Of a stretch of DNA of 64,000 nucleotides, positions 1 to 64,000 are shown one piece after another; positions within the stretch are counted from its first letter, which is position 1, and every line of letters starts with the position of its first letter. Both the position numbers and the translations under genes were made by a program. Under the pieces are notes generated by a model. That model saw only the letters and a program-made list of their open reading frames with translations, made no database searches and was not told where the DNA came from. The DNA lies in the NCBI RefSeq assembly GCF_004138205.1, contig NZ_RXNQ01000022.1, positions 248,001 through 312,000 on the forward strand. Direction: 5' to 3'. The stretch is from Pedobacter sp. SYP-B3415 (GTDB lineage: Bacteria > Bacteroidota > Bacteroidia > Sphingobacteriales > Sphingobacteriaceae).

Positions 1-386
1 TGTAAATTTTAAACGCCACTGTTTATTAACGGTTTACCTTAGCTATGGTTTACAGAGAACATTTTTTCAACATTTCCACAGATCCCGAGTTAACGAGAAA
101 GATTAAAGTTACGTTTTTTCGTCACTCAAACAGTCCCATTTTTGGGAGGGGTAAGCATCAGTTTAACAGGAGTGCAACCTCATCGACAGTTAAGATTTCT
201 TTTCTTGAGTTTCGCTAAAGCCAGATCTGTTGTCCTCCACCTCTCGGCATTAATGGCTTCTCTGCGCGTTTCCGACCTGCTAATTCCAAGCACGTATTCG
301 CGAACCTGTAGACAAATCATCCAGTAAACGGTCTCTACAGTACACAAATAGCGTAGCTGCAATTTTCACGATCGATTGCGTAAATG
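1..386. other. Left-edge stretch without a supportable gene
   Basis: AT-rich DNA with only short open frames on both strands. One minus-strand frame (180-362) has a Lys/Arg-rich C-terminus that could be the end of a decayed gene, but I recognise no family and it has no conserved neighbour. I see no RNA gene or clear repeat. Confidence 0.5.
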
Positions 387-731
387 CTATTCTGGAAATC
401 TTTGTAACCCATACTCCCGTATTCTTCTAAGTACCACTCCCCGATTTGTTTTTTTGATGAGAAACACCAGCACTCCAAATTTCGATTGAGGATCTTTGCG
501 ATATTTGGTTGTTTCTATCTTTTTTACAATCAGTACATCCTCAACCCACTCCTTTTTGACAATCGAATCTATAGGTACAGATTTATTTAGAACATATTCT
601 TTACGGTCTAATCTGATGATTTGCAAGGGAGGATTAGCTTGAGCAGTTTCAGTATAAACACTGATAGAATCGTCTTCAACTGACAGTCCAACGAAGCATA
701 AAGCCCAAAATAAAAGTATGCCATTAATCAT
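387..731 (-). CDS. Small exported protein resembling a lone TonB-plug domain
   Basis: A 114-residue protein with a hydrophobic N-terminus (about residues 3-16, GILLFWALCFVGL) that could be a signal peptide. The rest reads like a reduced version of the plug segment of SusC-type receptors. A short 'IIRLDRKEYV' stretch sits where such proteins have 'YVVDGKEV'. Then come 'VEDVLIVKKIETTKYRK' and 'FGVLVFLIKK', matching the spacing of the usual 'I.SI.VLKD..A...YG..G.NGVI.ITTK' pattern, although the glycines are partly lost. Small standalone proteins of this type are known in Bacteroidota. The gene stands alone among non-coding DNA. Function is unknown, and the family link rests on pattern resemblance only. 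Confidence 0.5.
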   Translation of the reverse strand: MINGILLFWALCFVGLSVEDDSISVYTETAQANPPLQIIRLDRKEYVLNKSVPIDSIVKKEWVEDVLIVKKIETTKYRKDPQSKFGVLVFLIKKTNRGVVLRRIREYGLQRFPE

Positions 732-1386
732 ATGATTTGGTTTTCTTATTGACTCGTGCCGCTCTTGGCTACAGCATGCCCGGTTCCGGCTTATCGAACC
801 ACACCAGCTGACAACGTCATCCTTCTAATGTCCTGGCCTAGGTCAGCCAAATGTATGAACTCAAAGTATAAATAAAATGAAAATTTTAAGACAAGTTGAA
901 AGAGCACTAACCACCTCATTAGCAAGCATTAAAATACAAAAACATGATATAGTTCTCCACTATTATCATGTATTTCGCTTGGTTGGGGCTTAGCCACTGC
1001 TGCAAAGTGCAAATTCGGATAGAAGCTTACCCTGAGAGCGACACCGCCTTAAATAATACCAATGAAAGCGTGCCAACCGCATTTTGGCCAGTCGTATCCC
1101 GATGTTTCGATTCGGTTGTTGCACGTAAATTGTAAGCTTTGCAGGCTGCTGACTATCGAAACAATTTGGTTCGTTGGTTGGATTAACCTTTTTGAAGGCA
1201 CATAGAGAATGTAAATGTATTCAATTCGTAAATCAGTATCGCGCCACCTAAATTTGGAACAGTCTATTGTTCGTAGCTGGAAAGCAGCTCTTTAAAATTA
1301 GCTTCAAAGGCTAATTCCTGATAACTAAGCCGAATCAATCAGTTTTAAGCTTGCTGTCATCACCACGGAAATTTGATTGTATTCGT
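732..1386. other. Non-coding stretch downstream of the integrase remnant
   Basis: No open frame worth calling on either strand. It lies where the missing C-terminal half of the integrase should be. I looked for the catalytic His-x-x-Arg and Tyr segments in the minus-strand frames and did not see them, so the rest of that gene is deleted rather than frameshifted. Confidence 0.5.
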
Positions 1387-2058
1387 CTAAACAATATGAT
1401 TTGACCATACCTCCTGCCGACTGGTCATGATCCACAATTCCCCATCAACGCCTATTATCAATTCTGAACGTTTTAGCTTTCGAACGTCGACATAAGCCAA
1501 TCCAGTGTAACAGCAGAACAAAAACATATCCTTAACGCCATTTAGACGGCTTACAGCAAATTGTTTGTTTGTTATGCGTGCCAGTTCCTCATTCGAGAGG
1601 GCGATACGGTTAACCCGCGTTGTTTTCGGTTTATAGTTAATATAAGAATTGACAATTAGCCATCCATTGCCAATACACAACCGAATAATCTTTCCGAAGT
1701 TCTTAAAATACTTGATGGCAGAGTTGTTTCCGCATTTGCGAATGCTCCGCAGGTAATAGTCGAAATCATTCAGCAACTCAAAGGTGATTTGTTTTACGGC
1801 CAGGTCTTTCGCTTTGTATTTCCATAGTAGGAAATCTCTAAGGTGCATCAGACAGGTCTCGTATTTTTGAAGTGTACTCTTTTCAAAATCCTGGCCAACC
1901 AAGCTACGCATACGCTTATTGTGGTCTTCAAACACGGATGTGATTGATCGCGATTTTTCGACTTTTCCTATCAGGCGATTTCTTAGTGTCTGAACTGGGA
2001 TTACCTCTACCTGCGAAAATTTCTTTCTGATTTTTCTAAAATACCCAAAAACAAAAAA
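1387..2058 (-). pseudogene. Tyrosine recombinase (phage integrase) remnant
   Basis: The fragment holds the core-binding (SAM-like) domain of a Bacteroidota tyrosine recombinase: 'DHNKRM..LVG.DF...TLQKYE', then 'DFLLWKY' and 'DFDYYLRS'. It also has the first part of the catalytic domain, with the typical 'FCCYTGLAYVDV.KL' segment and 'GELWIMTSRQ'. The frame stays open upstream of the first ATG (1935) to about 2058, ending 'RNRLIGKVEKSRSITSVFED', which matches the linker before the core-binding domain. No start codon is there. The protein stops right after 'TSRQE', so the second Arg, the HxxR motif and the Tyr nucleophile are missing. Intact relatives are about 400 residues. It cannot be active. 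It directly abuts a tRNA 3' end, the normal position for an ICE or prophage integrase. Confidence 0.85.
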
Positions 2059-2086
2059 GCCTCAACTTTTTAAAGTTAAGGCTTTT
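2055..2086 (-). terminator. Hairpin terminator after the tRNA 3' end
   Basis: Arms 2055-2069 and 2072-2086 pair over 15 bases with one mismatch. The A/T-rich outer ends give a U-run in either direction. It lies just downstream of the tRNA fragment on the minus strand, as expected for a tRNA terminator. Confidence 0.7.
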
Positions 2087-2090
2087 GTTG

Positions 2091-2112
2091 CGGAATGGAC
2101 GGGACTCGAACC
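2091..2112 (-). other. tRNA 3'-end fragment, probable att site
   Basis: Read on the minus strand, this is the last third of a tRNA: the T-loop TTCGAGT with flanking GG and CC, the 3' T-stem strand CCCGT, then the acceptor strand CCATTCC and discriminator G. The 5' T-stem is lost beyond the GG (the sequence continues with unrelated bases), so only about 22 bases are present. Such a fragment is what remains at one end of an element that integrates into a tRNA 3' end. The pattern resembles tRNA-Asp genes of Bacteroidota as I recall them, but the isotype is uncertain because the anticodon is absent. I saw no second copy in the window. Confidence 0.7.
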
Positions 2113-2918
2113 TAGATCATATCGTACTTAAAATGAGGCTTTTACATCTAAATTCTCACTTAACTCACTCAGGACTCACACTTCGAACGGGGTTCAAAAA
2201 ATATCAAATGATGTTTAAATATACGATTTTTTCTGCATCTGATTTAGCTTAAATATAGTTGCTATAAATGAGCCTCATGTTACGTTTACCGAAATTTATG
2301 AAAGCCCAAGATTTCAGCTGATTTTATTGCCGAAAACGGATTAACAAGATTAAACGAAGTATATATATAGTTGATAACCTAATTTTTATTACGTCCCTCT
2401 ATTCAACAAAAATTTCAGCATACAAATAACTAGCATAAATTTTCTGCCGGAACTTCTTAGCTTTGGAAGATGTAAGGTCTTGCTATTAGCATTGCGTCAA
2501 CAAGAAAATAGCCGATGCACAATAAAGTTTAAAATTAACTTGTTTTATACTTACCAAGTCTGTACTTTGAGCGCAAATTTAAATCAATGCTTTCATCATC
2601 AATCTCCCCCTATTGCTTTAGTTTGACTAAAACTTTTGGCTGGTTTTTACTATTTAACTTAAAAAAGCGATCTACCACTCTCCTCTCCGCATTGCAAATC
2701 AGTGTTGCATATGTTATAGGTGTGATTCAGATAGTTCCTTTCAGTCTTCGCAAACTAACATATGTAAGAAGCCTGCCTCCACATCTGTATAATTTTAGCT
2801 GTCAATAGCATTCAAACTTGCTGAGACTAGTCATGCAAGTTTAGTTGAATGAGATGAGTCACATCTCCCGAGCTAGAATTTTGCATCCGCGCAGTTTTTG
2901 CCTAACTATTTTTTTCCT
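2113..2918. other. AT-rich intergenic region at the putative element end
   Basis: About 800 bases without a recognisable gene. The longest plus-strand frame (2587-2808) has no family features. The stretch probably holds the promoter of the following plus-strand gene set, but I could not identify a convincing TAnnTTTG box. Confidence 0.5.
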
Positions 2919-4217
2919 ATGCCTAATCTGATGAATGATAATGGTAGTACCATTCCCCGTGTCAACTACATTGCATTTCTCTTCCTAATTATAATCACTA
3001 CCGCTAGCTTCTTATGCTTTCAGGGAGTTGTAACATTGGATTTCCAGAAGCACTGGGATGATCATTGGGTCGTATTTAATTGGTATACAGAGGAAGGTTT
3101 TGCTTCTTCGAATATAAAAAGTATTGTTAGTGAGTATTATCATGGGCAATACTCCCCAATTAATCAATTCTATTACACCACTTTATATTCGATAAATGGC
3201 TATAATGCTAAGATCTTCCATAGCGCTGGTTTAGTCATTCATTTATTTAACGTTGTACTTGTTTATGTTTTTATTCGCAGAATTGAACGTTTAATTTTCG
3301 AAGAGTCATTGCAGGCGGCTTCTTGTATCGGATTGTTATGTACACTCATATTCGCATTGCATCCGCTTTTCATAGAACCAGTTGCTTGGATCTCAGCATC
3401 CAAGGTACTTCTTTACGCTTTATTTTTCTTTATTGGTTTACTTTCCTATTTGCAATATTTATCGACTAAAAATCGACTTTGGTATCCATTTGCATTTGCT
3501 TGCTTTGTTCTGTCTTTTCTTGCAAAAGAGCAGGCTGTCACCTTCCCATTGGTGCTTCTCACACTCGAGTATTTAAAAGCAAAAAGGATTACTCAAAAGT
3601 CTGTAGTGGCGGTGCTTCCCTTTTTTGTTACGTCTCTCATCTTTGCTATAATAACAATTAACTCTCAAAGCGCGAATGAGCAGGGCATAATGAGTAAAAA
3701 TGCTATGAATCCATTTATTGACCGCGTTTGCTATGGAGCATACTCAGTATTATTCTACGTTAAACAAACTATTTTCCCTAGCGATTTAGCTCGGGTATAT
3801 AACTTTCCGAACAAAGCAAACCAAAATATGCCAGTAGAACTTTTGATCTATCCAATTGCTTTGCTTACTGCTATAGCTTTTTTTGTGAGAAAAGCTTTGA
3901 AACCAAGATATCTCTTTGGTGGATTATTTTTTTTTACCAGTATTTTACCAGCAATTCACATAATCCCGATATCTCGCGTTGCAATTGTTGCAGATCGCTA
4001 TTCTTACGTTGCGTCTGTAGGAATCATTTACATTGCTTGTCATTTCGTCTATACTTTATTTTCAAAGGCAGACCAATACGTAAGGTATGCAATCACATTG
4101 GTATGTTGTCTATATGTCTTTTACCTCGGTTTTTATACATACAGCCGAATACCTCTATGGAAAAATTCCGATTCTATAACGAATGACATCCGTCATTTTA
4201 AATTATACTTCAAATAA
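2919..4217 (+). CDS. TMTC/PMT-like polytopic membrane glycosyltransferase
   Basis: A hydrophobic protein of about 430 residues with some ten membrane segments. Features of the TMTC-like O-mannosyltransferase family (DUF1736 type) are visible: 'FQKHWDDHWVVFNW' with the acidic pair in the first periplasmic loop, 'FALHPLFIEPVAWISASK', 'FLAKEQAVTFPLVLL.LEY', and a late 'VADRYSYVASVG' segment. The TPR tail of animal TMTCs is absent. The family moves a sugar from a polyprenyl carrier to protein or lipid on the outer face of the membrane. A TTG codon at 2898 could extend the frame; I chose the ATG at 2919, and 2931 is also possible. It is the first gene of a close-packed plus-strand run that includes an exported Ser/Thr-rich protein, a possible substrate (inference). 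Confidence 0.7.
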   Translation: MPNLMNDNGSTIPRVNYIAFLFLIIITTASFLCFQGVVTLDFQKHWDDHWVVFNWYTEEGFASSNIKSIVSEYYHGQYSPINQFYYTTLYSINGYNAKIFHSAGLVIHLFNVVLVYVFIRRIERLIFEESLQAASCIGLLCTLIFALHPLFIEPVAWISASKVLLYALFFFIGLLSYLQYLSTKNRLWYPFAFACFVLSFLAKEQAVTFPLVLLTLEYLKAKRITQKSVVAVLPFFVTSLIFAIITINSQSANEQGIMSKNAMNPFIDRVCYGAYSVLFYVKQTIFPSDLARVYNFPNKANQNMPVELLIYPIALLTAIAFFVRKALKPRYLFGGLFFFTSILPAIHIIPISRVAIVADRYSYVASVGIIYIACHFVYTLFSKADQYVRYAITLVCCLYVFYLGFYTYSRIPLWKNSDSITNDIRHFKLYFK

Positions 4218-4225
4218 TAAGGTTT

Positions 4226-5797
4226 ATGAAATCCTCTTTAATCGCCCTATTTATATTTGCTAGTTTCCAGGGCCTATCGCAAGTGCATGACATGGGCAAT
4301 GTTGTCGTTAAAGGCACTATACCTGCATTTAAAAACAAAATCTGGTCATTTAGTAAGACAACGTTCTTTGACTCGGAAACTGAAAAAGTTGAGTTGAATA
4401 GTGCAGGGGATTTTGCAGCGAATGTTAATATTCAGGGTGAGCAAAATCTTATGTTCTCTTTGGCAGATGAAACCTTCACTATACATGTTACTCCGGGAGA
4501 CACCGTACTAGTATCAACTCATACATCCAAACAAAATGAAGGCAGGTTACACCTTACAAGTCCAAATCCAAATCTTAATCGCGATTTACAGTTTTACATG
4601 AATAGCGTGAGAAGCCTTCGTAAGTTGGACTTGGAAATTTTTAGCAAATCAATAAAGAGCTCACAAGGGAATTTTGTAGACCTCTTCAATTTGATCAACC
4701 TATCATATAATAAAAAGATGAAGATCTTATTGGATGCAAATTTCACTGACGAGGAGAAGGTCAAGCTGGGGACCGCAATCTATTTTGATTACACTGCTTT
4801 ACTAATTAGAAATGGGATGTATCCTAAATTCAACCTAGGTTCCGACTCGCTCACTCTGAGCCAAATCGGCCTGAGTCAGCCCCAGATTCTCTTTTTAAAT
4901 AAAAACTTTGTCAATGCCGGACTTCCAGAAACACTCAATACTAAGTTATTTTATCAAATTCCAGAATACCGGACATATCTATTATTAGCAGGGAGGCAAA
5001 GTCGGCCATTTAACCATACCAAAATCATCAAGGAGAAAAGCTCAATATATCAAAATGGCCAGGAGATTGAGATAAGACCGGCTTACACCAAAACTAAATT
5101 CTATTCAGAAGGCAATAATCTTCTTGATATGCCCAGAATCTGGATGGATTATTATTATGGCCTAATCAATTTTGACCTTGTGCCAATACGCGACTGGTTT
5201 ATAACATATAATCTGATCTTAGCGTATCAATATGGTTCCAATGAGGTAGCGGGCGAAGTCAACAAGGAATTTCTCAAAATTTGTCAAACAAAGGTTTACC
5301 GAGATACGCTTACGGCATTCACCACCGGGTATTTAAAATATCGCCCGGGACATCAGGCTCCAGCCATCGATTTAACTGATATAAATGGGAAAATGTTCAA
5401 TCTATCACAGGTGCGTGGGAAACTTGTTTATATAGATTTTTGGGGGGCCTCATGCGCTCCATGCATTAACGAGATAAGAGAAAGTTCTCACGCCCTCCAT
5501 AGCAAATACGCCGCTAAAGACATCGTTTTCATAAACATCTGTGTAGACTCTAGCCCTTCAGTTTGGAAACAAAATGTTGAAAAATATAAATTGAAAGGAA
5601 TCAATTTGCTAGCAGAAGGTTGGACAAATAGCATTGTCTGCGAGTCTTACAAGGTTGACGCATTGCCACATTATGTGCTGCTAGACCGCAACGGGAACTT
5701 CATTCAATATCGTTCACAACGTCCCAGTGAGCTTTTGAAAACTTCACCGAATGTTATCGATCTAGCGCTTTCTGAAGCTAGCTTTAACGCAAACTGA
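4226..5797 (+). CDS. TlpA-like thioredoxin-domain protein, exported
   Basis: A 523-residue protein with an N-terminal signal peptide (about 18 residues, ending 'FQGLSQ'). A DUF4369-like beta-rich N-terminal half is followed by a TlpA/AhpC-type thioredoxin fold from about residue 375. The C-terminal domain starts 'GHQAPAIDLTDINGK' and carries the redox motif C410-A-P-C413 in 'DFWGASCAPC'. The cis-Pro region is 'KVDALPHYVLLD'. It should act in the periplasm as a disulfide reductase or thiol carrier. It is 8 bases after the glycosyltransferase and 2 bases before the signal peptidase, so co-transcription is likely. A Cys-containing exported protein two genes on is a plausible client (inference). 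Confidence 0.8.
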   Translation: MKSSLIALFIFASFQGLSQVHDMGNVVVKGTIPAFKNKIWSFSKTTFFDSETEKVELNSAGDFAANVNIQGEQNLMFSLADETFTIHVTPGDTVLVSTHTSKQNEGRLHLTSPNPNLNRDLQFYMNSVRSLRKLDLEIFSKSIKSSQGNFVDLFNLINLSYNKKMKILLDANFTDEEKVKLGTAIYFDYTALLIRNGMYPKFNLGSDSLTLSQIGLSQPQILFLNKNFVNAGLPETLNTKLFYQIPEYRTYLLLAGRQSRPFNHTKIIKEKSSIYQNGQEIEIRPAYTKTKFYSEGNNLLDMPRIWMDYYYGLINFDLVPIRDWFITYNLILAYQYGSNEVAGEVNKEFLKICQTKVYRDTLTAFTTGYLKYRPGHQAPAIDLTDINGKMFNLSQVRGKLVYIDFWGASCAPCINEIRESSHALHSKYAAKDIVFINICVDSSPSVWKQNVEKYKLKGINLLAEGWTNSIVCESYKVDALPHYVLLDRNGNFIQYRSQRPSELLKTSPNVIDLALSEASFNAN

Positions 5798-5799
5798 CA

Positions 5800-6828
5800 A
5801 TGCGGCACTTATTTAATAAAATCAAAAGTAAGTATAAGATATATTGTTTCCTTGCAATCCTTTCGGCTTTCTTTTTAAAGATTTTTGTCTTCGAATTATT
5901 TATCGTGTCGTCTGAAAGCATGAATGAAACACTTTTGATTGGTGACATTGTATTAGTGGACAAAATAAGCACCGGGCTTAAAACACCCAGGTCGACCAAT
6001 GACATTCCATTTGTTTCCGCAGTTCTATACTTGATGGGGAAGAAAGTATCTTCCAAACCAGACGTGTGGCCCCATTTTACGTCAGGTCCATTGAGCATCA
6101 CTAGAAACGACATAGTGGTGCTCTCCCACCCAGTTAAGGGTGAAACTTTAATAAAGCGATGTATTGCGCTACCAGGTGATACTTTTTCTGTTTATGATGG
6201 CCGAGTCAAGATTAACGGTTTGCAGACACCTCAGAATAGCTTGGTTCAACACTTATATAGAATGAAATGTATTAAAAAATTTGAAGACAGCATTGATTTC
6301 ATGAAAGAATACAACCTGAAACCGTCAAATATATTTCAATTCAATAGCCAATCTATCATGCTAACCCTCTCAGCGGACAAATTGCAAAAATTACATGACA
6401 AATATCCAGAGTTAATCCTAGAAAGGGTAGTTGCAAGTACAGAAACTAAAGACGAACATTTATTCCCTTACTTCTCTAACACTAATAAAGGTTTCAATAG
6501 AGAATTTTATGGTCCGGTAATCGTACCAAGACGTGGACAAGTCATTAATTTAAGTATGATGAATATTGTCTTTTTTAAGCGAATACTTGAAAAATATGAA
6601 AAGGTAGCGGTTGAAACGTCTGCAAATGCCGTACTGTTGAACGGTCGACCTGCCAAAACTTATCGTTTCAAAAAGAACTATTACTTTGTTCTCGGAGACA
6701 ATCGGTACAGATCAGTAGATTCACGTTACTGGGGTTATGTACCTGAGGAGCTATTGATAGGAACTGCAAGATTCTTACTTATAAGAAAAGCACGTCCACA
6801 TATTAATTCACTAGATAGAGATCAATAG
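5800..6828 (+). CDS. lepB-like: Signal peptidase I (S26 family)
   Basis: A 342-residue membrane-anchored serine protease of the S26 family with one N-terminal membrane segment (about residues 14-33). The nucleophile is Ser40 in 'SSESMNETLLIGD' and the general base is Lys119 in 'TLIKRCIALPGD'. The C-terminal box E reads 'LGDNRYRSVDSRYWGYVPEELLIG'. An insertion of about 140 residues separates the last two boxes, as in other Bacteroidota enzymes. The usual Pro two residues after the Ser-Met pair (SM.PTL) is Glu here. A dedicated copy beside a small exported protein suggests processing of that product (inference); housekeeping copies usually sit elsewhere. Confidence 0.85.
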   Translation: MRHLFNKIKSKYKIYCFLAILSAFFLKIFVFELFIVSSESMNETLLIGDIVLVDKISTGLKTPRSTNDIPFVSAVLYLMGKKVSSKPDVWPHFTSGPLSITRNDIVVLSHPVKGETLIKRCIALPGDTFSVYDGRVKINGLQTPQNSLVQHLYRMKCIKKFEDSIDFMKEYNLKPSNIFQFNSQSIMLTLSADKLQKLHDKYPELILERVVASTETKDEHLFPYFSNTNKGFNREFYGPVIVPRRGQVINLSMMNIVFFKRILEKYEKVAVETSANAVLLNGRPAKTYRFKKNYYFVLGDNRYRSVDSRYWGYVPEELLIGTARFLLIRKARPHINSLDRDQ

Positions 6829-7007
6829 CCCTTTTCCCGAATAAATTTAAATGCTCTTAACTACCTCCAAGTGTGCAACGCAAACCAATTTCCGTGTTTG
6901 CGAATATTTTAGCTTCCTATGATGCACACAAACGAATGCAAGCAAAATGGCATTTAACATATTTTTAAACTCATCAACTTCAGTCATACATATTTAAACT
7001 CAAAAAC
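6829..7007. other. Intergenic gap before the exported peptide gene
   Basis: A 179-base AT-rich gap, the largest inside the plus-strand run, so the exported protein may have its own promoter. I found no clean TAnnTTTG box. Confidence 0.4.
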
Positions 7008-7499
7008 ATGAAAAAAACCATTTTAAACTTAACGCTCGCAGCGTGCTTTGCATTCATATTACTTTTTAATATAAGTATAGTGGACGAGAACAATTCCAAC
7101 TCACTAAGAATGAGCTTTGCTAAAGAGGCATTTGCAGATGAAACCAATCCAGGTAGTGACCCTGGAGATGACGGTGGAGGCGGTGGTGACAACACTGATA
7201 TGACAGATTGGGACTCTGGCGGACCATGGGCGGGAGGCGCACGACGGGTAGCCATCGCCATTTTCCATTGTTCTGGAACAGCCGTTAGAAAGGTAACTAC
7301 CTATAAAAATGCTCAAGGTCAAATTACTGGTACTGTGGAGTTTTTCCGAGGATCCGTAACAGGAAGCGCAGGTGCAAATTGGACAAATTCAACTACAGTA
7401 GAGTCCACAGAAAGGTGGACTGCGGATCTCCAGGGTAACTCATGCCCGTCAGGATCGACGACCTGTACGCCTGTGAATCCTTGCACCGAGGCAATGTAA
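7008..7499 (+). CDS. Small exported Gly- and Cys-containing protein, possible cargo peptide
   Basis: A 163-residue protein with a Lys-led hydrophobic signal (residues 1-24), then a short amphipathic stretch 'SLRMSFAKEAFADE' and a Gly/Asp-rich linker. The mature part is rich in Ser and Thr. Four Cys are visible: one in 'AIFHCSG' and three near the C-terminus in 'NSCPSGSTTCTPVNPC'. The leader resembles the layout of NVEALA-type exported peptides of Bacteroidota (short signal, then a region ending in 'EALA', here 'EAFA'), which often lie next to six-bladed propeller lipoproteins, as here. This is resemblance, not proof. It is a candidate substrate of the neighbouring peptidase, thiol proteins and export genes. 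I see no D-S/T-hydrophobic O-glycosylation motif of the Bacteroides type. Confidence 0.6.
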   Translation: MKKTILNLTLAACFAFILLFNISIVDENNSNSLRMSFAKEAFADETNPGSDPGDDGGGGGDNTDMTDWDSGGPWAGGARRVAIAIFHCSGTAVRKVTTYKNAQGQITGTVEFFRGSVTGSAGANWTNSTTVESTERWTADLQGNSCPSGSTTCTPVNPCTEAM

Positions 7500-7566
7500 C
7501 ATACATTTAAGACTGAGTTGATGAGTTTATAAACTTTACGATAACTTAATTGAAACAATACTCTAA

Positions 7567-8760
7567 ATGAAAACAATTTATATCTTGTTTTTTGCTGTAG
7601 CTCTGGTCTCCTGTGGACGATCTTCCCGCACAAACATTAATACAATACAAACCGAAAAAGGAGATGTGAAACAATTCACTATTGATGCTGACGAGGTTTT
7701 TGAAATTGAAAAAGTTCTGGAAGAGCCGACTTTTGTCAAGCTTGAAACCAAACCAGAATGTCTAATCGGAACGATCGATAAACTAATTTGCACTGACAGT
7801 TTAATCGTCGTTGTCGACAGAAGAGTCGCTCAAGCTGTTTTTGTATTCGATTCTGCTGGCCGTTTCCTTGGGAAAATTGCTGAGAAAGGGAAAGGACCGG
7901 GAGAATTTACTGAGATATGGGATGTTAATATCAATGAGGAAAGCCGGCACATAGAACTACTTGATGAGAAGCTAAAAAAAATCAACAAATACACGTACGA
8001 ATGTAGATATGTTGATTACAAGAGAATGCCATTCATTTTCACAGGTTATCAACCACTCGATAGTAGCACCTTTGCTTATTACACAAACAAATCACCAAAT
8101 GCAAGACAACCCATAATTAACAATAACCTACTTGTTACTGCGAAATCTAACAATAAAATCCTCGGAAAAGCCTTTCCACTCACACAAAATGAAAAGAATA
8201 ACTCGATGAGTTTCGAAACATTTAATGCGCCACTATGGAAATATGGAAAATCTGTTTTCTTCAATCCGCGGTTTAGTGACACTATTTTCCGGGTAACACC
8301 TAACAAATTATTTGCCGAATACATTGTTAAGATGAGGGGTATGATTTCCTCGGCAAACTGGGAAAAAATGGACAATGAGCGATTTCAAAAACTGCTCGAA
8401 ACACATTCTTATCTTAACGGAACATTTATTGATTTACAGGATCACTCCTATGTTAATGTAACAACGCCAAAAGGCAGAGTTCATGGCTTTTATCTGAAAT
8501 CTTCCGGAAAAGTAATCTCTGGTCGTAGTTTTTCAACAATTAACCCCTTTTACAACTTTTTCGAGATCCCGTTGGCTGCAAAATCCAACAACAGTTTTGT
8601 CGTTGTTCAAACTGCACAACAAATTCTTGATGCGAAAGCTTTGATAAACATGTCTATAAAAACGAAATCACCGAAAATTCAGGAAGAATTAAAAGTGTTC
8701 TCAAAGCTGTCAAAGGATGATAATCCAATACTAGTGTTTTTTAAAGCCAAGAAAGTATAG
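7567..8760 (+). CDS. Six-bladed beta-propeller lipoprotein
   Basis: A 397-residue protein with a lipoprotein signal: 'FFAVALVSCG' places the lipidated Cys at residue 16. The body matches the six-bladed propeller (DUF4934-like) family: 'FVKLETKPECLIGTIDKL', 'DSLIVVVDRRVAQAVFVFDSAGRFLGKIAEKGKGPGEF', then 'HIELLDEKLKKINKY'. These proteins sit on the periplasmic or outer face of a membrane. In many Bacteroidota they neighbour small exported peptides and redoxin-like proteins, the arrangement seen here. The biochemical role of the family is not established. It lies 2 bases before the next gene. Confidence 0.8.
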   Translation: MKTIYILFFAVALVSCGRSSRTNINTIQTEKGDVKQFTIDADEVFEIEKVLEEPTFVKLETKPECLIGTIDKLICTDSLIVVVDRRVAQAVFVFDSAGRFLGKIAEKGKGPGEFTEIWDVNINEESRHIELLDEKLKKINKYTYECRYVDYKRMPFIFTGYQPLDSSTFAYYTNKSPNARQPIINNNLLVTAKSNNKILGKAFPLTQNEKNNSMSFETFNAPLWKYGKSVFFNPRFSDTIFRVTPNKLFAEYIVKMRGMISSANWEKMDNERFQKLLETHSYLNGTFIDLQDHSYVNVTTPKGRVHGFYLKSSGKVISGRSFSTINPFYNFFEIPLAAKSNNSFVVVQTAQQILDAKALINMSIKTKSPKIQEELKVFSKLSKDDNPILVFFKAKKV

Positions 8761-8762
8761 TA

Positions 8763-9398
8763 ATGATCAACAATAAATTTTTCCCAAGAAGCATCACGAT
8801 CATTGCTATTACCATGATAGGCTTTAACTTATATTTATTACACGAGGTACGGAATTCACGCCCCGCCTCAGTCGAAACCGTTAAACAATCCGAAAATTAT
8901 CAAAGTTTGTATGCTGGGTTGGCTAGTGTTAAAGCAAGCGAACTCCAAGTCGAAGGTAATAGGTTACAAAATGTGAAATTGATCGGAGCCTACGGTGAAA
9001 CAACTTTATTCAATCAACTTGGATCAGTGTCGAATATCATATTTCGAATATCGGAAGTCAATTGTTCTACGTGTGTTCATCAGCAACTAGCTTTGTTGAA
9101 GCGCTATAAAGATTCATTGGGATTAAAGAATATTTTGATTATCGGCGCTTATAGTGAATTCCGAAAGCTTAAAATAGCAGTCTCAAGCACTGGCATTCCT
9201 GATGAATCTATTTTCATCGCACCAAAAAATTCCTTCGACAATTTATTCGTCGAAAACCAAAATGTTCCTTACTATTTAGTTGTAGATAAACAAAAATTAA
9301 TCCTAAGGGCGTTCGTGCCGCTGGTTGAACAAGTTCATATATCGCAGCTTTTTTTATCAAGTTTTTTAAGAAAGTACATTGGCAATAGAAATGAGTAG
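8763..9398 (+). CDS. Membrane-anchored thioredoxin-like protein
   Basis: A 211-residue protein with an N-terminal membrane anchor (about residues 8-28) and a thioredoxin-like body. The motif 'SEVNCSTCVHQQL' has a CxxC pair after a beta strand ('NIIFRI'). It is followed by 'NILIIGAYS' and 'VPYYLVVDKQKLILRAF', equivalent to the cis-Pro and last strands of the fold. It is shorter than TlpA proteins and resembles the small redoxins found next to propeller lipoproteins. Its end overlaps the next start by 8 bases (ATGAGTAG), suggesting translational coupling to the adaptor gene. Confidence 0.65.
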   Translation: MINNKFFPRSITIIAITMIGFNLYLLHEVRNSRPASVETVKQSENYQSLYAGLASVKASELQVEGNRLQNVKLIGAYGETTLFNQLGSVSNIIFRISEVNCSTCVHQQLALLKRYKDSLGLKNILIIGAYSEFRKLKIAVSSTGIPDESIFIAPKNSFDNLFVENQNVPYYLVVDKQKLILRAFVPLVEQVHISQLFLSSFLRKYIGNRNE

Positions 9399-10455
9399 TT
9401 CCTGCCTTAAAAAATTCGTCATTGGTTTTTGCTTAACAATAGAAATTAGCTGTGTTTCAAGAACAGAAGAACTAAATGACATGCCTGAAGTCCCAAAACT
9501 GGTCATAAAACCAGTAGCAGTTTCTACGATTGTTGCGAGAAAAGGAACTTTCGCTTCAGAGATAATTACCAATGGCAAAGTATATGCGAGCCATCTAGCA
9601 GATGTTCGTCCAGAGATAAGCGAGAAAATCAATCACATCTATGTCCGTAATGGTGACCTGGTCAGAAAAAACCAAATTTTAGCGTCACTGGATGATTCGG
9701 AACTCAAGATAAAATTGCAACGAGCAGTTTATGCGCTCGACAAATCATACATCGACTTGGAAGATCGATTGATCGACTTTGGATATCGATTAAAAGATAC
9801 GGCAGGGATACCAAAGTCAATTCTTCGCATTGCCAAGGTAAAAAGCGGGCATAATGAAGCATTATATGATTTTTTAGATATCAAGCGGGAAATCGATAAG
9901 ACTAAAATTGTCGCCCCAATAGATGGTCGGGTTATGAATCTTAATTTTCAAACTCAAAATTACATTGAACGCTCTGCTAAATTTTGTTCCGTAATTTCCG
10001 ATGGAGATATGTTAGTCGACTTCAACGTTCTGCAAGGAGAATATCCTCTCATCTCTAAGGGGACTATGATTGAAGTAGCACCGTTTGGAACAGCGAAATT
10101 TCATAGGGGTAAGATTTCTGATATCAACCCAATGATAGATAATGCAGGTCTGATTCGGATCACTGGAATTATTGCAAACAGTGGGCAGTTTCTAAACGGA
10201 ATGGCCGTATCCATCATTTTGAAAAAAAGGATAGAAGATAAATTTGTAGTTCCAAAGTCGGCAATTGTTAAACGGCAGAATCGCGAGCTGGTATTTCTGA
10301 AACATTCTGACAAAGCAAAATGGCAATATGTTGTCACAGGTTTGCAAAATGAAAATGAAGTAACCATTGAATCAGGTGTTAGGTCCGGAGATACTATTAT
10401 AACCGGGAATAATCTAACTCTAGTACACGATTCAAAGGTTAAAACTACTGAGTAG
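9391..10455 (+). CDS. RND efflux periplasmic adaptor (MFP/HlyD family)
   Basis: A membrane-fusion protein of about 354 residues linking an RND permease to TolC. It has the split lipoyl/biotinyl-like domain ('NHIYVRNGDLVRKNQILASLDDSELK' in parts, and 'KTKIVAPIDGRVMNLNF'), a short hairpin between the halves, and beta-barrel and proximal domains ('FVVPKSAIVKRQNRELVFL', 'SGVRSGDTIITGNNL'). The N-terminus has a hydrophobic segment ending 'EISC', a possible lipobox, so it is probably a lipoprotein. The upstream TTG at 9379 would extend the frame; I prefer the ATG at 9391. It lies 7 bases before the first RND gene. Confidence 0.85.
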   Translation: MSSSCLKKFVIGFCLTIEISCVSRTEELNDMPEVPKLVIKPVAVSTIVARKGTFASEIITNGKVYASHLADVRPEISEKINHIYVRNGDLVRKNQILASLDDSELKIKLQRAVYALDKSYIDLEDRLIDFGYRLKDTAGIPKSILRIAKVKSGHNEALYDFLDIKREIDKTKIVAPIDGRVMNLNFQTQNYIERSAKFCSVISDGDMLVDFNVLQGEYPLISKGTMIEVAPFGTAKFHRGKISDINPMIDNAGLIRITGIIANSGQFLNGMAVSIILKKRIEDKFVVPKSAIVKRQNRELVFLKHSDKAKWQYVVTGLQNENEVTIESGVRSGDTIITGNNLTLVHDSKVKTTE

Positions 10456-10462
10456 GTCTACC

Positions 10463-13400
10463 ATGAGAACTAACCGAACATTTACGCCGTTTGCCATAAT
10501 CACAATCGCGACTTTACTATCTCTGATAGGCCTAATTTTCATAGCGGATTTATCAATCAGATCAACAAATGAAGAAACTGAAGATCAACTTTCAATACAG
10601 TTCAGGTGTAGAGATCGTCCTGCTTTTTCCGTGGAGCGTGACATAACTAGCAAAATAGAAAGTCTTCTTTCAAAAGTTGAAGGCATTTCACATATTCGGT
10701 CTGTTTCTCAAAAGGGCATGGGGTACATCCAAAGTCAGTTGGATAACCCAAAGAATACTGGCAAAATTACAAATGAAGTTTCTCTATTGCTCCGACAGAT
10801 AAGAGGCGATTTTCCTGATGATCTATATTATGAGATTAGTAGTAGCAGCTTAAATATAGATCCTGTCCCAATTATTACATACATGATTATCGGTGATGAA
10901 CAGACCTCCCAAAGATTCGTCTCGGAAAACTTAAATAACTATCTAACAAAAATTGATGGCATCGAGAAAACCGTTCTAGAAGGAGTTTCGGAAAAATCCA
11001 TAAAAGTAACCTTCAAGGATGCTGTGATACATAAACTCGGTCTGTCCAGAAACGACTTTATAGATCCTTTGCTGGAGACTATCAGTGACATGCATGTTTC
11101 TAAAATAGAAAGTTCTCATCAAAAAAATGAAGTTTCGTATATCATTCAAACACCCCAAGTTACCGCTTTTTCGCAATTTTCAGAACTACCAATTAAAAAA
11201 ATCGCAGGTAAAATACTAAAATTGGTGGATGTTGCAGAAATTTCTATTGAAAAATCGCGCCCTCCTATCATGTACAGTGTTAATGGTAACAGATTTTTCA
11301 AGCTCAATATAACTGCAAAACAAGGTGCAAATCATCTGAGGATGGTATCCGAAATTCAACGTAAAGTCTCAACGATGAATAGCACGGATACTGGAGTTGA
11401 AATTAGACTACTAAAAGACAACACCTTGCAGCTTCGAAGATCATTTGAGAATTCGGCTTACAAGTTATGTGTCTCAATAACAATACTTGTCATCTTCGTC
11501 TTTGTATCTACTCGGAATTGGAAAGTGCTCGCGCTTGTAGTTGTATCTTTAGTATCAAATTTATTAACCACCTGTTTGATCTGTCGATTTCTTGATGTAG
11601 TTTTCTACCCAGACTCTATTGCTTGTTTAGCAATCACTTCAGGAGTCTTTGCGGATAACTGCATAATTCAAATATATAACCGACAAGAAAGACGCAAGCG
11701 CGGACTAAATTCGATTGTAATATCAGCATTAATCATATTCATTGCGATTCTGGCAGGCACCAAGTTTACTTATCTAAAAGGAAATGATAATCTTCGCGAC
11801 ATTGGACTACTTTTAATAATAAATTTAGGAATTTGCTTAATTGTGCTTGTTTCCCTAGTTCCTGCACTAAAATCTAAACTTCTCATAGAGGAACGACGTG
11901 AAAAATTGCAAAGGCCTTCCCACCGCTTTTCTATTCCAGTTCTGGCATTTTACTTTAAGATTGTCTCAGTTTGCTCAAAACACACCAGATTAATAACTTT
12001 CATTATCCTGATGGTTATGGGACTTCCGCTCTTTCTTTTACCAAAAGAGATATTATCGAAATCAACTGCTGCACAATTTTATAACTCTACGATGGGAAAT
12101 AGGAGTATTCGGCCATGGTTTGACAGACTATTTGGAGGGGTGATTACTTCTTTTGCTGAGAAACGGTCGCGGCCCGTGGTTCAATATGAACCTGATCAAT
12201 CTGAATTGCTACTGAAGATTGTACTCCCTTCTTCAAGCCCAGATTCCTTATTAGCCGAAATAGTCATGAAGTTCGAAAACCAACTTCAGGCATTCGGACA
12301 AAGAATTCAGTATCTTACTGAGGTAAACGGTTCGGAGACAGCGACTATAAAAGTTACATTTCCGAGGAACAGCAATCTAAAGATTCCTCAAATTCTCAAG
12401 GAAGATCTAGAGAGCCTAGCAGGAGAGACCGGATTAGCAGAGTTTACATTACAAGGTTATGGGCGTGCTTTTAATAACAAAGTAGTCGATGATCGCATAA
12501 AGTCTACAATAACTCTCCTAGGATACCGATATGCCTCAACGGTCAACTACAGTTTGGAAATAATAGATAGTTTGAAGAATTATGAACGTATCACGGCTAT
12601 AACTCTGGGAAACGACATTTCCAACCAAATGATTGACGCCTCTCCACAATTAGGAATACGAATTGCTGGGCGCGACAGATTATTAATTGACGAACTCGAA
12701 GGGTTTGAGATTGAGCGCATTTTGAAGAATTTACCCGGGACGGACCAGTATTTAGGAAACTCTTATGATGAACAAAAGCTAACTCCAGTGGTCGCTCGTT
12801 CCAGTGAGAGTCAAATGGATCTCTGGAGATTAGCAGAAAAACCGTTTCGAATAGACTCGTCCCGGTATATAAAATTGGCCCCCTATATAAATGTTGATAC
12901 AGTTGAAAGTGCAACCATGATCGAAAGATATGATCAACAGTATCAGCTATCTATCAATTATCATTATGTAGGAGATCAATATCGAGCGCATGATATCAAG
13001 CAAAACATCATAAATGTGATGAATGAAAAGATGCCAATAGGCTATAAAATAGACGATCTCAATCAAAACTTAGCCACGAACGAAGCTCGGAAATATGCGA
13101 TGACCTTAATTAGTATATTGCTTGTTACGATCTTAATCTCGATAATTACTCTTGAAAGTTTTCGCAGAGCCATCCTGATACTAGTTGTGATTGTACCAGC
13201 TTTAATTGGAGCTTTTATTTCGCAGCTTTTGTTCAATCTTACTGCTGCTGACGGCAGCATTGCCGGGGTCCTTTTTTTGTGTGGTATAAGTGCAAATGCC
13301 TCACTCTATATCCTATCTAACTTCAGAAGCAAGATGACCGATGTTAGCAAGACATCTTTGGGAAGATTCAAGTCAGCAACTATCCGCCATGTCTTTAAAA

Positions 13401-13594
13401 AATTAGGACCTATCTCTTTAGGATCATTGACCCTCTTACTTGGAATCCTTCCTTTCGTGATTACCAAAACATTTGGCGATTTTTGGCATTCCTTTTCGGT
13501 ATCGGTAATTGGAGGTATATTGTTTCATCAACTAGCAATTTCATTCTTATTGCCTAGTTACTTATTAGCTCCATATTCTTTAAGACGGCGATGA
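10463..13594 (+). CDS. RND permease subunit A, divergent
   Basis: A 1043-residue RND-family permease with the usual plan: one N-terminal helix, a large periplasmic domain, a helix bundle from about residue 330, a second periplasmic domain, and a second bundle from about residue 870. The helix-4 proton-relay region reads 'GVFADNCIIQIYN' (Asp near residue 398) instead of the common 'VDDAIV', and the helix-10 equivalent is 'LCGISANASLYILSNF'. It is more diverged than the following permease and lacks the HAE-type N-terminal 'PITPLPDVD' signature. Two permeases in tandem with one adaptor recall heteromultimeric pumps of the MdtBC type. Start is ATG; the end overlaps the next gene by 4 bases (ATGA). 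Confidence 0.8.
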   Translation: MRTNRTFTPFAIITIATLLSLIGLIFIADLSIRSTNEETEDQLSIQFRCRDRPAFSVERDITSKIESLLSKVEGISHIRSVSQKGMGYIQSQLDNPKNTGKITNEVSLLLRQIRGDFPDDLYYEISSSSLNIDPVPIITYMIIGDEQTSQRFVSENLNNYLTKIDGIEKTVLEGVSEKSIKVTFKDAVIHKLGLSRNDFIDPLLETISDMHVSKIESSHQKNEVSYIIQTPQVTAFSQFSELPIKKIAGKILKLVDVAEISIEKSRPPIMYSVNGNRFFKLNITAKQGANHLRMVSEIQRKVSTMNSTDTGVEIRLLKDNTLQLRRSFENSAYKLCVSITILVIFVFVSTRNWKVLALVVVSLVSNLLTTCLICRFLDVVFYPDSIACLAITSGVFADNCIIQIYNRQERRKRGLNSIVISALIIFIAILAGTKFTYLKGNDNLRDIGLLLIINLGICLIVLVSLVPALKSKLLIEERREKLQRPSHRFSIPVLAFYFKIVSVCSKHTRLITFIILMVMGLPLFLLPKEILSKSTAAQFYNSTMGNRSIRPWFDRLFGGVITSFAEKRSRPVVQYEPDQSELLLKIVLPSSSPDSLLAEIVMKFENQLQAFGQRIQYLTEVNGSETATIKVTFPRNSNLKIPQILKEDLESLAGETGLAEFTLQGYGRAFNNKVVDDRIKSTITLLGYRYASTVNYSLEIIDSLKNYERITAITLGNDISNQMIDASPQLGIRIAGRDRLLIDELEGFEIERILKNLPGTDQYLGNSYDEQKLTPVVARSSESQMDLWRLAEKPFRIDSSRYIKLAPYINVDTVESATMIERYDQQYQLSINYHYVGDQYRAHDIKQNIINVMNEKMPIGYKIDDLNQNLATNEARKYAMTLISILLVTILISIITLESFRRAILILVVIVPALIGAFISQLLFNLTAADGSIAGVLFLCGISANASLYILSNFRSKMTDVSKTSLGRFKSATIRHVFKKLGPISLGSLTLLLGILPFVITKTFGDFWHSFSVSVIGGILFHQLAISFLLPSYLLAPYSLRRR

Positions 13595-16500
13595 TTTCAT
13601 TTTTTCTTAAGCGACCAATTGGGGTTCTTGTCTCTGCCTTTGGGGTGTTGTTAATAGGGGTTCTATCTATAATTAGCACCCCGATTACACCACTTCCTGA
13701 TGTCGATATTCCACGAATTCAGATCAAACTGGTACATAGAGGTTACTCAGCGTCAGAGATGGAAAGAAATATCACTGGTTTCGCACGTAGATCACTTACT
13801 CAATTATCAGGTCTAAAGAAACTCAATGCCAAATCTTACAGCGGTTTCGCAATTGTGACGTTGGATTATCAGTTCGGAACAAAAATCGACGTAGCATTTG
13901 TGAATCTGAACGATCGGCTTGATCGCTTACTAAATGAACTGCCCGTGAAAATTGAGCGTCCAATAGTGTCAAAATCTAACCTTTCAGATATCCCTGTCTT
14001 CTATTTGAACGTATTTCTAAAAAAAAGTAATGTCGATAGCATTGAGCTTTTTCAACTGAGTGACTTTGCACAGAAAGTTATAAAGAGACGACTTGAACAA
14101 AGGCCAGAAATTGCGTATGCTGATATAAGCGGACTTGCAGAAAAACATATTATTATCCAACCGAAAGTCAATGTAACTCGTGCTCTGTCTTTAGACGAAG
14201 AAGATTTCAGAAAGTTGATGAAGCAATCCACCGCATCACTCGGTAACCTGGATGTAGCGGATGGAGAGTTCACATATCGTTTGGAGATGCTAAGTCAACG
14301 CATCGCTTCGATAAGTGAAGTAAGAAAAATACCGATAAAAGTTAACGGAACCATCTTTCATCTTTCGGATTTAGCGACAGTAGATGAAGAAATCACGAAT
14401 AGAAGTACAGCACTGTTTGGATTGGACCGATGTATTACAATGGCTATTATAAAGCAGCCAGATGCAAGTTTAACCGATCTTCGAAAAGCTACCACAATAT
14501 TGATAGATGAATTCAAAAAAGATTATCCAACGCTACATTTCGAGCAGACCGAGGATCAGAGTTCTTTATTGGAGTTTGCGATAAACAACTTACAACAAGA
14601 TTTGGTATTAGGGTCACTGTTCTCTTTTATAATTTTGGCATTGTTCCTAGGAGATGCAAGAATTCCCCTACTTATAGCTATCGTAATTCCTGCTTGTGTG
14701 ATTGTCTGTTTACTTCTATTTTACGTCTTAGATTTGTCAGTCAACATTATTTCGCTTGCTGGTTTAGTTTTAGCAGTTGGCCTCATGGTTGATAATGCAG
14801 TGATAGTAATAGATAACATAACATACTATGTTGATAAGGGCTATCCTGTTACAAAAGCTTGCGCTATTGGTACAGAAGAAGTGTTTCGACCTATATTGGC
14901 TTCGGCTTTCACAACAACGTCTGTCTTTGTTCCATTGGTTTATATGAGCGGGATTTCTGGTGCACTTTTTTATGACCAAGCAATAGCAATAGCTGCTGGA
15001 TTATTTTCATCCATACTAATTTCATCTACTGTGTTGCCGGTTTGTTATAGTCTGATTTACCGACGCAGAGTAAAGCCGACCAAAAAATTTGTCGTTAACA
15101 AAATCAACTTTCGCCGAATCGAACGGATCTACGACATAGGATTTAATTGGGTTTTTAACAATAAACAATGGGTTGGAGCGATAGTATTGACACTCGTGGC
15201 CATTAACGTGTTGCTGTTTATTAGTTTGAAAAAAGAAAATATTCCCAGAATGGGTGAAAATGAATGTGTGATCATAATAGATTGGAATGTAAATGTTTCG
15301 GATTCGAAAAACACGAAGTCAGTCAAACTCATTGTAAATAAGTTAAAAAGTAGCGTTGATATCGTCACAGCAATGGTGGGCCAACAAACCTTCTTAATAG
15401 CGAATAAAGAAGAGTTAACAAGTTCACAGGCTAGAATTTATGTTCACGGAAAGAATAGAGCAAATATTCAAGAAATATCCTCGAAAATCAAGCTCATGTT
15501 CGCTAAGAGTTTTCCGAAAGCGACCATACGTATTGAGCCGCAGAAGAATCTATTCCAACATATATTTGACTCCTCCATCCCACCCCTAGTAGTCAAAATT
15601 TCTTCCAATATAAATGCTGACGTTTTGCCTGACATTCGACAGGTTAAAAAAATTAAAACTGATCTCGAAAAGAAATTTCCAAACATAGAAATACATGAGC
15701 AAGGCAATGATGAAATAGCAGAATTAACACTTCGGAAAGATAAAATGATGTTGCTTGATGTATCAAAAGATGATATTTATAAAGCCCTTTCAATATCTGC
15801 GGGAATTTACCGGCTCGGAAGTTTTGAAGACGGAGATGAATCTTTTCCAGTTTTTTTAGGTTCGACAATACGAACTCCGAATTGGATCGCAAAGTCGATG
15901 GTAAAAAATAGTCGGGGACAAGAGTATCCACTAGACTATTTTATATACTTATCCCAAGGGAGTCAACCGAGAGCTATTTACGGTGATGAAGCAAGCGTTT
16001 TTACGCATCTTGATGTATTCGTTCAAAACGTAAAACCAGTGGCTGAGCATTTATCTAAGATTAATGAATCAGCAAACGAAAATAAAGTTACTCTCGAAGG
16101 GTCGTATTTCGACAATCTACTTCTTACAAAGGAAATGCTCTATGTTTTGTTCGCCTCGATCACCCTACTTTACTTTATCCTTGCAGCTCAATTCGAGTCG
16201 CTAATACAACCTATAATTGTTCTGTTCGAGATCCCTATAAGCATGAGTGGAGCACTAATATTTTTGTTCGTGACTGGATCAACAATAAACTTGCTTTCCC
16301 TAATTGGTTTAATAGTAATGTGCGGCATAATAATTAATGATTCGATATTGAAAATAGACGCGATAAATCAACTAATGAGAGTTGATAAAGTGCCGTTGCT
16401 GGAGGCAATCCACATCGCGGGTCGAAGACGTCTTAAATCGATTACCATGACAAGCTTAATCACAATTTTCTCCGTTGTACCTTTTCTATTTGGTGATGAT

Positions 16501-16647
16501 CTAAGCTCAATACTTCAGCGACCACTTTCGGCATCCTTAATTGGCGGAATGTTAATAGGCACACCAATAAGCCTATATTTTATCCCCCTTGTATATTGGT
16601 CTTGGTACAAATCCCGTAGTCTTAATCTAAAATCAACTCCTCAATAG
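13591..16647 (+). CDS. RND permease subunit B
   Basis: A 1018-residue RND permease close to the HAE-1 group. The N-terminus 'MISFFLKRPIGVLV' is followed by 'TPITPLPDVDIPRIQI'. The helix-4 motif is 'GLVLAVGLMVDNAVIVIDNI' in the correct place (Asp about 401), and the helix-10 region is 'MCGIIINDSILKIDAI'. The motif 'AGRRRLKSITMTSLITIFSVVPFLFG' ends the second bundle as in functional pumps. It overlaps the previous permease by 4 bases and the convergent TolC gene by 26 bases at the 3' end. It probably forms one tripartite exporter with the other permease, the adaptor and TolC. The substrate is unknown; the flanking peptide, propeller and redoxin genes hint at something other than drugs (inference). 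Confidence 0.85.
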   Translation: MISFFLKRPIGVLVSAFGVLLIGVLSIISTPITPLPDVDIPRIQIKLVHRGYSASEMERNITGFARRSLTQLSGLKKLNAKSYSGFAIVTLDYQFGTKIDVAFVNLNDRLDRLLNELPVKIERPIVSKSNLSDIPVFYLNVFLKKSNVDSIELFQLSDFAQKVIKRRLEQRPEIAYADISGLAEKHIIIQPKVNVTRALSLDEEDFRKLMKQSTASLGNLDVADGEFTYRLEMLSQRIASISEVRKIPIKVNGTIFHLSDLATVDEEITNRSTALFGLDRCITMAIIKQPDASLTDLRKATTILIDEFKKDYPTLHFEQTEDQSSLLEFAINNLQQDLVLGSLFSFIILALFLGDARIPLLIAIVIPACVIVCLLLFYVLDLSVNIISLAGLVLAVGLMVDNAVIVIDNITYYVDKGYPVTKACAIGTEEVFRPILASAFTTTSVFVPLVYMSGISGALFYDQAIAIAAGLFSSILISSTVLPVCYSLIYRRRVKPTKKFVVNKINFRRIERIYDIGFNWVFNNKQWVGAIVLTLVAINVLLFISLKKENIPRMGENECVIIIDWNVNVSDSKNTKSVKLIVNKLKSSVDIVTAMVGQQTFLIANKEELTSSQARIYVHGKNRANIQEISSKIKLMFAKSFPKATIRIEPQKNLFQHIFDSSIPPLVVKISSNINADVLPDIRQVKKIKTDLEKKFPNIEIHEQGNDEIAELTLRKDKMMLLDVSKDDIYKALSISAGIYRLGSFEDGDESFPVFLGSTIRTPNWIAKSMVKNSRGQEYPLDYFIYLSQGSQPRAIYGDEASVFTHLDVFVQNVKPVAEHLSKINESANENKVTLEGSYFDNLLLTKEMLYVLFASITLLYFILAAQFESLIQPIIVLFEIPISMSGALIFLFVTGSTINLLSLIGLIVMCGIIINDSILKIDAINQLMRVDKVPLLEAIHIAGRRRLKSITMTSLITIFSVVPFLFGDDLSSILQRPLSASLIGGMLIGTPISLYFIPLVYWSWYKSRSLNLKSTPQ

Positions 16648-18106
16648 CTATAGGTCGATCATACACAAAATCATATAGGGTCATCCGCCTTAATTTATAG
16701 TAAGAAAGCCACGATTCCCGTAGCCCGTTTATTGAGTCAGTAACGGCACGATCTTTTTCTTGCTGAGCAATATTGAAGTCTGTAAAATTTAATGTCCCGA
16801 GTAGATACTTTTGTTTAGCAATGCCGTAGCGATGTTCGGCAAGTTTCTCAACTTCCGTCAAATTCTTCATCCGTTCTACTAGAAGATTCCATTTCATGAC
16901 TTCAGATTCAACTTCTTGTTCGTAAGAAAGCGTTTCTTGCTCTATGATTGACTTTTCGAGATCAACCATTGCTTCTGCTTTCTTTCGAGAGGCCTTATTG
17001 ACTCCCCAATCAAGAATAGGTATATTAAAACCGACTGTAAAATATTGGTTTCTAAATAAATCCGTATAAGAATCCGCTACAGTCCTACCAGTTTGTGTTA
17101 CACCTAAATTTGCTCTCACAAACACAGAAGGCGTGGTTGCGGCTTGGATGCGCTTGCGAGCTATTTCAGCTTCAAGTTTTCGACGCTCGAATTCAACCTG
17201 ATAACGTCGATTCATCCGTGCATATCTTATAGCAACGTCAGTTTCTAGTTTTCCAATTATCGGTATTTCTGGTACGGAGACAATTATTTTAGATTCGCGG
17301 GCCATATTTAGTAGCCGTATAAATTCCTGTTTTGCAGTTGCAAGACGCAGTTGACTTATATTCACAGCATTTTTAGCATTCAAGTGGCTCATTTTAGCCT
17401 GCAGAACATCATTTAAATCGCTTGTACCAATTTCGTTTCTTGCTAACGTACTCTTTAGGAGGGTATCTAAACTTTGTTGGTTTTGGGTGTCCAAAAGCAT
17501 CTGCGTTTCTGCAGTTAAAACATTGAAATATTTTCCGACAGCCTCAAAAGCGATGTTTTCGAGATCCTCAACGTATCTTCGTTCTGACTCTTTGATTTTG
17601 ATCTGTTCCAACGTCTTCGAAAATCTAAGTTCATTGAAAAAGATATTACTTTGTGTGTACGTAAGCGAAATCGGGACTGACGTGAACGCGCGGCTAGACG
17701 TTTGTCCTAGATTCTGGATTCTTTGAAGTGATGAGAATAATCCAATTGTGCCCCCGGTGGCAGATACCTTTTGTTGTAGGCTTAAAGTTGCGTATGAATT
17801 AATGAAATTCTCTGGGACAAATTCATTCTGCCCGGATGGCAGAGTAATTTTGGAAATACTCCTATAATAATCTGGTAATTCGCCAGAAATAGCGAGTTTA
17901 GGACGCAAGCCAGCCCTGAAAACAAGATAGTCCCAATGGCTTGTTTTAGCTAAATTTATGGCAATTTTGTAAGCCAAAGAAGATTGTTGTGCAGACTTTA
18001 TAGTTTTCTGTAGCGTAATTGATTGAGGCACCTGGCTGTGAACTATAAACGAAGATAAAATTATGGCTTTGGTGATACCAATTATTCGGAAAAGATTTTG
18101 GAACAT
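16622..18106 (-). CDS. TolC-family outer membrane channel
   Basis: A 494-residue outer membrane efflux protein with a signal peptide (ending 'IVHSQ') and two long helical repeat halves. Typical signs are 'LQKTIKSAQQSSLAYKIA' near the start, 'RYVEDLENIAFEAVGKYFNVLTAETQ', 'RNEIGTSDLNDVLQAKMSHLNAK', 'FTVGFNIPILDWGVNKA' and 'RYGIAKQKYLLGTLNFTDFNIAQQEKDRA'. It completes the RND exporter encoded by the converging genes. It is transcribed in the opposite direction and overlaps the second permease at the 3' end, so it needs its own promoter near 18107-18226. Confidence 0.88.
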   Translation of the reverse strand: MFQNLFRIIGITKAIILSSFIVHSQVPQSITLQKTIKSAQQSSLAYKIAINLAKTSHWDYLVFRAGLRPKLAISGELPDYYRSISKITLPSGQNEFVPENFINSYATLSLQQKVSATGGTIGLFSSLQRIQNLGQTSSRAFTSVPISLTYTQSNIFFNELRFSKTLEQIKIKESERRYVEDLENIAFEAVGKYFNVLTAETQMLLDTQNQQSLDTLLKSTLARNEIGTSDLNDVLQAKMSHLNAKNAVNISQLRLATAKQEFIRLLNMARESKIIVSVPEIPIIGKLETDVAIRYARMNRRYQVEFERRKLEAEIARKRIQAATTPSVFVRANLGVTQTGRTVADSYTDLFRNQYFTVGFNIPILDWGVNKASRKKAEAMVDLEKSIIEQETLSYEQEVESEVMKWNLLVERMKNLTEVEKLAEHRYGIAKQKYLLGTLNFTDFNIAQQEKDRAVTDSINGLRESWLSYYKLRRMTLYDFVYDRPIAIEELILD

Positions 18107-18226
18107 GAGATGCGTTTAAATGAGGAATGAGTTTAACAAATATGGGAAATGCCGTTAAACTATAAACTGTTAGTATTTTCGTAATTTTTGATTATGTTTT
18201 TCACGAACTTTGTAAGGAAGAAATCG

Positions 18227-18688
18227 CTATATATCTATTCGGTAGTTTTGTTGCTTCGATGATGCTGTAGCGAATTCTGCAATTCGCTGATTTCTTTTAA
18301 AAGTTATCAAATAATTTGCACTAAAATTCCATAAAAACACTACAACTAAAGTAATTAGCTTACAAATATAGAGGTCGAAAGGTAAAACAGCTAACAATAA
18401 CAGAATAGTTCCACTGCTTAGCAACAAGCCACTCAACGAAATCAGAAAGAAAGCGTAAAATTTACCTCTTGATATAGCTTTTTCCTGAAACGTCCATTTC
18501 GAATTGACAAAAAAATTTGTGACTGCCGCGATAATAAACCCCAAACCGCTGGCAATCAATGCAGGTGAATCAAACACGGTTTTTAGCAGCCATGTACAGC
18601 TAAAATCAATCAGTACGCCAGAGCTCCCAACTATAATATATCTAAGAAGTGTATGACAAAAATGATAAAATCGGTCAAGTTTACTCAT
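18227..18688 (-). CDS. GtrA-family membrane protein
   Basis: About 153 residues with four membrane segments. It opens 'LLRYIIVGSSGVLIDFSCTWLL' and has 'VTNFFVNSKWTF', the GtrA hallmark, then 'WNFSANYLITFKR' near the C-terminus. GtrA-like proteins are thought to move polyprenyl-linked sugars across the inner membrane. The ATG at 18688 overlaps the upstream mannosyltransferase stop by 8 bases (ATGAGTAA), so I chose it over the ATG at 18712. Pairing with a lipid-sugar-dependent glycosyltransferase fits the role. Confidence 0.85.
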   Translation of the reverse strand: MSKLDRFYHFCHTLLRYIIVGSSGVLIDFSCTWLLKTVFDSPALIASGLGFIIAAVTNFFVNSKWTFQEKAISRGKFYAFFLISLSGLLLSSGTILLLLAVLPFDLYICKLITLVVVFLWNFSANYLITFKRNQRIAEFATASSKQQNYRIDI

Positions 18689-20138
18689 GCCCGATAACTT
18701 TCGATATTTCACATAAGACCATAGTTGAGCTGGACAATCCCAGAAATCGGCGACTCATTAATAAACCATTAGGTACACCGGAAATTACTTCTTTGACCTT
18801 ATATTCGGGATTTTCACCTTGAAACTGTTTGATGCCATTTTCGAAACCCACTACGAAATTCTTACAATTGGAGTTAAGGTGAATTTTTTTTACAGTGTCT
18901 AGGAGGTGGAACTGAACATTCTGATCAAGATAAAAATTCTGTTTTACTGCAATAGGCTCATACGGATTTTTATTTCCCTTGATCCAAAGATTTACTTTTT
19001 CCGATCCGAACTTAGTGTGAATATAGTTTGTTATGTTGTTTCTTCCAATCCCATCCGCGGGAAAGAAAATCGAGCCGACCATAATCGAAACATTTACTAT
19101 AATCAACACCGTTAAACAAGGAAGTATGTTTATAGTGATTTTTGACAGGCTCGAAATTCTGGTCGCAATATCATTCAGTTGTGTCATCAATAAAAGCGGA
19201 ATGAAATTTACTAATGGAAACAGAAATCGCAATTCTTTATGCGGTGTGATCATGTGAATCACCAAAAAAGGGAGGATTATCCAAAATTGCACATGTTGAG
19301 GTCTAAGCAAAAGGAAGCCCAATGCCACAAAAATAGGTACAGACACGATAGGGGTGAGAGATTTGTATGACTCAACAAAATAGTAAGACCATGGAGAAGT
19401 ACCGAAACTCGAAGCCACATTCTCAATGACATTTGTAGTGAAATAGTTGAGATACGGCAGAACAATCTGTCCATAGAAAAACCAGTCGATAAACAGGGTG
19501 AAAATAATTACAAACAATCCTCCAGAAGCCAGGTACGCAAATCCACTTTTGTCTATACGTTTCTGGGCGATTAACCAAATTAACAAACCGATAGCTATAA
19601 TGGCAGATTGGTATCTTACAGAAAAGGCTAGCCCCAAACAAAGACCAATGAAGGCAAACTTCAACTTATGAGAAGAAAAACAAAACGCCACCGCTAAAGT
19701 TAAAAGCATACCAGAGGCAGATTCTGATGAAAATCGTACGTTAACAAAGGGTAAAAACCAAAGGAAGTATGAGAAGATTCGATAATAAATTAACTGATTG
19801 GGAGGCACCAAATGTTCTGTTCTTGCTACATAATATGTCAATACAGCTACAGCGGATCCAGCCGAAACAACCCTTAACATTAACGCAAGAACATAGGGAT
19901 CGGAAATAGAAAGCCACCTACAACAGTCGAATAGTAATTTGATTACAACAGGTTGTAGCGCGGGGCGAATTGCTGCATCAAATTCCCATGCCAAATCGAT
20001 AGACGATGTGTGCCCAGACAAATATTCAGCAAACTCAATCAACTGAAAATGTTCATCTGGATGATAAAAACCAGTATTAAAGATTGCTGCCAAAAAATAC
20101 ACTGAGGCAGCAACAATGATGAGCGTTTGTCTAGCCAT
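18681..20138 (-). CDS. GT22-like (Alg9/PIG-B type) mannosyltransferase
   Basis: A 485-residue polytopic membrane protein. Near the N-terminus it has 'FYHPDEHFQLIEFAEYL', the acidic loop of GT22 enzymes, followed by 'WEFDAAIRPALQPVV'. Further on is 'RYQSAIIAIGLLIWL' and then 'MITPHKELRFLFPLVNFIPLL', which matches the conserved 'HKE.RFL.P' segment of Alg9/PIG-B proteins. Such enzymes use a lipid-linked sugar on the outer face of the membrane. It is translationally coupled to GtrA. The target glycan is unknown. With the TMTC-like gene, this is the second lipid-sugar-dependent transferase in the left 20 kb. Confidence 0.8.
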   Translation of the reverse strand: MARQTLIIVAASVYFLAAIFNTGFYHPDEHFQLIEFAEYLSGHTSSIDLAWEFDAAIRPALQPVVIKLLFDCCRWLSISDPYVLALMLRVVSAGSAVAVLTYYVARTEHLVPPNQLIYYRIFSYFLWFLPFVNVRFSSESASGMLLTLAVAFCFSSHKLKFAFIGLCLGLAFSVRYQSAIIAIGLLIWLIAQKRIDKSGFAYLASGGLFVIIFTLFIDWFFYGQIVLPYLNYFTTNVIENVASSFGTSPWSYYFVESYKSLTPIVSVPIFVALGFLLLRPQHVQFWIILPFLVIHMITPHKELRFLFPLVNFIPLLLMTQLNDIATRISSLSKITINILPCLTVLIIVNVSIMVGSIFFPADGIGRNNITNYIHTKFGSEKVNLWIKGNKNPYEPIAVKQNFYLDQNVQFHLLDTVKKIHLNSNCKNFVVGFENGIKQFQGENPEYKVKEVISGVPNGLLMSRRFLGLSSSTMVLCEISKVIGHE

Positions 20139-20436
20139 AGGGACTAAATGAAGTTGCTAAATATAGAAATTTTTTAGGACTACTTCGTGATAATTTGCCT
20201 TCGGCGATCAGCTAAGCAAGTTGCCATTTTGTCATAACAATGTATTCCGTTGCAAGTTGATTGGAAGTTTCTATTATCGATGGCTCGACAGTTATACGCA
20301 TTAGCTGCTTGCTAAGACAGACTATTCTAAACGCCTCAAATGCACTTTCCTACCGGGCTAAACAATGAGGAATACCCCAAACGTAATATGTTAAACCGGA
20401 GACCAAGGGACCCGGTTTAACATTGAGTTTGTCCAT
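20139..20436. other. Gap between the left cargo and the conjugation operon
   Basis: About 300 bases with no gene. It carries the promoter side of the mannosyltransferase and, at its right end, the terminator of the leftward conjugation operon. Confidence 0.6.
20388..20423 (-). terminator. Hairpin at the end of the tra operon
   Basis: Perfect 12-base arms (20388-20399 and 20412-20423, ATGTTAAACCGG and its complement) with a 12-base loop, just after the stop of the Hc1-like gene. No clear U-run follows, so it may act as a processing or stability hairpin as well as a terminator. Confidence 0.6.
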
Positions 20437-20619
20437 TTAGCGCTGCTCACTATTTTTTATTTCGGTCACTTCCATTCTTATATTTTTCGCAAGCGTTCTG
20501 ATTTCCAACATGGCTTTACGCAGCCTGGTACCGGCTGCTGAATTTTGCATGTCATAAAACTTTCTTGCGTCAGTCTCAATGGCAGAGACTGCCTGCCTTA
20601 ATTTTTCGAACTTCTCCAT
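20437..20619 (-). CDS. Histone H1-like Hc1-type protein
   Basis: A 60-residue basic, helical protein: 'FEKLRQAVSAIETDARKFYDMQNSAAGTRLRKAMLEIRTLAKNIRMEV'. The 'KFY......AGTRLRKA...I..LA..IR.EV' pattern is that of the short Hc1-like proteins common in Bacteroidota. They are believed to bind DNA or act in nucleoid organisation. It is the last gene of the leftward run, 45 bases after the DUF3945-like gene. Mobile elements often carry such chromatin-like proteins. Confidence 0.8.
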   Translation of the reverse strand: MEKFEKLRQAVSAIETDARKFYDMQNSAAGTRLRKAMLEIRTLAKNIRMEVTEIKNSEQR

Positions 20620-20664
20620 GATTTATATTTAAATTATTAATAGGATTCTGCATCACAAAATGCA

Positions 20665-21654
20665 TTAAAGGCCTCTGCTAACTTGCCTTTGCTGTATATG
20701 ATCTTTGCCTGCTTGTTTTTTCTGTGAATTGTTGATTTCAGATTTCAAAAACTGCTCTCTCTTTTGAGGTTTCCCGTCCAGGGAATAAAAGTTGACCTGC
20801 GAATACCGCGGCACGGCCTCAATCTTTAGCACCTCTCGCTCACCATCTCTTTCTACGCTAACGGTTGCCCGGTCTCCATTTTTTAAAGAGGCCTCTATCT
20901 TTCCATACAATTTCGGATCGTCCAACTCTTTTATGTTAAACCGTTCGAGCACTTGCTTCAAGTCGAAACCATAAGCCGGATCATGATACTGATTGATCGC
21001 AAAATTTTTAAATCGATCTTTCGGTCCTTCTAAATCAAGTCTTGTCCAGGCTTTGTAAGGTTCGCCTGCCACATTTAAAAGATCAGCGCGGTAGACTGCC
21101 CGGCCTTCCATTAAATTGACAGCTTGTGATGCCGTGAACCCCTTGCCCCTATCCAGCCAAAAAGTCTGAGGCGTAGGCGGATTTCTAAAGGTTCGCACAA
21201 AGTCTTTTGCCACATAGTTGATCTTTCCATTTTCCATCCCTGCTAGTAGCTCCCGCGTATCTGGCTTTTCGGGATTTCCCTTCAAAAGCTCGGCGTTTGT
21301 TTTTCTTAGGCGGAAATTTTCTATTGCTTCACTCACCGAAGTATATACGCGCATCTGATTGGGCTCTCCCCTTTTTTCAGCCGGGGTGACGACCATATAC
21401 CGCTGGTTGTTTTCAAGTCGCGTACCTTCATTCATGGTCACCTCAAACTTGTTTAGGTAATAGTAATCAGATTGACCGGATTGCTTGAAATATATATTCA
21501 TTTCGGCCTGGCCCCGCAGTCCCTCGCGTTTGTCATGGAGCACAAAATTTGGATGATCTTCGCGCATGAATTGCTCCATTTTCTTAGCGAGTTCATCTGA
21601 AAACCCAAGGATATTCATTTCCTGCCGAAGGCTTTCAAGGTTGTTTAAATTCAT
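20665..21654 (-). CDS. DUF3945/DUF4099-like mobile-element protein
   Basis: A 329-residue soluble protein with no signal peptide. The middle holds 'RGKGFTASQAVNLMEGRAVYRADLLNVAGEPYKAW', the repeat type found in DUF3945 proteins of Bacteroidota conjugative elements. The N-terminal part ('YYYLNKFEVTMN') resembles the DUF4099-like region. The C-terminal 100 residues are charged ('SVERDGEREVLKIEAVPRYSQVNFYS'). These proteins travel with conjugation or mobilisation genes, but their role is unknown. It sits where TraN is normally found but shows none of TraN's features (no signal peptide). Confidence 0.7.
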   Translation of the reverse strand: MNLNNLESLRQEMNILGFSDELAKKMEQFMREDHPNFVLHDKREGLRGQAEMNIYFKQSGQSDYYYLNKFEVTMNEGTRLENNQRYMVVTPAEKRGEPNQMRVYTSVSEAIENFRLRKTNAELLKGNPEKPDTRELLAGMENGKINYVAKDFVRTFRNPPTPQTFWLDRGKGFTASQAVNLMEGRAVYRADLLNVAGEPYKAWTRLDLEGPKDRFKNFAINQYHDPAYGFDLKQVLERFNIKELDDPKLYGKIEASLKNGDRATVSVERDGEREVLKIEAVPRYSQVNFYSLDGKPQKREQFLKSEINNSQKKQAGKDHIQQRQVSRGL

Positions 21655-21691
21655 AATTTTTGAAAATTAATTGACGAATAATGTAATTGGA

Positions 21692-22747
21692 CTATTTATC
21701 AACGCGAAGCAGCACCTTTATTCCCGCCTTAAGCCGGATCTTTTGCTGTCGGATTTTCTTAGAAGCCAGGCTCCTGGCCGCATCGATTCCCGCACCAGCG
21801 AGTTCGGTGGCAATTGAAGATTCAATCGGAGAAAACTGGATCGCCCGCAAGGCGTCTTCGGCTCCCAGAGATGCTTGCTCCCCTACTATTGCCTCAGGAG
21901 TCAATATCCCCTCGATTCCATCCATGCCATACACAGTCCAGTCAACGGGAATAATGGAGTTTCCCATTCTAACAGTCTTTATCTTTAAATGCATTCGCTG
22001 ATTGCTCAAAGCGGCAGTGGAGTAGACCAGGTGTCCCTTAGGGATAAGGATGTCCTTGGCACGAATGGTATCTGAAAGAGTCAGTTCCACTGTTCCTCCC
22101 GGGCGGACTAGTTGTTTTGAAGTAATCTGAGCAGGAATGGCGGCAAAGAGATTCTCTACAGGCGCGGAACGTTCCGCTGTTGCGGCAGGTCTGCGCGGAT
22201 TTTGCAGTTCAAGGATTTTATCCATGAGCTGGTCAAGCTGGCTAATTTCAGGATCCGCCTTAGACTCATTGGTTTCGTTTACCAGCTGCTCAAGCCGTTT
22301 AGACCCTGAAGATTCACTGGTTGGCAGATTCTGCGCAGCCAAATTCGGTGGCAGTTGCTGGGCGCTTGCGATCTCACGGTTAATCTGATCGATGCGGGAG
22401 TGGATTTTTAGGGTTTGATCCTCCGGTCGAGCTCCGGAAAAGCCAAACTTTTCAGCCATCGTAAATAGGTCGGTGGAGTCATGATCACCGCTCTGATTAC
22501 CATCCCGCTCATAAAACTCAAGTTTATTCTTTGCCGAATCCTTCGGAAAGGCTGGCTCTGGGAGCTTTAGGTTTAAACTTGTTGACGAGGGAGTTGCAGG
22601 CCCCGTGCCGCCGCCCAAAGCGTAGAAGCCGAGCGCTAAAAATGGCATAATTAGCACCGGCAGGTAAATCAAGAAAATAAGTTTGCGCCTTTGCTCAGAA
22701 GCCGAGTTTGTCGAATTTGACTGTTTAAGTTCCATTGATGTTTCCAT
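21692..22747 (-). CDS. traM: Conjugative transposon protein TraM
   Basis: A 351-residue protein. The N-terminal cytoplasmic start is followed by one membrane helix ('LIFLIYLPVLIMPFLALGFYAL'), a long Pro/Ser-rich linker with coiled-coil tendency, and the conserved C-terminal domain: 'GGTVELTLSDTIRAKDILIPKGHLVYSTAALSNQRM.LKI', 'SIIPVDWTVYGMDGIEGI', 'RLKAGIKVLLR'. This is the VirB10-like bridge of Bacteroidota type IV secretion. The order TraM, TraL-position gene, TraK, TraJ matches CTnDOT-type operons. The usual TraN and TraO after it are not present. Confidence 0.93.
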   Translation of the reverse strand: METSMELKQSNSTNSASEQRRKLIFLIYLPVLIMPFLALGFYALGGGTGPATPSSTSLNLKLPEPAFPKDSAKNKLEFYERDGNQSGDHDSTDLFTMAEKFGFSGARPEDQTLKIHSRIDQINREIASAQQLPPNLAAQNLPTSESSGSKRLEQLVNETNESKADPEISQLDQLMDKILELQNPRRPAATAERSAPVENLFAAIPAQITSKQLVRPGGTVELTLSDTIRAKDILIPKGHLVYSTAALSNQRMHLKIKTVRMGNSIIPVDWTVYGMDGIEGILTPEAIVGEQASLGAEDALRAIQFSPIESSIATELAGAGIDAARSLASKKIRQQKIRLKAGIKVLLRVDK

Positions 22748-22750
22748 ATT

Positions 22751-22969
22751 CTATAAATTAAAATCGAGGATAAGGTGTAGACAGTAAACTGCCCATAGCA
22801 GGCCAGCTAAGCCAAATGCTGTCGCTACAACTGGCCCGGAACGCCTGGTCATTGACCGGTTGATCACAGCAGCCAGTTGCTTTTCCATGGTTACTACTTT
22901 CATTTTGAGCGCCTGAATCTGCTGGGCAAGGTTTGCAGGCAGATGTTCATTTTTGCTTGATGGTTTCAT
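22751..22969 (-). CDS. Small membrane protein at the TraL position
   Basis: About 72 residues: a charged N-terminus with a short helical heptad stretch ('LAQQIQALKMKVVTMEKQL') and one C-terminal membrane helix ('VVATAFGLAGLLWAVYCLHLIL'). Its position between TraK and TraM matches TraL, although such proteins are too short and variable for a firm family call. I chose the internal ATG at 22969, which overlaps the TraK end by 23 bases; the ATG at 23002 is the alternative. It is probably an inner-membrane part of the transfer channel. Confidence 0.65.
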   Translation of the reverse strand: MKPSSKNEHLPANLAQQIQALKMKVVTMEKQLAAVINRSMTRRSGPVVATAFGLAGLLWAVYCLHLILDFNL

Positions 22970-23585
22970 CACTGATTCGATTAGATAAATCCTTGTTTTC
23001 ATGGATTTGCCACTGCTGGATTAGAAATCCATGTGGATTGCTTTCCGAGCGGGCTACCTGGCGCAGTGAGCCTCTGGTGAGCAGGCTGCGCTCTAGTTGC
23101 GAGGAGGAGCGTTTGAGCAACTGCCGGCCGTAAAACATAAAAGAAAATGGCTCTGAATGGGTATCAATCTGGATGCTATCGATAACGACACGCTGAGAAA
23201 TGTTTGCTGAAATGATGTTTGCGTAATAGCCTTGCTCTTTAAGATTTTCATATTCCTGGCGGGCCGATTCATCTGATAATGCAAGCGCTTGGGAAACATT
23301 AGCGCGGATGAGTTTATCGTCAGGATCCAGAGAAAAAAACAGCTCATGGAACCGCCTGACGTGGTCACTAGCTTCCACTTGCAGGTTTTCCCGCTTTGTT
23401 GAGCTCAAAGCTTCAATCGCTCTTCCGCTGGAAAGGACATAAATTCTCCTCTGCGCATCTTTAATGAGCAGAAATGCCACCACAAGCGCCGAAACAGAAG
23501 TGATTAAGCAAAACAGCAGGATTGCGATGGTTAACCGCTTGACATGGCTAAAGGCCGTGTCTATATTTTTTAATTGATCGAACAT
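22947..23585 (-). CDS. traK: Conjugative transposon protein TraK
   Basis: A 212-residue protein with one N-terminal membrane helix (about residues 18-40, 'TIAILLFCLITSVSALVVAFLLI') and a periplasmic VirB8/TrbF-like domain. Typical TraK stretches are 'RIYVLSSGRAIEAL', 'DHVRRFHELFFSLDPDDKLI' and 'SEPFSFMFYGRQLLKRSS', ending 'NPHGFLIQQWQIHENKDL'. VirB8-like proteins nucleate the inner-membrane channel. It lies between TraJ and the TraL-position gene in the expected order. Confidence 0.93.
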   Translation of the reverse strand: MFDQLKNIDTAFSHVKRLTIAILLFCLITSVSALVVAFLLIKDAQRRIYVLSSGRAIEALSSTKRENLQVEASDHVRRFHELFFSLDPDDKLIRANVSQALALSDESARQEYENLKEQGYYANIISANISQRVVIDSIQIDTHSEPFSFMFYGRQLLKRSSSQLERSLLTRGSLRQVARSESNPHGFLIQQWQIHENKDLSNRISDETIKQK

Positions 23586-23594
23586 GTCCTGGGA

Positions 23595-24794
23595 TTAAGC
23601 GTCTCCGGATATCTTATTTTTTTGCCGCTGGTTATCTGGAAAATAGTCCCCAGAGCTATCTCCAACATGGCCATGATTCGCCCGGCGGACGCTGTCGCCG
23701 AGTATATCCCCAGCCATCCCTACTCCAGATGCTAACGCTGCCGCCCCGCTAGTTGCGGTAGAAGAACTAAGGGAATTGATTTTTTGCAGCATCACATTTC
23801 CGCCCCCAGCATGCACGATATAGTTTGCTACATTCGGCACTGAGAAATAGCCGACAATGCCAATAATTAGAAATACCAAATAGCCTGTGTCGGTTGCAGA
23901 AAAGAAGGTATCGCCATGACTATCGATCTGCGATAAGTCGATTTTGAGCATGTTTTCCTGTATTTTCCCCAGGATGCTTCCAAAAATATTAGCTACAGGA
24001 AGCCACAAAAATATATTGATGTACCGCGCCAGCCAAACTGTTAAGGTCTGCTGGAAGCCGTCAAAGACCGCAAATCCAAACACCAGTGGACCTAAAATTG
24101 CAAGGACTATCAAAAAGAAAGTACGTAGGGTATTGATGCATAACGAGGCAGCAGCATAGAGCACTTCCAAGACCTGACTTAACCAATTTTTAATCGAATT
24201 GCGGAAGGCATAACTTTGCTTTTCCATCCAAAACTGCATTTCATGCCCCCAGTTTTCCAGTAAGTTTTCCTTTTTTCTATCCGGATCGGCGGGAAACTTA
24301 TAGCGGTACCATTTGTCACTATCGCCCTGACCGTCGATGCCTTCATACATCTGGTAATACTTACTTTTCTTAACTGCTTCTTGTTTTGCCTTCAGCAACC
24401 TTTCAATGGCTACCTGGCTATCTTCAACCATCGCGTTGGTAGCTGAGACGGTCGGTTGCAGCACGCCATTCAGCACGGCGATGACTGCAGGAAAGGCAAG
24501 GACGCATAACCCAAGGGCAAATGGCCTCAAGAGTGGATACACATCTATAGGTTCTGCCGAAGCAATCTGCCGCCAAACCCTGCTGGCTATATACCACAGC
24601 GCGCCAAATCCTGCCAGACCTCTCGCTACTCCAGTCAGCCTGGAAGAAAGTGGTAACATTTGATTATAAACCTCATCCAGCACAGGCTGCATGCCGCGAA
24701 TGGTGTCCGAAATTTCACGTGCCTGAACTTGCCTGGGAGCCAGCAACAAAGCTGAGATCGCAAGCGTGGTGCAAAGGTTGAATTTAGTTTTCAT
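23595..24794 (-). CDS. traJ: Conjugative transposon protein TraJ
   Basis: A 399-residue polytopic inner-membrane protein (VirB6-like) with a signal peptide ending 'PRQVQA'. Early conserved regions are 'VYNQMLPLSSRLTGVARGLAGFGALWYIASRVW' and 'DVYPLLRPFALGLCVLAFP'. Later helices include 'FFLIVLAILGPLVFGFAVFDGFQQTL' and 'YINIFLWLPVANIFGSILGKIQ', and the end is Gly/Ala-rich ('GAAALASGVGMAGDILG'). It forms part of the DNA path through the inner membrane. It overlaps the upstream gene by 11 bases. Confidence 0.93.
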   Translation of the reverse strand: MKTKFNLCTTLAISALLLAPRQVQAREISDTIRGMQPVLDEVYNQMLPLSSRLTGVARGLAGFGALWYIASRVWRQIASAEPIDVYPLLRPFALGLCVLAFPAVIAVLNGVLQPTVSATNAMVEDSQVAIERLLKAKQEAVKKSKYYQMYEGIDGQGDSDKWYRYKFPADPDRKKENLLENWGHEMQFWMEKQSYAFRNSIKNWLSQVLEVLYAAASLCINTLRTFFLIVLAILGPLVFGFAVFDGFQQTLTVWLARYINIFLWLPVANIFGSILGKIQENMLKIDLSQIDSHGDTFFSATDTGYLVFLIIGIVGYFSVPNVANYIVHAGGGNVMLQKINSLSSSTATSGAAALASGVGMAGDILGDSVRRANHGHVGDSSGDYFPDNQRQKNKISGDA

Positions 24795-25422
24795 GCCTGT
24801 TACTGTTTAGTTGTTGCTGAATGGATAGATCTCCCTGCTCTTTTTTGCGCTTGCGCGCAAGGCTTGCTGCCTCGGCTGAGAAATAGCGGAAGAAGAGTTC
24901 AAGCTCTGTGGCCTGTTTGGATAGTCTGTCAATTGATGACAACCGCTCGCTGTCATTCATTCGCAGCGAAGATGAGCTTAGGACCATAAGCAGCTCATCA
25001 AGATTAGCTAATGATGAGCTTAGCATTGAAGCGCATACCTGGCTAAAATACCGAAGCTCAGAAGTTGAAAATTTGCCTGATCGCTCGACTTGCCGCCTGA
25101 GCTCATTTACCTTCGCGCTCAAAGAAATTTGAAGCGTTAAGATCTCGGCAACCTTGTGGTATTTCTTTACCGCAGGACTTACGCGCAGCAAGTCACCAAG
25201 AAAAGCTTGGTGAAGAGAAAAATTTCCCCGGGAGATATTTCTAACCGTAGAATACCCTTTGGAAAGCACCTGGTAACCGGCCTTCATATCTTTCAAAATC
25301 GACTTGAGTTGCGAGAGCTTTTCGACGTTTAAAAGCAACTGCTCAGCCTCGGCCGACTGGGCGCTTGCGCTCGAAATGGTCATCGCCAAACTCATTAGGG
25401 CTATAACGATGTAGTTACTCAT
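24784..25422 (-). CDS. Periplasmic conjugation accessory protein (TerB-annotated type)
   Basis: A 212-residue exported helical protein (signal 'SLAMTISSASAQS'). The mature part starts 'AEQLLLNVEKLSQLKSILKDMKAGYQVLSKGYSTVRNISRGNFSLHQAFLGDLL'. Proteins with this pattern sit beside TraI/TraJ in Bacteroidota elements and are often auto-named TerB tellurite resistance proteins. The name is misleading: the context is conjugation, and the fold suggests a TrbJ/VirB5-like accessory. It is one of three neighbouring genes with similar length, signal peptide and helical pattern, joined by overlaps. Confidence 0.7.
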   Translation of the reverse strand: MSNYIVIALMSLAMTISSASAQSAEAEQLLLNVEKLSQLKSILKDMKAGYQVLSKGYSTVRNISRGNFSLHQAFLGDLLRVSPAVKKYHKVAEILTLQISLSAKVNELRRQVERSGKFSTSELRYFSQVCASMLSSSLANLDELLMVLSSSSLRMNDSERLSSIDRLSKQATELELFFRYFSAEAASLARKRKKEQGDLSIQQQLNSNRHEN

Positions 25423-26056
25423 GCCAACCTCCTACTCGCATTAGTTCATTTACCTCTTTACTTTGCCGCGCTGCAAGCTCGGATGCCGATCTGAGCAGTT
25501 CCAAAGTAAATGCCCAGCGCTGGATTGAAGATTGCTCTAGCTTGGCTAACCTGGCTAGCCTGGCAGCTTCATTGATGCGAATTTGGTTGCTAAGCAAGCT
25601 ATTAAGTTCCCTTTCTTCCTGGAGAAGTTCTGCTTCAATGTGCCTGATGCTGGGCTGCAATTGCTCCACTATTTTCGCTAATGAAAATAGCTTCTTCAAC
25701 TCACCAAGGTAATTACGGACAGAAGCGGCTCTCGCGCGAATGGCTTGCACTTGAGGCAAACTGGATAGCCAACCTGGCGGGCTGTTTAGCGAGGAGAAAT
25801 AACGTTGGTGCGCTGTAAATTCTCCCTTAGAAAGATCTCCGGCTAAATGCCAGCCATCCCGAGCGAAATTATAACCGCGTTTGGCAGCAATTGCATAGGT
25901 CTTGAGCGAAAGGAGCTGCTCCAACAAATATTTACGCTGGGTCTTTTTTTGCGCAAACCATTCTTGCCAGGTTTGCGCGCTGAGTCTCCCTGTAGAAAAC
26001 CCGACTATAACTAAAGGGAGCAAAACCACCCGAATGATGAAACTAAAGCAGGCCAT
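25415..26056 (-). CDS. Periplasmic conjugation accessory protein, second paralogue-like copy
   Basis: A 213-residue exported helical protein (signal ends 'STGRLSAQ'). After the signal comes 'TWQEWFAQKKTQRKYLLEQLLSLKTYAIAAKRGYNFARDGWHLAGDLSKGEFTAHQRYFSSL', a pattern I associate with small exported proteins of Bacteroidota tra operons. The 'KGEFTAHQRYFSSL' segment parallels 'RGNFSLHQAFLGDL' in the next gene, suggesting a shared origin. Long coiled-coil tendency and no enzyme motif. It overlaps both neighbours by 8 and 14 bases, so it is translated with them. Confidence 0.65.
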   Translation of the reverse strand: MACFSFIIRVVLLPLVIVGFSTGRLSAQTWQEWFAQKKTQRKYLLEQLLSLKTYAIAAKRGYNFARDGWHLAGDLSKGEFTAHQRYFSSLNSPPGWLSSLPQVQAIRARAASVRNYLGELKKLFSLAKIVEQLQPSIRHIEAELLQEERELNSLLSNQIRINEAARLARLAKLEQSSIQRWAFTLELLRSASELAARQSKEVNELMRVGGWHE

Positions 26057-26723
26057 ACAACTCTTTAAGTTTGGTTACTTCTTCCAATGATTTGGCTCTT
26101 GCCAGACTAACCTGTGCGTTTGCCCGATTGAGTTGCTTGAGATCAGAAAGATTCTCCTGAATTGCTTCAGCAGCGCGAAAGATAACTTCAAGCCGTTCGG
26201 CATCGCTCATCTGGGTTTTAAAACTTGATACAACTAAAAGGACCTCATCCAAATTCTGGATACTGCGTTCAAGAATTCCCGAATAGACTTGCTGCATGGC
26301 AAGAAGCTCATTTGCTGAGAAATTCTTGTCTTTTTTAATCAGACCCCAGGCCCACTGGTATTCATCAACCAGAGAGATTTGTCTTTCTGTGAGCTCTTTT
26401 ACCCGCGAATAGTAGCTGATCATCGACTTCACTTTCCATAACTCCTCATAGTATTCGCTATAAAGCGTTCGCTGCTTTTCCGTCCAGTCTGCGATTTCTT
26501 TCAATTTGAGCTTAGAAAGCTGCGTTTCTAGTACCTTTTGGGCGTTTTGGAGCCAAAGGGTTTTATTTTGCAAGCGCTGTACTTTCAAATCGACAGCCTT
26601 GATGACTTTTTTTACGCCTGCTTTGATAACTTCTACCACCGCTATCTGAGCATTAGCGTCTGCCGGCAGCGCCACACTCAAGGTAAGGGTGCTCAAGGGC
26701 AGAATGACCATATACTGTTTCAT
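26043..26723 (-). CDS. traI: Conjugal transfer protein TraI-like, exported
   Basis: About 226 residues with a clear signal peptide (MKQYMV..., cleavage near 'PADANA'), then a helical body: 'VQRLQNKTLWLQNAQKVLETQLSKLKL', 'WTEKQRTLYSEYYEELWKVK', 'NLDEVLLVVSSFKTQMSDAERLEVI'. It matches the TraI position and pattern of CTnDOT-like elements (P-type minor pilus or VirB5-like role), downstream of the TraG ATPase. The frame is open to 26792, but the ATG at 26723 gives the best signal peptide. 'NLDEVLLVVSS...MSDAERL' echoes 'NLDELLMVLSSS..MNDSERL' in the third gene, so the three share ancestry. Confidence 0.75.
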   Translation of the reverse strand: MKQYMVILPLSTLTLSVALPADANAQIAVVEVIKAGVKKVIKAVDLKVQRLQNKTLWLQNAQKVLETQLSKLKLKEIADWTEKQRTLYSEYYEELWKVKSMISYYSRVKELTERQISLVDEYQWAWGLIKKDKNFSANELLAMQQVYSGILERSIQNLDEVLLVVSSFKTQMSDAERLEVIFRAAEAIQENLSDLKQLNRANAQVSLARAKSLEEVTKLKELYGLL

Positions 26724-26853
26724 GATTTTCTTGATTTTTGTTGTCAATAGGCAAAGCGTTGCCCTGCCATCCGCGGATCGGTTATTTTTCATTGTCGTTT
26801 CTTTATGTGTAATTAATACTGCTGGTTATCGTGCGCAGCACTTGCGCTTCAGA

Positions 26854-29334
26854 TTATGCTGAGCTAAAGGAAGCAGACTTGTTATCCTGCTCGCGAATTT
26901 CTCTAGCCAACACGGCTATGCCAGTCTGCATTGATCCGTAGCGGGTAGCATACTCCTCTACGCGGGCCTTTTCTTTTTCTTCTGTCGTGTAGGTCAGGTA
27001 TTCTTCTAAAGACACTTCGGTTCGGTAAACAGCAGACTGCTGACTACCCAGGGAAATAAATACCTCTTTATAGCGAAGCGAGGGATCATTGGCCCGGTTC
27101 ATCGAAAGAATTTGAGTGCGCTCCTTTTCAGTTAGGCCAAGCAACTGTTGGATGTCATCGAACTTGTTCTGGTATTTACGCTGATCAAGCAAAATTTTGC
27201 AGTCTGAGTTGTTGATGATCGCTTGTTTGACAATGGGGGAAGAGATAATGTCTTCGATCTCCTGGGTAACTACGATTGCCTCGCCAAAAAACTTACGAAC
27301 GGTTTTAAACAGGTACTTAATGTATTCAGCCATGCCCTCCCTGGCGATCGCTTTCCAGCACTCTTCGATCAAGATCATTTTACGCTGACCTTTGAGCTTT
27401 CTCATTTTGGAAATAAATACTTCCATGATCATCAGCGTAACTGCCGGAAAAAGTACAGGATGATCTTTGATCGCATCAAGTTCAAACACGATCAGACGCT
27501 GCTCCAACAGGTCAAGCTGGCTGGTTGCATTAAGCAGGTAATCAAATTCCCCGCCCCGGTAAAAAGGCCGCAGGACATAGGTAAAATTAGCAAGATCAAA
27601 ATCGCTTTCTTTTACTTTGCTGGCAGCCATCACAGAAGCATATTGATCGGTAATGAATTCATAGAAAGAATCAAAGCAGGGGAAAACATCAGAGCGAACG
27701 GCTAAATATTCATAGTAAAGGCTCAAGGCGCCAGAGAGCGCAACATATTCTGAACGTTTGAAGGGCTCATCATCTTTTTTCCAAAGCGCCAGGAGCATCG
27801 CCTTTAAACTTTCTTTTTTTTCGGTATCGGGCTGTTCGCCGGGGGGCAAGTAAAATGGATTGAATGAAATGGGAGCATGCTCCTGATAAGAAAAATAATA
27901 ACCCTCCAGCAGTGAACAAAGGCCGCGATAGCTGTGGCCTACATCAACAAGGACGATATGGGTACCCTGCTGATAATAACTGCGAACCATGTGATTGGTG
28001 AAAAATGATTTCCCACTGCCGGAGGGTCCAAGAATGAATTTATTTCGGTTGGTTATGATCCCGCGTTGCATGGGTTCATCCGATAGGTCCACTTGCAGCG
28101 GACGTCCGCTAAGCCGTTCGCCCAGCTTGATTCCAATGGCTGAAGAAGAGCTTTGAGCCATCGATTCGATGGCAAAAAAGCATATCGCTTGCTCCGGGAA
28201 AGTCAGAAAGGTGTCGTTCATTGGAAAGTCTCCCTCGTTGCCCGGAAGCCCGGCAAACCAAATCTGCGGTGCGCCCCAGCTTTCCAGTTTCCCCTGGCTG
28301 CTCATCTTTGACATGGCCGAGGTAACCAGGTTACGAACATGTTTTGCCTCTGCATCACTTTCCGCCCAGGTCAACACATTAAAATGCGCTTTGACGGGCA
28401 GTCTGTTGAGTGCAACGGCTTGGTTTAAGTATTCATTGATCGCATCTCTAGCTATTGCATTTTCCCTGGAGTAAGCAGACAGCGATTGCATGCGAAGCTT
28501 TCTTGCTTCAAGCCTGCGCAGGATTTGATCGCGATCTTGGATAAACACATACTGATTGTACAAATGATTGCAGTCCAGTAGTAAGGCAAGCGGGCTGGCA
28601 AAGCCTACGCTGAATTTACTTTGATCAATTGAATACCGGTCGTAGTTGATACGGGGACCACAAAACGCGGGCAGCTCTTCTTCCTGGGACAAACTAAAAA
28701 GCTGCAGTTGTTTTTCCCCCACGCGGATGCCCGAAGAAAAATCAATATCCCGCAAGATGGCGGGCTCATTTTTAGCCAAAAGCAATAAATACCGTTCAAG
28801 AAGCCCCGCCTTATTTGCATTGCCTAATAAGGTCTCTTCAGAGATCGGATCCATTTTGATAAGTCCGCTTTGATTGATTAGGCGACGAACCTGTCCGGCC
28901 TTATCTAAGAAATCCTGAACCTGCCCTGCACCAGCGCCTGAAATCGGTGATAAGGATTTCCTTAGGATATTAGAATAAGATGAGCTTGACAACCTGTTTG
29001 AGTTTGGCCGCAGCGTAAGAAAAACCATGCATTCATGAGCGAGAAAACTGCGTCCGGAAAAATGCCGCATCGAGGATTTAGAAAGAAATGAGTCTTCCTC
29101 CGCGCTAGCTTTTACCTGATCTTTTATAAACCAGTCTTGCTTATGAAAAACCGAACCAATAGGCAACAGGGCAATCGACTTGACAAAGGTCTCATGGATC
29201 GTCTCGTACTCTGCAGCCGACATGGAAAATAGCTCCGGCAGGGTGAACGAATATGCCAGCGTTACTTCACCCGAGCGGGATAATAATGTATTGTTCTGAA
29301 TTTGATAAATCGGTAATATATCCTCTAGTTTCAT
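26854..29334 (-). CDS. traG: TraG-family VirB4-like conjugation ATPase
   Basis: An 826-residue ATPase. The N-terminal domain starts 'MKLEDILPIYQIQNNTLLSRSGEVTLAYSFTLPELF'. The C-terminal P-loop domain has Walker A 'GPSGSGKSFFTNHMV' (about residues 435-445), 'HIVLVDVGHSYRGL' after it, and Walker B with 'KMILIEECWKAIA' and 'GEAIVVTQEIEDI'. It powers assembly of the mating channel and substrate translocation at the inner membrane. It is the VirB4 homologue called TraG in Bacteroides nomenclature, not the coupling protein. Its start overlaps the TraF stop by 4 bases. Confidence 0.95.
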   Translation of the reverse strand: MKLEDILPIYQIQNNTLLSRSGEVTLAYSFTLPELFSMSAAEYETIHETFVKSIALLPIGSVFHKQDWFIKDQVKASAEEDSFLSKSSMRHFSGRSFLAHECMVFLTLRPNSNRLSSSSYSNILRKSLSPISGAGAGQVQDFLDKAGQVRRLINQSGLIKMDPISEETLLGNANKAGLLERYLLLLAKNEPAILRDIDFSSGIRVGEKQLQLFSLSQEEELPAFCGPRINYDRYSIDQSKFSVGFASPLALLLDCNHLYNQYVFIQDRDQILRRLEARKLRMQSLSAYSRENAIARDAINEYLNQAVALNRLPVKAHFNVLTWAESDAEAKHVRNLVTSAMSKMSSQGKLESWGAPQIWFAGLPGNEGDFPMNDTFLTFPEQAICFFAIESMAQSSSSAIGIKLGERLSGRPLQVDLSDEPMQRGIITNRNKFILGPSGSGKSFFTNHMVRSYYQQGTHIVLVDVGHSYRGLCSLLEGYYFSYQEHAPISFNPFYLPPGEQPDTEKKESLKAMLLALWKKDDEPFKRSEYVALSGALSLYYEYLAVRSDVFPCFDSFYEFITDQYASVMAASKVKESDFDLANFTYVLRPFYRGGEFDYLLNATSQLDLLEQRLIVFELDAIKDHPVLFPAVTLMIMEVFISKMRKLKGQRKMILIEECWKAIAREGMAEYIKYLFKTVRKFFGEAIVVTQEIEDIISSPIVKQAIINNSDCKILLDQRKYQNKFDDIQQLLGLTEKERTQILSMNRANDPSLRYKEVFISLGSQQSAVYRTEVSLEEYLTYTTEEKEKARVEEYATRYGSMQTGIAVLAREIREQDNKSASFSSA

Positions 29335-29660
29335 ATCGCGCGGCGTTTACTTAGTGAAAGAAAAGTTTGTCTGGAAGAGAGCGTGATTGCTTTGGGCAGA
29401 TTGCCTCTGGCCAGAAATTTCATTAATCCTTGCGGTCCAAATTTTTGCGACAAGAAGCGGCACAGGTAAATGAGTGCCATTGTTAAGGCGACGATCATGG
29501 GGAAAAGCATACCTAGCGGCACATCTAGCAAGTAAAGCGAGACGAACAGTAATAGCAACACCAATAAACCCACGGCTAAAATGCCGACGTAATAGCCCTT
29601 GAGTCCTTTGACTACAATGGGCCTGGATACCCCATGATTGATTTGGTACACGCTAGCCAT
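29331..29660 (-). CDS. traF: Conjugative transposon protein TraF (DUF4133)
   Basis: About 109 residues. It starts 'MASVYQINHGVSRPIVVKGLKGYYV', the conserved TraF opening (intact relatives have 'INKGI.RPIEF.GLK.QYI'), followed by two membrane helices and a basic C-terminus. I used the internal ATG at 29660 rather than the longer frame to 29729, because homology begins there and it lies just after TraE. This is a VirB3-like inner-membrane protein that partners the VirB4 ATPase, whose gene follows directly. Confidence 0.9.
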   Translation of the reverse strand: MASVYQINHGVSRPIVVKGLKGYYVGILAVGLLVLLLLFVSLYLLDVPLGMLFPMIVALTMALIYLCRFLSQKFGPQGLMKFLARGNLPKAITLSSRQTFLSLSKRRAI

Positions 29661-29662
29661 CT

Positions 29663-29980
29663 TCAAATGCCAAAAAAAGACTTCAAAACCGTTGCTACCA
29701 CAACCAAAAACACGCATGAGCCAAACCACGCCGCAGCCACTTTATTGGTATCCGGCTCCCCCCCGTTCCACTTGTTGAACACTTTGATAGCGCCAATGAT
29801 GCCCACTACAGCCCCTATTGCATACATCAGGTCGCAGCCCGTATCAAAATACCCCTTAACTTTATTGGTAGCTTCCTGAATGCCGGCATTCCCGTCCTGT
29901 GCCGTCGCCGATTTCAAACAGGATAGCATTCCGGTAAAGACGACCAGGAACTTCAATCGAAATATCTTTGCTATTCCCAT
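29663..29980 (-). CDS. traE: Conjugative transposon protein TraE (DUF4134)
   Basis: A 105-residue exported membrane protein. A signal peptide ending 'KSATAQDGN' is followed by the conserved 'GIQEATNKVKGYFDTGCDLMYAIGAVVGIIGAIKVFNKWNGGEPDTNKVAAAWFGSCVFLVVVATVLKSFFG' region (given in pieces by eye). It is a VirB2-like pilin candidate of the transfer apparatus. It lies 2 bases before TraF and overlaps the upstream gene by 10 bases. Confidence 0.93.
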   Translation of the reverse strand: MGIAKIFRLKFLVVFTGMLSCLKSATAQDGNAGIQEATNKVKGYFDTGCDLMYAIGAVVGIIGAIKVFNKWNGGEPDTNKVAAAWFGSCVFLVVVATVLKSFFGI

Positions 29981-30495
29981 ATGCCCTCCACTTCCTGGCT
30001 TGAGAGAAGAAATGGCGCATGTTCTATTAAAAAAGCGTTCACTGAAGAAATTTGCGGATGGGAGGCCATACCGGGAAATTCTGCAGCAGCCTGTTCCATT
30101 GCTTTTAAGAAATCGCTTTTGGTACCGTCCTGGTTACTTAAAGTCTTGAAGACTTTTTTAATCTCCTGTAACAAATCAGGAATCAATCCTTGCTGATCTT
30201 GTTTTCCTTGGGGCAAAGAAAACGAAACTTCACTCAAAGAAAGCCTGGAAAGACCCGGGGAAGGACGGCTACCCCCCATCACTTCGGGTGCTGAGTTTTG
30301 TGGCCCGGAATCAGGCCGTGGCGGTCGATGATCGGCGGGCCTCAATTTTTCTTTAGCAGAATTTTGAAACAAAACCACCGAGCGGTAAAGAGGAAAATTG
30401 CCTTTGAAATAGACAACAAAAATGAGCAGTTGCCAAAGGAGTCCGCCTGCCAGGGCGCACAAGAAAAACTGCAGCCATGAAAATTGATTTAACAT
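29971..30495 (-). CDS. Membrane protein at the TraD position
   Basis: A 174-residue protein with one N-terminal membrane helix ('FFLCALAGGLLWQLLIFVVYF'), a Pro-rich linker ('PADHRPPRPDSGPQNSAPE') and a helical C-terminus. No enzyme motif. It occupies the place of TraD, directly upstream of TraE, and overlaps it by 10 bases, but such proteins vary greatly and I cannot confirm homology. Confidence 0.6.
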   Translation of the reverse strand: MLNQFSWLQFFLCALAGGLLWQLLIFVVYFKGNFPLYRSVVLFQNSAKEKLRPADHRPPRPDSGPQNSAPEVMGGSRPSPGLSRLSLSEVSFSLPQGKQDQQGLIPDLLQEIKKVFKTLSNQDGTKSDFLKAMEQAAAEFPGMASHPQISSVNAFLIEHAPFLLSSQEVEGIWE

Positions 30496-30586
30496 AACAT
30501 CGAAATTTTCTCAGCCACATGGCTGATTGAACAAAAATCTAGTTTCTTCAAGGCCTGGTTTCAGAGCTTGGAAATGTTTGGTTTTA

Positions 30587-31426
30587 TTATTCAGTTCGCC
30601 CTGGAGAATAAGCGTCCTGATCTTCTATTTTTTTAAGTAGCAGTGAACGCATTTTGTCCAGGAAGTGCGTTTTAGACAAACGTTTCCTTCCATACAAGTC
30701 ATCAAATCTTCTTTTAGGTATGCCAAGATCAATCTGAAAAACTTCATTGAGCACCCTGAAAAGTTCATGAATACCAATTGAGCCATTGTTAATTTGTCCG
30801 GAAAGCTGCAGTCCGTAGGCAAGTTCGGCAAGATTCACTCCTTCCCCTGTCCACTTCATTTGATGGCCGTTGCGACTGTGCTGATGTGGTGAGCGAAGTT
30901 CGTTGATGCGTTTTTCAAGGTAGCTGTCCAGCAACTCGTAGGCCTGGAATTTGGCAAACAGATATTCCATCGGGCGGGAGGCCTTAAAATCAACTGCCGG
31001 CAATTCTGCCAGGTTAGTTACCTCACTTACCGATGTGGACAAGAAGTACTTTTCATCAAGCTCATCGCTTTGGAACTTATAATACCGATAATGGTAGCCA
31101 TTCATGATGAAAAACCTTTTGAGATAGGACCGCTGAAATTCAAGGAACGCGATCTCACCTTCCTTTCCAGCAGGGGACTGACAAGCTTCCAGCTGCAGCC
31201 GTTCCAGCAAATAAATCCGCCATCGAAATACCCTGGGCCGAGTCACTTTAAAAAATTGAATTTCTTCCTCCCGCCGAGCAAATTCGGCTGCCTGGCGGGA
31301 CAAGTGGCCGAGCTGCGCATCTACCAGTTCGAGCGCCTGTTTTAAGCTGGCTACGTCTGCGGTTAAGTCCAATGCACTTATCTGCGCATCGAGCCGATCC
31401 AGATCGGCTATCATACTATGTTCCAT
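30587..31426 (-). CDS. rteC: RteC-family excision regulator
   Basis: About 279 residues with the RteC pattern: 'EIQFFKVTRPRVFRWRIYLLERLQLE', 'YFLSTSVSEVTNLAELPAVDFKASRPMEYLFAKFQAYELLDSYLEKRI', then 'WTGEGVNLAELAYGLQLSGQINNGSIGIHELFRVLNEVFQIDLGI' and 'GRKRLSKTHFLDKMRSLLLKKI' at the C-terminus (a winged helix-like part). RteC of CTnDOT activates excision genes. The frame is open to 31540, but the first 38 residues do not look like RteC, so I chose the ATG at 31426. It is preceded by a small HTH protein, as often seen in such elements. Confidence 0.88.
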   Translation of the reverse strand: MEHSMIADLDRLDAQISALDLTADVASLKQALELVDAQLGHLSRQAAEFARREEEIQFFKVTRPRVFRWRIYLLERLQLEACQSPAGKEGEIAFLEFQRSYLKRFFIMNGYHYRYYKFQSDELDEKYFLSTSVSEVTNLAELPAVDFKASRPMEYLFAKFQAYELLDSYLEKRINELRSPHQHSRNGHQMKWTGEGVNLAELAYGLQLSGQINNGSIGIHELFRVLNEVFQIDLGIPKRRFDDLYGRKRLSKTHFLDKMRSLLLKKIEDQDAYSPGRTE

Positions 31427-31546
31427 ACTGTCTGATTTTGAAGCATCCTCGGGGCAAGCCCGTGAAACAAACTTTAAAAACAGTTCTAGCGAAAAAGCAT
31501 TTTGGCCTGAATTGATCCATATTAAGCTAACAAGAGCCAATTTGAT

Positions 31547-31816
31547 CTAAGTTCTACCCCGTCTTTGGCTTTCTTTGTATTGAGATATCAGTTCGGATTT
31601 ATAAAACCGATCGCCCCCAGGGAGCTTGATTGGCTTAAGGGTGCCTTCTTTTACTTTTCGTTTATAAGTGCTTTCGCTAATTCCCAAAAAGTCCTTTACC
31701 TGTTGGCGGGTCATAGGGGATTCTTGGCTGGTTTGCAATGTGGAGTTTGATTGCTGGGAAAGCAGGAGATGATAAATTTGTTGGATAGTCTCCAAAAGAA
31801 TGTCGATCTTTTTCAT
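31547..31816 (-). CDS. Small helix-turn-helix protein (excisionase/MerR-like)
   Basis: An 89-residue protein with an N-terminal heptad-like stretch and a DNA-binding domain: 'MTRQQVKDFLGISESTYKRKVKEGTLKPIKLPGGDRFYKSELISQY'. This is the HTH_17/excisionase-type winged helix found next to rteC in Bacteroidota ICEs, where it probably helps control excision or tra expression. It lies just upstream of rteC in the same direction. The promoter should lie in 31817-31945. Confidence 0.85.
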   Translation of the reverse strand: MKKIDILLETIQQIYHLLLSQQSNSTLQTSQESPMTRQQVKDFLGISESTYKRKVKEGTLKPIKLPGGDRFYKSELISQYKESQRRGRT

Positions 31817-31945
31817 ACCGGTAATAGCAATATTTGACCAGGCCGATTATCTCGGTCTAATTGAACGGACTGCCGGATGACAATGATCGATGTACTAATA
31901 TACCTAAACGGGGTCAAATTAAAAAAACGCTACTGCATGCCTCCA

Positions 31946-32866
31946 TCATTCCGGGGAAGCCCGGTCAGGTTTATCTTCCTGGGTCAGGAATGAATCAAAA
32001 GCGAGTTTGAATTTTCTATACCGGTCACGGCTAACCGACCGAGGTAACATCAGGTTAAACTCGCTTTTAAAGATTAAAAATCCCTCCTTATGGTTCCGGC
32101 GGTGCCCTTCAATGATTGCCAGGTTGATAAATACGCCACGATTGGTCTGCACAAACTCATCGCCGGGCAGCAAATCACTGAGTTCCTCAGTCTTGTAAGA
32201 CATTCGATATTGTTTACCGTCTTTACCAACCATAAAGCCGCCACCGGATTTGCAGATCAGTCCTGCAAGCGTCGTGCTATCTACGCTAACGTTACGGGTA
32301 CCGATTTTTCCATTTAGAAGATTTTTTATAGACCGCAGCGAATAATCATCTGCCGCGTCCCTCGTATCATGATCCGCCTCGCCTAAGGTTTTAGAGATCG
32401 GGAATTTGAATAAGCCCGGGGAGCGGTACATGACCCAATAGATAAAGTTCAGTGTAGCCAGCATCCATTTGATGAGCACAAACTCATAAATCATGAAGTT
32501 ACTTTTCTCAAAATCAGCATCAAACAGATAAAAGAATCCTTTAACCAGCGCCACATCCAAATACAATACGCCTACAAACGCGAAGATGAACTGCGCGGCA
32601 AACCGCATCCAGGGATATTGCTGCCATGGTAATTTCTTATCCAGAAATTTTGTGATTTGTTCGACGAGTTCAATAAGCAGCAATGCGATCACAAAACTAA
32701 AAACTAGAGCAACATAGTAATTACGCTGCGTGATGAGCCGCCAAAGCGGCTTTGTTTGTTGGCCGGCAATGATGAAATGTGCAGCTGCTATAGCCATAAA
32801 TACCTTCGCGTAACCTGGAAGATATTCACGCCGAGGCTTCGGCGCTGAAGTTTTAAGACTTGACAT
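31946..32866 (-). CDS. LytTR-type DNA-binding protein with membrane N-terminus
   Basis: A 306-residue protein. The N-terminal half has about four membrane helices ('FMAIAAAHFIIAG', 'YVALVFSFVIALLLIELV', 'FAAQFIFAFVGVLYLDVAL', 'FVLIKWMLATLNFIYWVMY'). The C-terminal LytTR domain spans about residues 200-290: 'GLICKSGGGFMVGKDGKQYRMSYKTEELSDLLPGDEFVQTNRGVFINLAIIEGHRR', ending 'LPRSVSRDRYRKFKLAF'. Proteins of this layout act as membrane-linked transcription regulators. It is transcribed away from the 33077 gene, with an inverted repeat between them. Confidence 0.85.
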   Translation of the reverse strand: MSSLKTSAPKPRREYLPGYAKVFMAIAAAHFIIAGQQTKPLWRLITQRNYYVALVFSFVIALLLIELVEQITKFLDKKLPWQQYPWMRFAAQFIFAFVGVLYLDVALVKGFFYLFDADFEKSNFMIYEFVLIKWMLATLNFIYWVMYRSPGLFKFPISKTLGEADHDTRDAADDYSLRSIKNLLNGKIGTRNVSVDSTTLAGLICKSGGGFMVGKDGKQYRMSYKTEELSDLLPGDEFVQTNRGVFINLAIIEGHRRNHKEGFLIFKSEFNLMLPRSVSRDRYRKFKLAFDSFLTQEDKPDRASPE

Positions 32867-32974
32867 AGGGATGATTTATTTTTTTGGTAATAACGTATTA
32901 TGACTGATTATATGGTTCGTAACTCGGTAAAGAAGGCGACTCAAGAGAAATATGGTCTGATAAATCAATAAATA

Positions 32975-33061
32975 GGGCCGCTCAGGAATTTCAATCGCCC
33001 GGCAGATAAAAAGCCAGCTTGCAAGTGCCTAAATTTAAGTAAGCTCGCAATCAAGCGGCCC
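32975..33061. repeat. Spaced inverted repeat in a divergent promoter region
   Basis: GGGCCGCT at 32975-32982 and its exact complement AGCGGCCC at 33054-33061 flank about 70 bases upstream of the plus-strand gene at 33077. It could be a leader hairpin or a pair of binding half-sites. Weak evidence. Confidence 0.35.
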
Positions 33062-33076
33062 ATTAACCCACTTATT

Positions 33077-33481
33077 ATGTCATTATATCCCTTCAATGAA
33101 GCGGGTCTTCGCGACCTGCTTGAGACGATCTATTCCTGGTCGGATGCCCAGCTCAGCGCCGAGGCAGCAAAGATTACCACCAATTTCAAACAATGGCTAG
33201 CCGACAATTTCGCCTTCAGCGAAAGGCAATCGGATTACCTCTCTACCATTGATGATGAGTTTATCTCCTTAGCCGCCGATCAAACAAGTACGTTTGTTTT
33301 AAGTCGTCAACCAATCAACCTGAATATCCACGATCGAACTGCACAGGAGCTTCCAGGTGAGGACGATCGAGGAAAACTTATCGAACTCAGTATTCGGCAG
33401 GCCGGTTACTATTCACAAAAGGACGGCTTCAGAGAAACCCAGTCCTTGATGTTTACAATCAGTTATCCGCCAGCTGGATAA
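33077..33481 (+). CDS. Hypothetical protein, 134 residues
   Basis: A soluble protein with no signal peptide. The N-terminal part is helical ('GLRDLLETIYSWSDAQLSAEAAKITTNFKQWLADNF', with 'FSERQSDYLSTIDDEF' after it) and the second half is beta-rich ('RQPINLNIHD', 'GKLIELSIRQAGYY', 'SLMFTISYPP'). I do not recognise the family. The 'TNFKQWLADNF.FSE.Q..YL' phrase is typical of small Bacteroidota proteins encoded near Crp-like regulators and peptide operons. It starts a plus-strand run with the Crp-like, MauE and DUF6520-like genes. Confidence 0.6.
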   Translation: MSLYPFNEAGLRDLLETIYSWSDAQLSAEAAKITTNFKQWLADNFAFSERQSDYLSTIDDEFISLAADQTSTFVLSRQPINLNIHDRTAQELPGEDDRGKLIELSIRQAGYYSQKDGFRETQSLMFTISYPPAG

Positions 33482-33557
33482 ATTCCATCCTGCCGGCTAT
33501 ATGCAATGATCGATTATGCCGGGGCTGGCAGGATATTTTTTAAATAAGAACATCCCT

Positions 33558-34136
33558 ATGAAAGCTTTTCAATCCTTCATTGATTTGCTGAGCAGCTATC
33601 AGCCTGTTTCAACTTCGCTAGCCGACTATCTTGCTGCCTCTGTCAATGAAATTGTTCTACCCAAACATCACCTGTTACTCTCTCAAGGTGAGCTCATAAA
33701 TAAGATGTGGTTTCTTGCTTCAGGAAGCGCTCGGGTTATCCGATGGGATGATGAGGCCTTACAAGAAAATACCGTCTGGGTCTATGAAGCTAAAGAACTT
33801 ATTATGCCTTTCGAAGGCGTTTTTAGCGGCCAGCACGCTACCTTGCCTATCGTGCTTAACCAGCAGTCTACGCTGTTAAGCCTCTCTTTTGTCCATATTC
33901 AGTACTTGAGCAGACTGTTTCCTGAATACCATACCTTAAGCCAGTTGATTATGGAGTCAATCTGCAGCTCGCTTACCAATCATTTAGATCAGGTGCAGCA
34001 CCGCAAAATTAAAGAGCGGTATCACTACTTAATCTCTCATCGGCCCCAACTGTTTCAGTCGATCAGTTTGAAAGACATTGCATCGTTTTTAGGCATGTCA
34101 TTCAGTGCCATCCGGCATCTGCGTTACGGTCAATAA
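33558..34136 (+). CDS. Crp/Fnr-family cyclic nucleotide-binding-like regulator
   Basis: About 192 residues. A cNMP-binding beta-barrel domain is visible: 'YLAASVNEIVLPKHHLLLSQGELINKMWFLASGSARVI', 'EAKELIMPFEGVFSGQHATLPIVLNQQSTLLSLSF'. It is followed by the C-helix and a short HTH region 'LKDIASFLGMSFSAIRHLRYGQ'. The HTH ends a little early compared with 'ITPETLSRIRKK' in typical relatives, so DNA binding may be altered. I chose the ATG at 33558; an upstream ATG at 33516 adds 14 unlike residues. Confidence 0.75.
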   Translation: MKAFQSFIDLLSSYQPVSTSLADYLAASVNEIVLPKHHLLLSQGELINKMWFLASGSARVIRWDDEALQENTVWVYEAKELIMPFEGVFSGQHATLPIVLNQQSTLLSLSFVHIQYLSRLFPEYHTLSQLIMESICSSLTNHLDQVQHRKIKERYHYLISHRPQLFQSISLKDIASFLGMSFSAIRHLRYGQ

Positions 34137-34386
34137 TCTCATTCTTTACGACGCCCCTCAAGATATTTTAGAGACTTGTCTACGGAACTTTTTATCTATT
34201 AGCGAACTCCGCCAAGGCCAGCGTGCTGAAACAAAAACGAACGCAAAGAAATCTTCGCTACATGGAGGCTGTGACCTCTTCGCACGGCAGCAACTTTACA
34301 GCTTCTAGTGCTTTTATATCACTCTGTGAATACCGCGGGAAGTATAACTGTGTTTATCTGAACCAATAGTCGACTGCTGGCTATGG

Positions 34387-34394
34387 TAATTTTG
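34387..34394 (+). promoter_or_regulatory. Possible -7 promoter box upstream of MauE
   Basis: TAATTTTG fits the Bacteroidota TAnnTTTG -7 consensus, 17 bases before the ATG at 34412. A TTTG-like -33 element at the right distance is not evident, so this is a weak call. Confidence 0.3.
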
Positions 34395-34411
34395 GGTATA
34401 AATCATTTCCA

Positions 34412-34852
34412 ATGAAAATACCAGATCAAGTCAGGCCTGCGCTCGTGCAAATTTCTTGTGCGCTACTCGTCTTCCTTTGGCTGTATACCGCTGGAAGCAA
34501 ATTGAGCGATCTAGAGGAATTCAAGCGAAGCTTATCCGGACAGGCGATGCCTGACATGGCAAAAACAATTTTGTATGGCGCATTAATCCCTGCTGAAATC
34601 TCTGCAGCTCTCCTGCTGCTCATTCCCGCGACAAAAATGCTCGGCTTTCGCGTCTCAATGATTTTCTTATCGCTATTTACTGCCTATATCCTTTTCATCC
34701 TGTTCAAGGCCGAAGAGGCTCGCCCTTGCAGCTGCGGTGGGGTATTAAAGCAGCTCAACTGGAACACACATTTACTCTTCAATCTAGCTTGCATGTCGAT
34801 CTGCGCGCTAGGAATATGGATTAATAAGGGAAGGAGGCAGCAAGACACGTAA
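34412..34852 (+). CDS. MauE/DoxX-like redox-associated membrane protein
   Basis: A 146-residue protein with four membrane helices: 'ISCALLVFLWLYTAGSKLSDLEEFKRSL' then 'LIPAEISAALLLLIPATKMLGFRVS'. It has the Cys motif 'RPCSCGGVLKQLNWNTHLLFNL', typical of the MauE family. MauE-like proteins pass reducing or oxidising power across the membrane to periplasmic thiols. In Bacteroidota such genes often accompany a small DUF6520 exported peptide and a SusC/SusD/TlpA set; the peptide is next, and the SusCD-TlpA set is 17 kb to the right. Confidence 0.85.
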   Translation: MKIPDQVRPALVQISCALLVFLWLYTAGSKLSDLEEFKRSLSGQAMPDMAKTILYGALIPAEISAALLLLIPATKMLGFRVSMIFLSLFTAYILFILFKAEEARPCSCGGVLKQLNWNTHLLFNLACMSICALGIWINKGRRQQDT

Positions 34853-34952
34853 ACAAAAAATCCAGGACAAGCAGCCTACCTGGGCGCAACATCATCTCAT
34901 CCATTTTACCGGCCAGGCTGTAGGAGCTGGTAGAAAGCAAAAAAATAAAGTC

Positions 34953-35270
34953 ATGAAATCATTCTTAAAATCCGTCCAACTAACTGCAGGAGCTGCAGTG
35001 CTGGCAATCGCTTTAATTTTTACACAAAGCGCCTTTAAACCCTCAACCGCTGTGGATTATTGGTTTACATTCGATGGAACCAATTACACTCATATCGATG
35101 AAAACCAGATTCCATCAAACTGTGACCAGCCTTCCGGTCAGCAGTTGTGTACCATTGGACTTTCCGCCGATAAAGTGGATCTGTCGGGTCCGACTCCGCA
35201 ACCTAATGCTGCAGTAAAAGATGACCCGGAGACGCTTTCCGACGAGGCTTATTACCGCCAAATGCCTTAA
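34953..35270 (+). CDS. Small exported DUF6520-like peptide
   Basis: A 105-residue protein with a signal peptide ('LTAGAAVLAIALIFTQSAFKP'), then 'VDYWFTFDGTNYTHI' and two Cys in 'PSNCDQPSGQQLCTIGL', as in DUF6520 proteins. The C-terminus is acidic. It is 100 bases after MauE. The two conserved Cys and the thiol-handling neighbour suggest a disulfide-bonded exported peptide. Function of the family is unknown. Confidence 0.7.
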   Translation: MKSFLKSVQLTAGAAVLAIALIFTQSAFKPSTAVDYWFTFDGTNYTHIDENQIPSNCDQPSGQQLCTIGLSADKVDLSGPTPQPNAAVKDDPETLSDEAYYRQMP

Positions 35271-35410
35271 CTGGGCGAAATCGACCGAATCGGGACAACG
35301 CGTCTCGATCCGGTTGCTATCTTTTAATACAATCGCAAAACTGTATTTGGAGATTTGATTGGCCTGGATGAGCAGCCTAATAATTCTGGATTCGCAATGA
35401 TGCGGTAAAC

Positions 35411-36367
35411 CTAAAGATACACCCAGCGATCATCTTCGTCAGGCTTTGGTAGCTCCGGCGATAAAACAAGCGGCTTTAGCCCAGCGTCAAATACCCTGTT
35501 AAATTCTTCTACAGTAAATCTGGCAACTTTCAGCCCAGTAATATCTTTGGGACACTCCACGCTGAAATACAACTGCTCAAGCCCCTTTGCTTTCCAGTCT
35601 TTCAATCGAACCGCCCACTGCTTTAACCGCACCTGGTCAGTTTGCTGGTGTCCGGTTGCAAAGAAACGAATCATTGTTTCTCTGGTAGTATGGCCCATGT
35701 GAAGTAACTCTCTATTTTCAGCCGTATCGCTCATGATTAGAGCAATATTCTTTTCTTTGAAAACCTCGTGAATCTTCTCCTGCGCCGGTTCACGAAACCA
35801 TTCCAAGTTTCTTAATTCTATAAAACATTTGATATCCTGTGGAATGAGAGTGAGAATGGATAAGATTTCATCCAGGTTGTCAGGCGAGATCTTAGGACTA
35901 ATTTGCAAGCAGACGGGCCCGAGGTATTGCTTGAGCAAGCGAATATGGCTGAAGTATTCTCGAAGTTGCCCAGCAAGGCTCCAAAGTTTTGTTCGATGGG
36001 TAATTTCGCTTGACACGACCGGCGTGCACAAGAAGTCCGGCGCTGCATGCTCGGAAAGTTGATTGAACCAGGTGGTAACCTGAACTTCAGAAGGGAAATT
36101 TAAGAATGTGGATCTCAGGTTCCAGTAATTGAAATGATTCGGATAGTACTTCATCGACTGGGCCGGATTTGCTTCGGGAGGAATGAGGCCCACTCTTTTA
36201 AAATCATGAGACCAAAAGCCCAAACCAAAATATGTCTTCATTCCTTTCCCCTGCCCAGGCAAAACACTTTTGCCATCTGCAAGCAAGGTAAAATCAACAT
36301 GATCAAACCGACTAGACGAGTTGTTCTCTGCAAAGTTTTTCAAAAAGTCTAATTTTACAACATGCAT
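35411..36367 (-). CDS. DUF72-family protein
   Basis: About 318 residues with the DUF72 TIM-barrel-like pattern: 'YFGLGFWSHDFKRVG', 'YYPNHFNYWNLRSTFLNFPSEVQVTTWFNQL', 'SEITHRTKLW', 'LKQYLGPVCLQISPKIS', 'DIKCFIELRNLEWF', 'LIMSDTAENRELL' and 'MIRFFATGHQ..DQVRLKQWAVRLKDWKAKG.EQLYFSVE'. These proteins are widespread but lack a firmly assigned activity. The ATG at 36367 (MHVVKLDFLKN) faces the start of the plus-strand gene at 36362, so the two coding regions share six bases; a later start would remove that overlap. Confidence 0.85.
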   Translation of the reverse strand: MHVVKLDFLKNFAENNSSSRFDHVDFTLLADGKSVLPGQGKGMKTYFGLGFWSHDFKRVGLIPPEANPAQSMKYYPNHFNYWNLRSTFLNFPSEVQVTTWFNQLSEHAAPDFLCTPVVSSEITHRTKLWSLAGQLREYFSHIRLLKQYLGPVCLQISPKISPDNLDEILSILTLIPQDIKCFIELRNLEWFREPAQEKIHEVFKEKNIALIMSDTAENRELLHMGHTTRETMIRFFATGHQQTDQVRLKQWAVRLKDWKAKGLEQLYFSVECPKDITGLKVARFTVEEFNRVFDAGLKPLVLSPELPKPDEDDRWVYL

Positions 36368-36568
36368 GATATAGTAGATTACTTTCAAACAGCAACCCTG
36401 CCCCAGGGACCGGTTAGGCTTGGCCCTCACTTAAGCATTAGTAACGTGCCTGAATTTGTAAAGGTACATCTAATGAGTATCGAAGCAGCCGGCGACAACT
36501 GGAAATTATCCGGCCCGCTGATTGAACGGCTGGAAAAGCTGCGTTACTACATCGAATCCTCCAATTGA
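36362..36568 (+). CDS. Small DUF6965-like protein
   Basis: A 68-residue protein: 'MHDIVDYFQTATLPQGPVRLGPHLSISNVPEFVKVHLMSIEAAG' followed by 'KLSGPLIERLEKLRYYIE'. The pattern (short helix, 'LP.GPV.L', 'F...H', then a C-terminal helix) matches small DUF6965-type proteins of Sphingobacteriaceae as I recall them. Function is unknown. Its start codon abuts that of the divergent DUF72 gene, and a terminator-like hairpin follows the stop. Confidence 0.6.
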   Translation: MHDIVDYFQTATLPQGPVRLGPHLSISNVPEFVKVHLMSIEAAGDNWKLSGPLIERLEKLRYYIESSN

Positions 36569-36578
36569 CAGTAAAAAT

Positions 36579-36604
36579 ACCGGCTCCAGCCGGTGCCGGT
36601 TTTT
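36579..36604 (+). terminator. Terminator after the DUF6965-like gene
   Basis: ACCGGC (36579-36584), a 4-base loop and GCCGGT (36589-36594), followed by GCCGG and a T-run ending at 36604. It sits 11 bases after the stop codon. Confidence 0.65.
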
Positions 36605-36656
36605 GGCGGACTACGTAGTATTACCTATGGGACAACATAGGCAGTCAAATGCCGGG

Positions 36657-36685
36657 GCCGCTTTGAAAAAAGCGGCTTTCTTTTC
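36657..36685 (+). terminator. Hairpin with T-rich tail
   Basis: GCCGCTTT at 36657-36664 pairs exactly with AAAGCGGC at 36669-36676, followed by TTTCTTTTC. It lies just before the 36699 gene, giving a second termination point for the upstream unit. Confidence 0.6.
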
Positions 36686-36698
36686 GTAAATTGGCCAA

Positions 36699-37043
36699 AT
36701 GGAAATGCCAGCGTACGTAAATGAGGTGATCAATAATATAGTGGCGGTAAGAGATGACTACACCTTTTATCCAGACTTCGAGTTTGGCAGAAAAGATGTG
36801 TATGTTCAGATCCCAAAGGATCAGGATCCGCAGGAACACGCGAACGCTTTCTATGATTTCCTCGCTCCGCTGCCTGATACGATAGAGATCCCTTGCAGAA
36901 TCAGATTTATCTTCTCAACCAAGCCGGGCAGATTCCATTGGGGGCCTCATAAAACAATCAATCCAACAGGCAATGATTTAAAGGTTCAGTTCTTTCCGGG
37001 CGAGTACGTAACGCTGGAACAATTTAACAATATGCGTCGCTAG
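36699..37043 (+). CDS. Hypothetical protein, 114 residues
   Basis: A soluble protein with no signal peptide and no recognised domain: 'YVNEVINNIVAVRDDYTFYPDFEFGRKDVYVQIPKDQDP', then 'IPCRIRFIFSTKPGRFHWGPHKTIN' and 'LKVQFFPGEYVTLEQF'. A beta-rich C-terminus is likely. The ATG (36699) is followed two codons later by a second ATG that could also serve. It converges with the small gene at 37040 and overlaps it by 4 bases. Confidence 0.55.
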   Translation: MEMPAYVNEVINNIVAVRDDYTFYPDFEFGRKDVYVQIPKDQDPQEHANAFYDFLAPLPDTIEIPCRIRFIFSTKPGRFHWGPHKTINPTGNDLKVQFFPGEYVTLEQFNNMRR

Positions 37044-37258
37044 CAATCAGCTCTTTCAATTGCCTCCCCAACCTTTTCCGCCCACTCCTCGCTGATCAGA
37101 TCGACAACGGCCCATTTTAATTCACCTTCTTCGGAGAAAACTGGCGATATCATTCCTGCATAATGTCCATCGATAAATACCCGGTAATCTTTATCGGGTG
37201 CCCGGACATTCACCTTGCGTCCGTTAATAAAAAAATTATATACAATGTCTTCGTGCAT
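37040..37258 (-). CDS. Hypothetical protein, 72 residues
   Basis: A small acidic protein: 'YNFFINGRKVNVRAPDKDYRVFIDGHYAGMISPVFSEEGELKWAVVDLISEEWAEKVGEAIE'. The compact beta pattern then C-terminal helix suggests a folded domain, but I do not recognise it. It is on the minus strand downstream of the SRAP gene, with about 90 bases between. Confidence 0.55.
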   Translation of the reverse strand: MHEDIVYNFFINGRKVNVRAPDKDYRVFIDGHYAGMISPVFSEEGELKWAVVDLISEEWAEKVGEAIERADC

Positions 37259-37349
37259 GATCGCTATATTTTATGCCTAGTTCAGGTAACCGCACAGTCG
37301 GAACCCAAAACCAGTTCGTATAATCATCTGCCGGAAAGCCCGGTTCTGC

Positions 37350-38045
37350 TTAAAACAAACTTGTTTGCTGCGCATTTAGTTCCTGATAGGCCACCGGCTC
37401 ATCAACATCTTCAACATCGGTATTGACGTGATTGTTCAAAACCTCCTTGCGGACCGGATGAGCGGTCATAAATTCCTCCGGAAGTGGCACCATCAGCTTT
37501 CTAATTTGTTCTTTATCCAACTTTGGGGTTAACCAGTCTTCCATCCGCTCATAGGGCAAAATCAACGGCATCCGCTGGGCCTGGTTATGTACCCTGGCCA
37601 TTAAGGGGTTTGGCGCAGTCGTCAATATACTAAGTCCAAATTCGCCGGAATCATATGCTCTAAAAATACCGCCGACCATAAAGAAGTCAGTGTTGACAGG
37701 TTTTACAAAGTAGGGAAACTTTTTTTTCAGATGCTCGTGCGGCTCAAAAAATCCAGTCAAAGGAACAATACATCGGCCCTCAAAAATAGCCTGTTTAAAA
37801 CTTCGCTTTTCAAAAACGTCTTCTGACCTGGCGTTTAATGTATTGTATCCCAGGTTGTCATTGTATCCCCATCTGATCATGTGAATGGCATCAACTCCAC
37901 CGATATTGGCTACTGTTGCCATTTTCGGGGCATCAAAACCATTGGCGTGAAAGTACGACCTGTACTCTTCAGGACTGACGATTCCCCGGCGAACTTCATT
38001 TTGAAGTTTCTTCAAGGCGGATTTCTGCTGCGCGTGATAACACAT
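37350..38045 (-). CDS. yedK: SRAP-domain protein (YedK/HMCES family)
   Basis: About 231 residues. The catalytic Cys2 is at 'MCYHAQQ', which fixes the start at 38045 because the Met must be removed to expose Cys2; the frame otherwise runs to 38060. The active-site Asn is in 'LNARSEDVFEKRSF', the Glu in 'RCIVPLTGFFEP' and the His in 'VHNQAQRMPLILP'. SRAP proteins form a covalent link with abasic sites in single-stranded DNA. A copy on an ICE may protect the transferred strand (inference). Confidence 0.93.
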   Translation of the reverse strand: MCYHAQQKSALKKLQNEVRRGIVSPEEYRSYFHANGFDAPKMATVANIGGVDAIHMIRWGYNDNLGYNTLNARSEDVFEKRSFKQAIFEGRCIVPLTGFFEPHEHLKKKFPYFVKPVNTDFFMVGGIFRAYDSGEFGLSILTTAPNPLMARVHNQAQRMPLILPYERMEDWLTPKLDKEQIRKLMVPLPEEFMTAHPVRKEVLNNHVNTDVEDVDEPVAYQELNAQQTSLF

Positions 38046-38082
38046 CACGAAAGATCGCAAATGAATAGAAGATGTGCAAGGG

Positions 38083-38496
38083 TTATTCTACGCGCTTTGG
38101 AATTGGAATGCCAACCTGGTCTGCGTAGACCCTGAAGGCAGCCCGGTGCTCTGGCCTGAGGGTAACTTCCAAAGGAATCATCACCTGATCGGACCTGTTG
38201 TATACAATGATTGTGTAAATGTTGGTATCAAATCCGACCCTAAGCTGAAAATCGATCAGTTGGCTGGTTAGCCATTTGGCAAACCCCTGGGCCCAAGACC
38301 GCAGGTTTGTGTTGATATGTGTCGCCCGGTAGTTTTCGTAAAATGCCCTGCAGTTCACGCGAATCTCAGTGGCACAAATTTCAAATAACCGATGATAGTC
38401 GCTCACCGCTTTGGATAACCGTGGGTTTAATGCAACCGCGCTCCGAATATACGTTCCCAATGCCTCATGAAATTTTCCCATCCTTCGTTCAATCAT
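38083..38496 (-). CDS. Hypothetical protein, about 137 residues
   Basis: 'MIERRMGKFHEALGTYIRSAVALNPRL' begins a soluble mixed alpha/beta protein without a signal peptide ('YHRLFEICATEIRVNCRAFYENYRATHINTNLRSW', then 'LRVGFDTNIYTIIVYN'). I do not recognise it. I used the internal ATG at 38496; the frame extends to 38526. It is transcribed towards the SRAP gene, 37 bases away. Confidence 0.5.
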   Translation of the reverse strand: MIERRMGKFHEALGTYIRSAVALNPRLSKAVSDYHRLFEICATEIRVNCRAFYENYRATHINTNLRSWAQGFAKWLTSQLIDFQLRVGFDTNIYTIIVYNRSDQVMIPLEVTLRPEHRAAFRVYADQVGIPIPKRVE

Positions 38497-38700
38497 AGCG
38501 AACAAATATGCTAATATTTTTAGCAATCAATCAAGCCATCTTATCAACATTATCGTAGCGGGATTACGTCAATGAACATGTTGCAGGATAATTGAACAAG
38601 CAGAATCTTTAACTTCAACCTCAGAACGTTCAGCGTAACCACCGGTTAAAAGCCCATGACAGAACATGACCTTACGGGCCGAACTTTGTAATGCCACACT

Positions 38701-38750
38701 TTGCCTCGCCAGGGGAAAAAGGAGTCAATCGCCTTCAAAGGCGATTGTGG
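38701..38750. repeat. Copy 1 of an intergenic repeat element
   Basis: TTGCCTCGCCAGGGG, an A-run and a hairpin whose right arm continues GCGATTGTGG. A related arrangement occurs at 42721-42775 (TTGCCCCGCAAGGGG, an A-run, a hairpin with the same right-arm end). Both lie just after the 3' end of a minus-strand gene. Confidence 0.5.
38726..38747 (-). terminator. Hairpin downstream of the CsgG-like gene
   Basis: CAATCGCCTT and AAGGCGATTG pair perfectly over 10 bases with almost no loop. It lies about 130 bases past the stop of the CsgG-like gene. The A-run at 38716-38720 gives a short U-run on the minus strand. Confidence 0.55.
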
Positions 38751-38878
38751 AAATTCATAGTTACAGCATTTAAACCAAAAAATTTGTATATCATAGCATA
38801 ATGTTTTGCAATTGGAAGCACTTTAATTCCGCTAAATTTCGCCGATCGACCGCAGGGTATCTACTTTAGGGAGGTTTA

Positions 38879-39721
38879 CTATTGTTTTCTATAAAGAGGA
38901 CACCTCTTTAACAAATATTCCAGAGGACCGGTGTACGATCCATCGGTACTAGAAAGAAACGCTTTATGAGTCTGATTATAGATACTGGCGTTGTTGTCCA
39001 TATAAATGTGCAGACTTACCGACACATCGTATCTTTGAGCAGCGTAGCTATTGCTTGAACCATACGAAGAAATTCCTTTCAGGTCTTTGTCCCCTTCGCG
39101 CTTAACTTTTGTGTCGGAGGTATTAGTTGTTGAACTGGTTTGATAACCTTTATTCTGGGTGACCGTTCCATCGATAATATATTCCACACCGAGAATGTCA
39201 CCTATTTCTTTCATCGTAAAATTCATCATTTTCTCTCTCGTGACTCCACCCTTGGCTAGCATAGCATTCGTTGTTCTTGGATCCTGGATGGTGTATGCCG
39301 CAGCATTCTTGGATAAGAATCCGAAGGTATCTTCCTGCGCCTTTAACCCGATTGCATCAGCGCCCTTCTGGTTATCCATCAGATAAGTGAAGGGCAAAAT
39401 TGCGATTTTGTTGTGGTGATCTGCCGGCGAGGCAGTCATGGTAACCTGATCGTTTTGGCGTTGCTGAGCTGGATGTCCTTGCTGAGCAAACGTCTCCACA
39501 CGCCCGCTGGCATGCGAAATTTTCGCGATCTCTGATTTTTTGACAACATATTCTGCCGTTTCGCCAGCAAATACGAAGGTGACTTCACTATCGGTAATCT
39601 TAATTAATTTACCTTCCATTTGTTCACCGTTAACTTTTTGAATGACATCCTTTTTTCCAGTTTGCGCATGCGTCGACACCGCGACAATAGATAGCAAGAG
39701 TAACGTAACTAGTGTTTTCAT
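38879..39721 (-). CDS. CsgG/FlgO-like exported protein
   Basis: A 280-residue protein with a signal peptide ('LLLLSIVAVSTHAQ'). An N-terminal SH3-like part ('VNGEQMEGKLIKITDSEVTFVFAGETAEYVVKKSEIAKI') precedes a CsgG-related domain: 'KIAILPFTYLMDNQKGADAIGLKAQEDTFGFL', 'QDPRTTNAMLAKGGV', 'FTMKEIGDILGVEYIIDGTVTQNKGY' and 'RYDVSVSLHIYMDN'. The family includes outer-membrane export and lipoprotein components; here there is no lipobox and no curli genes nearby. The C-terminus may be cut short compared with relatives. Single gene with a hairpin terminator. Confidence 0.75.
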   Translation of the reverse strand: MKTLVTLLLLSIVAVSTHAQTGKKDVIQKVNGEQMEGKLIKITDSEVTFVFAGETAEYVVKKSEIAKISHASGRVETFAQQGHPAQQRQNDQVTMTASPADHHNKIAILPFTYLMDNQKGADAIGLKAQEDTFGFLSKNAAAYTIQDPRTTNAMLAKGGVTREKMMNFTMKEIGDILGVEYIIDGTVTQNKGYQTSSTTNTSDTKVKREGDKDLKGISSYGSSNSYAAQRYDVSVSLHIYMDNNASIYNQTHKAFLSSTDGSYTGPLEYLLKRCPLYRKQ

Positions 39722-39826
39722 GAGTTCTGATTTAAATAGAATTTGAATATATGGATATTAAGTGTTAGATAATTCCTAGTTCGATTATCAAACCAAAAAT
39801 TGGTTTTCGTGAAATTCAGATATTGA

Positions 39827-41560
39827 TTAACGCGTTGTTTGATTGGCGTGTTTGTCTCCATTAATGATGTGGACATCATACTGATTGAACGGTATCATGA
39901 TATTTGCTGTTTTAAACGCTGAATTGATTGTAATGATTAAATCACTTTTTACCGCGCCTGAATCGCGCAGGCTTTTTGTCCAAAAAAATAGCCTAAGATT
40001 AATCGCACTGTCTTTAAACTCTTCGTACTGTATCACTGGGGCAGGGGTTTTTAAAACCCTTTCGTCCGCATCTAATATGCCCGCAAGCAAATTCCGAGTA
40101 CTGTTTAGGTCAGTATCGTAGCCAACGCCAATCTCAATTGATGTCCGCTTACGCCCGCCTCCCAATGACCAGTTGGCAAGGTGGGAATTGAGCAGGTCTC
40201 CATTGGGCATAACGACATCCGCTCCGTCCCAAGTGGAAATTACGCTGCTGCGGAATCCGATCGATTTCATCGTCCCGGCCTTTCCATCTATATCCACTAT
40301 ATCCCCAACATTGACGGGTTTTTCAAAGGCAATAATCAAACCGCTGACTAAATTGTTCACCAGTGTCTGTAGTCCAAGGCCTATTCCTAGGCCCAGCGCA
40401 CCAATTACAATCGTGATTCTATCCATGGGTATTCCTGCGGCTGCAACGGCCAAAAACATTCCTAGGCACAAAATGGTGATCCGGACCAAAAGCAGCCAAC
40501 TCCCTATCCCTTTGCTATGGTGTGCGCCGTCTCTATTGGGAGTAAGGTGTTTGTCAGAGGCGAAAAATGAAACAATTTTGGAAATGACTACCGCTGCGCC
40601 CATAATCACAACAAACATCAATAAACTTTCAATGTTGAACGTGTAATCGCCTAAAGTACGTTCCCTGCCGAAAAATTCACGCAACGGGCCTGATATGTAT
40701 TCAAATCCAGGGAAATTGCGACCGAACAGCACGGCCCATCCAACAACCAGCAGCACATAAAATACTACCGGAACCTTCCCTCCGACTTTGTCGAAGTTTA
40801 AGTAAAACAGCTTTGGACGCTGTTCTGTATACACATCAAAAGCCAAGATTAAACCTTCATTTATGATACGGACCGTCCAGAGAAATAAAATGGCAACTAC
40901 AACATTCAAATATCCGCCCATCAGCAGCGACTTGGCCATATTATATCTTCCGTTAACATTTGCTACTACTGACCCTATTTCCAAAACACTCATAAAGCCA
41001 ATAGCACCCAGAATAAGCTTTTCTCTCAACTTTTCTCTTTGCCCATTCAGCAGCACGACAACTCCGGCTAAAATGCCCAAAAGTGACAAAGCAAGCATAA
41101 ACCACCTCTCTGTTCTGGAAGCCTGCAAGATCAAGTTGTCAAAGGCAGCTAGCTCAAAGAATAATACCATAAGTAGCCATACCCGCATCCAGTATGAGTC
41201 GACATAGTTTTTGAACATCAAGGTTAGCATCAAGCAACCTATACTCCAGAAAATCACGTTCAGGATAAAGGGCGGAGAAAAAAAGATGAACTGAAACAGG
41301 CTGATGGTGATCAGCAGTGCGGATGCCCATGGATACTTAAGAACGAGCTGTCCCTCGAAGCGGGCGGACAGAAGTTTACCTTCTTTGTAAATCTTTTTTA
41401 GCGATCTGAGATACAAAAAAGATGTTGCCGATAATAAAATAAGGATAATAAATTTTCCTAGATTATTTTCCCAGTAGAAGGCAAGTGTAAGTTCACCCTT
41501 TGCCAGAGCTTGGGCGATTATTTCTCTAAATGGCCTGTAATATCCTACCTTTCCCCAAAT
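39827..41560 (-). pseudogene. 5'-truncated MscS-family mechanosensitive channel
   Basis: The C-terminal two thirds of an MscS channel are intact: several helices, then 'VLFGRNFPGFEYISGPLREFFG', the pore helix 'ITIVIGALGLGIGLGLQTLVNNLVSGLIIAFEKPVNVGDIVDIDGKAG' (in pieces), 'GFRSSVISTWDGADVVMPNGDLLNSHLANWSL' and the cytoplasmic domain. There is no ATG: the frame starts only at a TTG (41416), yet it reads on upstream without stop ('RPFREIIAQALAKGELTLAFYWENNLGKF'), a stretch that looks like genuine protein. The frame stays open to a stop at 41636-41638, past the point where sequence like the next gene begins. The 5' part of the gene is therefore missing. It might still be translated from TTG. See the deletion finding. 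Confidence 0.75.
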
Positions 41561-41730
41561 ATTTTCGAATTTACGGTTTCTTTGCCTGCACCATGCGCCA
41601 GAACTTGATCGAGTGTCAACGTGAAGCCCGCAGCATTAATTTCTTCTTTGAGGGTTTTGTAGACCAGGTTGTCTTCGTTCACGGTGGTACCGGCCATGTC
41701 AAAGACAACCATTTTATAATTTATGCTCAT
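41545..41730 (-). pseudogene. Truncated phosphonatase-like HAD hydrolase (5' fragment)
   Basis: The first 61 or so residues of a HAD-superfamily phosphonatase-like hydrolase: 'MSINYKMVVFDMAGTTVNEDNLVYKTLKEEINAAGFTLTLDQVLAHGAGKE'. It has the nucleophile motif DxAGT (Asp at about residue 11) and the cap start. It then runs into 'TVNSKIFGER' and a stop, where intact proteins continue for about 170 residues. The remaining HAD motifs are absent. The MscS fragment begins at the same place in another frame, so the two broken genes meet at about 41550-41600. It lies downstream of an XRE-cupin regulator gene, the usual partner in an operon. Confidence 0.8.
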
Positions 41731-41813
41731 TCGATATAAAATAAGGTAAACAATGTTTAGCAAAACTAAACTTTGTTTACCATATTTTTACCGTAGACGA
41801 GATTAAATTTTTG

Positions 41814-42395
41814 TTAAGCGTCCTGGGATTCGAAAAAATAGATAACCAGCATCTCAGCGATTGTCTGGCCTGCATTTGTCGGGGTGTGGGGAAGGCGGCC
41901 GTCAAAAAGCATGGAGTCTCCTTCCTCAAGGTTGATAACTTCTTCACCAATTCTGTAAGAAACCTGTCCACTGATGATATAATTATATTCGTATGCTTGT
42001 GTTACGACAATCGGTCGTTGAGCTGCCGGCTCCAGGCGAAGCAGCACAATGTCTATGGTTCCTTTTCCAATGCTTTGTGTGAAAATACGTTGATAAAGAA
42101 AACCTTTTGCGTCTTCTTTTTCGAAATCCTCATACTCTGATGCGCGTTTTATCAGGACAACCTGTCTTGATCTGGCTGTATGTAGATCTTTAAAGAACAC
42201 ATTCAGGTCTATGTCCAGCCCCCTGACGATATCAATTAAAACCATCAACGAGGGAACGGTTCTGGAATTTTCGATTTGAGAGACTAGTCCTTTGCTGACG
42301 CCTGCTCGATCGGCAAGTTCTTGAATCGTGATATTTCTTTCTCTTCTTTTCTGCTTTATCTTATTACTAATCTGAACTAAAATATCTTCTTTCAT
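41814..42395 (-). CDS. XRE-family regulator with C-terminal cupin domain
   Basis: A 193-residue protein. An N-terminal HTH spans about residues 8-62 ('ISNKIKQKRRERNITIQELADRAGVSKGLVSQIENSRTVPSLMVLIDIV', in pieces). A cupin fold follows from about 115: 'VTQAYEYNYIISGQVSYRIGEEVINLEEGDSMLFDGRLPHTPTN'. Such regulators sense a small ligand through the cupin and often repress a neighbouring operon. Downstream lies the phosphonatase fragment. A palindrome overlaps its promoter. Confidence 0.9.
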   Translation of the reverse strand: MKEDILVQISNKIKQKRRERNITIQELADRAGVSKGLVSQIENSRTVPSLMVLIDIVRGLDIDLNVFFKDLHTARSRQVVLIKRASEYEDFEKEDAKGFLYQRIFTQSIGKGTIDIVLLRLEPAAQRPIVVTQAYEYNYIISGQVSYRIGEEVINLEEGDSMLFDGRLPHTPTNAGQTIAEMLVIYFFESQDA

Positions 42396-42437
42396 GGAAC
42401 GTGTTTCTTAGAGCCACTAACCTAGCTAATTTTTTAA

Positions 42438-42459
42438 ACTTAACGTCGCAAAGTTAAGT
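42438..42459 (-). promoter_or_regulatory. Palindrome overlapping a TAnnTTTG promoter box
   Basis: ACTTAAC and GTTAAGT form 7-base arms (42438-42444, 42453-42459) around 8 bases. On the minus strand TAACTTTG (42449-42456) fits the -7 box TAnnTTTG about 55 bases before the regulator's ATG, and overlaps the right arm. An autoregulatory operator is a natural reading. Confidence 0.5.
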
Positions 42460-42720
42460 ATTTGTAAACAGGGAAAGTTTATTTCGTTGATTTTGCTTAG
42501 CTCACCGGGCTATGATTCCCCCTATTATGTCAAGAATGCCGGATAGCAGCGGCTAGTTAGATCAAGGCAGGCATTACAACCTGGCTCACAGGAATCATTT
42601 TCAGCTTTAAACAAACGCAGATTATTTGCAATATTTAGGCTAATTAGATCTCATTTCTCGCCATCCTCCACAAAAGCAATCGCTTGATCTGCGTGTAGTC
42701 AGTACTCAGTTAGGGCACAT
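42460..42720. other. Gap upstream of the XRE-cupin regulator
   Basis: About 260 bases of non-coding DNA, AT-rich, holding the regulator's upstream promoter region. Nothing else identified. Confidence 0.4.
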
Positions 42721-42775
42721 TTGCCCCGCAAGGGGCCAAAAAAAATCCACAATCCCTTTTCCAGGCGATTGTGGA
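42721..42775. repeat. Copy 2 of an intergenic repeat element
   Basis: TTGCCCCGCAAGGGG, an A-run and then a hairpin, closely resembling 38701-38750. It lies about 20 bases after the stop of the DUF932 gene. Confidence 0.5.
42747..42774 (-). terminator. Hairpin downstream of the DUF932 gene
   Basis: CCACAATC (42747-42754) pairs with GATTGTGG (42767-42774); an A-run at 42738-42745 gives a U-run on the minus strand. It is the likely terminator of the DUF932 unit. Confidence 0.6.
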
Positions 42776-42795
42776 CATCTGATCAAACCACCGAG

Positions 42796-43788
42796 CTAGT
42801 TAAGCCTCAATATGCTGCTGCCATGGGTTGCGAAATCTGCGCAGAGGTTAAAAGCAACCTGCGAGCGTTCAAGGGCAGTCCCATGCATAATTGCCTTAAA
42901 TTTACTGTCATCATCTTTAAAGTTTCGCACGTTTTGGTAATAACCGGTCACGGCGTTGTAGGCACCGAACAACGTGCCTTTTGTCGTTGCTCCCTGCTGA
43001 CTCTCGGCAGTCATCGCGTAATCAAAAGCGTTGTCTACGATGTTCGTATAGTAGGTGGATAATTCGCTTTCCCTGCCAAACTTCAACTTTTCATAGCTTT
43101 CCTTGTTGGGCATCATCGCCAATTGAATTAGCTTTTTAACTTCAGGATCAGATATGCGCACCCTTGACCAGTGGTTAAAGGTATCCTCTAGATCAGTGCT
43201 TAACTGCTCGGACAGTCCCAACATGTGATGCGCACTCTTCAATTTTTCTGATGCACTGGCCGTATGGCGTATCTTGATTTGATTGCTGCAATTTTTCAAT
43301 GCGGCAGTCAACGTATTGGCGCACCAGATTCTCACCGGCGTAAAGGCAATGGTTATACTGCCTGATCCGTCATGTGTAGAGGTCAAAAACAGGTACTCAT
43401 CGATCAAATCGTCTCTACCCACCCGGATGTAGCTGGACAGTTTTACTGTAATAAAAATGGTTTCGCCATAACCTAAAGCGCCGGCGGTTTCATATTGTAT
43501 GCCGCCCGGGCCGCCGACAATGTTATCGAAAAATGCAAAGGCATCGGTGTTCTGTAATATCTGATAATCCTTACCTATCTTACTTCCTAAAATCGCCTCG
43601 GTATCTGTCCGAAAAGTAAAAAAGGAGTTCCCGGAAGTGATTTCTCTGCCACTTGGCAAGACGTGTATGTTTGGGCATTTGCTGACCTGAAAATCAAGGC
43701 CTGCCTGTTTGATTGCTTCCGCGCTGGTGGCATTTGGGTCGATGTCTTGTCCAATGACCTTCCATATTTTTTCTTTAATGTTTTCCAT
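42796..43788 (-). CDS. DUF932-family plasmid/phage-type protein
   Basis: A 330-residue DUF932 protein (TIGR03299-like): 'AIKQAGLDFQVSKCPNIHVLPSGREI', 'FFTFRTDTEAILGSKIGKDYQILQNTDAFAFFDNIVG', 'TAGALGYGETIFITVKLSSYIRVGRDDLIDEYLFLTSTHDGSGSITIAFTPVRIWCANTL', 'KIRHTASASEKLKSAHHMLGL' and 'NAVTGYYQNVRNFKDDDSKFKAIMHGTALERSQVAFNLC'. The family is common on mobile elements and its biochemical role is not known. It is translated with a short upstream gene overlapping by 14 bases. Confidence 0.92.
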   Translation of the reverse strand: MENIKEKIWKVIGQDIDPNATSAEAIKQAGLDFQVSKCPNIHVLPSGREITSGNSFFTFRTDTEAILGSKIGKDYQILQNTDAFAFFDNIVGGPGGIQYETAGALGYGETIFITVKLSSYIRVGRDDLIDEYLFLTSTHDGSGSITIAFTPVRIWCANTLTAALKNCSNQIKIRHTASASEKLKSAHHMLGLSEQLSTDLEDTFNHWSRVRISDPEVKKLIQLAMMPNKESYEKLKFGRESELSTYYTNIVDNAFDYAMTAESQQGATTKGTLFGAYNAVTGYYQNVRNFKDDDSKFKAIMHGTALERSQVAFNLCADFATHGSSILRLN

Positions 43789-43972
43789 GATTGATATTTT
43801 TAGTGTTACGTACCCTCGAGAGCAAAATCTCTGTTTCTAAAATATTGATGTTAGCCGTGTCGGTCAGACTCAGCTTAGACTGCGTCTCCAGCTCATGTAC
43901 GGCCTCCGCGATGTGGATATAGTCGGCGTGCACTGCTACGCGAACCATAATATAAATTGTTTGATATTTCAT
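43775..43972 (-). CDS. Small hypothetical protein upstream of DUF932
   Basis: About 65 residues: 'YIMVRVAVHADYIHIAEAVHELETQSKLSLTDTANINILETEILLSRVR'. Its ATG (43972) begins 'MKYQTI', and its end overlaps the DUF932 start by 14 bases. The pattern suggests a small alpha/beta fold. I do not recognise a family, but short genes at this place recur in such units. Moderate confidence that it is real. Confidence 0.5.
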   Translation of the reverse strand: MKYQTIYIMVRVAVHADYIHIAEAVHELETQSKLSLTDTANINILETEILLSRVRNTKNINHGKH

Positions 43973-44030
43973 GTTGATTGATTTGATTTTCCAAGTGCTA
44001 TACCCCCGCCAGACGGCGGGGGTAGTTTGA

Positions 44031-44654
44031 TCAGGCAGGGATGGTAATCCCAGCTTCAATTTCTGCAAGTCGATCTACGCACATTTTGTTAACGAATTGG
44101 GCGACCGCCTGAATGATAACGGGATTTTTAGTGGTAAACTTTCTGCGGTTGTCATCCTCTATGGTCAGCACACAACTCTGAAAGTGATTGGCATCGGTTT
44201 CCTCGGCATCTTCCTGCTGCGCGATCTCGAAGGCTTCCAAGGTTTCAATCGTTTCTAATAACCTGTCCCGCTGGATTTTCCTGCGATGCAATTCCTCGAC
44301 AAGTTTCAACGTGCTTTCAAGATTAAGCAGAGGTCGCTGCAGTTCCGGTTTTGCGGTTGACCCGGGAGTCGGCTGATTTGACGGCATTGCTGGCGAATTA
44401 GTCACTGCCGGTGCTGGCTGAACTCGCCCTTCTTGGGTAATCGCCCCGTTATTAACCGATGCCTGCGCTGGCGAATGAACCCGCAGTTGCTCCTTATTGG
44501 CATCTGCTTCATTGTTCGAGTTGTCTCCGGCGACTTTAACATCAATTTCAGGAGTTCCTTTAACCTGAAAGTCACTTTGATCAGCCTTTTGATTTACGCG
44601 CTTTGGAATTATTTTGCTGGTGTTATTTTCTGATGCTACGGATGTTGTTTTCAT
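44031..44654 (-). CDS. Hypothetical mobile-element protein with disordered N-terminus
   Basis: A 207-residue protein. The first 100 residues are Asn/Ala/Pro-rich and low in hydrophobic residues, so probably disordered. A helical stretch follows ('LNLESTLKLVEELHRRKIQRDRLLETIETLEAFEIA'), then a small domain 'SCVLTIEDDNRRKFTTKNPVIIQAVAQFVNKMCVDRLAEIEAGI'. I do not recognise the family. It is the first gene of the leftward DUF932 unit, with a large hairpin on its promoter side. Confidence 0.6.
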   Translation of the reverse strand: MKTTSVASENNTSKIIPKRVNQKADQSDFQVKGTPEIDVKVAGDNSNNEADANKEQLRVHSPAQASVNNGAITQEGRVQPAPAVTNSPAMPSNQPTPGSTAKPELQRPLLNLESTLKLVEELHRRKIQRDRLLETIETLEAFEIAQQEDAEETDANHFQSCVLTIEDDNRRKFTTKNPVIIQAVAQFVNKMCVDRLAEIEAGITIPA

Positions 44655-45192
44655 GATTTTTATGTTTTTAGTTTTGTTACTGATTTCTTCTCTCCTACTA
44701 TTAATCTCTTTTAAGCTTTATTCCCGCACGATTGGGGGGCTTCTAGCGGCTCGTGGATCTGATTTCATGGTGCTATTTCTTTTAGCTAGTCAGCCGCGAG
44801 GGGCCTCCTATCTTTTTGATAAGCACCATCACCTAAATCAATCGCTTTGAAAGGCAAGACTTTTCAGAAAAAAAAACCTCGTGAGCGGAGCGAGCAGGGA
44901 AGATTTTTTTCTGAAAACCCGTAGGGCCTGGTCTTGACGTCAAAGGGATTGTTGAGAAATTCGCTGCCAAAAAGATGGGTGGTACAACTGACTTACCCCA
45001 ACGAGGCCTAATTCGAGATTAAAAAGGCCGATCTAGCGGTGAAGATTGATTCATGTAATAAGGTCCGTTTGTACCAAAGAAGCTGGCCCACTGACCTAAT
45101 GACCTCTCTCTGATAAAGTATACAGGTTTATTAACTTTTGATTATCTTCAATAACTTATCACCTGATAACAAGCCATCTAAGCCAAACGATC
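44655..45192. other. Divergent intergenic region with a large hairpin
   Basis: About 540 bases between the minus-strand DUF932 unit and the plus-strand EEP gene. No gene. It contains the nested hairpin at 44855-44936 and must hold both promoters. Confidence 0.6.
44855..44936. repeat. Large nested inverted repeat
   Basis: Outer pair CAAGAC (44855-44860) with GTCTTG (44931-44936). Inner pair TTTTCAGAAAAAAA (44861-44874) with its complement at 44904-44917. The apex is a G/C-rich loop with GAGCGGAGCGAG. It could be an RNA structure, a bidirectional terminator or a protein-binding DNA cruciform. A different sequence with a similar plan occurs at 59072-59227. Confidence 0.6.
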
Positions 45193-46284
45193 ATGCCTTT
45201 TTACCACAACATCAATGCGCATACGACAGAAGGAAAGCGCACCATTTTAAACCTTCAAACTTTGCGCGCGCAACTCGCCCGGGAAATCCCGGAAAAACAA
45301 ATGGAAAGCAACCTGCTGCTGGCTACCTGGAACATCAGAGAATTTGGTGGCAGCAAATACGGAGGCAGGTTAGAGGAATCTTATTATTACATCGCTGAAA
45401 TCATATCAAAGTTTGATCTGATTGCCCTGCAGGAAGTGCGTGATGATTTAAGGGCGCTCAATAAAATAATGGAAATATTAGGTAGTTATTGGTCCTATAT
45501 GTTCACCGATGTAACCGAAGGCCGCCAAGGGAATTCCGAGCGCACCGCTTTCTTGTTTGACACCCGAAAAGTCAGGTTTGGCGGCTTAGCCAGTCAGCTG
45601 GTCCTGCCTCCTTTGGAAGAAAAAGACCCCGTAAGCGGGCAGACCATCTATCAGCCTGTCAAGCAATTGGCCCGAACCCCTTTCCTTTGCGGATTCAAGG
45701 CCGGTTGGACGAACTTTACATTAACCACGGTTCATATTTTGTATGGCGCTTCGGTAGGCAATGATCCCGATCGGATCAAGGAGATTGAAGACCTCGCTAA
45801 GATGATCGCTAACAAAGCTGCTCAAACGTCTGCCTGGTCGCATAACATGATTCTGCTTGGAGACTTCAATATTTTTAAAAAAGAAGACCAGACCTACGAA
45901 GCGATCACCAAAGCCGGATTTACTGTTCCCGAAGCACTACAGACTCTCCCATCCAACGCTTTAAAAAACAAGTTTTACGATCAGATCGCCTTTAAAGTCA
46001 GACCCGGTCGCTTTGAGGCTACAAAAAAGGCGGGTGTTTTTGATTTTTTTGAATCTGTCTTCGGAGCGAACAAGAAAAGCGAAACGGAATATGCCGCTTC
46101 CATGGGAAAAGGATACTTGGAGAACTCAAAAGGTGAACTCCGGGACGAAGACGCAAAGACAACTTATTACAAAACTCATTGGAGAACGTTCCAAATGTCC
46201 GATCATTTGCCCATGTGGGTCGAAGTAGCTATTGATCATACCGACAACTACTTAAGTGAAAAGTTACTTACCGCCCAAGTTTGA
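45193..46284 (+). CDS. Endonuclease/exonuclease/phosphatase (EEP) family protein
   Basis: A 363-residue protein with EEP motifs: 'LLLATWNIREFGGSKYGGRLEESYYYIAEIISKFDLIALQEVRDD' (Asn and catalytic Glu), 'SERTAFLFDTRKVRFGG', 'TLTTVHILYG', 'HNMILLGDFNIFKKED' (the Gly-Asp-Phe-Asn motif) and 'MSDHLPMWVEV' (Asp-His). The family comprises DNases, phospholipases and phosphatases; the substrate cannot be told here. No signal peptide. It stands alone between two intergenic regions. Confidence 0.85.
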   Translation: MPFYHNINAHTTEGKRTILNLQTLRAQLAREIPEKQMESNLLLATWNIREFGGSKYGGRLEESYYYIAEIISKFDLIALQEVRDDLRALNKIMEILGSYWSYMFTDVTEGRQGNSERTAFLFDTRKVRFGGLASQLVLPPLEEKDPVSGQTIYQPVKQLARTPFLCGFKAGWTNFTLTTVHILYGASVGNDPDRIKEIEDLAKMIANKAAQTSAWSHNMILLGDFNIFKKEDQTYEAITKAGFTVPEALQTLPSNALKNKFYDQIAFKVRPGRFEATKKAGVFDFFESVFGANKKSETEYAASMGKGYLENSKGELRDEDAKTTYYKTHWRTFQMSDHLPMWVEVAIDHTDNYLSEKLLTAQV

Positions 46285-46654
46285 TTCAAAAGTCTCTTTT
46301 CTTGTTGACAAATAGCAAAAAAAACGACATTTGCTTTTTCATGGTATTCTAATTACTTCTTCGTTTGACTTTGGGAAACACAGTATTTCTTACGCACGAA
46401 AATTAGCTTTCGCAACTAGAACTTGGTCAAACTGGTAAGAACTTCCCGTGATATCATCGGGCTTTACAAACGGACGAAGTCAAGCCCCATATTAAATAGT
46501 GATCTGGTAAATCATTGCCTTGAATGTGTTTTAAATTTTTGATAGACAAGAAAAATTAGGACTAGACAGCCACTATTAACGGTATCAGGAGGTGGCTAAA
46601 CTTTACGGTTTGATTCATTTCGTGGATACCGAAGGGGAAAGATGCAAAGAGGGC
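46285..46654. other. Gap after the EEP gene
   Basis: About 370 bases, AT-rich, no gene or clear structure recognised. It precedes the AT-rich defence-type operon region. Confidence 0.4.
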
Positions 46655-46945
46655 TCATTGAATCATTTGATGCATTCTCAAGTTGCTGTCGATATATTCA
46701 GCTAGTAATTCCTTCACTACCTTCAACCCTTCCAATTGCTTTAATCGTGCCATTGCCGCTTTTACATCAAGTCTGCCGTTGAATCACCCATACTTTCTTC
46801 GGTTAATATCTGGCAATTTATCTTATCTAAGCGGCCAAAAATATCTCTGTCATAGTAATCTAGAAATGGGATCGCATTTCTTACAAAGCTTTGGCTTCGG
46901 GATCTTGAATAGAGCTAGCAGCTTGAGGGAAAATTCTGCTTAGCC
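46655..46945 (-). pseudogene. Possible frameshifted gene remnant
   Basis: Two minus-strand frames carry protein-like text: 'FVRNAIPFLDYYDRDIFGRLDKINCQILTEESM' (stop after 'TADLM'), and in another frame 'GRLDVKAAMARLKQLEGLKVVKELLAEYIDSNLRMHQMIQ' to a stop at 46655. The second is helical with leucine heptads. A single frameshift near 46770-46790 would join them. I do not recognise the family. Low confidence. Confidence 0.3.
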
Positions 46946-47051
46946 ACACGCGAGCGGTTTGTCGATACTTTCTGAAATTTTCAAAGAGGATAATCACTAA
47001 AATTGCTAATTAGCTATTCGAGTCGCAAATACGGATATTAATATGAGTTTT

Positions 47052-48923
47052 CTAGGTCGTAATCTCAAAATCGATAAATAGTAATTTTAACTTCTTGTCA
47101 TCTGAACCTAAACTCACGTTCCATCTCCATTCCATAAAATGTAACATATCTAAACCTCGCTGTATAATATCTTCTCTTGTCCAATCTGTTTTATGAGAGA
47201 CATCAACAGCATTAGCGTAGTTTGAATAGAAATCTTGTTTTTCCTCTAAACAGTTGTGTTCGTTATGTCCTTTACCAACCAAAACAAAATTTCCCAAGCT
47301 TCCGGATAAATATTTTCGTTGTTGTTGTGAAAAGTCCCTAAATGGAATTTTCCAACAGCTCATTTGTGGCTGATTCGGATAAATATGTTGGACTGTTGAT
47401 AGCTCGCCCCAGGATTTTTTTATAGGATATTTATTCCTTAATGATAAATCATATTCGTACAGGAAATAACGTAAAAACTTCCAATCAAAGTAGCCGTTGG
47501 TATTGTCTCTCGCAAAAAGATCCTTAAGTTGCAATAGGAAACTATTGGCATCAAAATAACCAGTATAATCATTGTTACCGTAAATCCAATATCTGATATC
47601 GGTGATTATATTGTCTATGGAAATCTCGTTATTGTAAAGTTCGCTCGCTTTTGCGTTGAAATGATACGTACCTGTATTAGATCTTCTAAATGAAACATAG
47701 AATATCAAAAAGATGTAAGCCTCTACGGCTTGCAATAATTTCGATATTTTATCATCGTTGCGCTCGATTACCAGCGCCCCCATGACGAGTGGAGCGAACG
47801 ATTTATACCCGAGTCGGTTTATTTTCCGTAACCAATTTCTCGTTGAAACGGATTGCGCAAGTTCCATAGCGTGAGTATGGGATGGATTGTTCATCACAAA
47901 CCATTGTGTTGCGCTCACTGATAAACTGGCTATATAAGCTTCAATTGTCTCGAAGGTTTCTTTTCCTTCTATGATGTTTTTGGATGTAAAATACCGATCA
48001 AATATATCGTTGGCATAAAATTCTGGTTCCCGTCTATCATAGCGTTTAAACATTATCCAGTGGGTTTGTAAAAACAGATCATCTTCTAACCTGCGTTCTT
48101 TATTTAAACCGAGGTATTTATAGATTATTTTCCAATGATAGTTAATCTGATCTCTAAGTTCCAACTTTCTTTCTATAGATTCGCTAGGTAATAGCGTAGA
48201 AATGTAAATAAGCCTGTTTTTTAATTTTTCGAGATTAGAAAGCGGTTTTCCCCGATTATTCATAGTTTCAAAAACGATGAATATATCAAGCTCTTTTTCC
48301 AACTCCTTAAAATCAAACTTCAGTTGTTTTGTAACTTTGTCGAGCAAAACACCCAATTCAGGCTGGCTCATTTTTTTAGTTTTTTCCAGGAAAAAAATTT
48401 TCGCATTAAGTAGATTATTTGTGTATACTGTCTCTTCCAGTGGTTCGGTGTCTTCGGGACTCCTTTGCTCAAAAATTTCCTTTTTTAAGAAGTCATAACT
48501 TGGATTGTCTTTATGATATCCGAAAATGTATGACTTTTTACCAGCCATTATATTTTCTGTGAAGATATACTTATCGATCAGGTTCTCTTTAGTTGTATAA
48601 CTAAGTTGGGTGCCCGGCGCCATTCTATCCGCAATTACCCAAATAAGAATAATGATAGTTGTAAGACGTTGTTGCCCGTCAACTATAAAATACGGAGTAT
48701 CCTTTTTCCCGGTAATTAACCAAATGTCTTCAGTCCATGTTTCATATTCACTCTTCTCAACGGCCTCTACACTAATCATACCCGTGTAATGAACTTTATC
48801 GTTTTGAAGGTTGCTGAGATCCTGCCAAAAGTCATTCAAATGTGGCTTTTCCCATGAATAACCACGTTGGTAATCCGGAATACGAAAAATTACACTATTG
48901 AATATATCTTTAATCGTTTTCAT
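47052..48923 (-). CDS. DUF262-DUF1524 nuclease (GmrSD-like), third gene of a defence-type operon
   Basis: A 623-residue protein. The N-terminal DUF262 (ParB/Srx-like) domain has 'RIPDYQRGYSWEK' and 'YFIVDGQQRLTTIIILIW' (about residues 79-96). The C-terminal DUF1524 HNH-like domain has 'STVQHIYPNQPQMSCW' (His about 512) and 'YLSGSLGNFVLVGKGHNEHNCLEEKQDFY'. In type IV restriction enzymes such as GmrSD, DUF262 uses a nucleotide and DUF1524 cuts modified DNA. It follows the DUF4435 gene with a 14-base overlap, so it is translated together with the ATPase pair. Confidence 0.88.
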   Translation of the reverse strand: MKTIKDIFNSVIFRIPDYQRGYSWEKPHLNDFWQDLSNLQNDKVHYTGMISVEAVEKSEYETWTEDIWLITGKKDTPYFIVDGQQRLTTIIILIWVIADRMAPGTQLSYTTKENLIDKYIFTENIMAGKKSYIFGYHKDNPSYDFLKKEIFEQRSPEDTEPLEETVYTNNLLNAKIFFLEKTKKMSQPELGVLLDKVTKQLKFDFKELEKELDIFIVFETMNNRGKPLSNLEKLKNRLIYISTLLPSESIERKLELRDQINYHWKIIYKYLGLNKERRLEDDLFLQTHWIMFKRYDRREPEFYANDIFDRYFTSKNIIEGKETFETIEAYIASLSVSATQWFVMNNPSHTHAMELAQSVSTRNWLRKINRLGYKSFAPLVMGALVIERNDDKISKLLQAVEAYIFLIFYVSFRRSNTGTYHFNAKASELYNNEISIDNIITDIRYWIYGNNDYTGYFDANSFLLQLKDLFARDNTNGYFDWKFLRYFLYEYDLSLRNKYPIKKSWGELSTVQHIYPNQPQMSCWKIPFRDFSQQQRKYLSGSLGNFVLVGKGHNEHNCLEEKQDFYSNYANAVDVSHKTDWTREDIIQRGLDMLHFMEWRWNVSLGSDDKKLKLLFIDFEITT

Positions 48924-49974
48924 GTATAGACTTATAATTTCTCAATAAAAACTGATAGACATCAGCAGGAACGTTTATTTTAGGAGATAGTAGGTCAAAG
49001 ATAAGTGTTTCTGTGATCTGTGCTCGCTTCCTTGGCATGGGATTTATTTGATCGCTAACCCGCTTTTCTAGTTCATAAATTGTCTCAATAGCTTTTTCAA
49101 TAGAATTTATCATTCCCATTAAAAACCACATTGCATATTTTCCTCTAATGTAACAATGCGGATCATCGCAGTTGTTCAACTGTGCGTCTTTTCTCATGAT
49201 TTTTGAAAATGTAACTAAGCCCTCTTGACCACCACAATTCTTTACCATTATTTCACTTATAGTATCTTTTCGTAAGAGTGCTTTTACAGAAGCGTTTACT
49301 GCAGGGTCTCTTTTAAGTTTATTGTAGTTGTATTTAGAGATTAATTTTTTTTCAAAGTATTCCAAATTATCGATTAACATCAACTCTGACATTTTGAGTG
49401 AATCAAGTTCGAGATGACCGTCTTTTTCCCTATGGATCAAAATAATTCTCGTAAGTGCTTTAAGTTTTTGTTGGAACAACTTATGTGCAATATTGAATTT
49501 AGTAACCAGCTTCTCTACGATATCATTGTCCATCTTAGTGAAAAGATACGCAAGTATCGCTCTGAAAGTAGATTCATTCACAAGATAGTTTTCTATGGAA
49601 TAAAATTTTGTGTAAAAAAAATTAAATGCGATAACCCGTTCTTTACCCAAAAAATCATCATAGTCCTTATCCGCAAAAAATAAAATCTTCGATCTCTCAA
49701 ATCTTTTCCAATCAAACTCTCTATATGAATCAGTTACATTAGTTTTTCCTTCCAACCTATAAAATTCAGGATCATGACCCCGATAAACAATTTTCACGGG
49801 AATGCAGTAGAAGGTGAAATCATCCAAATTTTCAACAAACAGGTGCACAGTATTTGGACGCACCCAATAACATTGTAATAGCTTTAAATAGTTTGAAACT
49901 ACTATATTAGATTTTTCCTTCAGGAAAAACTTATCTTTGAATGAAATATCACCTTGCAAATTCATCGAGGCCAT
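48910..49974 (-). CDS. ariB-like: DUF4435 protein, AriB-like (TOPRIM-type) effector
   Basis: A 354-residue protein of the DUF4435 type. The early motif 'TVHLFVENLDDFTFY' has Glu48 and Asp51/52, followed by 'KILFFADKDYDDFLG' (Asp102, 104, 106) and 'KFYSIENYLVNESTF' (Glu128). This arrangement of acidic residues is that of the TOPRIM-like fold in AriB of the PARIS anti-phage system. The C-terminal half is helical. AriB is released from the AriA ATPase on sensing a phage anti-restriction protein and cleaves host tRNA (known for E. coli PARIS). Both partners are here, overlapping by 26 bases. Confidence 0.85.
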   Translation of the reverse strand: MASMNLQGDISFKDKFFLKEKSNIVVSNYLKLLQCYWVRPNTVHLFVENLDDFTFYCIPVKIVYRGHDPEFYRLEGKTNVTDSYREFDWKRFERSKILFFADKDYDDFLGKERVIAFNFFYTKFYSIENYLVNESTFRAILAYLFTKMDNDIVEKLVTKFNIAHKLFQQKLKALTRIILIHREKDGHLELDSLKMSELMLIDNLEYFEKKLISKYNYNKLKRDPAVNASVKALLRKDTISEIMVKNCGGQEGLVTFSKIMRKDAQLNNCDDPHCYIRGKYAMWFLMGMINSIEKAIETIYELEKRVSDQINPMPRKRAQITETLIFDLLSPKINVPADVYQFLLRNYKSIHEND

Positions 49975-51106
49975 AGGTAATATTTTTGAAATTGTCCGAT
50001 ATTATAAATGGCGAGTGAGTAGCTACGATCAATCCACCAACTTTAAAATCTTCTATATCTGTCAAAATCATTTCTTGCCAACTCATCGATAGAGAAAGTT
50101 CTGGTTCATCGATAAATACTAAAAGCTTCTCGGGTTCATCCAATAAGTAACTGAATAAACTGATGATTTGCTTCTCACCAGAAGATAGGATATTCAGATC
50201 TCGGGAATCGAATTCCTTATACCTCAACTTTAGTCGTTTTCCGCTTTTTGAAAGTTCTAGGAATTTATTCCTTGATAAATATTTGTTGCATTTTTTGAGG
50301 AATAATTGAACTCTGGCTGGTTGTTTTTCTACCATTTGAGATATTCTGAATTGAACATCATCCATACCGAACTCAATCAGCTCCATATAAAAACTTCGTT
50401 CAATTTTACCTTGCCACCTTTCAAAATCTCTATTTTGCCATAAAGTATCGAAGATCTTTAATAACTCATTTTCAAGCTCACTGGATCCGCTCTCGCTTTC
50501 TTCCTTCTGCTTTTTGATACTTATATCTATAGAAGGAATAGTTTGCCTCAACATTTGTTCAAGTCGTTTACTTATGTCTCCGTATAAAGAATTAAAATCT
50601 CTTTCGATCCTTCTGTAAGTCGGAAGATATAATAAGTTGCTCTGCCATTTATATCTGTCGTTATCAAACTCGTGCTGTGACAACTCAGCAGTTAGAGAGT
50701 AAACAAGACTTAGCGGAACATCATACTTACTTTCGATTTCTTTCGCAACTAAAGCATCGGTAAATAATTGTTGCGGGGTGTATGATATTAACTTGGTCTC
50801 AAGAAACTCCTTATAAATAGGGTATTTTTTTACTGCTAAATTTATAAATGATTGAGGTATTTTTTTGACATCATATTCGTCCTTGGTAAAAGTATAGGAA
50901 ACATTGTCAATGGTCGCTGTTATAGCCTCAAAATCATATTCGATGAGCTTGCCCCATTGCTTCGATAGAAAAAGATACAAAAGTCTTAAAACTGTTGTTT
51001 TACCAGCGCCATTTTCCGCAACAATCACCAACCTGTTATTCTTGATTACAAGATCCCAATTCTTGGCGCCATAAAGTTTGATGATTTCAAATTTTTGTAT
51101 TTCCAT
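49949..51106 (-). CDS. ariA-like: AAA-family ATPase, AriA-like
   Basis: About 385 residues, an ABC-type ATPase. Walker A 'VAENGAGKTTVL' (about residues 29-40), ABC signature 'LNILSSGEKQIISLFSYLL', Walker B 'LLVFIDEPELSLSMSWQEMIL', and H-loop 'GGLIVATHSPFIISDNF'. An inserted helical domain separates the lobes. It matches the AriA type of PARIS (an ATPase paired with DUF4435). The ATG at 51106 was chosen; a TTG at 51112 precedes it. It begins the three-gene leftward operon. A possible promoter box GAAAGTTA (complement TAACTTTC) lies at 51163-51170, near two direct repeats. Confidence 0.88.
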   Translation of the reverse strand: MEIQKFEIIKLYGAKNWDLVIKNNRLVIVAENGAGKTTVLRLLYLFLSKQWGKLIEYDFEAITATIDNVSYTFTKDEYDVKKIPQSFINLAVKKYPIYKEFLETKLISYTPQQLFTDALVAKEIESKYDVPLSLVYSLTAELSQHEFDNDRYKWQSNLLYLPTYRRIERDFNSLYGDISKRLEQMLRQTIPSIDISIKKQKEESESGSSELENELLKIFDTLWQNRDFERWQGKIERSFYMELIEFGMDDVQFRISQMVEKQPARVQLFLKKCNKYLSRNKFLELSKSGKRLKLRYKEFDSRDLNILSSGEKQIISLFSYLLDEPEKLLVFIDEPELSLSMSWQEMILTDIEDFKVGGLIVATHSPFIISDNFKNITYGLDEFAR

Positions 51107-51177
51107 TTGCAATGATAGGAATAGGATGTTTTTACCGCAAGCGTTTTGATTTCATTTAATAGGAAAGTTAATAATAC

Positions 51178-51231
51178 AATTACAGTTAAAGTCTGTCAAT
51201 GTTATGCAATTGTACAAATTACAGTTGACGT
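51178..51231 (-). promoter_or_regulatory. Direct repeats upstream of the ATPase operon
   Basis: AATTACAGTTAAAGT at 51178-51192 and AATTACAGTTGACGT at 51217-51231 agree at 13 of 15 positions, 39 bases apart. They precede a weak -7 box on the minus strand (51163-51170). They may be regulator half-sites, but this is inference. Confidence 0.4.
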
Positions 51232-51666
51232 TAAGGTGTGAAATAAACTCACTGTATGATCCGCCGCATTCTAGACATTCCAGAGCCACTGATCACCCTA
51301 TTCCTAAATAAGGAATGATTAATTCCTTGACACTTTGAAGATATTGATTTATTGACTATTAATTGCGAGTTTTTTATTTGCTTATAAACCTGGGTGCTCT
51401 AAAACACACCGAATAGCCTAGTTAGATCTCAAAAGACAAAGCAATTCCTGATCAATTTGATTGGTTGGTGATGACATTCCGACATTTAGTTCTTGCGAAG
51501 ATATCAAAGCTGTTGACAGCACGTACATTTATAAACAGTTATTCAAAAACATCATCAATCAACGTTTCCAATTCGGCAATCCGCTACAAGATTTAAGTCT
51601 TTCTGGATAAAACGACAATAGTAGAATACCTTTGGTTTTAAGTGAAAATACTGCGGGCTGCAATAT
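51232..51666. other. Non-coding stretch between the defence operon and SusD
   Basis: No gene seen. AT-rich DNA like the operon to its left. The composition changes to the more G/C-rich SusD region just beyond. Confidence 0.5.
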
Positions 51667-51707
51667 AAAAAAAGGCGAAAAGACGCTATTCAACAAGTCT
51701 TTCCGCC
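51667..51707 (-). terminator. Terminator of the SusD/SusC/TlpA operon
   Basis: GTCTTTCCGCC (51697-51707) pairs with GGCGAAAAGAC (51674-51684) with one mismatch, followed on the minus strand by a seven-T run ending near 51667. It lies about 140 bases past the SusD stop. A classic Rho-independent signal. Confidence 0.85.
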
Positions 51708-51843
51708 GAGAATCGTTAGCAGATCAAGAGTTTATCCTAACTAAAGCGCCCGAGTTAACATGGTAAAGATAGTAACTACAACTTGAAATAGTGATCTGTT
51801 CAAGCTGCATGAACGGATAAAAACAAAAAATATGTGAGCGTCC

Positions 51844-53193
51844 TTACCGCTCATTCTGCTGCATTCCCGACAAAGCGATCACTTCATCCGGCAATGCAAA
51901 AGTATACCGCAACGCGTTTGGTAGTAAGGTAAAAGTTTCACCAGAAAGCGAGGCATTCAAAGTCACTGCTGTAGCTGGCTCTAAATTCAACCTTCTTAAA
52001 TCGCCCCACCGGACCCCGCGAAACAAAAGTTCCTTACGCCTTTCAAGTAGGATCATTGCTAGCAAAGCTTGCTGGTTGCTTTCTACTCTCGGCGTAAAGT
52101 TTCCTGTCTTGTATCGAAAGCGAAGCAGTCGATTTAAATGCATCAAAGCGGCTTCTATTTTACCAAGCCTTGCGGCGCTTTCAGCAGCAATAAGCACGAT
52201 TTCGTCTACCGCCAGCCCACAAAACAGCGCCGAAGAGCCATTATAGGATCCCTTATAAGCGGTTCTTCCCGCGTTCGCAAAAAAATAACAGCTTCGCCTT
52301 AAGTCATTGGTCTCATACCTGGCTAATAACTCCGCTTTAACGTCCACCCTTGACGACGTAAAGGGCGATACGTTAGGCATAACCATATGAAAAATCACTT
52401 CCTTATTGTACTGACTAAACGGAAAGTTGGCTGAAGGATTGAGCGTGTTAAAATCCAGCAATTCTGAATTGATCTTCATGCACTCATTTGCATACTTTTC
52501 TGCCTGAGCATATTCACCCATCTGCAGATACGTCTTGGCCAGTAAGGCATAACAAGCCCATTTAGAAGGCCTGGTTTTAAATGAAGGGAGATCGGCAAGC
52601 AAGTCTGCGCCCTGAGTAGCATCGGCAATAATCTGCTGATAGGTTCGCTCAACCGAGGAGCGGACGGACTTGACGTTGATGTCTGACTTGAGCCGCAAAG
52701 CGATTCCTAAATCTGTAGCAACAGTCTGCGCAACATAAGGCTTACAGAACTGTTGGGAAAGCAAGTAAAAATTCCAGGCCCGGTGGAACAAGGCAGCCCC
52801 CTTAGCCTGGTTGTAGGCCTCTTGCTCTGATGAAACAGGCGAAATACCTTCGAGGGTTTCCAGCGCCAAATTTGCATAAAAAACTTTTTGATAGGCCTTA
52901 TTCCAGTCGGGAACCGCCCCGCCCTGATAAATGTCAGCCGCCCAGGTATACGCGTTTCTAATTTCCGGGGTCATCGATGACCAGAAAGCTGCCGTGAGCA
53001 CATAGTCTCCTGCCGACACTTCTCCCAAATAAGGCCCGTCAGCGTTCATTGTAGAGTTATCCATTAAAGCCTGCGCATCTCGGACGGTTGAGGGCACTAC
53101 CAGTTTCTGATCAGGCTTGACAGCTAAAAAGTCCTGCTCGCAGCCTACAAAAAATGTGCAAAATAGTAGCGTAATGTAAATTGATTTTTTCAT
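51844..53193 (-). CDS. SusD/RagB-family nutrient-binding lipoprotein
   Basis: A 449-residue lipoprotein. The signal ends 'LLFCTFFVGCEQDFL', with Cys at about residue 18. The SusD-type N-terminal start 'FLAVKPDQKLVVPSTVRDAQALMDNSTMN' is followed by TPR-like helices: 'AYQKVFYANLALETLEGI', 'AKGAALFHRAWNFYLLSQQFCKPY', 'SKWACYALLAKTYLQMGEYAQAEKYANECM' and 'LLERRKELLFRGVRWGDLRRLN'. It pairs with the SusC-like protein encoded 10 bases upstream to take up a ligand. No glycan enzymes lie nearby, so the substrate is probably not a polysaccharide (inference). Confidence 0.93.
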   Translation of the reverse strand: MKKSIYITLLFCTFFVGCEQDFLAVKPDQKLVVPSTVRDAQALMDNSTMNADGPYLGEVSAGDYVLTAAFWSSMTPEIRNAYTWAADIYQGGAVPDWNKAYQKVFYANLALETLEGISPVSSEQEAYNQAKGAALFHRAWNFYLLSQQFCKPYVAQTVATDLGIALRLKSDINVKSVRSSVERTYQQIIADATQGADLLADLPSFKTRPSKWACYALLAKTYLQMGEYAQAEKYANECMKINSELLDFNTLNPSANFPFSQYNKEVIFHMVMPNVSPFTSSRVDVKAELLARYETNDLRRSCYFFANAGRTAYKGSYNGSSALFCGLAVDEIVLIAAESAARLGKIEAALMHLNRLLRFRYKTGNFTPRVESNQQALLAMILLERRKELLFRGVRWGDLRRLNLEPATAVTLNASLSGETFTLLPNALRYTFALPDEVIALSGMQQNER

Positions 53194-53203
53194 GATTGGA
53201 AGG

Positions 53204-56200
53204 TTAATAGTTTAAGCGCAGACCAAAAGCATAAGTGCGCTGAAGGGGATATTCAGCAGTTGGGAAGTCCGGATCCAAACCGCGCTTATCGGCCCTATAT
53301 AAAATCCCCAGATTGGTTGCATTGAAATATAGACTCAGAGCGGTGCGTTTTGCAATTGGGGCAAACCGGTAAGATAAATTAATGTCGCGAAGCCGGACAT
53401 GGTCTCCTCTTTCAACATTAATTTCCGAACCGGCGTAATAGTTATCCCTGCCGGCCGGGTTAGTTAGCAGCATCGAAGGCACGGTGGTCAACTGCTCATC
53501 GCCGGGCCGCTGCCAGCGCTGGGCAAATTCGCTATGGCCAATGCCGCTGCTGAAAAGCCGGGAATAGTTTAAAGTAGACCGCCTGAAATAATAGCCTGCC
53601 TTGAAAGCGATATTAAAGCTAAAAGTCAACTGGCCAAACTGAAGGGTATTGATGACCGAACCGAAAAGAGTTGGCGTAGAAGAGCCATGGTGTATCAAGT
53701 CATCCAAGGATAACTGCTGAAAGTATCCCGAGTAATTCGTGGAAGCTTGTCCGCCAATACTCACCTGCGGATTTCCAGCTGCATCAAGGCCCATCCATGG
53801 ATAGCTAAATACAGCATTGATGGGTTTGCCAACCCGCGGAACACTGGCCAGGCCAGTGACTAAACTTGAATGCTGACTAGAAGTGCTATAGTTGTAATTA
53901 AGCACTCGTTCACTCACCATACTGGTTATCGCCAGCAAATTCCATTTCAGCTTTCTTTGTTCAAGCAATCGAAGTTGCAGGGAAACATCCAGGCCACGCG
54001 TTCTCATCCGGGCATAGTTGAGTGTATAGGCGGAAAGCGAACCGGTAAAATACCCGATGGTAGGATCAATGGGCATCCGTCCCAATAAATCCCTCGCTTT
54101 TTTTTCATATGCTTCAACGGTGAGGCTCCACAGATCATCCTTGCCGCGAAGTTCCAGGGCGAGGTTACTTGTCTTTACGCGTTCCCAGCGAAGCTGAGGA
54201 TTAGCCGGGCTAATCACATTTAACGCCTGGTAACCGTTTGCTGAATTGGTTGAATAACCTGCTGTTGTAAAGGCGGTAACGGACTTATCAATATTACCAT
54301 TTTCCCCAATGGTTGCCCGGATGCGCAAATAATCGATAAATCCAGGTTTATAGAACCGCTCTTTACTCACCAGCCAGCTCCCGCCTATTGACCAAAGCGG
54401 TACAGCTTTTTGATTGGTCTCTACGCCAAACAAATTTGAAGCATCTCTTCGCGCGCTGGCAGAGAGGGTGTACTTATCATTATAGGTATAAGCGGCGTTG
54501 GCGAAGTAAGACACAAAACGATCTGTGGTCGAAGCGAAGTCAACTCTTGGAAGCGGCAATTGCGAGGAACCATTGGGCCGGGTGGGATAGAACGTAACAA
54601 AATCGGGTCTTGGGAAAAAAGTTAACAGGTTTTCATCATAGCCGTAGACTTCATTGCCATGGCCGGTTGCCCTGCTATCAGAAACTTCGGCCCCCGCTAA
54701 GGCAGACAGGTCGTGCCGGGAAAAACGCTTGATGAAATTAGCCTGTGCGCGCAGGTTATCTGTATACACTTCACGCTCCCCTTTATAGAGCACCCCGCCC
54801 AGCGGAAAGATTTTTGATCCGTTACTTTGGGTAAAGCGGTTCACTCTACTGCGCACATAAAAACTCTCGGCCCGCTGCAGCTCGCTGATGGACGTTTCGG
54901 ATTGCTGCCGCTGGTAACGCAGTTCAATCGATAGCGGAGAAATTAGGGAATATTTGGCTGAGGCCATCATGCGCAACTCGGTTGCCCGCTGGTACTTGTC
55001 TCTTGCCTGCTGCTCTAAAAGTGGGCTATAGGTCCAGTCTAACACCCCTGCTGCTTGCGCCGCGTCTGTAAAGCTTCTTCTGTGCTGACGGGTAATGATC
55101 GCTGGGGTCCCATATTCATCCACCAAAGCAGTATACGGAAAAGGCTGGCTACCCACCTGAGGACCAAGTTCTGAATATTCAAGTCCATTGTAATCGGTGC
55201 GGTTAGCTGCATAGTTTAGCGATAAATTGATCTCCAGCGCCTTGATGGGTAAATATTTATAGTTGCTGGATAGCGTAGTCCTGGCAACTTCATTTCCCCG
55301 CAGCGACGCAGGATTTTTGTCAAAGCCCCCGGAAAAATAATAGGATGAGTTGGCTGTTCCGCCATTGACACTTAAGGCGTGCTGCTGGCTAATGGCCTGC
55401 CTGTACAGATGCCGGCTAACATCCCTTCGAACATCCAGCATAGACAAATCAGCCAGAGCCAATTCAAGCTGGCTGGAAGAAATCAGTCCCTCGCGTCTTT
55501 TAATCAGCAGCTCAACTACCGGCGAAAGCGGCGGCCGGGTAACATCCTGCTCACTGGAAAGAAAAAACCCTCCATCGAATAAAAAGCGTTCTACCCCGAT
55601 GTATTCCCTGGCTGGTAAAAAGCCGAGACTTTCAAACAGGTCTGGCCGCTCCAAAACACTCAGACTGGAATTTAACGCCACATTCACCGCCGAACCAAGT
55701 TTCCCCTTCTTAGTAGTGATCACAATCACGCCATTTCCTGCGCGCGCACCCCAGATGCTAGCCGCAGCGGCATCTTTAAGAACCGTAACCGATTCGATAT
55801 CATTGACGTTGACCTGGGAGAGGTTTCCTGCAAATGGAAAGTTATCGACAATAATCAAAGGATCCTGCTCAGCAAAAATGGTGCTTTGCCCGCGCAGGCG
55901 AACCTGGCCTAAGTCCTGCGGGTTTCTGGCTTCCCTGCGATCAAATGATAATGCCGGCACCACCCCTTCGAGTCGCGAAAGGATATTTGGGGCAACGTTG
56001 CGCTGCAAATCTTCAGCCTTTAGACTAGAAAATGACCCCGTTGTTTTTTCTGACGCACTTTGGTAATAGCCTGTCGACACCGTCACTTCAGCCAGCGTAT
56101 CGCTGCGAAGTGCTAAGCGCACCACAATTTGCGAAGTAAGCGGAATGGAGACCTCCTTTTGAAAAGTTTCCATGCCGGTATAACTCACTCTTAACACATG

Positions 56201-56386
56201 CCGTCCAGTAGGCAAAGAGGCAAAGAACTCTCCAAGTTCATTTGTCCTGGTCTGCGCTGCGCCTAAGCGGACAACTGCCCCGCTCAAGGGCTTATCTCCG
56301 CCCCCAAGCACCCGGCCACTGACGGCATGCTGAGCTGCTGCGGCTGAAGAAAGCAGCAGCAAACAAAATAAAATGAGCCTATTCAT
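53204..56386 (-). CDS. SusC/RagA-family TonB-linked outer membrane protein
   Basis: A 1060-residue TonB-dependent receptor. The signal peptide ends 'SSAAAA'. A CarboxypepD-regulatory-like domain follows ('AVSGRVLGGGDKPLSGAVVRLGAAQTRTNELGEFF'), then the plug ('NVAPNILSRLEGVVPALSF', 'VRLRGQSTIF', 'DPLIIVDNFPF', 'VNVNDIESVTVLKDAAAASIWGARAGNGVIVITTKKG') and a long barrel ending 'QRTYAFGLRLNY' with aromatic end. It forms the outer-membrane uptake complex with SusD. The start overlaps the TlpA gene by 8 bases. Confidence 0.95.
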   Translation of the reverse strand: MNRLILFCLLLLSSAAAAQHAVSGRVLGGGDKPLSGAVVRLGAAQTRTNELGEFFASLPTGRHVLRVSYTGMETFQKEVSIPLTSQIVVRLALRSDTLAEVTVSTGYYQSASEKTTGSFSSLKAEDLQRNVAPNILSRLEGVVPALSFDRREARNPQDLGQVRLRGQSTIFAEQDPLIIVDNFPFAGNLSQVNVNDIESVTVLKDAAAASIWGARAGNGVIVITTKKGKLGSAVNVALNSSLSVLERPDLFESLGFLPAREYIGVERFLFDGGFFLSSEQDVTRPPLSPVVELLIKRREGLISSSQLELALADLSMLDVRRDVSRHLYRQAISQQHALSVNGGTANSSYYFSGGFDKNPASLRGNEVARTTLSSNYKYLPIKALEINLSLNYAANRTDYNGLEYSELGPQVGSQPFPYTALVDEYGTPAIITRQHRRSFTDAAQAAGVLDWTYSPLLEQQARDKYQRATELRMMASAKYSLISPLSIELRYQRQQSETSISELQRAESFYVRSRVNRFTQSNGSKIFPLGGVLYKGEREVYTDNLRAQANFIKRFSRHDLSALAGAEVSDSRATGHGNEVYGYDENLLTFFPRPDFVTFYPTRPNGSSQLPLPRVDFASTTDRFVSYFANAAYTYNDKYTLSASARRDASNLFGVETNQKAVPLWSIGGSWLVSKERFYKPGFIDYLRIRATIGENGNIDKSVTAFTTAGYSTNSANGYQALNVISPANPQLRWERVKTSNLALELRGKDDLWSLTVEAYEKKARDLLGRMPIDPTIGYFTGSLSAYTLNYARMRTRGLDVSLQLRLLEQRKLKWNLLAITSMVSERVLNYNYSTSSQHSSLVTGLASVPRVGKPINAVFSYPWMGLDAAGNPQVSIGGQASTNYSGYFQQLSLDDLIHHGSSTPTLFGSVINTLQFGQLTFSFNIAFKAGYYFRRSTLNYSRLFSSGIGHSEFAQRWQRPGDEQLTTVPSMLLTNPAGRDNYYAGSEINVERGDHVRLRDINLSYRFAPIAKRTALSLYFNATNLGILYRADKRGLDPDFPTAEYPLQRTYAFGLRLNY

Positions 56387-57749
56387 CTCTACCGCCTTCC
56401 TTTTTAGCTATTGCCGGGGAAATCTGGCGGAGGGTAAGCATTGAGACTCGCTGCCGGGTAAGCCGAAGCCGCAAGTTAGATTTTGCTAAGCTCGCTTGGA
56501 GCGTAGCAAGGTCCAGTTTTGATAAGTCAATTTCCAGATCGAGTTTGCCAGAAAACCCGGTATGGTCGATAATGGTACAAGGAAGAAACTTATACTGACT
56601 TCTCAGCCAGGAAACGTGCTGCTGCATGCTTCGCCCTAAAAGTCGGGCAAGTTTTTCTTGTACTTCAACTTTATTTTCTTCTAAAGCAGGTGGAACAGGA
56701 AGCGCAGAATTAATAAACTCAAGGCTATAACAGTCAGCATCGACCTCTTCTATCCTGCAAATAAGCCCTTGAGCCGAAAGCAGGCGGTTTAAGTCATCAA
56801 ACATATACCTATAAGCGGCTTGTTTGCTAACTCCGGCAGGTAGCTGCAGGTTATAGGTCAGTCCGTTGACTGATAGCCACTGCTCTATCTTACCTTGTAA
56901 AGATGCAGGCGGCAGGATCTTACCAGTCAAAGCATCCGGCAGGTCAATGAGCAGCCTATTTTGATAAATGTATTCTTTCCCAAGGCTATTGCCAGCAGCA
57001 AGGTTGAGCAGCCTGGCTAAATAGAAGTTTGGAAAAAACAGCCTGGTCGGCCGCAACGGATCGCCAGTTACCATGATATTTTTTACGTTTAATAACGCTT
57101 TGCTAAACCCACTGATCGCGGACTGATACAATAGCCCTTTCCCGTCTCCTCCATTGCCATTCACATATAGCGGAGCTGAAGGATCAAAATCAACCGCGTC
57201 GAGCTTTTCATGCATGACGGGCTTATCTCCGCGTAAGACAGCTAAGATGTTTTCTTTACTTGCTGACTCCCCACTAGTAATTGCAACAACCTTATGTTGA
57301 TAAATCCATACCTGGTGCGGCACGGTCAAGTGCGGAAAGTAGGCCTTCAGCTGCTCCGAAAGCGAAGTATCCAATACAAAAGGCAGCTTCCACCCTCGCG
57401 CAGCAATAAATGGAAGTTGGACAGATAGCTTTTCCTGGCTCACAGGTAAAACGGCAACCTTGCCTGCAAACTCCGAAGTCATGGCATTAAGCTTACTGAG
57501 TGAGGCCACACAAGGCACGCACCAACTCGCCCAGAAGTCGATGATAAGTAACTTATCCTTGTAATCAGCAAGCGAAGAGGCGGACCCCGGATTAACACCT
57601 GTCCCAACCTTACCGATCAACCCGGATAAACGCCAGAAAGAGTCAGGAACAGGCTCAGCAATTTTTAACCCGGAAGCGTATTGCGCTGAGCTGGAAAAGT
57701 AAAGGCATAGTAATCCCCCTACGATGAGCATCGTTATTTTTTTGATCAT
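56379..57749 (-). CDS. TlpA-like thioredoxin protein with C-terminal extension
   Basis: A 456-residue exported protein (signal 'IVGGLLCLYFSSSAQ'). A thioredoxin fold lies near the N-terminus: 'LLIIDFWASWCVPCVASL' has the CxxC, followed by 'KVAVLPVSQE' and 'TVPHQVWIYQHKVVAITSG'. The remaining 300 residues form a domain I do not recognise, with a secretin/STN-like pattern near 'NGLTYNLQLPAGVSKQAAYRYMFDDLNRLLSAQGL' and a repeat-like C-terminus. Such fused TlpA proteins travel with SusC/SusD pairs and DUF6520/MauE genes. It is the first gene of the operon. Confidence 0.8.
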   Translation of the reverse strand: MIKKITMLIVGGLLCLYFSSSAQYASGLKIAEPVPDSFWRLSGLIGKVGTGVNPGSASSLADYKDKLLIIDFWASWCVPCVASLSKLNAMTSEFAGKVAVLPVSQEKLSVQLPFIAARGWKLPFVLDTSLSEQLKAYFPHLTVPHQVWIYQHKVVAITSGESASKENILAVLRGDKPVMHEKLDAVDFDPSAPLYVNGNGGDGKGLLYQSAISGFSKALLNVKNIMVTGDPLRPTRLFFPNFYLARLLNLAAGNSLGKEYIYQNRLLIDLPDALTGKILPPASLQGKIEQWLSVNGLTYNLQLPAGVSKQAAYRYMFDDLNRLLSAQGLICRIEEVDADCYSLEFINSALPVPPALEENKVEVQEKLARLLGRSMQQHVSWLRSQYKFLPCTIIDHTGFSGKLDLEIDLSKLDLATLQASLAKSNLRLRLTRQRVSMLTLRQISPAIAKKEGGRDE

Positions 57750-57807
57750 AGTTATATTTGGTTAGTAAGGAAAAAACGCTTCGGAACCAGAAGCAAAACA
57801 ACAATTA

Positions 57808-57878
57808 AGAATAGGCCCCTGCTACCCCCAAAAAATTACTTAACCCAAATAAAGAAAAGGGAGTGCAGGGCCTATTCT
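57808..57878 (-). repeat. Inverted repeat in the SusCD-TlpA leader
   Basis: AGAATAGGCCCCTGC at the left and GCAGGGCCTATTCT at 57865-57878 pair over about 14 bases with one bulge, around about 42 bases of A-rich loop. It lies upstream of the operon and could be a leader structure or operator pair. Confidence 0.55.
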
Positions 57879-58024
57879 AAAGACTATTCAGGAGAGCAGA
57901 TGACTAGACTAATTAGAATTAGAAAGAAAAAATAAAATCGCTGGACAGCCCGATTGACAGTTCGGCTTCTATAGCTTGATTGAAAAGACTCAAGAAATAC
58001 AAATTCAGAAGGTCGGCTGTACAT

Positions 58025-58044
58025 ACTCGTATTTATCTACGAGT
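58025..58044. repeat. Perfect hairpin, 7-base arms
   Basis: ACTCGTA (58025-58031), a 6-base loop and TACGAGT (58038-58044). One of three inverted repeats in this gap. Confidence 0.55.
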
Positions 58045-58063
58045 CCGCGAATATATAGAGACA

Positions 58064-58145
58064 ACTATAGCCGGGCTCTATTTACCACACTGCGGGCTTC
58101 CGATCGCCTTGGAATGGATTTACGATAGAGCCCGTAGCGCTATAG
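58064..58145. repeat. Nested inverted repeat, 82 bases
   Basis: ACTATAGC (58064-58071) pairs with GCTATAGT (58138-58145), and GGGCTCTAT (58073-58081) with ATAGAGCCC (58125-58133). The loop of about 43 bases includes a short G/C-rich part. It may fold in RNA or DNA. Confidence 0.6.
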
Positions 58146-58283
58146 TATGTATCAAAAATACATAAATATCACTACAGGCATTAATCTATCGCCTCGTCCA
58201 TTGCTATTTATCGGAATTCGCAGTCGAGACTCTTATTAACACCTATTAAACTATATACTAATATACGAACAAAACTTATTTAT

Positions 58284-58314
58284 GTGGCAATATTGCCACG
58301 AAAATATTTTCGTG
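58284..58314 (+). promoter_or_regulatory. Two overlapping perfect palindromes, likely operators
   Basis: GTGGCAATATTGCCAC (58284-58299) is a perfect 16-base palindrome. CACGAAAATATTTTCGTG (58297-58314) is a perfect 18-base one sharing three bases with it. They lie 20 bases before the XRE ATG (58335). This is the expected arrangement for a self-repressing HTH protein. Confidence 0.7.
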
Positions 58315-58334
58315 ATCGCCGCAACTTGAATTTG

Positions 58335-58577
58335 ATGAGAGAAGCAGCATCCAAACCATACAAAGTCATTGGCAAGAACATAAAACACTTCAGAAAGCAA
58401 AGAGACATGTCACAGCAAGATCTTGCTAATCTGTGTAATACCGTTGATCGATCCAAAATTAGTGACATGGAAAATGCAAAGGAAGATTTCATGCTTTCTA
58501 CATTGATTGAAGTTGCTTTTGCACTTGAGCTACCTCTAGAAGTGCTAGTAGCTGAAAATGCCAATGTAGATTATTGA
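58335..58577 (+). CDS. Small XRE-family HTH regulator
   Basis: About 80 residues, all HTH: 'YKVIGKNIKHFRKQRDMSQQDLANLCNTVDRSKISDMENAKEDFMLSTLIEVAFALELPLEVLV' (in pieces). It is a lambda-Cro/C1-like five-helix domain, common as a mobile-element repressor. A longer frame starts at a GTG (58284), but those residues are encoded by the two palindromes, so I chose the ATG at 58335. It converges with the RadC-like gene, 5 bases apart. Confidence 0.85.
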   Translation: MREAASKPYKVIGKNIKHFRKQRDMSQQDLANLCNTVDRSKISDMENAKEDFMLSTLIEVAFALELPLEVLVAENANVDY

Positions 58578-58582
58578 AAAGA

Positions 58583-59056
58583 TTAACCCATCCTCCCCTC
58601 GTCCGCGAAAGAATAGTACACTTCTTCATGACATAGAATAATATGATCGAGTACTGTGATCTCGAGCAGCTGTCCGATCTGCACAAACCTGCTTGTTAAC
58701 GCTTGGTCTTCCGCGCTTGGCAATACCCTGCCGGACGGGTGGTTGTGAAACAAAATCATTGCACTTGCACAAGCCTTCAGGGCACATCCAAATACAAGCT
58801 TTGCGTCAGCCAGGACACTTGCAACGCCGTCCGAAGCTACGTGATAGATTCCTAACACATCGTTAGCCCGGTTTAGCAGCAATACTTTAAACTCTTCTTG
58901 CAAGGCAATTTTGTCTTTGCTCCATATCCCCTTTGCAAGTTGATAAGCCTGTCGTGATCCACAAATGGATGATTGCTCCATTCGATTCATCGTTGGGGTG
59001 TACGACACTTGGATTTCTGAAATAGTGAATGCGGAAGTTTTAAAAGAATAACTCAT
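58583..59056 (-). CDS. radC-like: RadC-like JAB-domain protein
   Basis: A 157-residue protein with the JAB/MPN metal motif 'ILFHNHPSGRVLPSAEDQALT' (His-x-His, Ser and Asp; about residues 102-118), preceded by 'LQEEFKVLLLNRANDVLGIYHVASDGV' and followed by 'VQIGQLLEITVLDHIILCHEEVYYSFADEG'. It is the short mobile-element version without the helix-hairpin-helix N-terminus of chromosomal RadC (about 220 residues). Role on ICEs is unknown. Located downstream of the large hairpin. Confidence 0.9.
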   Translation of the reverse strand: MSYSFKTSAFTISEIQVSYTPTMNRMEQSSICGSRQAYQLAKGIWSKDKIALQEEFKVLLLNRANDVLGIYHVASDGVASVLADAKLVFGCALKACASAMILFHNHPSGRVLPSAEDQALTSRFVQIGQLLEITVLDHIILCHEEVYYSFADEGRMG

Positions 59057-59071
59057 GATAATAAGGATTGG

Positions 59072-59227
59072 TGAAATAAATTTTGCACCAACCGCTCAAT
59101 CCGCTTCCTGCGGCAAGGTGGAGATCAAAAAAATGCGGAGGGCCCCGGAGGGATACCCATTTTTTTGATACTACCTTGGCTTGCTTCCGCAGGAAAGCGG
59201 ATTGAGTAATTTCGCAACGATTTATTT
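59072..59227. repeat. Very large hairpin between mobC and the RadC-like gene
   Basis: Nested pairs: GAAATAAA (59072-59079) with TTTATTTC (59220-59227); CTCAATCCGCTT from 59095 with AGCGGATTGAG near 59195-59205; CCTGCGG with CCGCAGG; AAGGT with ACCTT; ATCAAAAAAATG with CATTTTTTTGAT (59158-59169). The apex is a G/C-rich loop (GGAGGGCCCCGGAGGG). Short bulges break the arms. About 155 bases in all, too structured to be chance. Confidence 0.75.
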
Positions 59228-59230
59228 CTC

Positions 59231-61249
59231 CTATCGCTTATTTCCTGAAGATGCAGATTTGACGCGTTTGTTTTGCGTTTTAGACTGCGACTTTGCCAAG
59301 TCCTGATTTGATTTCTCTTTTTTATTTTGATCCAGGATGTCCCTGACTTGTTGCTTAATTAGAAGGTAGTTTTCCTGTACATCTTCTTCGCTCACCATCT
59401 TCACTACTGGCAGGGGCATATAAGAGGCTTCCTCCGCTTTAATCTTTTGATGATCATTTTTTATCTGGCAATGAAACAACTTCAGTGCTATTTTCTCTTC
59501 CGGGTTATCGGCAACCATTCCTACAAATTCTCCAGAGGACAAGCCGGCAATTTTTGCAGCCGGCACGGCGTATTCAAGTTGCAGGGACTTAGAAACTGAA
59601 ATATCTGAACTGTTGGTACTGGTGCTGGTTCGATCCTGCATGATCTTGCCGAAGCTTTCAGAAAAACTTTTAGCTGTATCACCTGTCACCTGGCCACTGA
59701 TCAGGTTACCAACGATACCGGCAATCACGTCTGCCTGTTCTTTGCCATAATCTTTACGCAGCTGGCTTAGGTCCTGTACAGCGAGGGTTGTTGCAACGCG
59801 GTTACTTCTTGCTGTAGCAATCAAGCTGTCCATATTGTTGAAGAAAATGGTAGGAAATTCATCAAAGACCAAGCTGCTTTGCAATTGGCCTTTCCTATTG
59901 ACCAGCTTAATCATTCTTGAAATGTATAGCGATAAAACCGCACCATATACCTGAAGTTTTTGCGGATTATTTCCTACGCAAACAACCTTTGGCTCTTCTG
60001 GGTTATTAATATCTAAAGTAAAGTCATCTCCACTCAGCACATAATATAGCTGCGGGGAAGAAAGCCTCGCCAGACCAATCTTCGCTGAGGCAATCTGGCC
60101 CTCGAGCTGCTCCATGGCTTTATTTCGATAGGCGGAAATAAACGGATTAATGAGCACTTTGATCTCTTCCTGAGTTTCCAGCAAATCAAAAAGCTCCTGA
60201 TAATCGGCCTGCATCAATTCGATAACATGCGGCAATGAGCAGTATTTTCCATTTTCATATCTTCGTAGAAACCAGATAATGGCCGTTAAAAAGTTAATTG
60301 GACTCTCCACAAAAAAGTCACCCTGCTTTTTAATCCAATCTCTGTTGAGTCCCATCATAATGGTTCGGGAGGCTTCGGTCGCATCGGTTACGTCATCCAT
60401 CGATGCTGGATCCAGCGGATTACAGCGGTGCGTCCTGGAGAGGTCATCGAAATTGATTACGAAAAACCTTGGAACGATCTTATGCCGATCGGCATACTTT
60501 AAGAGCTTGTTGTAGGCGATTTTAGTTAGGTCATCAAACTTAAAGTCATAGATAAACATCGAAAAGCCCTTAGCCAGGTGCTGATCAATGATATGCCTAA
60601 CAACAAAATACGATTTCCCGGCCCCGGGAGTACCTGCAACCAGAATTCCCCTAAACGGATTAATAATATTGATCCAGCTGTCTCGCCACTGCTGCTTTAA
60701 CTGATATCGAGTTGGTAAATTCACCGAGTACGAATTTGACAAGTATCGTTCCTCCTGTGGAAACGTTTCGTTCTCACGGTTAAAAATATCTTTTTGCATC
60801 GCCAGCTTCATCAATCGGAACGCTTTAACCCCTGCCCTGATGATCATCAGATAACCGCTTACCATGACAATGGAATAAACCAATCCCCACCAGTATGCCT
60901 CGTGCACTAGCCAAATCAATGCTGCCGAACCAAAAAACAAGGCCAGCCCATAACCCATCAGCCAGGCAACATCGCGCCCCCGAAGGCTCTCATCCTTCCG
61001 AGCAGATACAGCGAGCAGCGACGCCATAAGAAAGACAAGCATAAAGCACTTCGATAGAAGTTGATTGCTAAACACCCTTAATTGCGACAAATTTCTTGTA
61101 ATGCGCATTAAGAAGTCGGATGCGCCCCATTCAGCTACGATCCAGTGAAAGTTGATAAGCCATAGATGAATGAGCAATATGGCAAAACTAATCATTCTTG
61201 CCAGGTCCGCAATTTTCCGAAGTCCAGTCGTATCCTCTCCCGTATTCAT
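59231..61249 (-). CDS. mobC: VirD4-like coupling protein (MobC/TraG type)
   Basis: A 672-residue type IV coupling ATPase. Up to four membrane helices lie in the N-terminal 140 residues. Walker A is 'LVAGTPGAGKSYFVVRHII' (about residues 202-212), with 'FSMFIYDFKFDDLTKIAYN' after it, 'PKVVCVGNNPQKLQVYGAVLSLY', and Walker B 'QLQSSLVFDEFPTIFFNNMDSLIATARSNRVATTLAVQDLSQLRKDYG' (in pieces). The C-terminus is basic and Ser/Lys-rich. It connects the relaxosome to the transfer channel. It lies 16 bases after the relaxase gene. Confidence 0.93.
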   Translation of the reverse strand: MNTGEDTTGLRKIADLARMISFAILLIHLWLINFHWIVAEWGASDFLMRITRNLSQLRVFSNQLLSKCFMLVFLMASLLAVSARKDESLRGRDVAWLMGYGLALFFGSAALIWLVHEAYWWGLVYSIVMVSGYLMIIRAGVKAFRLMKLAMQKDIFNRENETFPQEERYLSNSYSVNLPTRYQLKQQWRDSWINIINPFRGILVAGTPGAGKSYFVVRHIIDQHLAKGFSMFIYDFKFDDLTKIAYNKLLKYADRHKIVPRFFVINFDDLSRTHRCNPLDPASMDDVTDATEASRTIMMGLNRDWIKKQGDFFVESPINFLTAIIWFLRRYENGKYCSLPHVIELMQADYQELFDLLETQEEIKVLINPFISAYRNKAMEQLEGQIASAKIGLARLSSPQLYYVLSGDDFTLDINNPEEPKVVCVGNNPQKLQVYGAVLSLYISRMIKLVNRKGQLQSSLVFDEFPTIFFNNMDSLIATARSNRVATTLAVQDLSQLRKDYGKEQADVIAGIVGNLISGQVTGDTAKSFSESFGKIMQDRTSTSTNSSDISVSKSLQLEYAVPAAKIAGLSSGEFVGMVADNPEEKIALKLFHCQIKNDHQKIKAEEASYMPLPVVKMVSEEDVQENYLLIKQQVRDILDQNKKEKSNQDLAKSQSKTQNKRVKSASSGNKR

Positions 61250-61265
61250 ATAAAAAATTTTTCAG

Positions 61266-62204
61266 TTAAAGGCCTCTTCCAAATGACCGTCCTTTGCGCC
61301 TGCGTTTCTTGCGTGATACCGTTGGCGCAGCATGCTGATCTGAATAGTCAGCTTTCAATAACATATCCAGCGTCTGTTCAAACGGCATCTTAGCTGGCGT
61401 CCCGCCAACAGCATCACTAATCTCTCGTCCGAGCTGCAGGACTTGCGCCTGCACAATCCGATGCTGCCCTCGCTGCAGAACCTGAAGTTGAGATTTATGT
61501 TCAAGCTCACCGTTCGCTTTCACATTCGCATAAGCTAAGGAATCAGATAGTCCCCTGTTGAAACCAAACATCTCGTCAAATAGCGTTTCGCCAGAATGCT
61601 TAAATGCCATCCTATTGAATTGCCCGAGTTTCGCTGAATGCGTCGCATTTTTGCCTCTCGAAGTATTCATTGGGCTGAGCTTTATTTTATTGGTAATATC
61701 TTTCCTGCTGACAATAATTTGAATGTGCATCTGGTCTCCCCTTTTCAGGTCACCACGCTTCTTCGAGCCCTGCTTTACTTCGTGATCTTTGAAACTGTAA
61801 TACCTGTTTCGTTCCATTTTACCGAACCAAAGCAAATCGGTTGCACTGCCGACCCCCGGCCTTTTAAAATTCCTGGCGTATTCATCCATCACTGCAACGG
61901 CATATCTCTTCAAGGCTTCAACTTGTTTTTCTATGCCTACCAATCCGCGGATATGATCGATCTCCTTCTGGCTTGGACTGATATTGATCAAAAAAAATTT
62001 AGCGTCAATAGAACTCAGTTTCGCAATATTGTTATCTATCGCCTTACAGACTACATACGGCTCAATCGAACGCTCCGTTTCATTGAACCAGTATTCTCTC
62101 TTTTCAGCTCCGGCAGCCCGGTTCTCTTTCTCCAAATAAGCTACCAGAGGCCCGCAACTACCCTTATTATCTGACGTTGAAGAGTCACTGATATTAATAA
62201 ACAT
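61266..62204 (-). CDS. mobB: MobB relaxase (DUF5712-like)
   Basis: A 312-residue protein with the MobB features: 'MFINISDSS', 'VAYLEKEN', 'YWFNETERSIEPYVVCKAIDNNIAKLSSIDAKFFLINISPSQKEI', 'LLWFGKMERNRYYSFKDHEV', 'GDQMHIQIIVSRKDITNKIKLSP' and 'GFNRMAFKHSGETLFDEMF'-like text. 'MHIQIIVSRKD' is the His-containing strand of the relaxase domain; a catalytic Tyr is probably in the 'RNRYYSF' region. Databases often misname such proteins as molybdopterin MobB. It nicks oriT, aided by the protein upstream. The basic tail (RKKRRRKGR) would bind DNA. Confidence 0.85.
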   Translation of the reverse strand: MFINISDSSTSDNKGSCGPLVAYLEKENRAAGAEKREYWFNETERSIEPYVVCKAIDNNIAKLSSIDAKFFLINISPSQKEIDHIRGLVGIEKQVEALKRYAVAVMDEYARNFKRPGVGSATDLLWFGKMERNRYYSFKDHEVKQGSKKRGDLKRGDQMHIQIIVSRKDITNKIKLSPMNTSRGKNATHSAKLGQFNRMAFKHSGETLFDEMFGFNRGLSDSLAYANVKANGELEHKSQLQVLQRGQHRIVQAQVLQLGREISDAVGGTPAKMPFEQTLDMLLKADYSDQHAAPTVSRKKRRRKGRSFGRGL

Positions 62205-62205
62205 A

Positions 62206-62766
62206 CTAAAGCAGCTCTATTTGATTAAATGTCAACTTCGCTAATTCATCTTTTTCTTTTGCTGGCGTCATTAGTGAAAATGAATCTCTGGCAGCGATAT
62301 AAGCGCGAAGGATGTATTTAAATCGCTCCTTTAGCCGATCGGTCTTATGTGTATCAGCAACCATAAGTTCACTATGCGCTAAAATTTGATCGACGCGGAC
62401 AGCCTGGGCACGCTGGGCAGAAAGCAAAGCCTGGGTTTGTTTAGCCAACTGCCCCTCTATCAGATCAATCAAAGCTCCGACATGCTTTGAGATGTCCGCA
62501 ACATCCTGCTTGATCGGAATCAGCAAAGCACCCTCCTGGGTCTTGATAAATCCGACATACTCTTTATGATTTCTGATGATACTTGTTTTTAGAGCCTCAT
62601 CACTGATATCAGCAGGGTCTTTTTTGGTTCGGTAAAAATAGTCAATCACCTGACCTAATAGTTCTCGCTTGCTTCGACCAAATCGTTGCACAAGTGCAGA
62701 GAACTTTCGATCGGTTTCACCATCAAACTTTACTGAATTGGTGAATTGAGAAACGGATTGATCCAT
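62206..62766 (-). CDS. BfmA/BtgA-family mobilisation accessory protein (MobA-like)
   Basis: A 186-residue protein. The N-terminal ribbon-helix-helix-like part ('VKFDGETDRKFSALVQRFGRSKRELLGQVIDYFYRTKKDP') precedes a helical middle ('LIPIKQDVADISKHVGALIDLIEGQLAKQTQALLSAQRAQAVRVDQILAHSELMVADTHKT', in pieces) and C-terminus. This is the BfmA/BtgA accessory type that binds oriT and recruits the relaxase. It is 1 base before mobB and lies next to the probable oriT at 62767-63188. Confidence 0.88.
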   Translation of the reverse strand: MDQSVSQFTNSVKFDGETDRKFSALVQRFGRSKRELLGQVIDYFYRTKKDPADISDEALKTSIIRNHKEYVGFIKTQEGALLIPIKQDVADISKHVGALIDLIEGQLAKQTQALLSAQRAQAVRVDQILAHSELMVADTHKTDRLKERFKYILRAYIAARDSFSLMTPAKEKDELAKLTFNQIELL

Positions 62767-63188
62767 ATGTATTATAGAAACTCAATATTAGTAAGAGCTT
62801 ACCGCATGTTTTCAGAGCTCTGAAAAACGTCGAGTACGTTGTCCTCTGACACTTCATCACAGACTAGTCAAGCGCCAATGCATCTATAGACATTCAAATC
62901 ACTATTCCTTTCCAACTTTGACTAAGGCATTTAAAATTTTTAAATATGGTAAGCGACTTCCTACTTGGCTTCCGCAATCTGTGTTCTGATTACCTGCGGG
63001 TAGCTTAGGAATTCCCGGAGAATTCCCACAACCGCTATAGCGATAGTGCCAAGCGACAAAGTAGGGCGACTGCCCAACTTCCGCTTGCTCCCTTATGAAT
63101 TCTCAGAAACTACGATTTCTTGTGGCTTCCGGACGAGTAACCAACATCTTATTGCACCGTTTTGTGTATTTAAAACTGTAATGAGCCA
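62767..63188. other. Probable oriT region
   Basis: About 420 bases upstream of the mobilisation genes, with several inverted repeats: GGAATTC/GAATTCC with a 5-base spacer at 63008-63026, and CGCTATAGCG at 63033-63042. Short repeated 'CTTCCGC' motifs lie at both sides. Bacteroidota mob genes normally have their oriT just upstream. The nick site cannot be fixed by eye. Confidence 0.5.
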
Positions 63189-64000
63189 TTAAATAAGTCC
63201 CTCATCTGTGAGCTGCTTAAAACTCTTTTTATCTGCGTCCAGCCAGTTCAGCGGCCCGGGCGTCTGACGGCCCAATACGATATTGGCTGCAGCGCTTGGA
63301 CTTGAAAAGATCGTATCCTCGACAAATCGGTAATCAGTCCCGTCAAGGACAAGTATTCCTGTCTCGATGAGTTTACGCTTTAATATCTTATAAGTTTCGT
63401 TAACCCTTTGCGCCATCTCAAATTTCGCTTGAGAGCCCTTCGTCACAATAAATCCTTCTTTGCTTTCATACATCTGAGCAGAATAGTGATTGGATTTAAT
63501 ATGAAATATTTTATTACCGATCGGTACCTGATTTGCTGCAGCCGTTGATCTGACGGTCATCGGAATCAAAAACCGGAAATTCATTAGTGGTAAAATGAGC
63601 TTTACATTATTCAAAAAATATTCCATGTCAGAAATGTCGGCTTCATGTAAAGTGGGGATTTTAGGTCGATTGTTATTTTCAATTTCGGCAGACTTAGCAG
63701 CATGTGCCAGGTCAATCAGCCTGGATTCGAGGTATTTGATTTGTGTCTTAGTCAGCAGCTCATCTTTGCTGATGAAGAAGATCAACTCCTCAAAATCCCT
63801 TTTTTTCTCAGCAAGATGCTGACGAATCCTTACCCCTATTTGCTCTGCTTCACCGATATAAATCCGTTCCGAAAATGCATCGCTTTTCGGTGCCGATTTT
63901 AGGAAATAAATGCCAGGATTATTAAATTCCGATCTGTGGGTAATCTCATTTAACGATGCCCGCGATGTGTAAATGGCCTTCCCAACCCAATTGCCGATCT
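63189..64000 (-). CDS. GIY-YIG nuclease with DUF4357 domain, cut by the window edge
   Basis: The gene runs off the right edge, so the N-terminus is missing. The GIY-YIG domain is visible upstream of the TTG at 63785: 'NNPGIYFLKSAP' (the GIY part) and 'ERIYIGEAEQIGVRIRQHLAEKKRDFEELIFFISKDELLTKTQIKYLES' (the YIG part, the Arg and Glu). The C-terminal DUF4357 domain has 'SPSAAANIVLGRQTPGPLNWLD'. The Tyr, Tyr, Arg, and Glu pattern is complete in this part. These proteins occur widely on mobile elements, possibly as defence or stability factors. Confidence 0.88.
   Translation of the reverse strand, partial: IGNWVGKAIYTSRASLNEITHRSEFNNPGIYFLKSAPKSDAFSERIYIGEAEQIGVRIRQHLAEKKRDFEELIFFISKDELLTKTQIKYLESRLIDLAHAAKSAEIENNNRPKIPTLHEADISDMEYFLNNVKLILPLMNFRFLIPMTVRSTAAANQVPIGNKIFHIKSNHYSAQMYESKEGFIVTKGSQAKFEMAQRVNETYKILKRKLIETGILVLDGTDYRFVEDTIFSSPSAAANIVLGRQTPGPLNWLDADKKSFKQLTDEGLI

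Follow-up and report, generated by a model that had tools for sequence, protein, structure and literature searches.

A displaced tRNA-Asp 3′ end and terminator at the left boundary of a putative 79-kb conjugative element in Pedobacter

A tRNA end, a hairpin and an integrase remnant

The stretch of DNA analysed here (the window) comprises 64,000 nucleotides, positions 248001-312000 of contig C12 (373,240 bases) in the draft genome of Pedobacter sp. SYP-B3415 (4.47 Mb, 37 contigs). Near its left end, positions 2090-2112 read in minus-strand sense reproduce exactly the final 23 nucleotides of a tRNA-Asp(GTC) gene, matching C12:329025-329047. The copy consists of the end of the 5′ strand of the T-stem, the T-loop, the 3′ strand of the T-stem, the acceptor strand, the discriminator and one further base. 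An earlier, sequence-only reading of this DNA had correctly recognised a tRNA 3′ fragment here, and had given its length as 22 rather than 23 nucleotides. When 371,000 of the 373,240 bases of the contig were searched with up to 4 mismatches allowed, the 23-mer was found twice, in the fragment and in the tRNA-Asp gene, and the same two copies were the only ones in the entire assembly at up to 2 mismatches. The fragment is therefore not a chance match. No Rfam family matched anywhere in the window at gathering thresholds.

To the left of the fragment, at about positions 2055-2086 of the minus strand, lies a hairpin with a folding energy of −16.7 kcal/mol (z = −4.2). None of 200 shuffled sequences reached equal stability, and the earlier description of this hairpin as terminator-like is borne out.

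Past the hairpin, positions 1408-2022 (C12:249408-250022, minus strand) hold a remnant of an integrase gene, corresponding to residues ~83-287 of the 405-aa integrase of the element described below. The two are 87-88% identical in amino acid sequence over these residues, and 600 nucleotides of the remnant match at 90%, so that the broken integrase noted earlier at this position is real. The remnant lacks the N-terminal arm-binding and C-terminal catalytic parts and retains only the SAM-like domain. It extends beyond the listed open reading frame (1387-1935) to about 2015-2022, and its codon 83 sits ~68 nucleotides from the tRNA fragment. Codon comparison with the intact gene, in which the first few remnant codons fall outside clear homology, revealed no internal stop, 33 synonymous differences and 27 non-synonymous differences. 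Other integrases of the genus reached at most 62% identity, and those of the named collection at most 66%.

The intact tRNA-Asp and the gene content of the ICE

ARAGORN found a single tRNA gene on the contig, and none inside the window. This tRNA-Asp gene lies on the minus strand at C12:329025-329099 (window-equivalent positions 81025-81099) and adjoins prfA. A distance of 78,935 bp separates the starts of the two 23-nucleotide repeats. The intact tRNA is accompanied by a full open reading frame, the start codon of which is 246 bp from the tRNA, for a 405-aa tyrosine integrase that has an arm-binding, a SAM-like and a catalytic domain. The sequence-only reading had placed an intact tRNA and its integrase past the right-hand edge of the window, and had named a matching tRNA on the left as the finding that would speak against it; the intact gene was found on the right, and not on the left.

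The interval thus has an intact site-specific integrase at one end and an exact 23-nucleotide direct repeat (attL/attR), present in two copies in the genome, at both ends. Between the repeats are type IV secretion genes, a relaxase and a coupling protein. A conjugation and regulation module at 20665-31540 (minus strand; NCBIfam and Pfam models) encodes TraM, TraK, TraJ, TraG, DUF4133/DUF4134 proteins and RteC. A mobilisation module at 59231-62766 (minus strand; NCBIfam), with genes of the MobA/B/C type, encodes the coupling protein MobC, the relaxase MobB and a BfmA/BtgA-like mobilisation protein. TraG (1027 bits against a cut-off of 262), TraJ, TraK, MobB and MobC all scored over their NCBIfam cut-offs; TraM was below its NCBIfam cut-off (147.7 against 172.45) and above that of Pfam. 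The TraG gene inside the interval is the only one in the genome.

We consider it very probable (roughly 0.9) that the interval is a 78,935-bp ICE of the CTnDOT type, which its tyrosine integrase inserted into the 3′ end of the tRNA-Asp gene beside prfA. Positions 2113-64000 of the window would be the left 62 kb of this 78.9-kb ICE, which is bounded by the 23-nucleotide repeats and continues to window-equivalent position 81024 (C12:329024). In common with CTnDOT-type elements, it carries TraG, TraJ, TraK, TraM, RteC and MobB/MobC-type genes, as judged by Bacteroides conjugative-transposon models, and a tyrosine integrase with SAM-like and catalytic domains. It differs from CTnDOT, the target of which is not known to be a tRNA end, in targeting the 3′ end of tRNA-Asp with 23 nucleotides of identity, and in carrying Dnd and PARIS-like cargo.

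The Dnd phosphorothioation genes make up the right arm of the ICE (L005:86-12688, window-equivalent positions 64086-76688). Those recognised encode DndC, DndD, DndE, DndF, DndG and DndH, with DndD scoring best as PbeC. Consecutive genes for DUF262/Orf5-like, AriB-like and AriA-like proteins at 47052-51112 (minus strand; PADLOC) give the ICE a PARIS-like set of defence genes. The boundary described here exactly delimits a putatively mobile defence island, an ICE with a DNA phosphorothioation system. Efflux and signal-peptidase genes are also present in the ICE: near its left end, window positions 4226-16647 contain, in one run, genes for a thioredoxin-fold protein, a signal peptidase, a beta-propeller protein, an HlyD-type protein and two RND transporters.

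Just inside the left end are three GTGAG repeats on the minus strand, at 2155-2159, 2164-2168 and 2175-2179 (47, 56 and 67 nucleotides from the core, respectively), an arrangement reached in 0 of 500 shuffles. Eight of the 17 further left ends compared share a GTGAG pair at exactly 67 and 56 nucleotides from the core. In one further left end, L300, the anchor of which is at least one base off, the pair was at 69 and 58, and in 8 of the 17 no GTGAG occurred within 100 nucleotides. At the integrase end, GTGAG occurs 102, 113 and 139 nucleotides from the tRNA, an arrangement reached in 5 of 2000 shuffles. In 4 of 6 relatives compared, the motif has similar positions near the integrase. We take the repeats at both ends of the ICE to be putative arm-type integrase sites. 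Five left ends at the same tRNA-Asp (L247, L248, L256, L264 and L265) are without GTGAG and have another motif in common, approximately TTCGGGA in most of them; these are perhaps the arm sites of another integrase subfamily.

Uninterrupted sites and integrase targets in related genomes

The hairpin beside the window fragment also occurs downstream of tRNA-Asp in several relatives. The tRNA end together with the hairpin was used as a pattern, with up to 3 mismatches allowed, against 145 genomes of the genus. The pattern matched 35 genomes including our own, the latter at 0 mismatches, and 30 loci among the matches listed were inspected, namely our own and 29 in relatives. The hairpin follows an intact tRNA-Asp in 23 of these 29 relative loci, with prfA adjoining in 21 of the 23, and in 6 of the 29 a displaced fragment is followed by the same terminator. 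When our own flanks were joined across the ICE and compared with the 23 intact loci, 105-109 of 119 positions matched. Since the hairpin follows intact tRNA-Asp in relatives and the flanks match, we conclude that it is the host terminator, displaced along with the fragment, and that the ICE lies between the tRNA and it. The element had been predicted to run rightward from the fragment, with an empty site in relatives as the check and the lack of an insertion to the right of 2112 as the contrary outcome. The empty sites in relatives are without the DNA to the right of 2112, as predicted. An AMP-ligase protein in the left flank was also tried as a marker of the empty site and was rejected, its many distant paralogues making it uninformative.

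As far as can be read from the sequence, then, the fragment is the left end of a putative 79-kb conjugative element situated between tRNA-Asp and its own terminator. The incoming element would have brought a copy of the 23-nucleotide end, leaving the tRNA whole on the integrase side, to the right and outside the window. The terminator for the regenerated tRNA-Asp would be supplied by the element, and the host's own 23-nucleotide end and terminator would have been pushed to the left end, at window positions 2055-2112. The layout is observed directly; the act of integration is deduced from the way in which tRNA-targeting tyrosine integrases work. The ICE is a known sort of element and its insertion an ordinary event, the junctions of which can be checked against uninterrupted sites in related species. 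As in tRNA-targeting ICEs and genomic islands generally, the tRNA is regenerated at the integrase side and a 3′ fragment lies at the far end. Unlike in such islands generally, the host terminator can here be recognised and traced to the far end, and its position identifies the chromosomal flank. The host terminator is thus a landmark that distinguishes the chromosomal from the element side, and simple insertion from tandem accretion.

To examine the targets of the integrase family, 80 relatives of the integrase were fetched and a tRNA was sought within 1.5 kb upstream. The tRNA was tRNA-Asp in 34 cases, tRNA-Lys in 11, tRNA-Ser in 4 and tRNA-Cys in 1; in 24 there was none within 1.5 kb, and 6 lay too close to a contig end. 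Among the 29 relatives with at least 59% identity, 24 lie 247-255 bp behind an intact tRNA-Asp, 3 lie behind a tRNA-Asp fragment and the other 2 lie too close to the end of a contig; no other tRNA was found beside any of them. The 23-mer was searched for in our own and 22 other genomes, and in 9 of the 22 relatives an intact tRNA and a similarly oriented fragment share a contig, spanning ~19 to 42 kb. G181 was left out of this count, both of its 23-mer copies being intact tRNAs. The Mucilaginibacter tRNA-Asp elements (for example L137, M. roseus, and L139, M. aquaedulcis) have integrases 65-66% identical to ours, 251 bp behind tRNA-Asp, and several of these genomes have the same 23-nucleotide fragment at the other end; these elements span 19-42 kb, against 79 kb for the ICE described here. 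The tRNA-Asp beside prfA is thus a recurrent target in the genus. No paper on ICEs at tRNA-Asp in this group came up in a literature search at the level of titles, though this says little about whether such papers exist. A further integrase of this family in our own genome, ~50% identical and broken into two reading frames, lies behind tRNA-Lys(TTT) near the end of a contig (G000:C23:1212-2812, L310:1212-2812). It is another decayed insertion.

Origin of the integrase remnant

Because the hairpin between the remnant and the ICE is the host terminator, the remnant is outside the ICE, on the chromosomal side. When window positions 1-1400 were compared with the fetched loci, from which eight were excluded, mostly for overlapping this stretch, they matched only their own DNA. 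Comparison of the open reading frames downstream of tRNA-Asp in 20 relatives with the contig did not reveal a syntenic left flank, and our own pckA is on contig C6, not C12. Since the genes on the left differ from those of relatives and pckA is on another contig, the left chromosome is rearranged.

Among the matches listed, a second tRNA-Asp lies beyond this terminator in 12 of the 29 relative loci. An intact tRNA-Asp stands ~270 bp past the displaced fragment and terminator in G011 and G001. G060 and G102 have the order tRNA-terminator-tRNA-integrase, and so does G119, in which the integrase is decayed. From the positions in G060 and G102, codon 83 would be expected 793 or 759 nucleotides from the end of the first tRNA. 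As it is found at 68, about 0.7 kb including a second tRNA-Asp would be missing here. On balance, we favour the reading that the remnant derives from a sister element once inserted at a second, adjoining tRNA-Asp gene that has since been deleted. The sister integrase would have come from an element in a second tRNA-Asp ~270 bp downstream; that tRNA, with the beginning of its integrase, would have gone in a deletion of ~0.7 kb, and a separate second loss would have taken the rest of the sister element. No second tRNA-Asp was found in our own genome, and no sister tra genes for an older element were found elsewhere in it. Two tRNA-Asp genes are present in 9 of 20 relatives compared. In some relatives a second tRNA-Asp is missing from the fetched stretch, and the data do not force the conclusion that one was lost here.

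It is a tentative possibility, at a little under even odds, that one integrase family struck both tandem tRNA-Asp genes, that decay of the first element deleted one of them, and that the remaining tRNA-Asp now depends on the terminator of the ICE. If so, turnover of ICEs would make tRNA genes less redundant and leave an essential gene bound up with a mobile element.

The absence of synteny between the left flank and the relatives compared would also suit an ICE insertion as described with a remnant placed by a rearrangement unrelated to any second tRNA-Asp, such as an inversion or the transfer of a piece of integrase. The orientation and order of the remnant, which fit an element in the second tRNA-Asp as in G060, G102 and G119, argue against this, and we regard it as rather unlikely.

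The sequence-only reading had assigned the remnant to an older element at the same tRNA, the fragment and hairpin being the right end of that element (tandem accretion). Such arrays do exist: in G175, G177 and G182 an internal fragment has a palindromic terminator of the element type behind it and, ~250 bp on, a full integrase, on the same contig as the integrase behind the intact tRNA. The remnant is also a close sister of the ICE integrase. The hairpin of our fragment, however, is the host terminator, unlike those of the internal fragments in these arrays, and no third copy of the 23-mer that could mark the far end of an older element was found in the contig (up to 4 mismatches) or the assembly (up to 2). 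As neither an element-type terminator nor a full integrase lies behind the fragment, accretion at our own tRNA-Asp is improbable. That the fragment is a duplicated or misassembled tRNA end bounding no element, as the shortness of the repeat (23 nucleotides) and the 37 contigs of the draft might suggest, is barely credible against the full integrase and tra and mob genes between the repeats, the conserved end repeats and the 6 of 29 other loci in which a displaced fragment likewise stands beside this terminator; repeats as short as 23 nucleotides usually do not mislead assemblers.

Two related proteins, 33% identical over 275 amino acids, are encoded on the two sides of the boundary, one inside the ICE (window positions 63189-64061) and the other in the left flank (C12:241922-242716). 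Both resemble GIY-YIG-type proteins.
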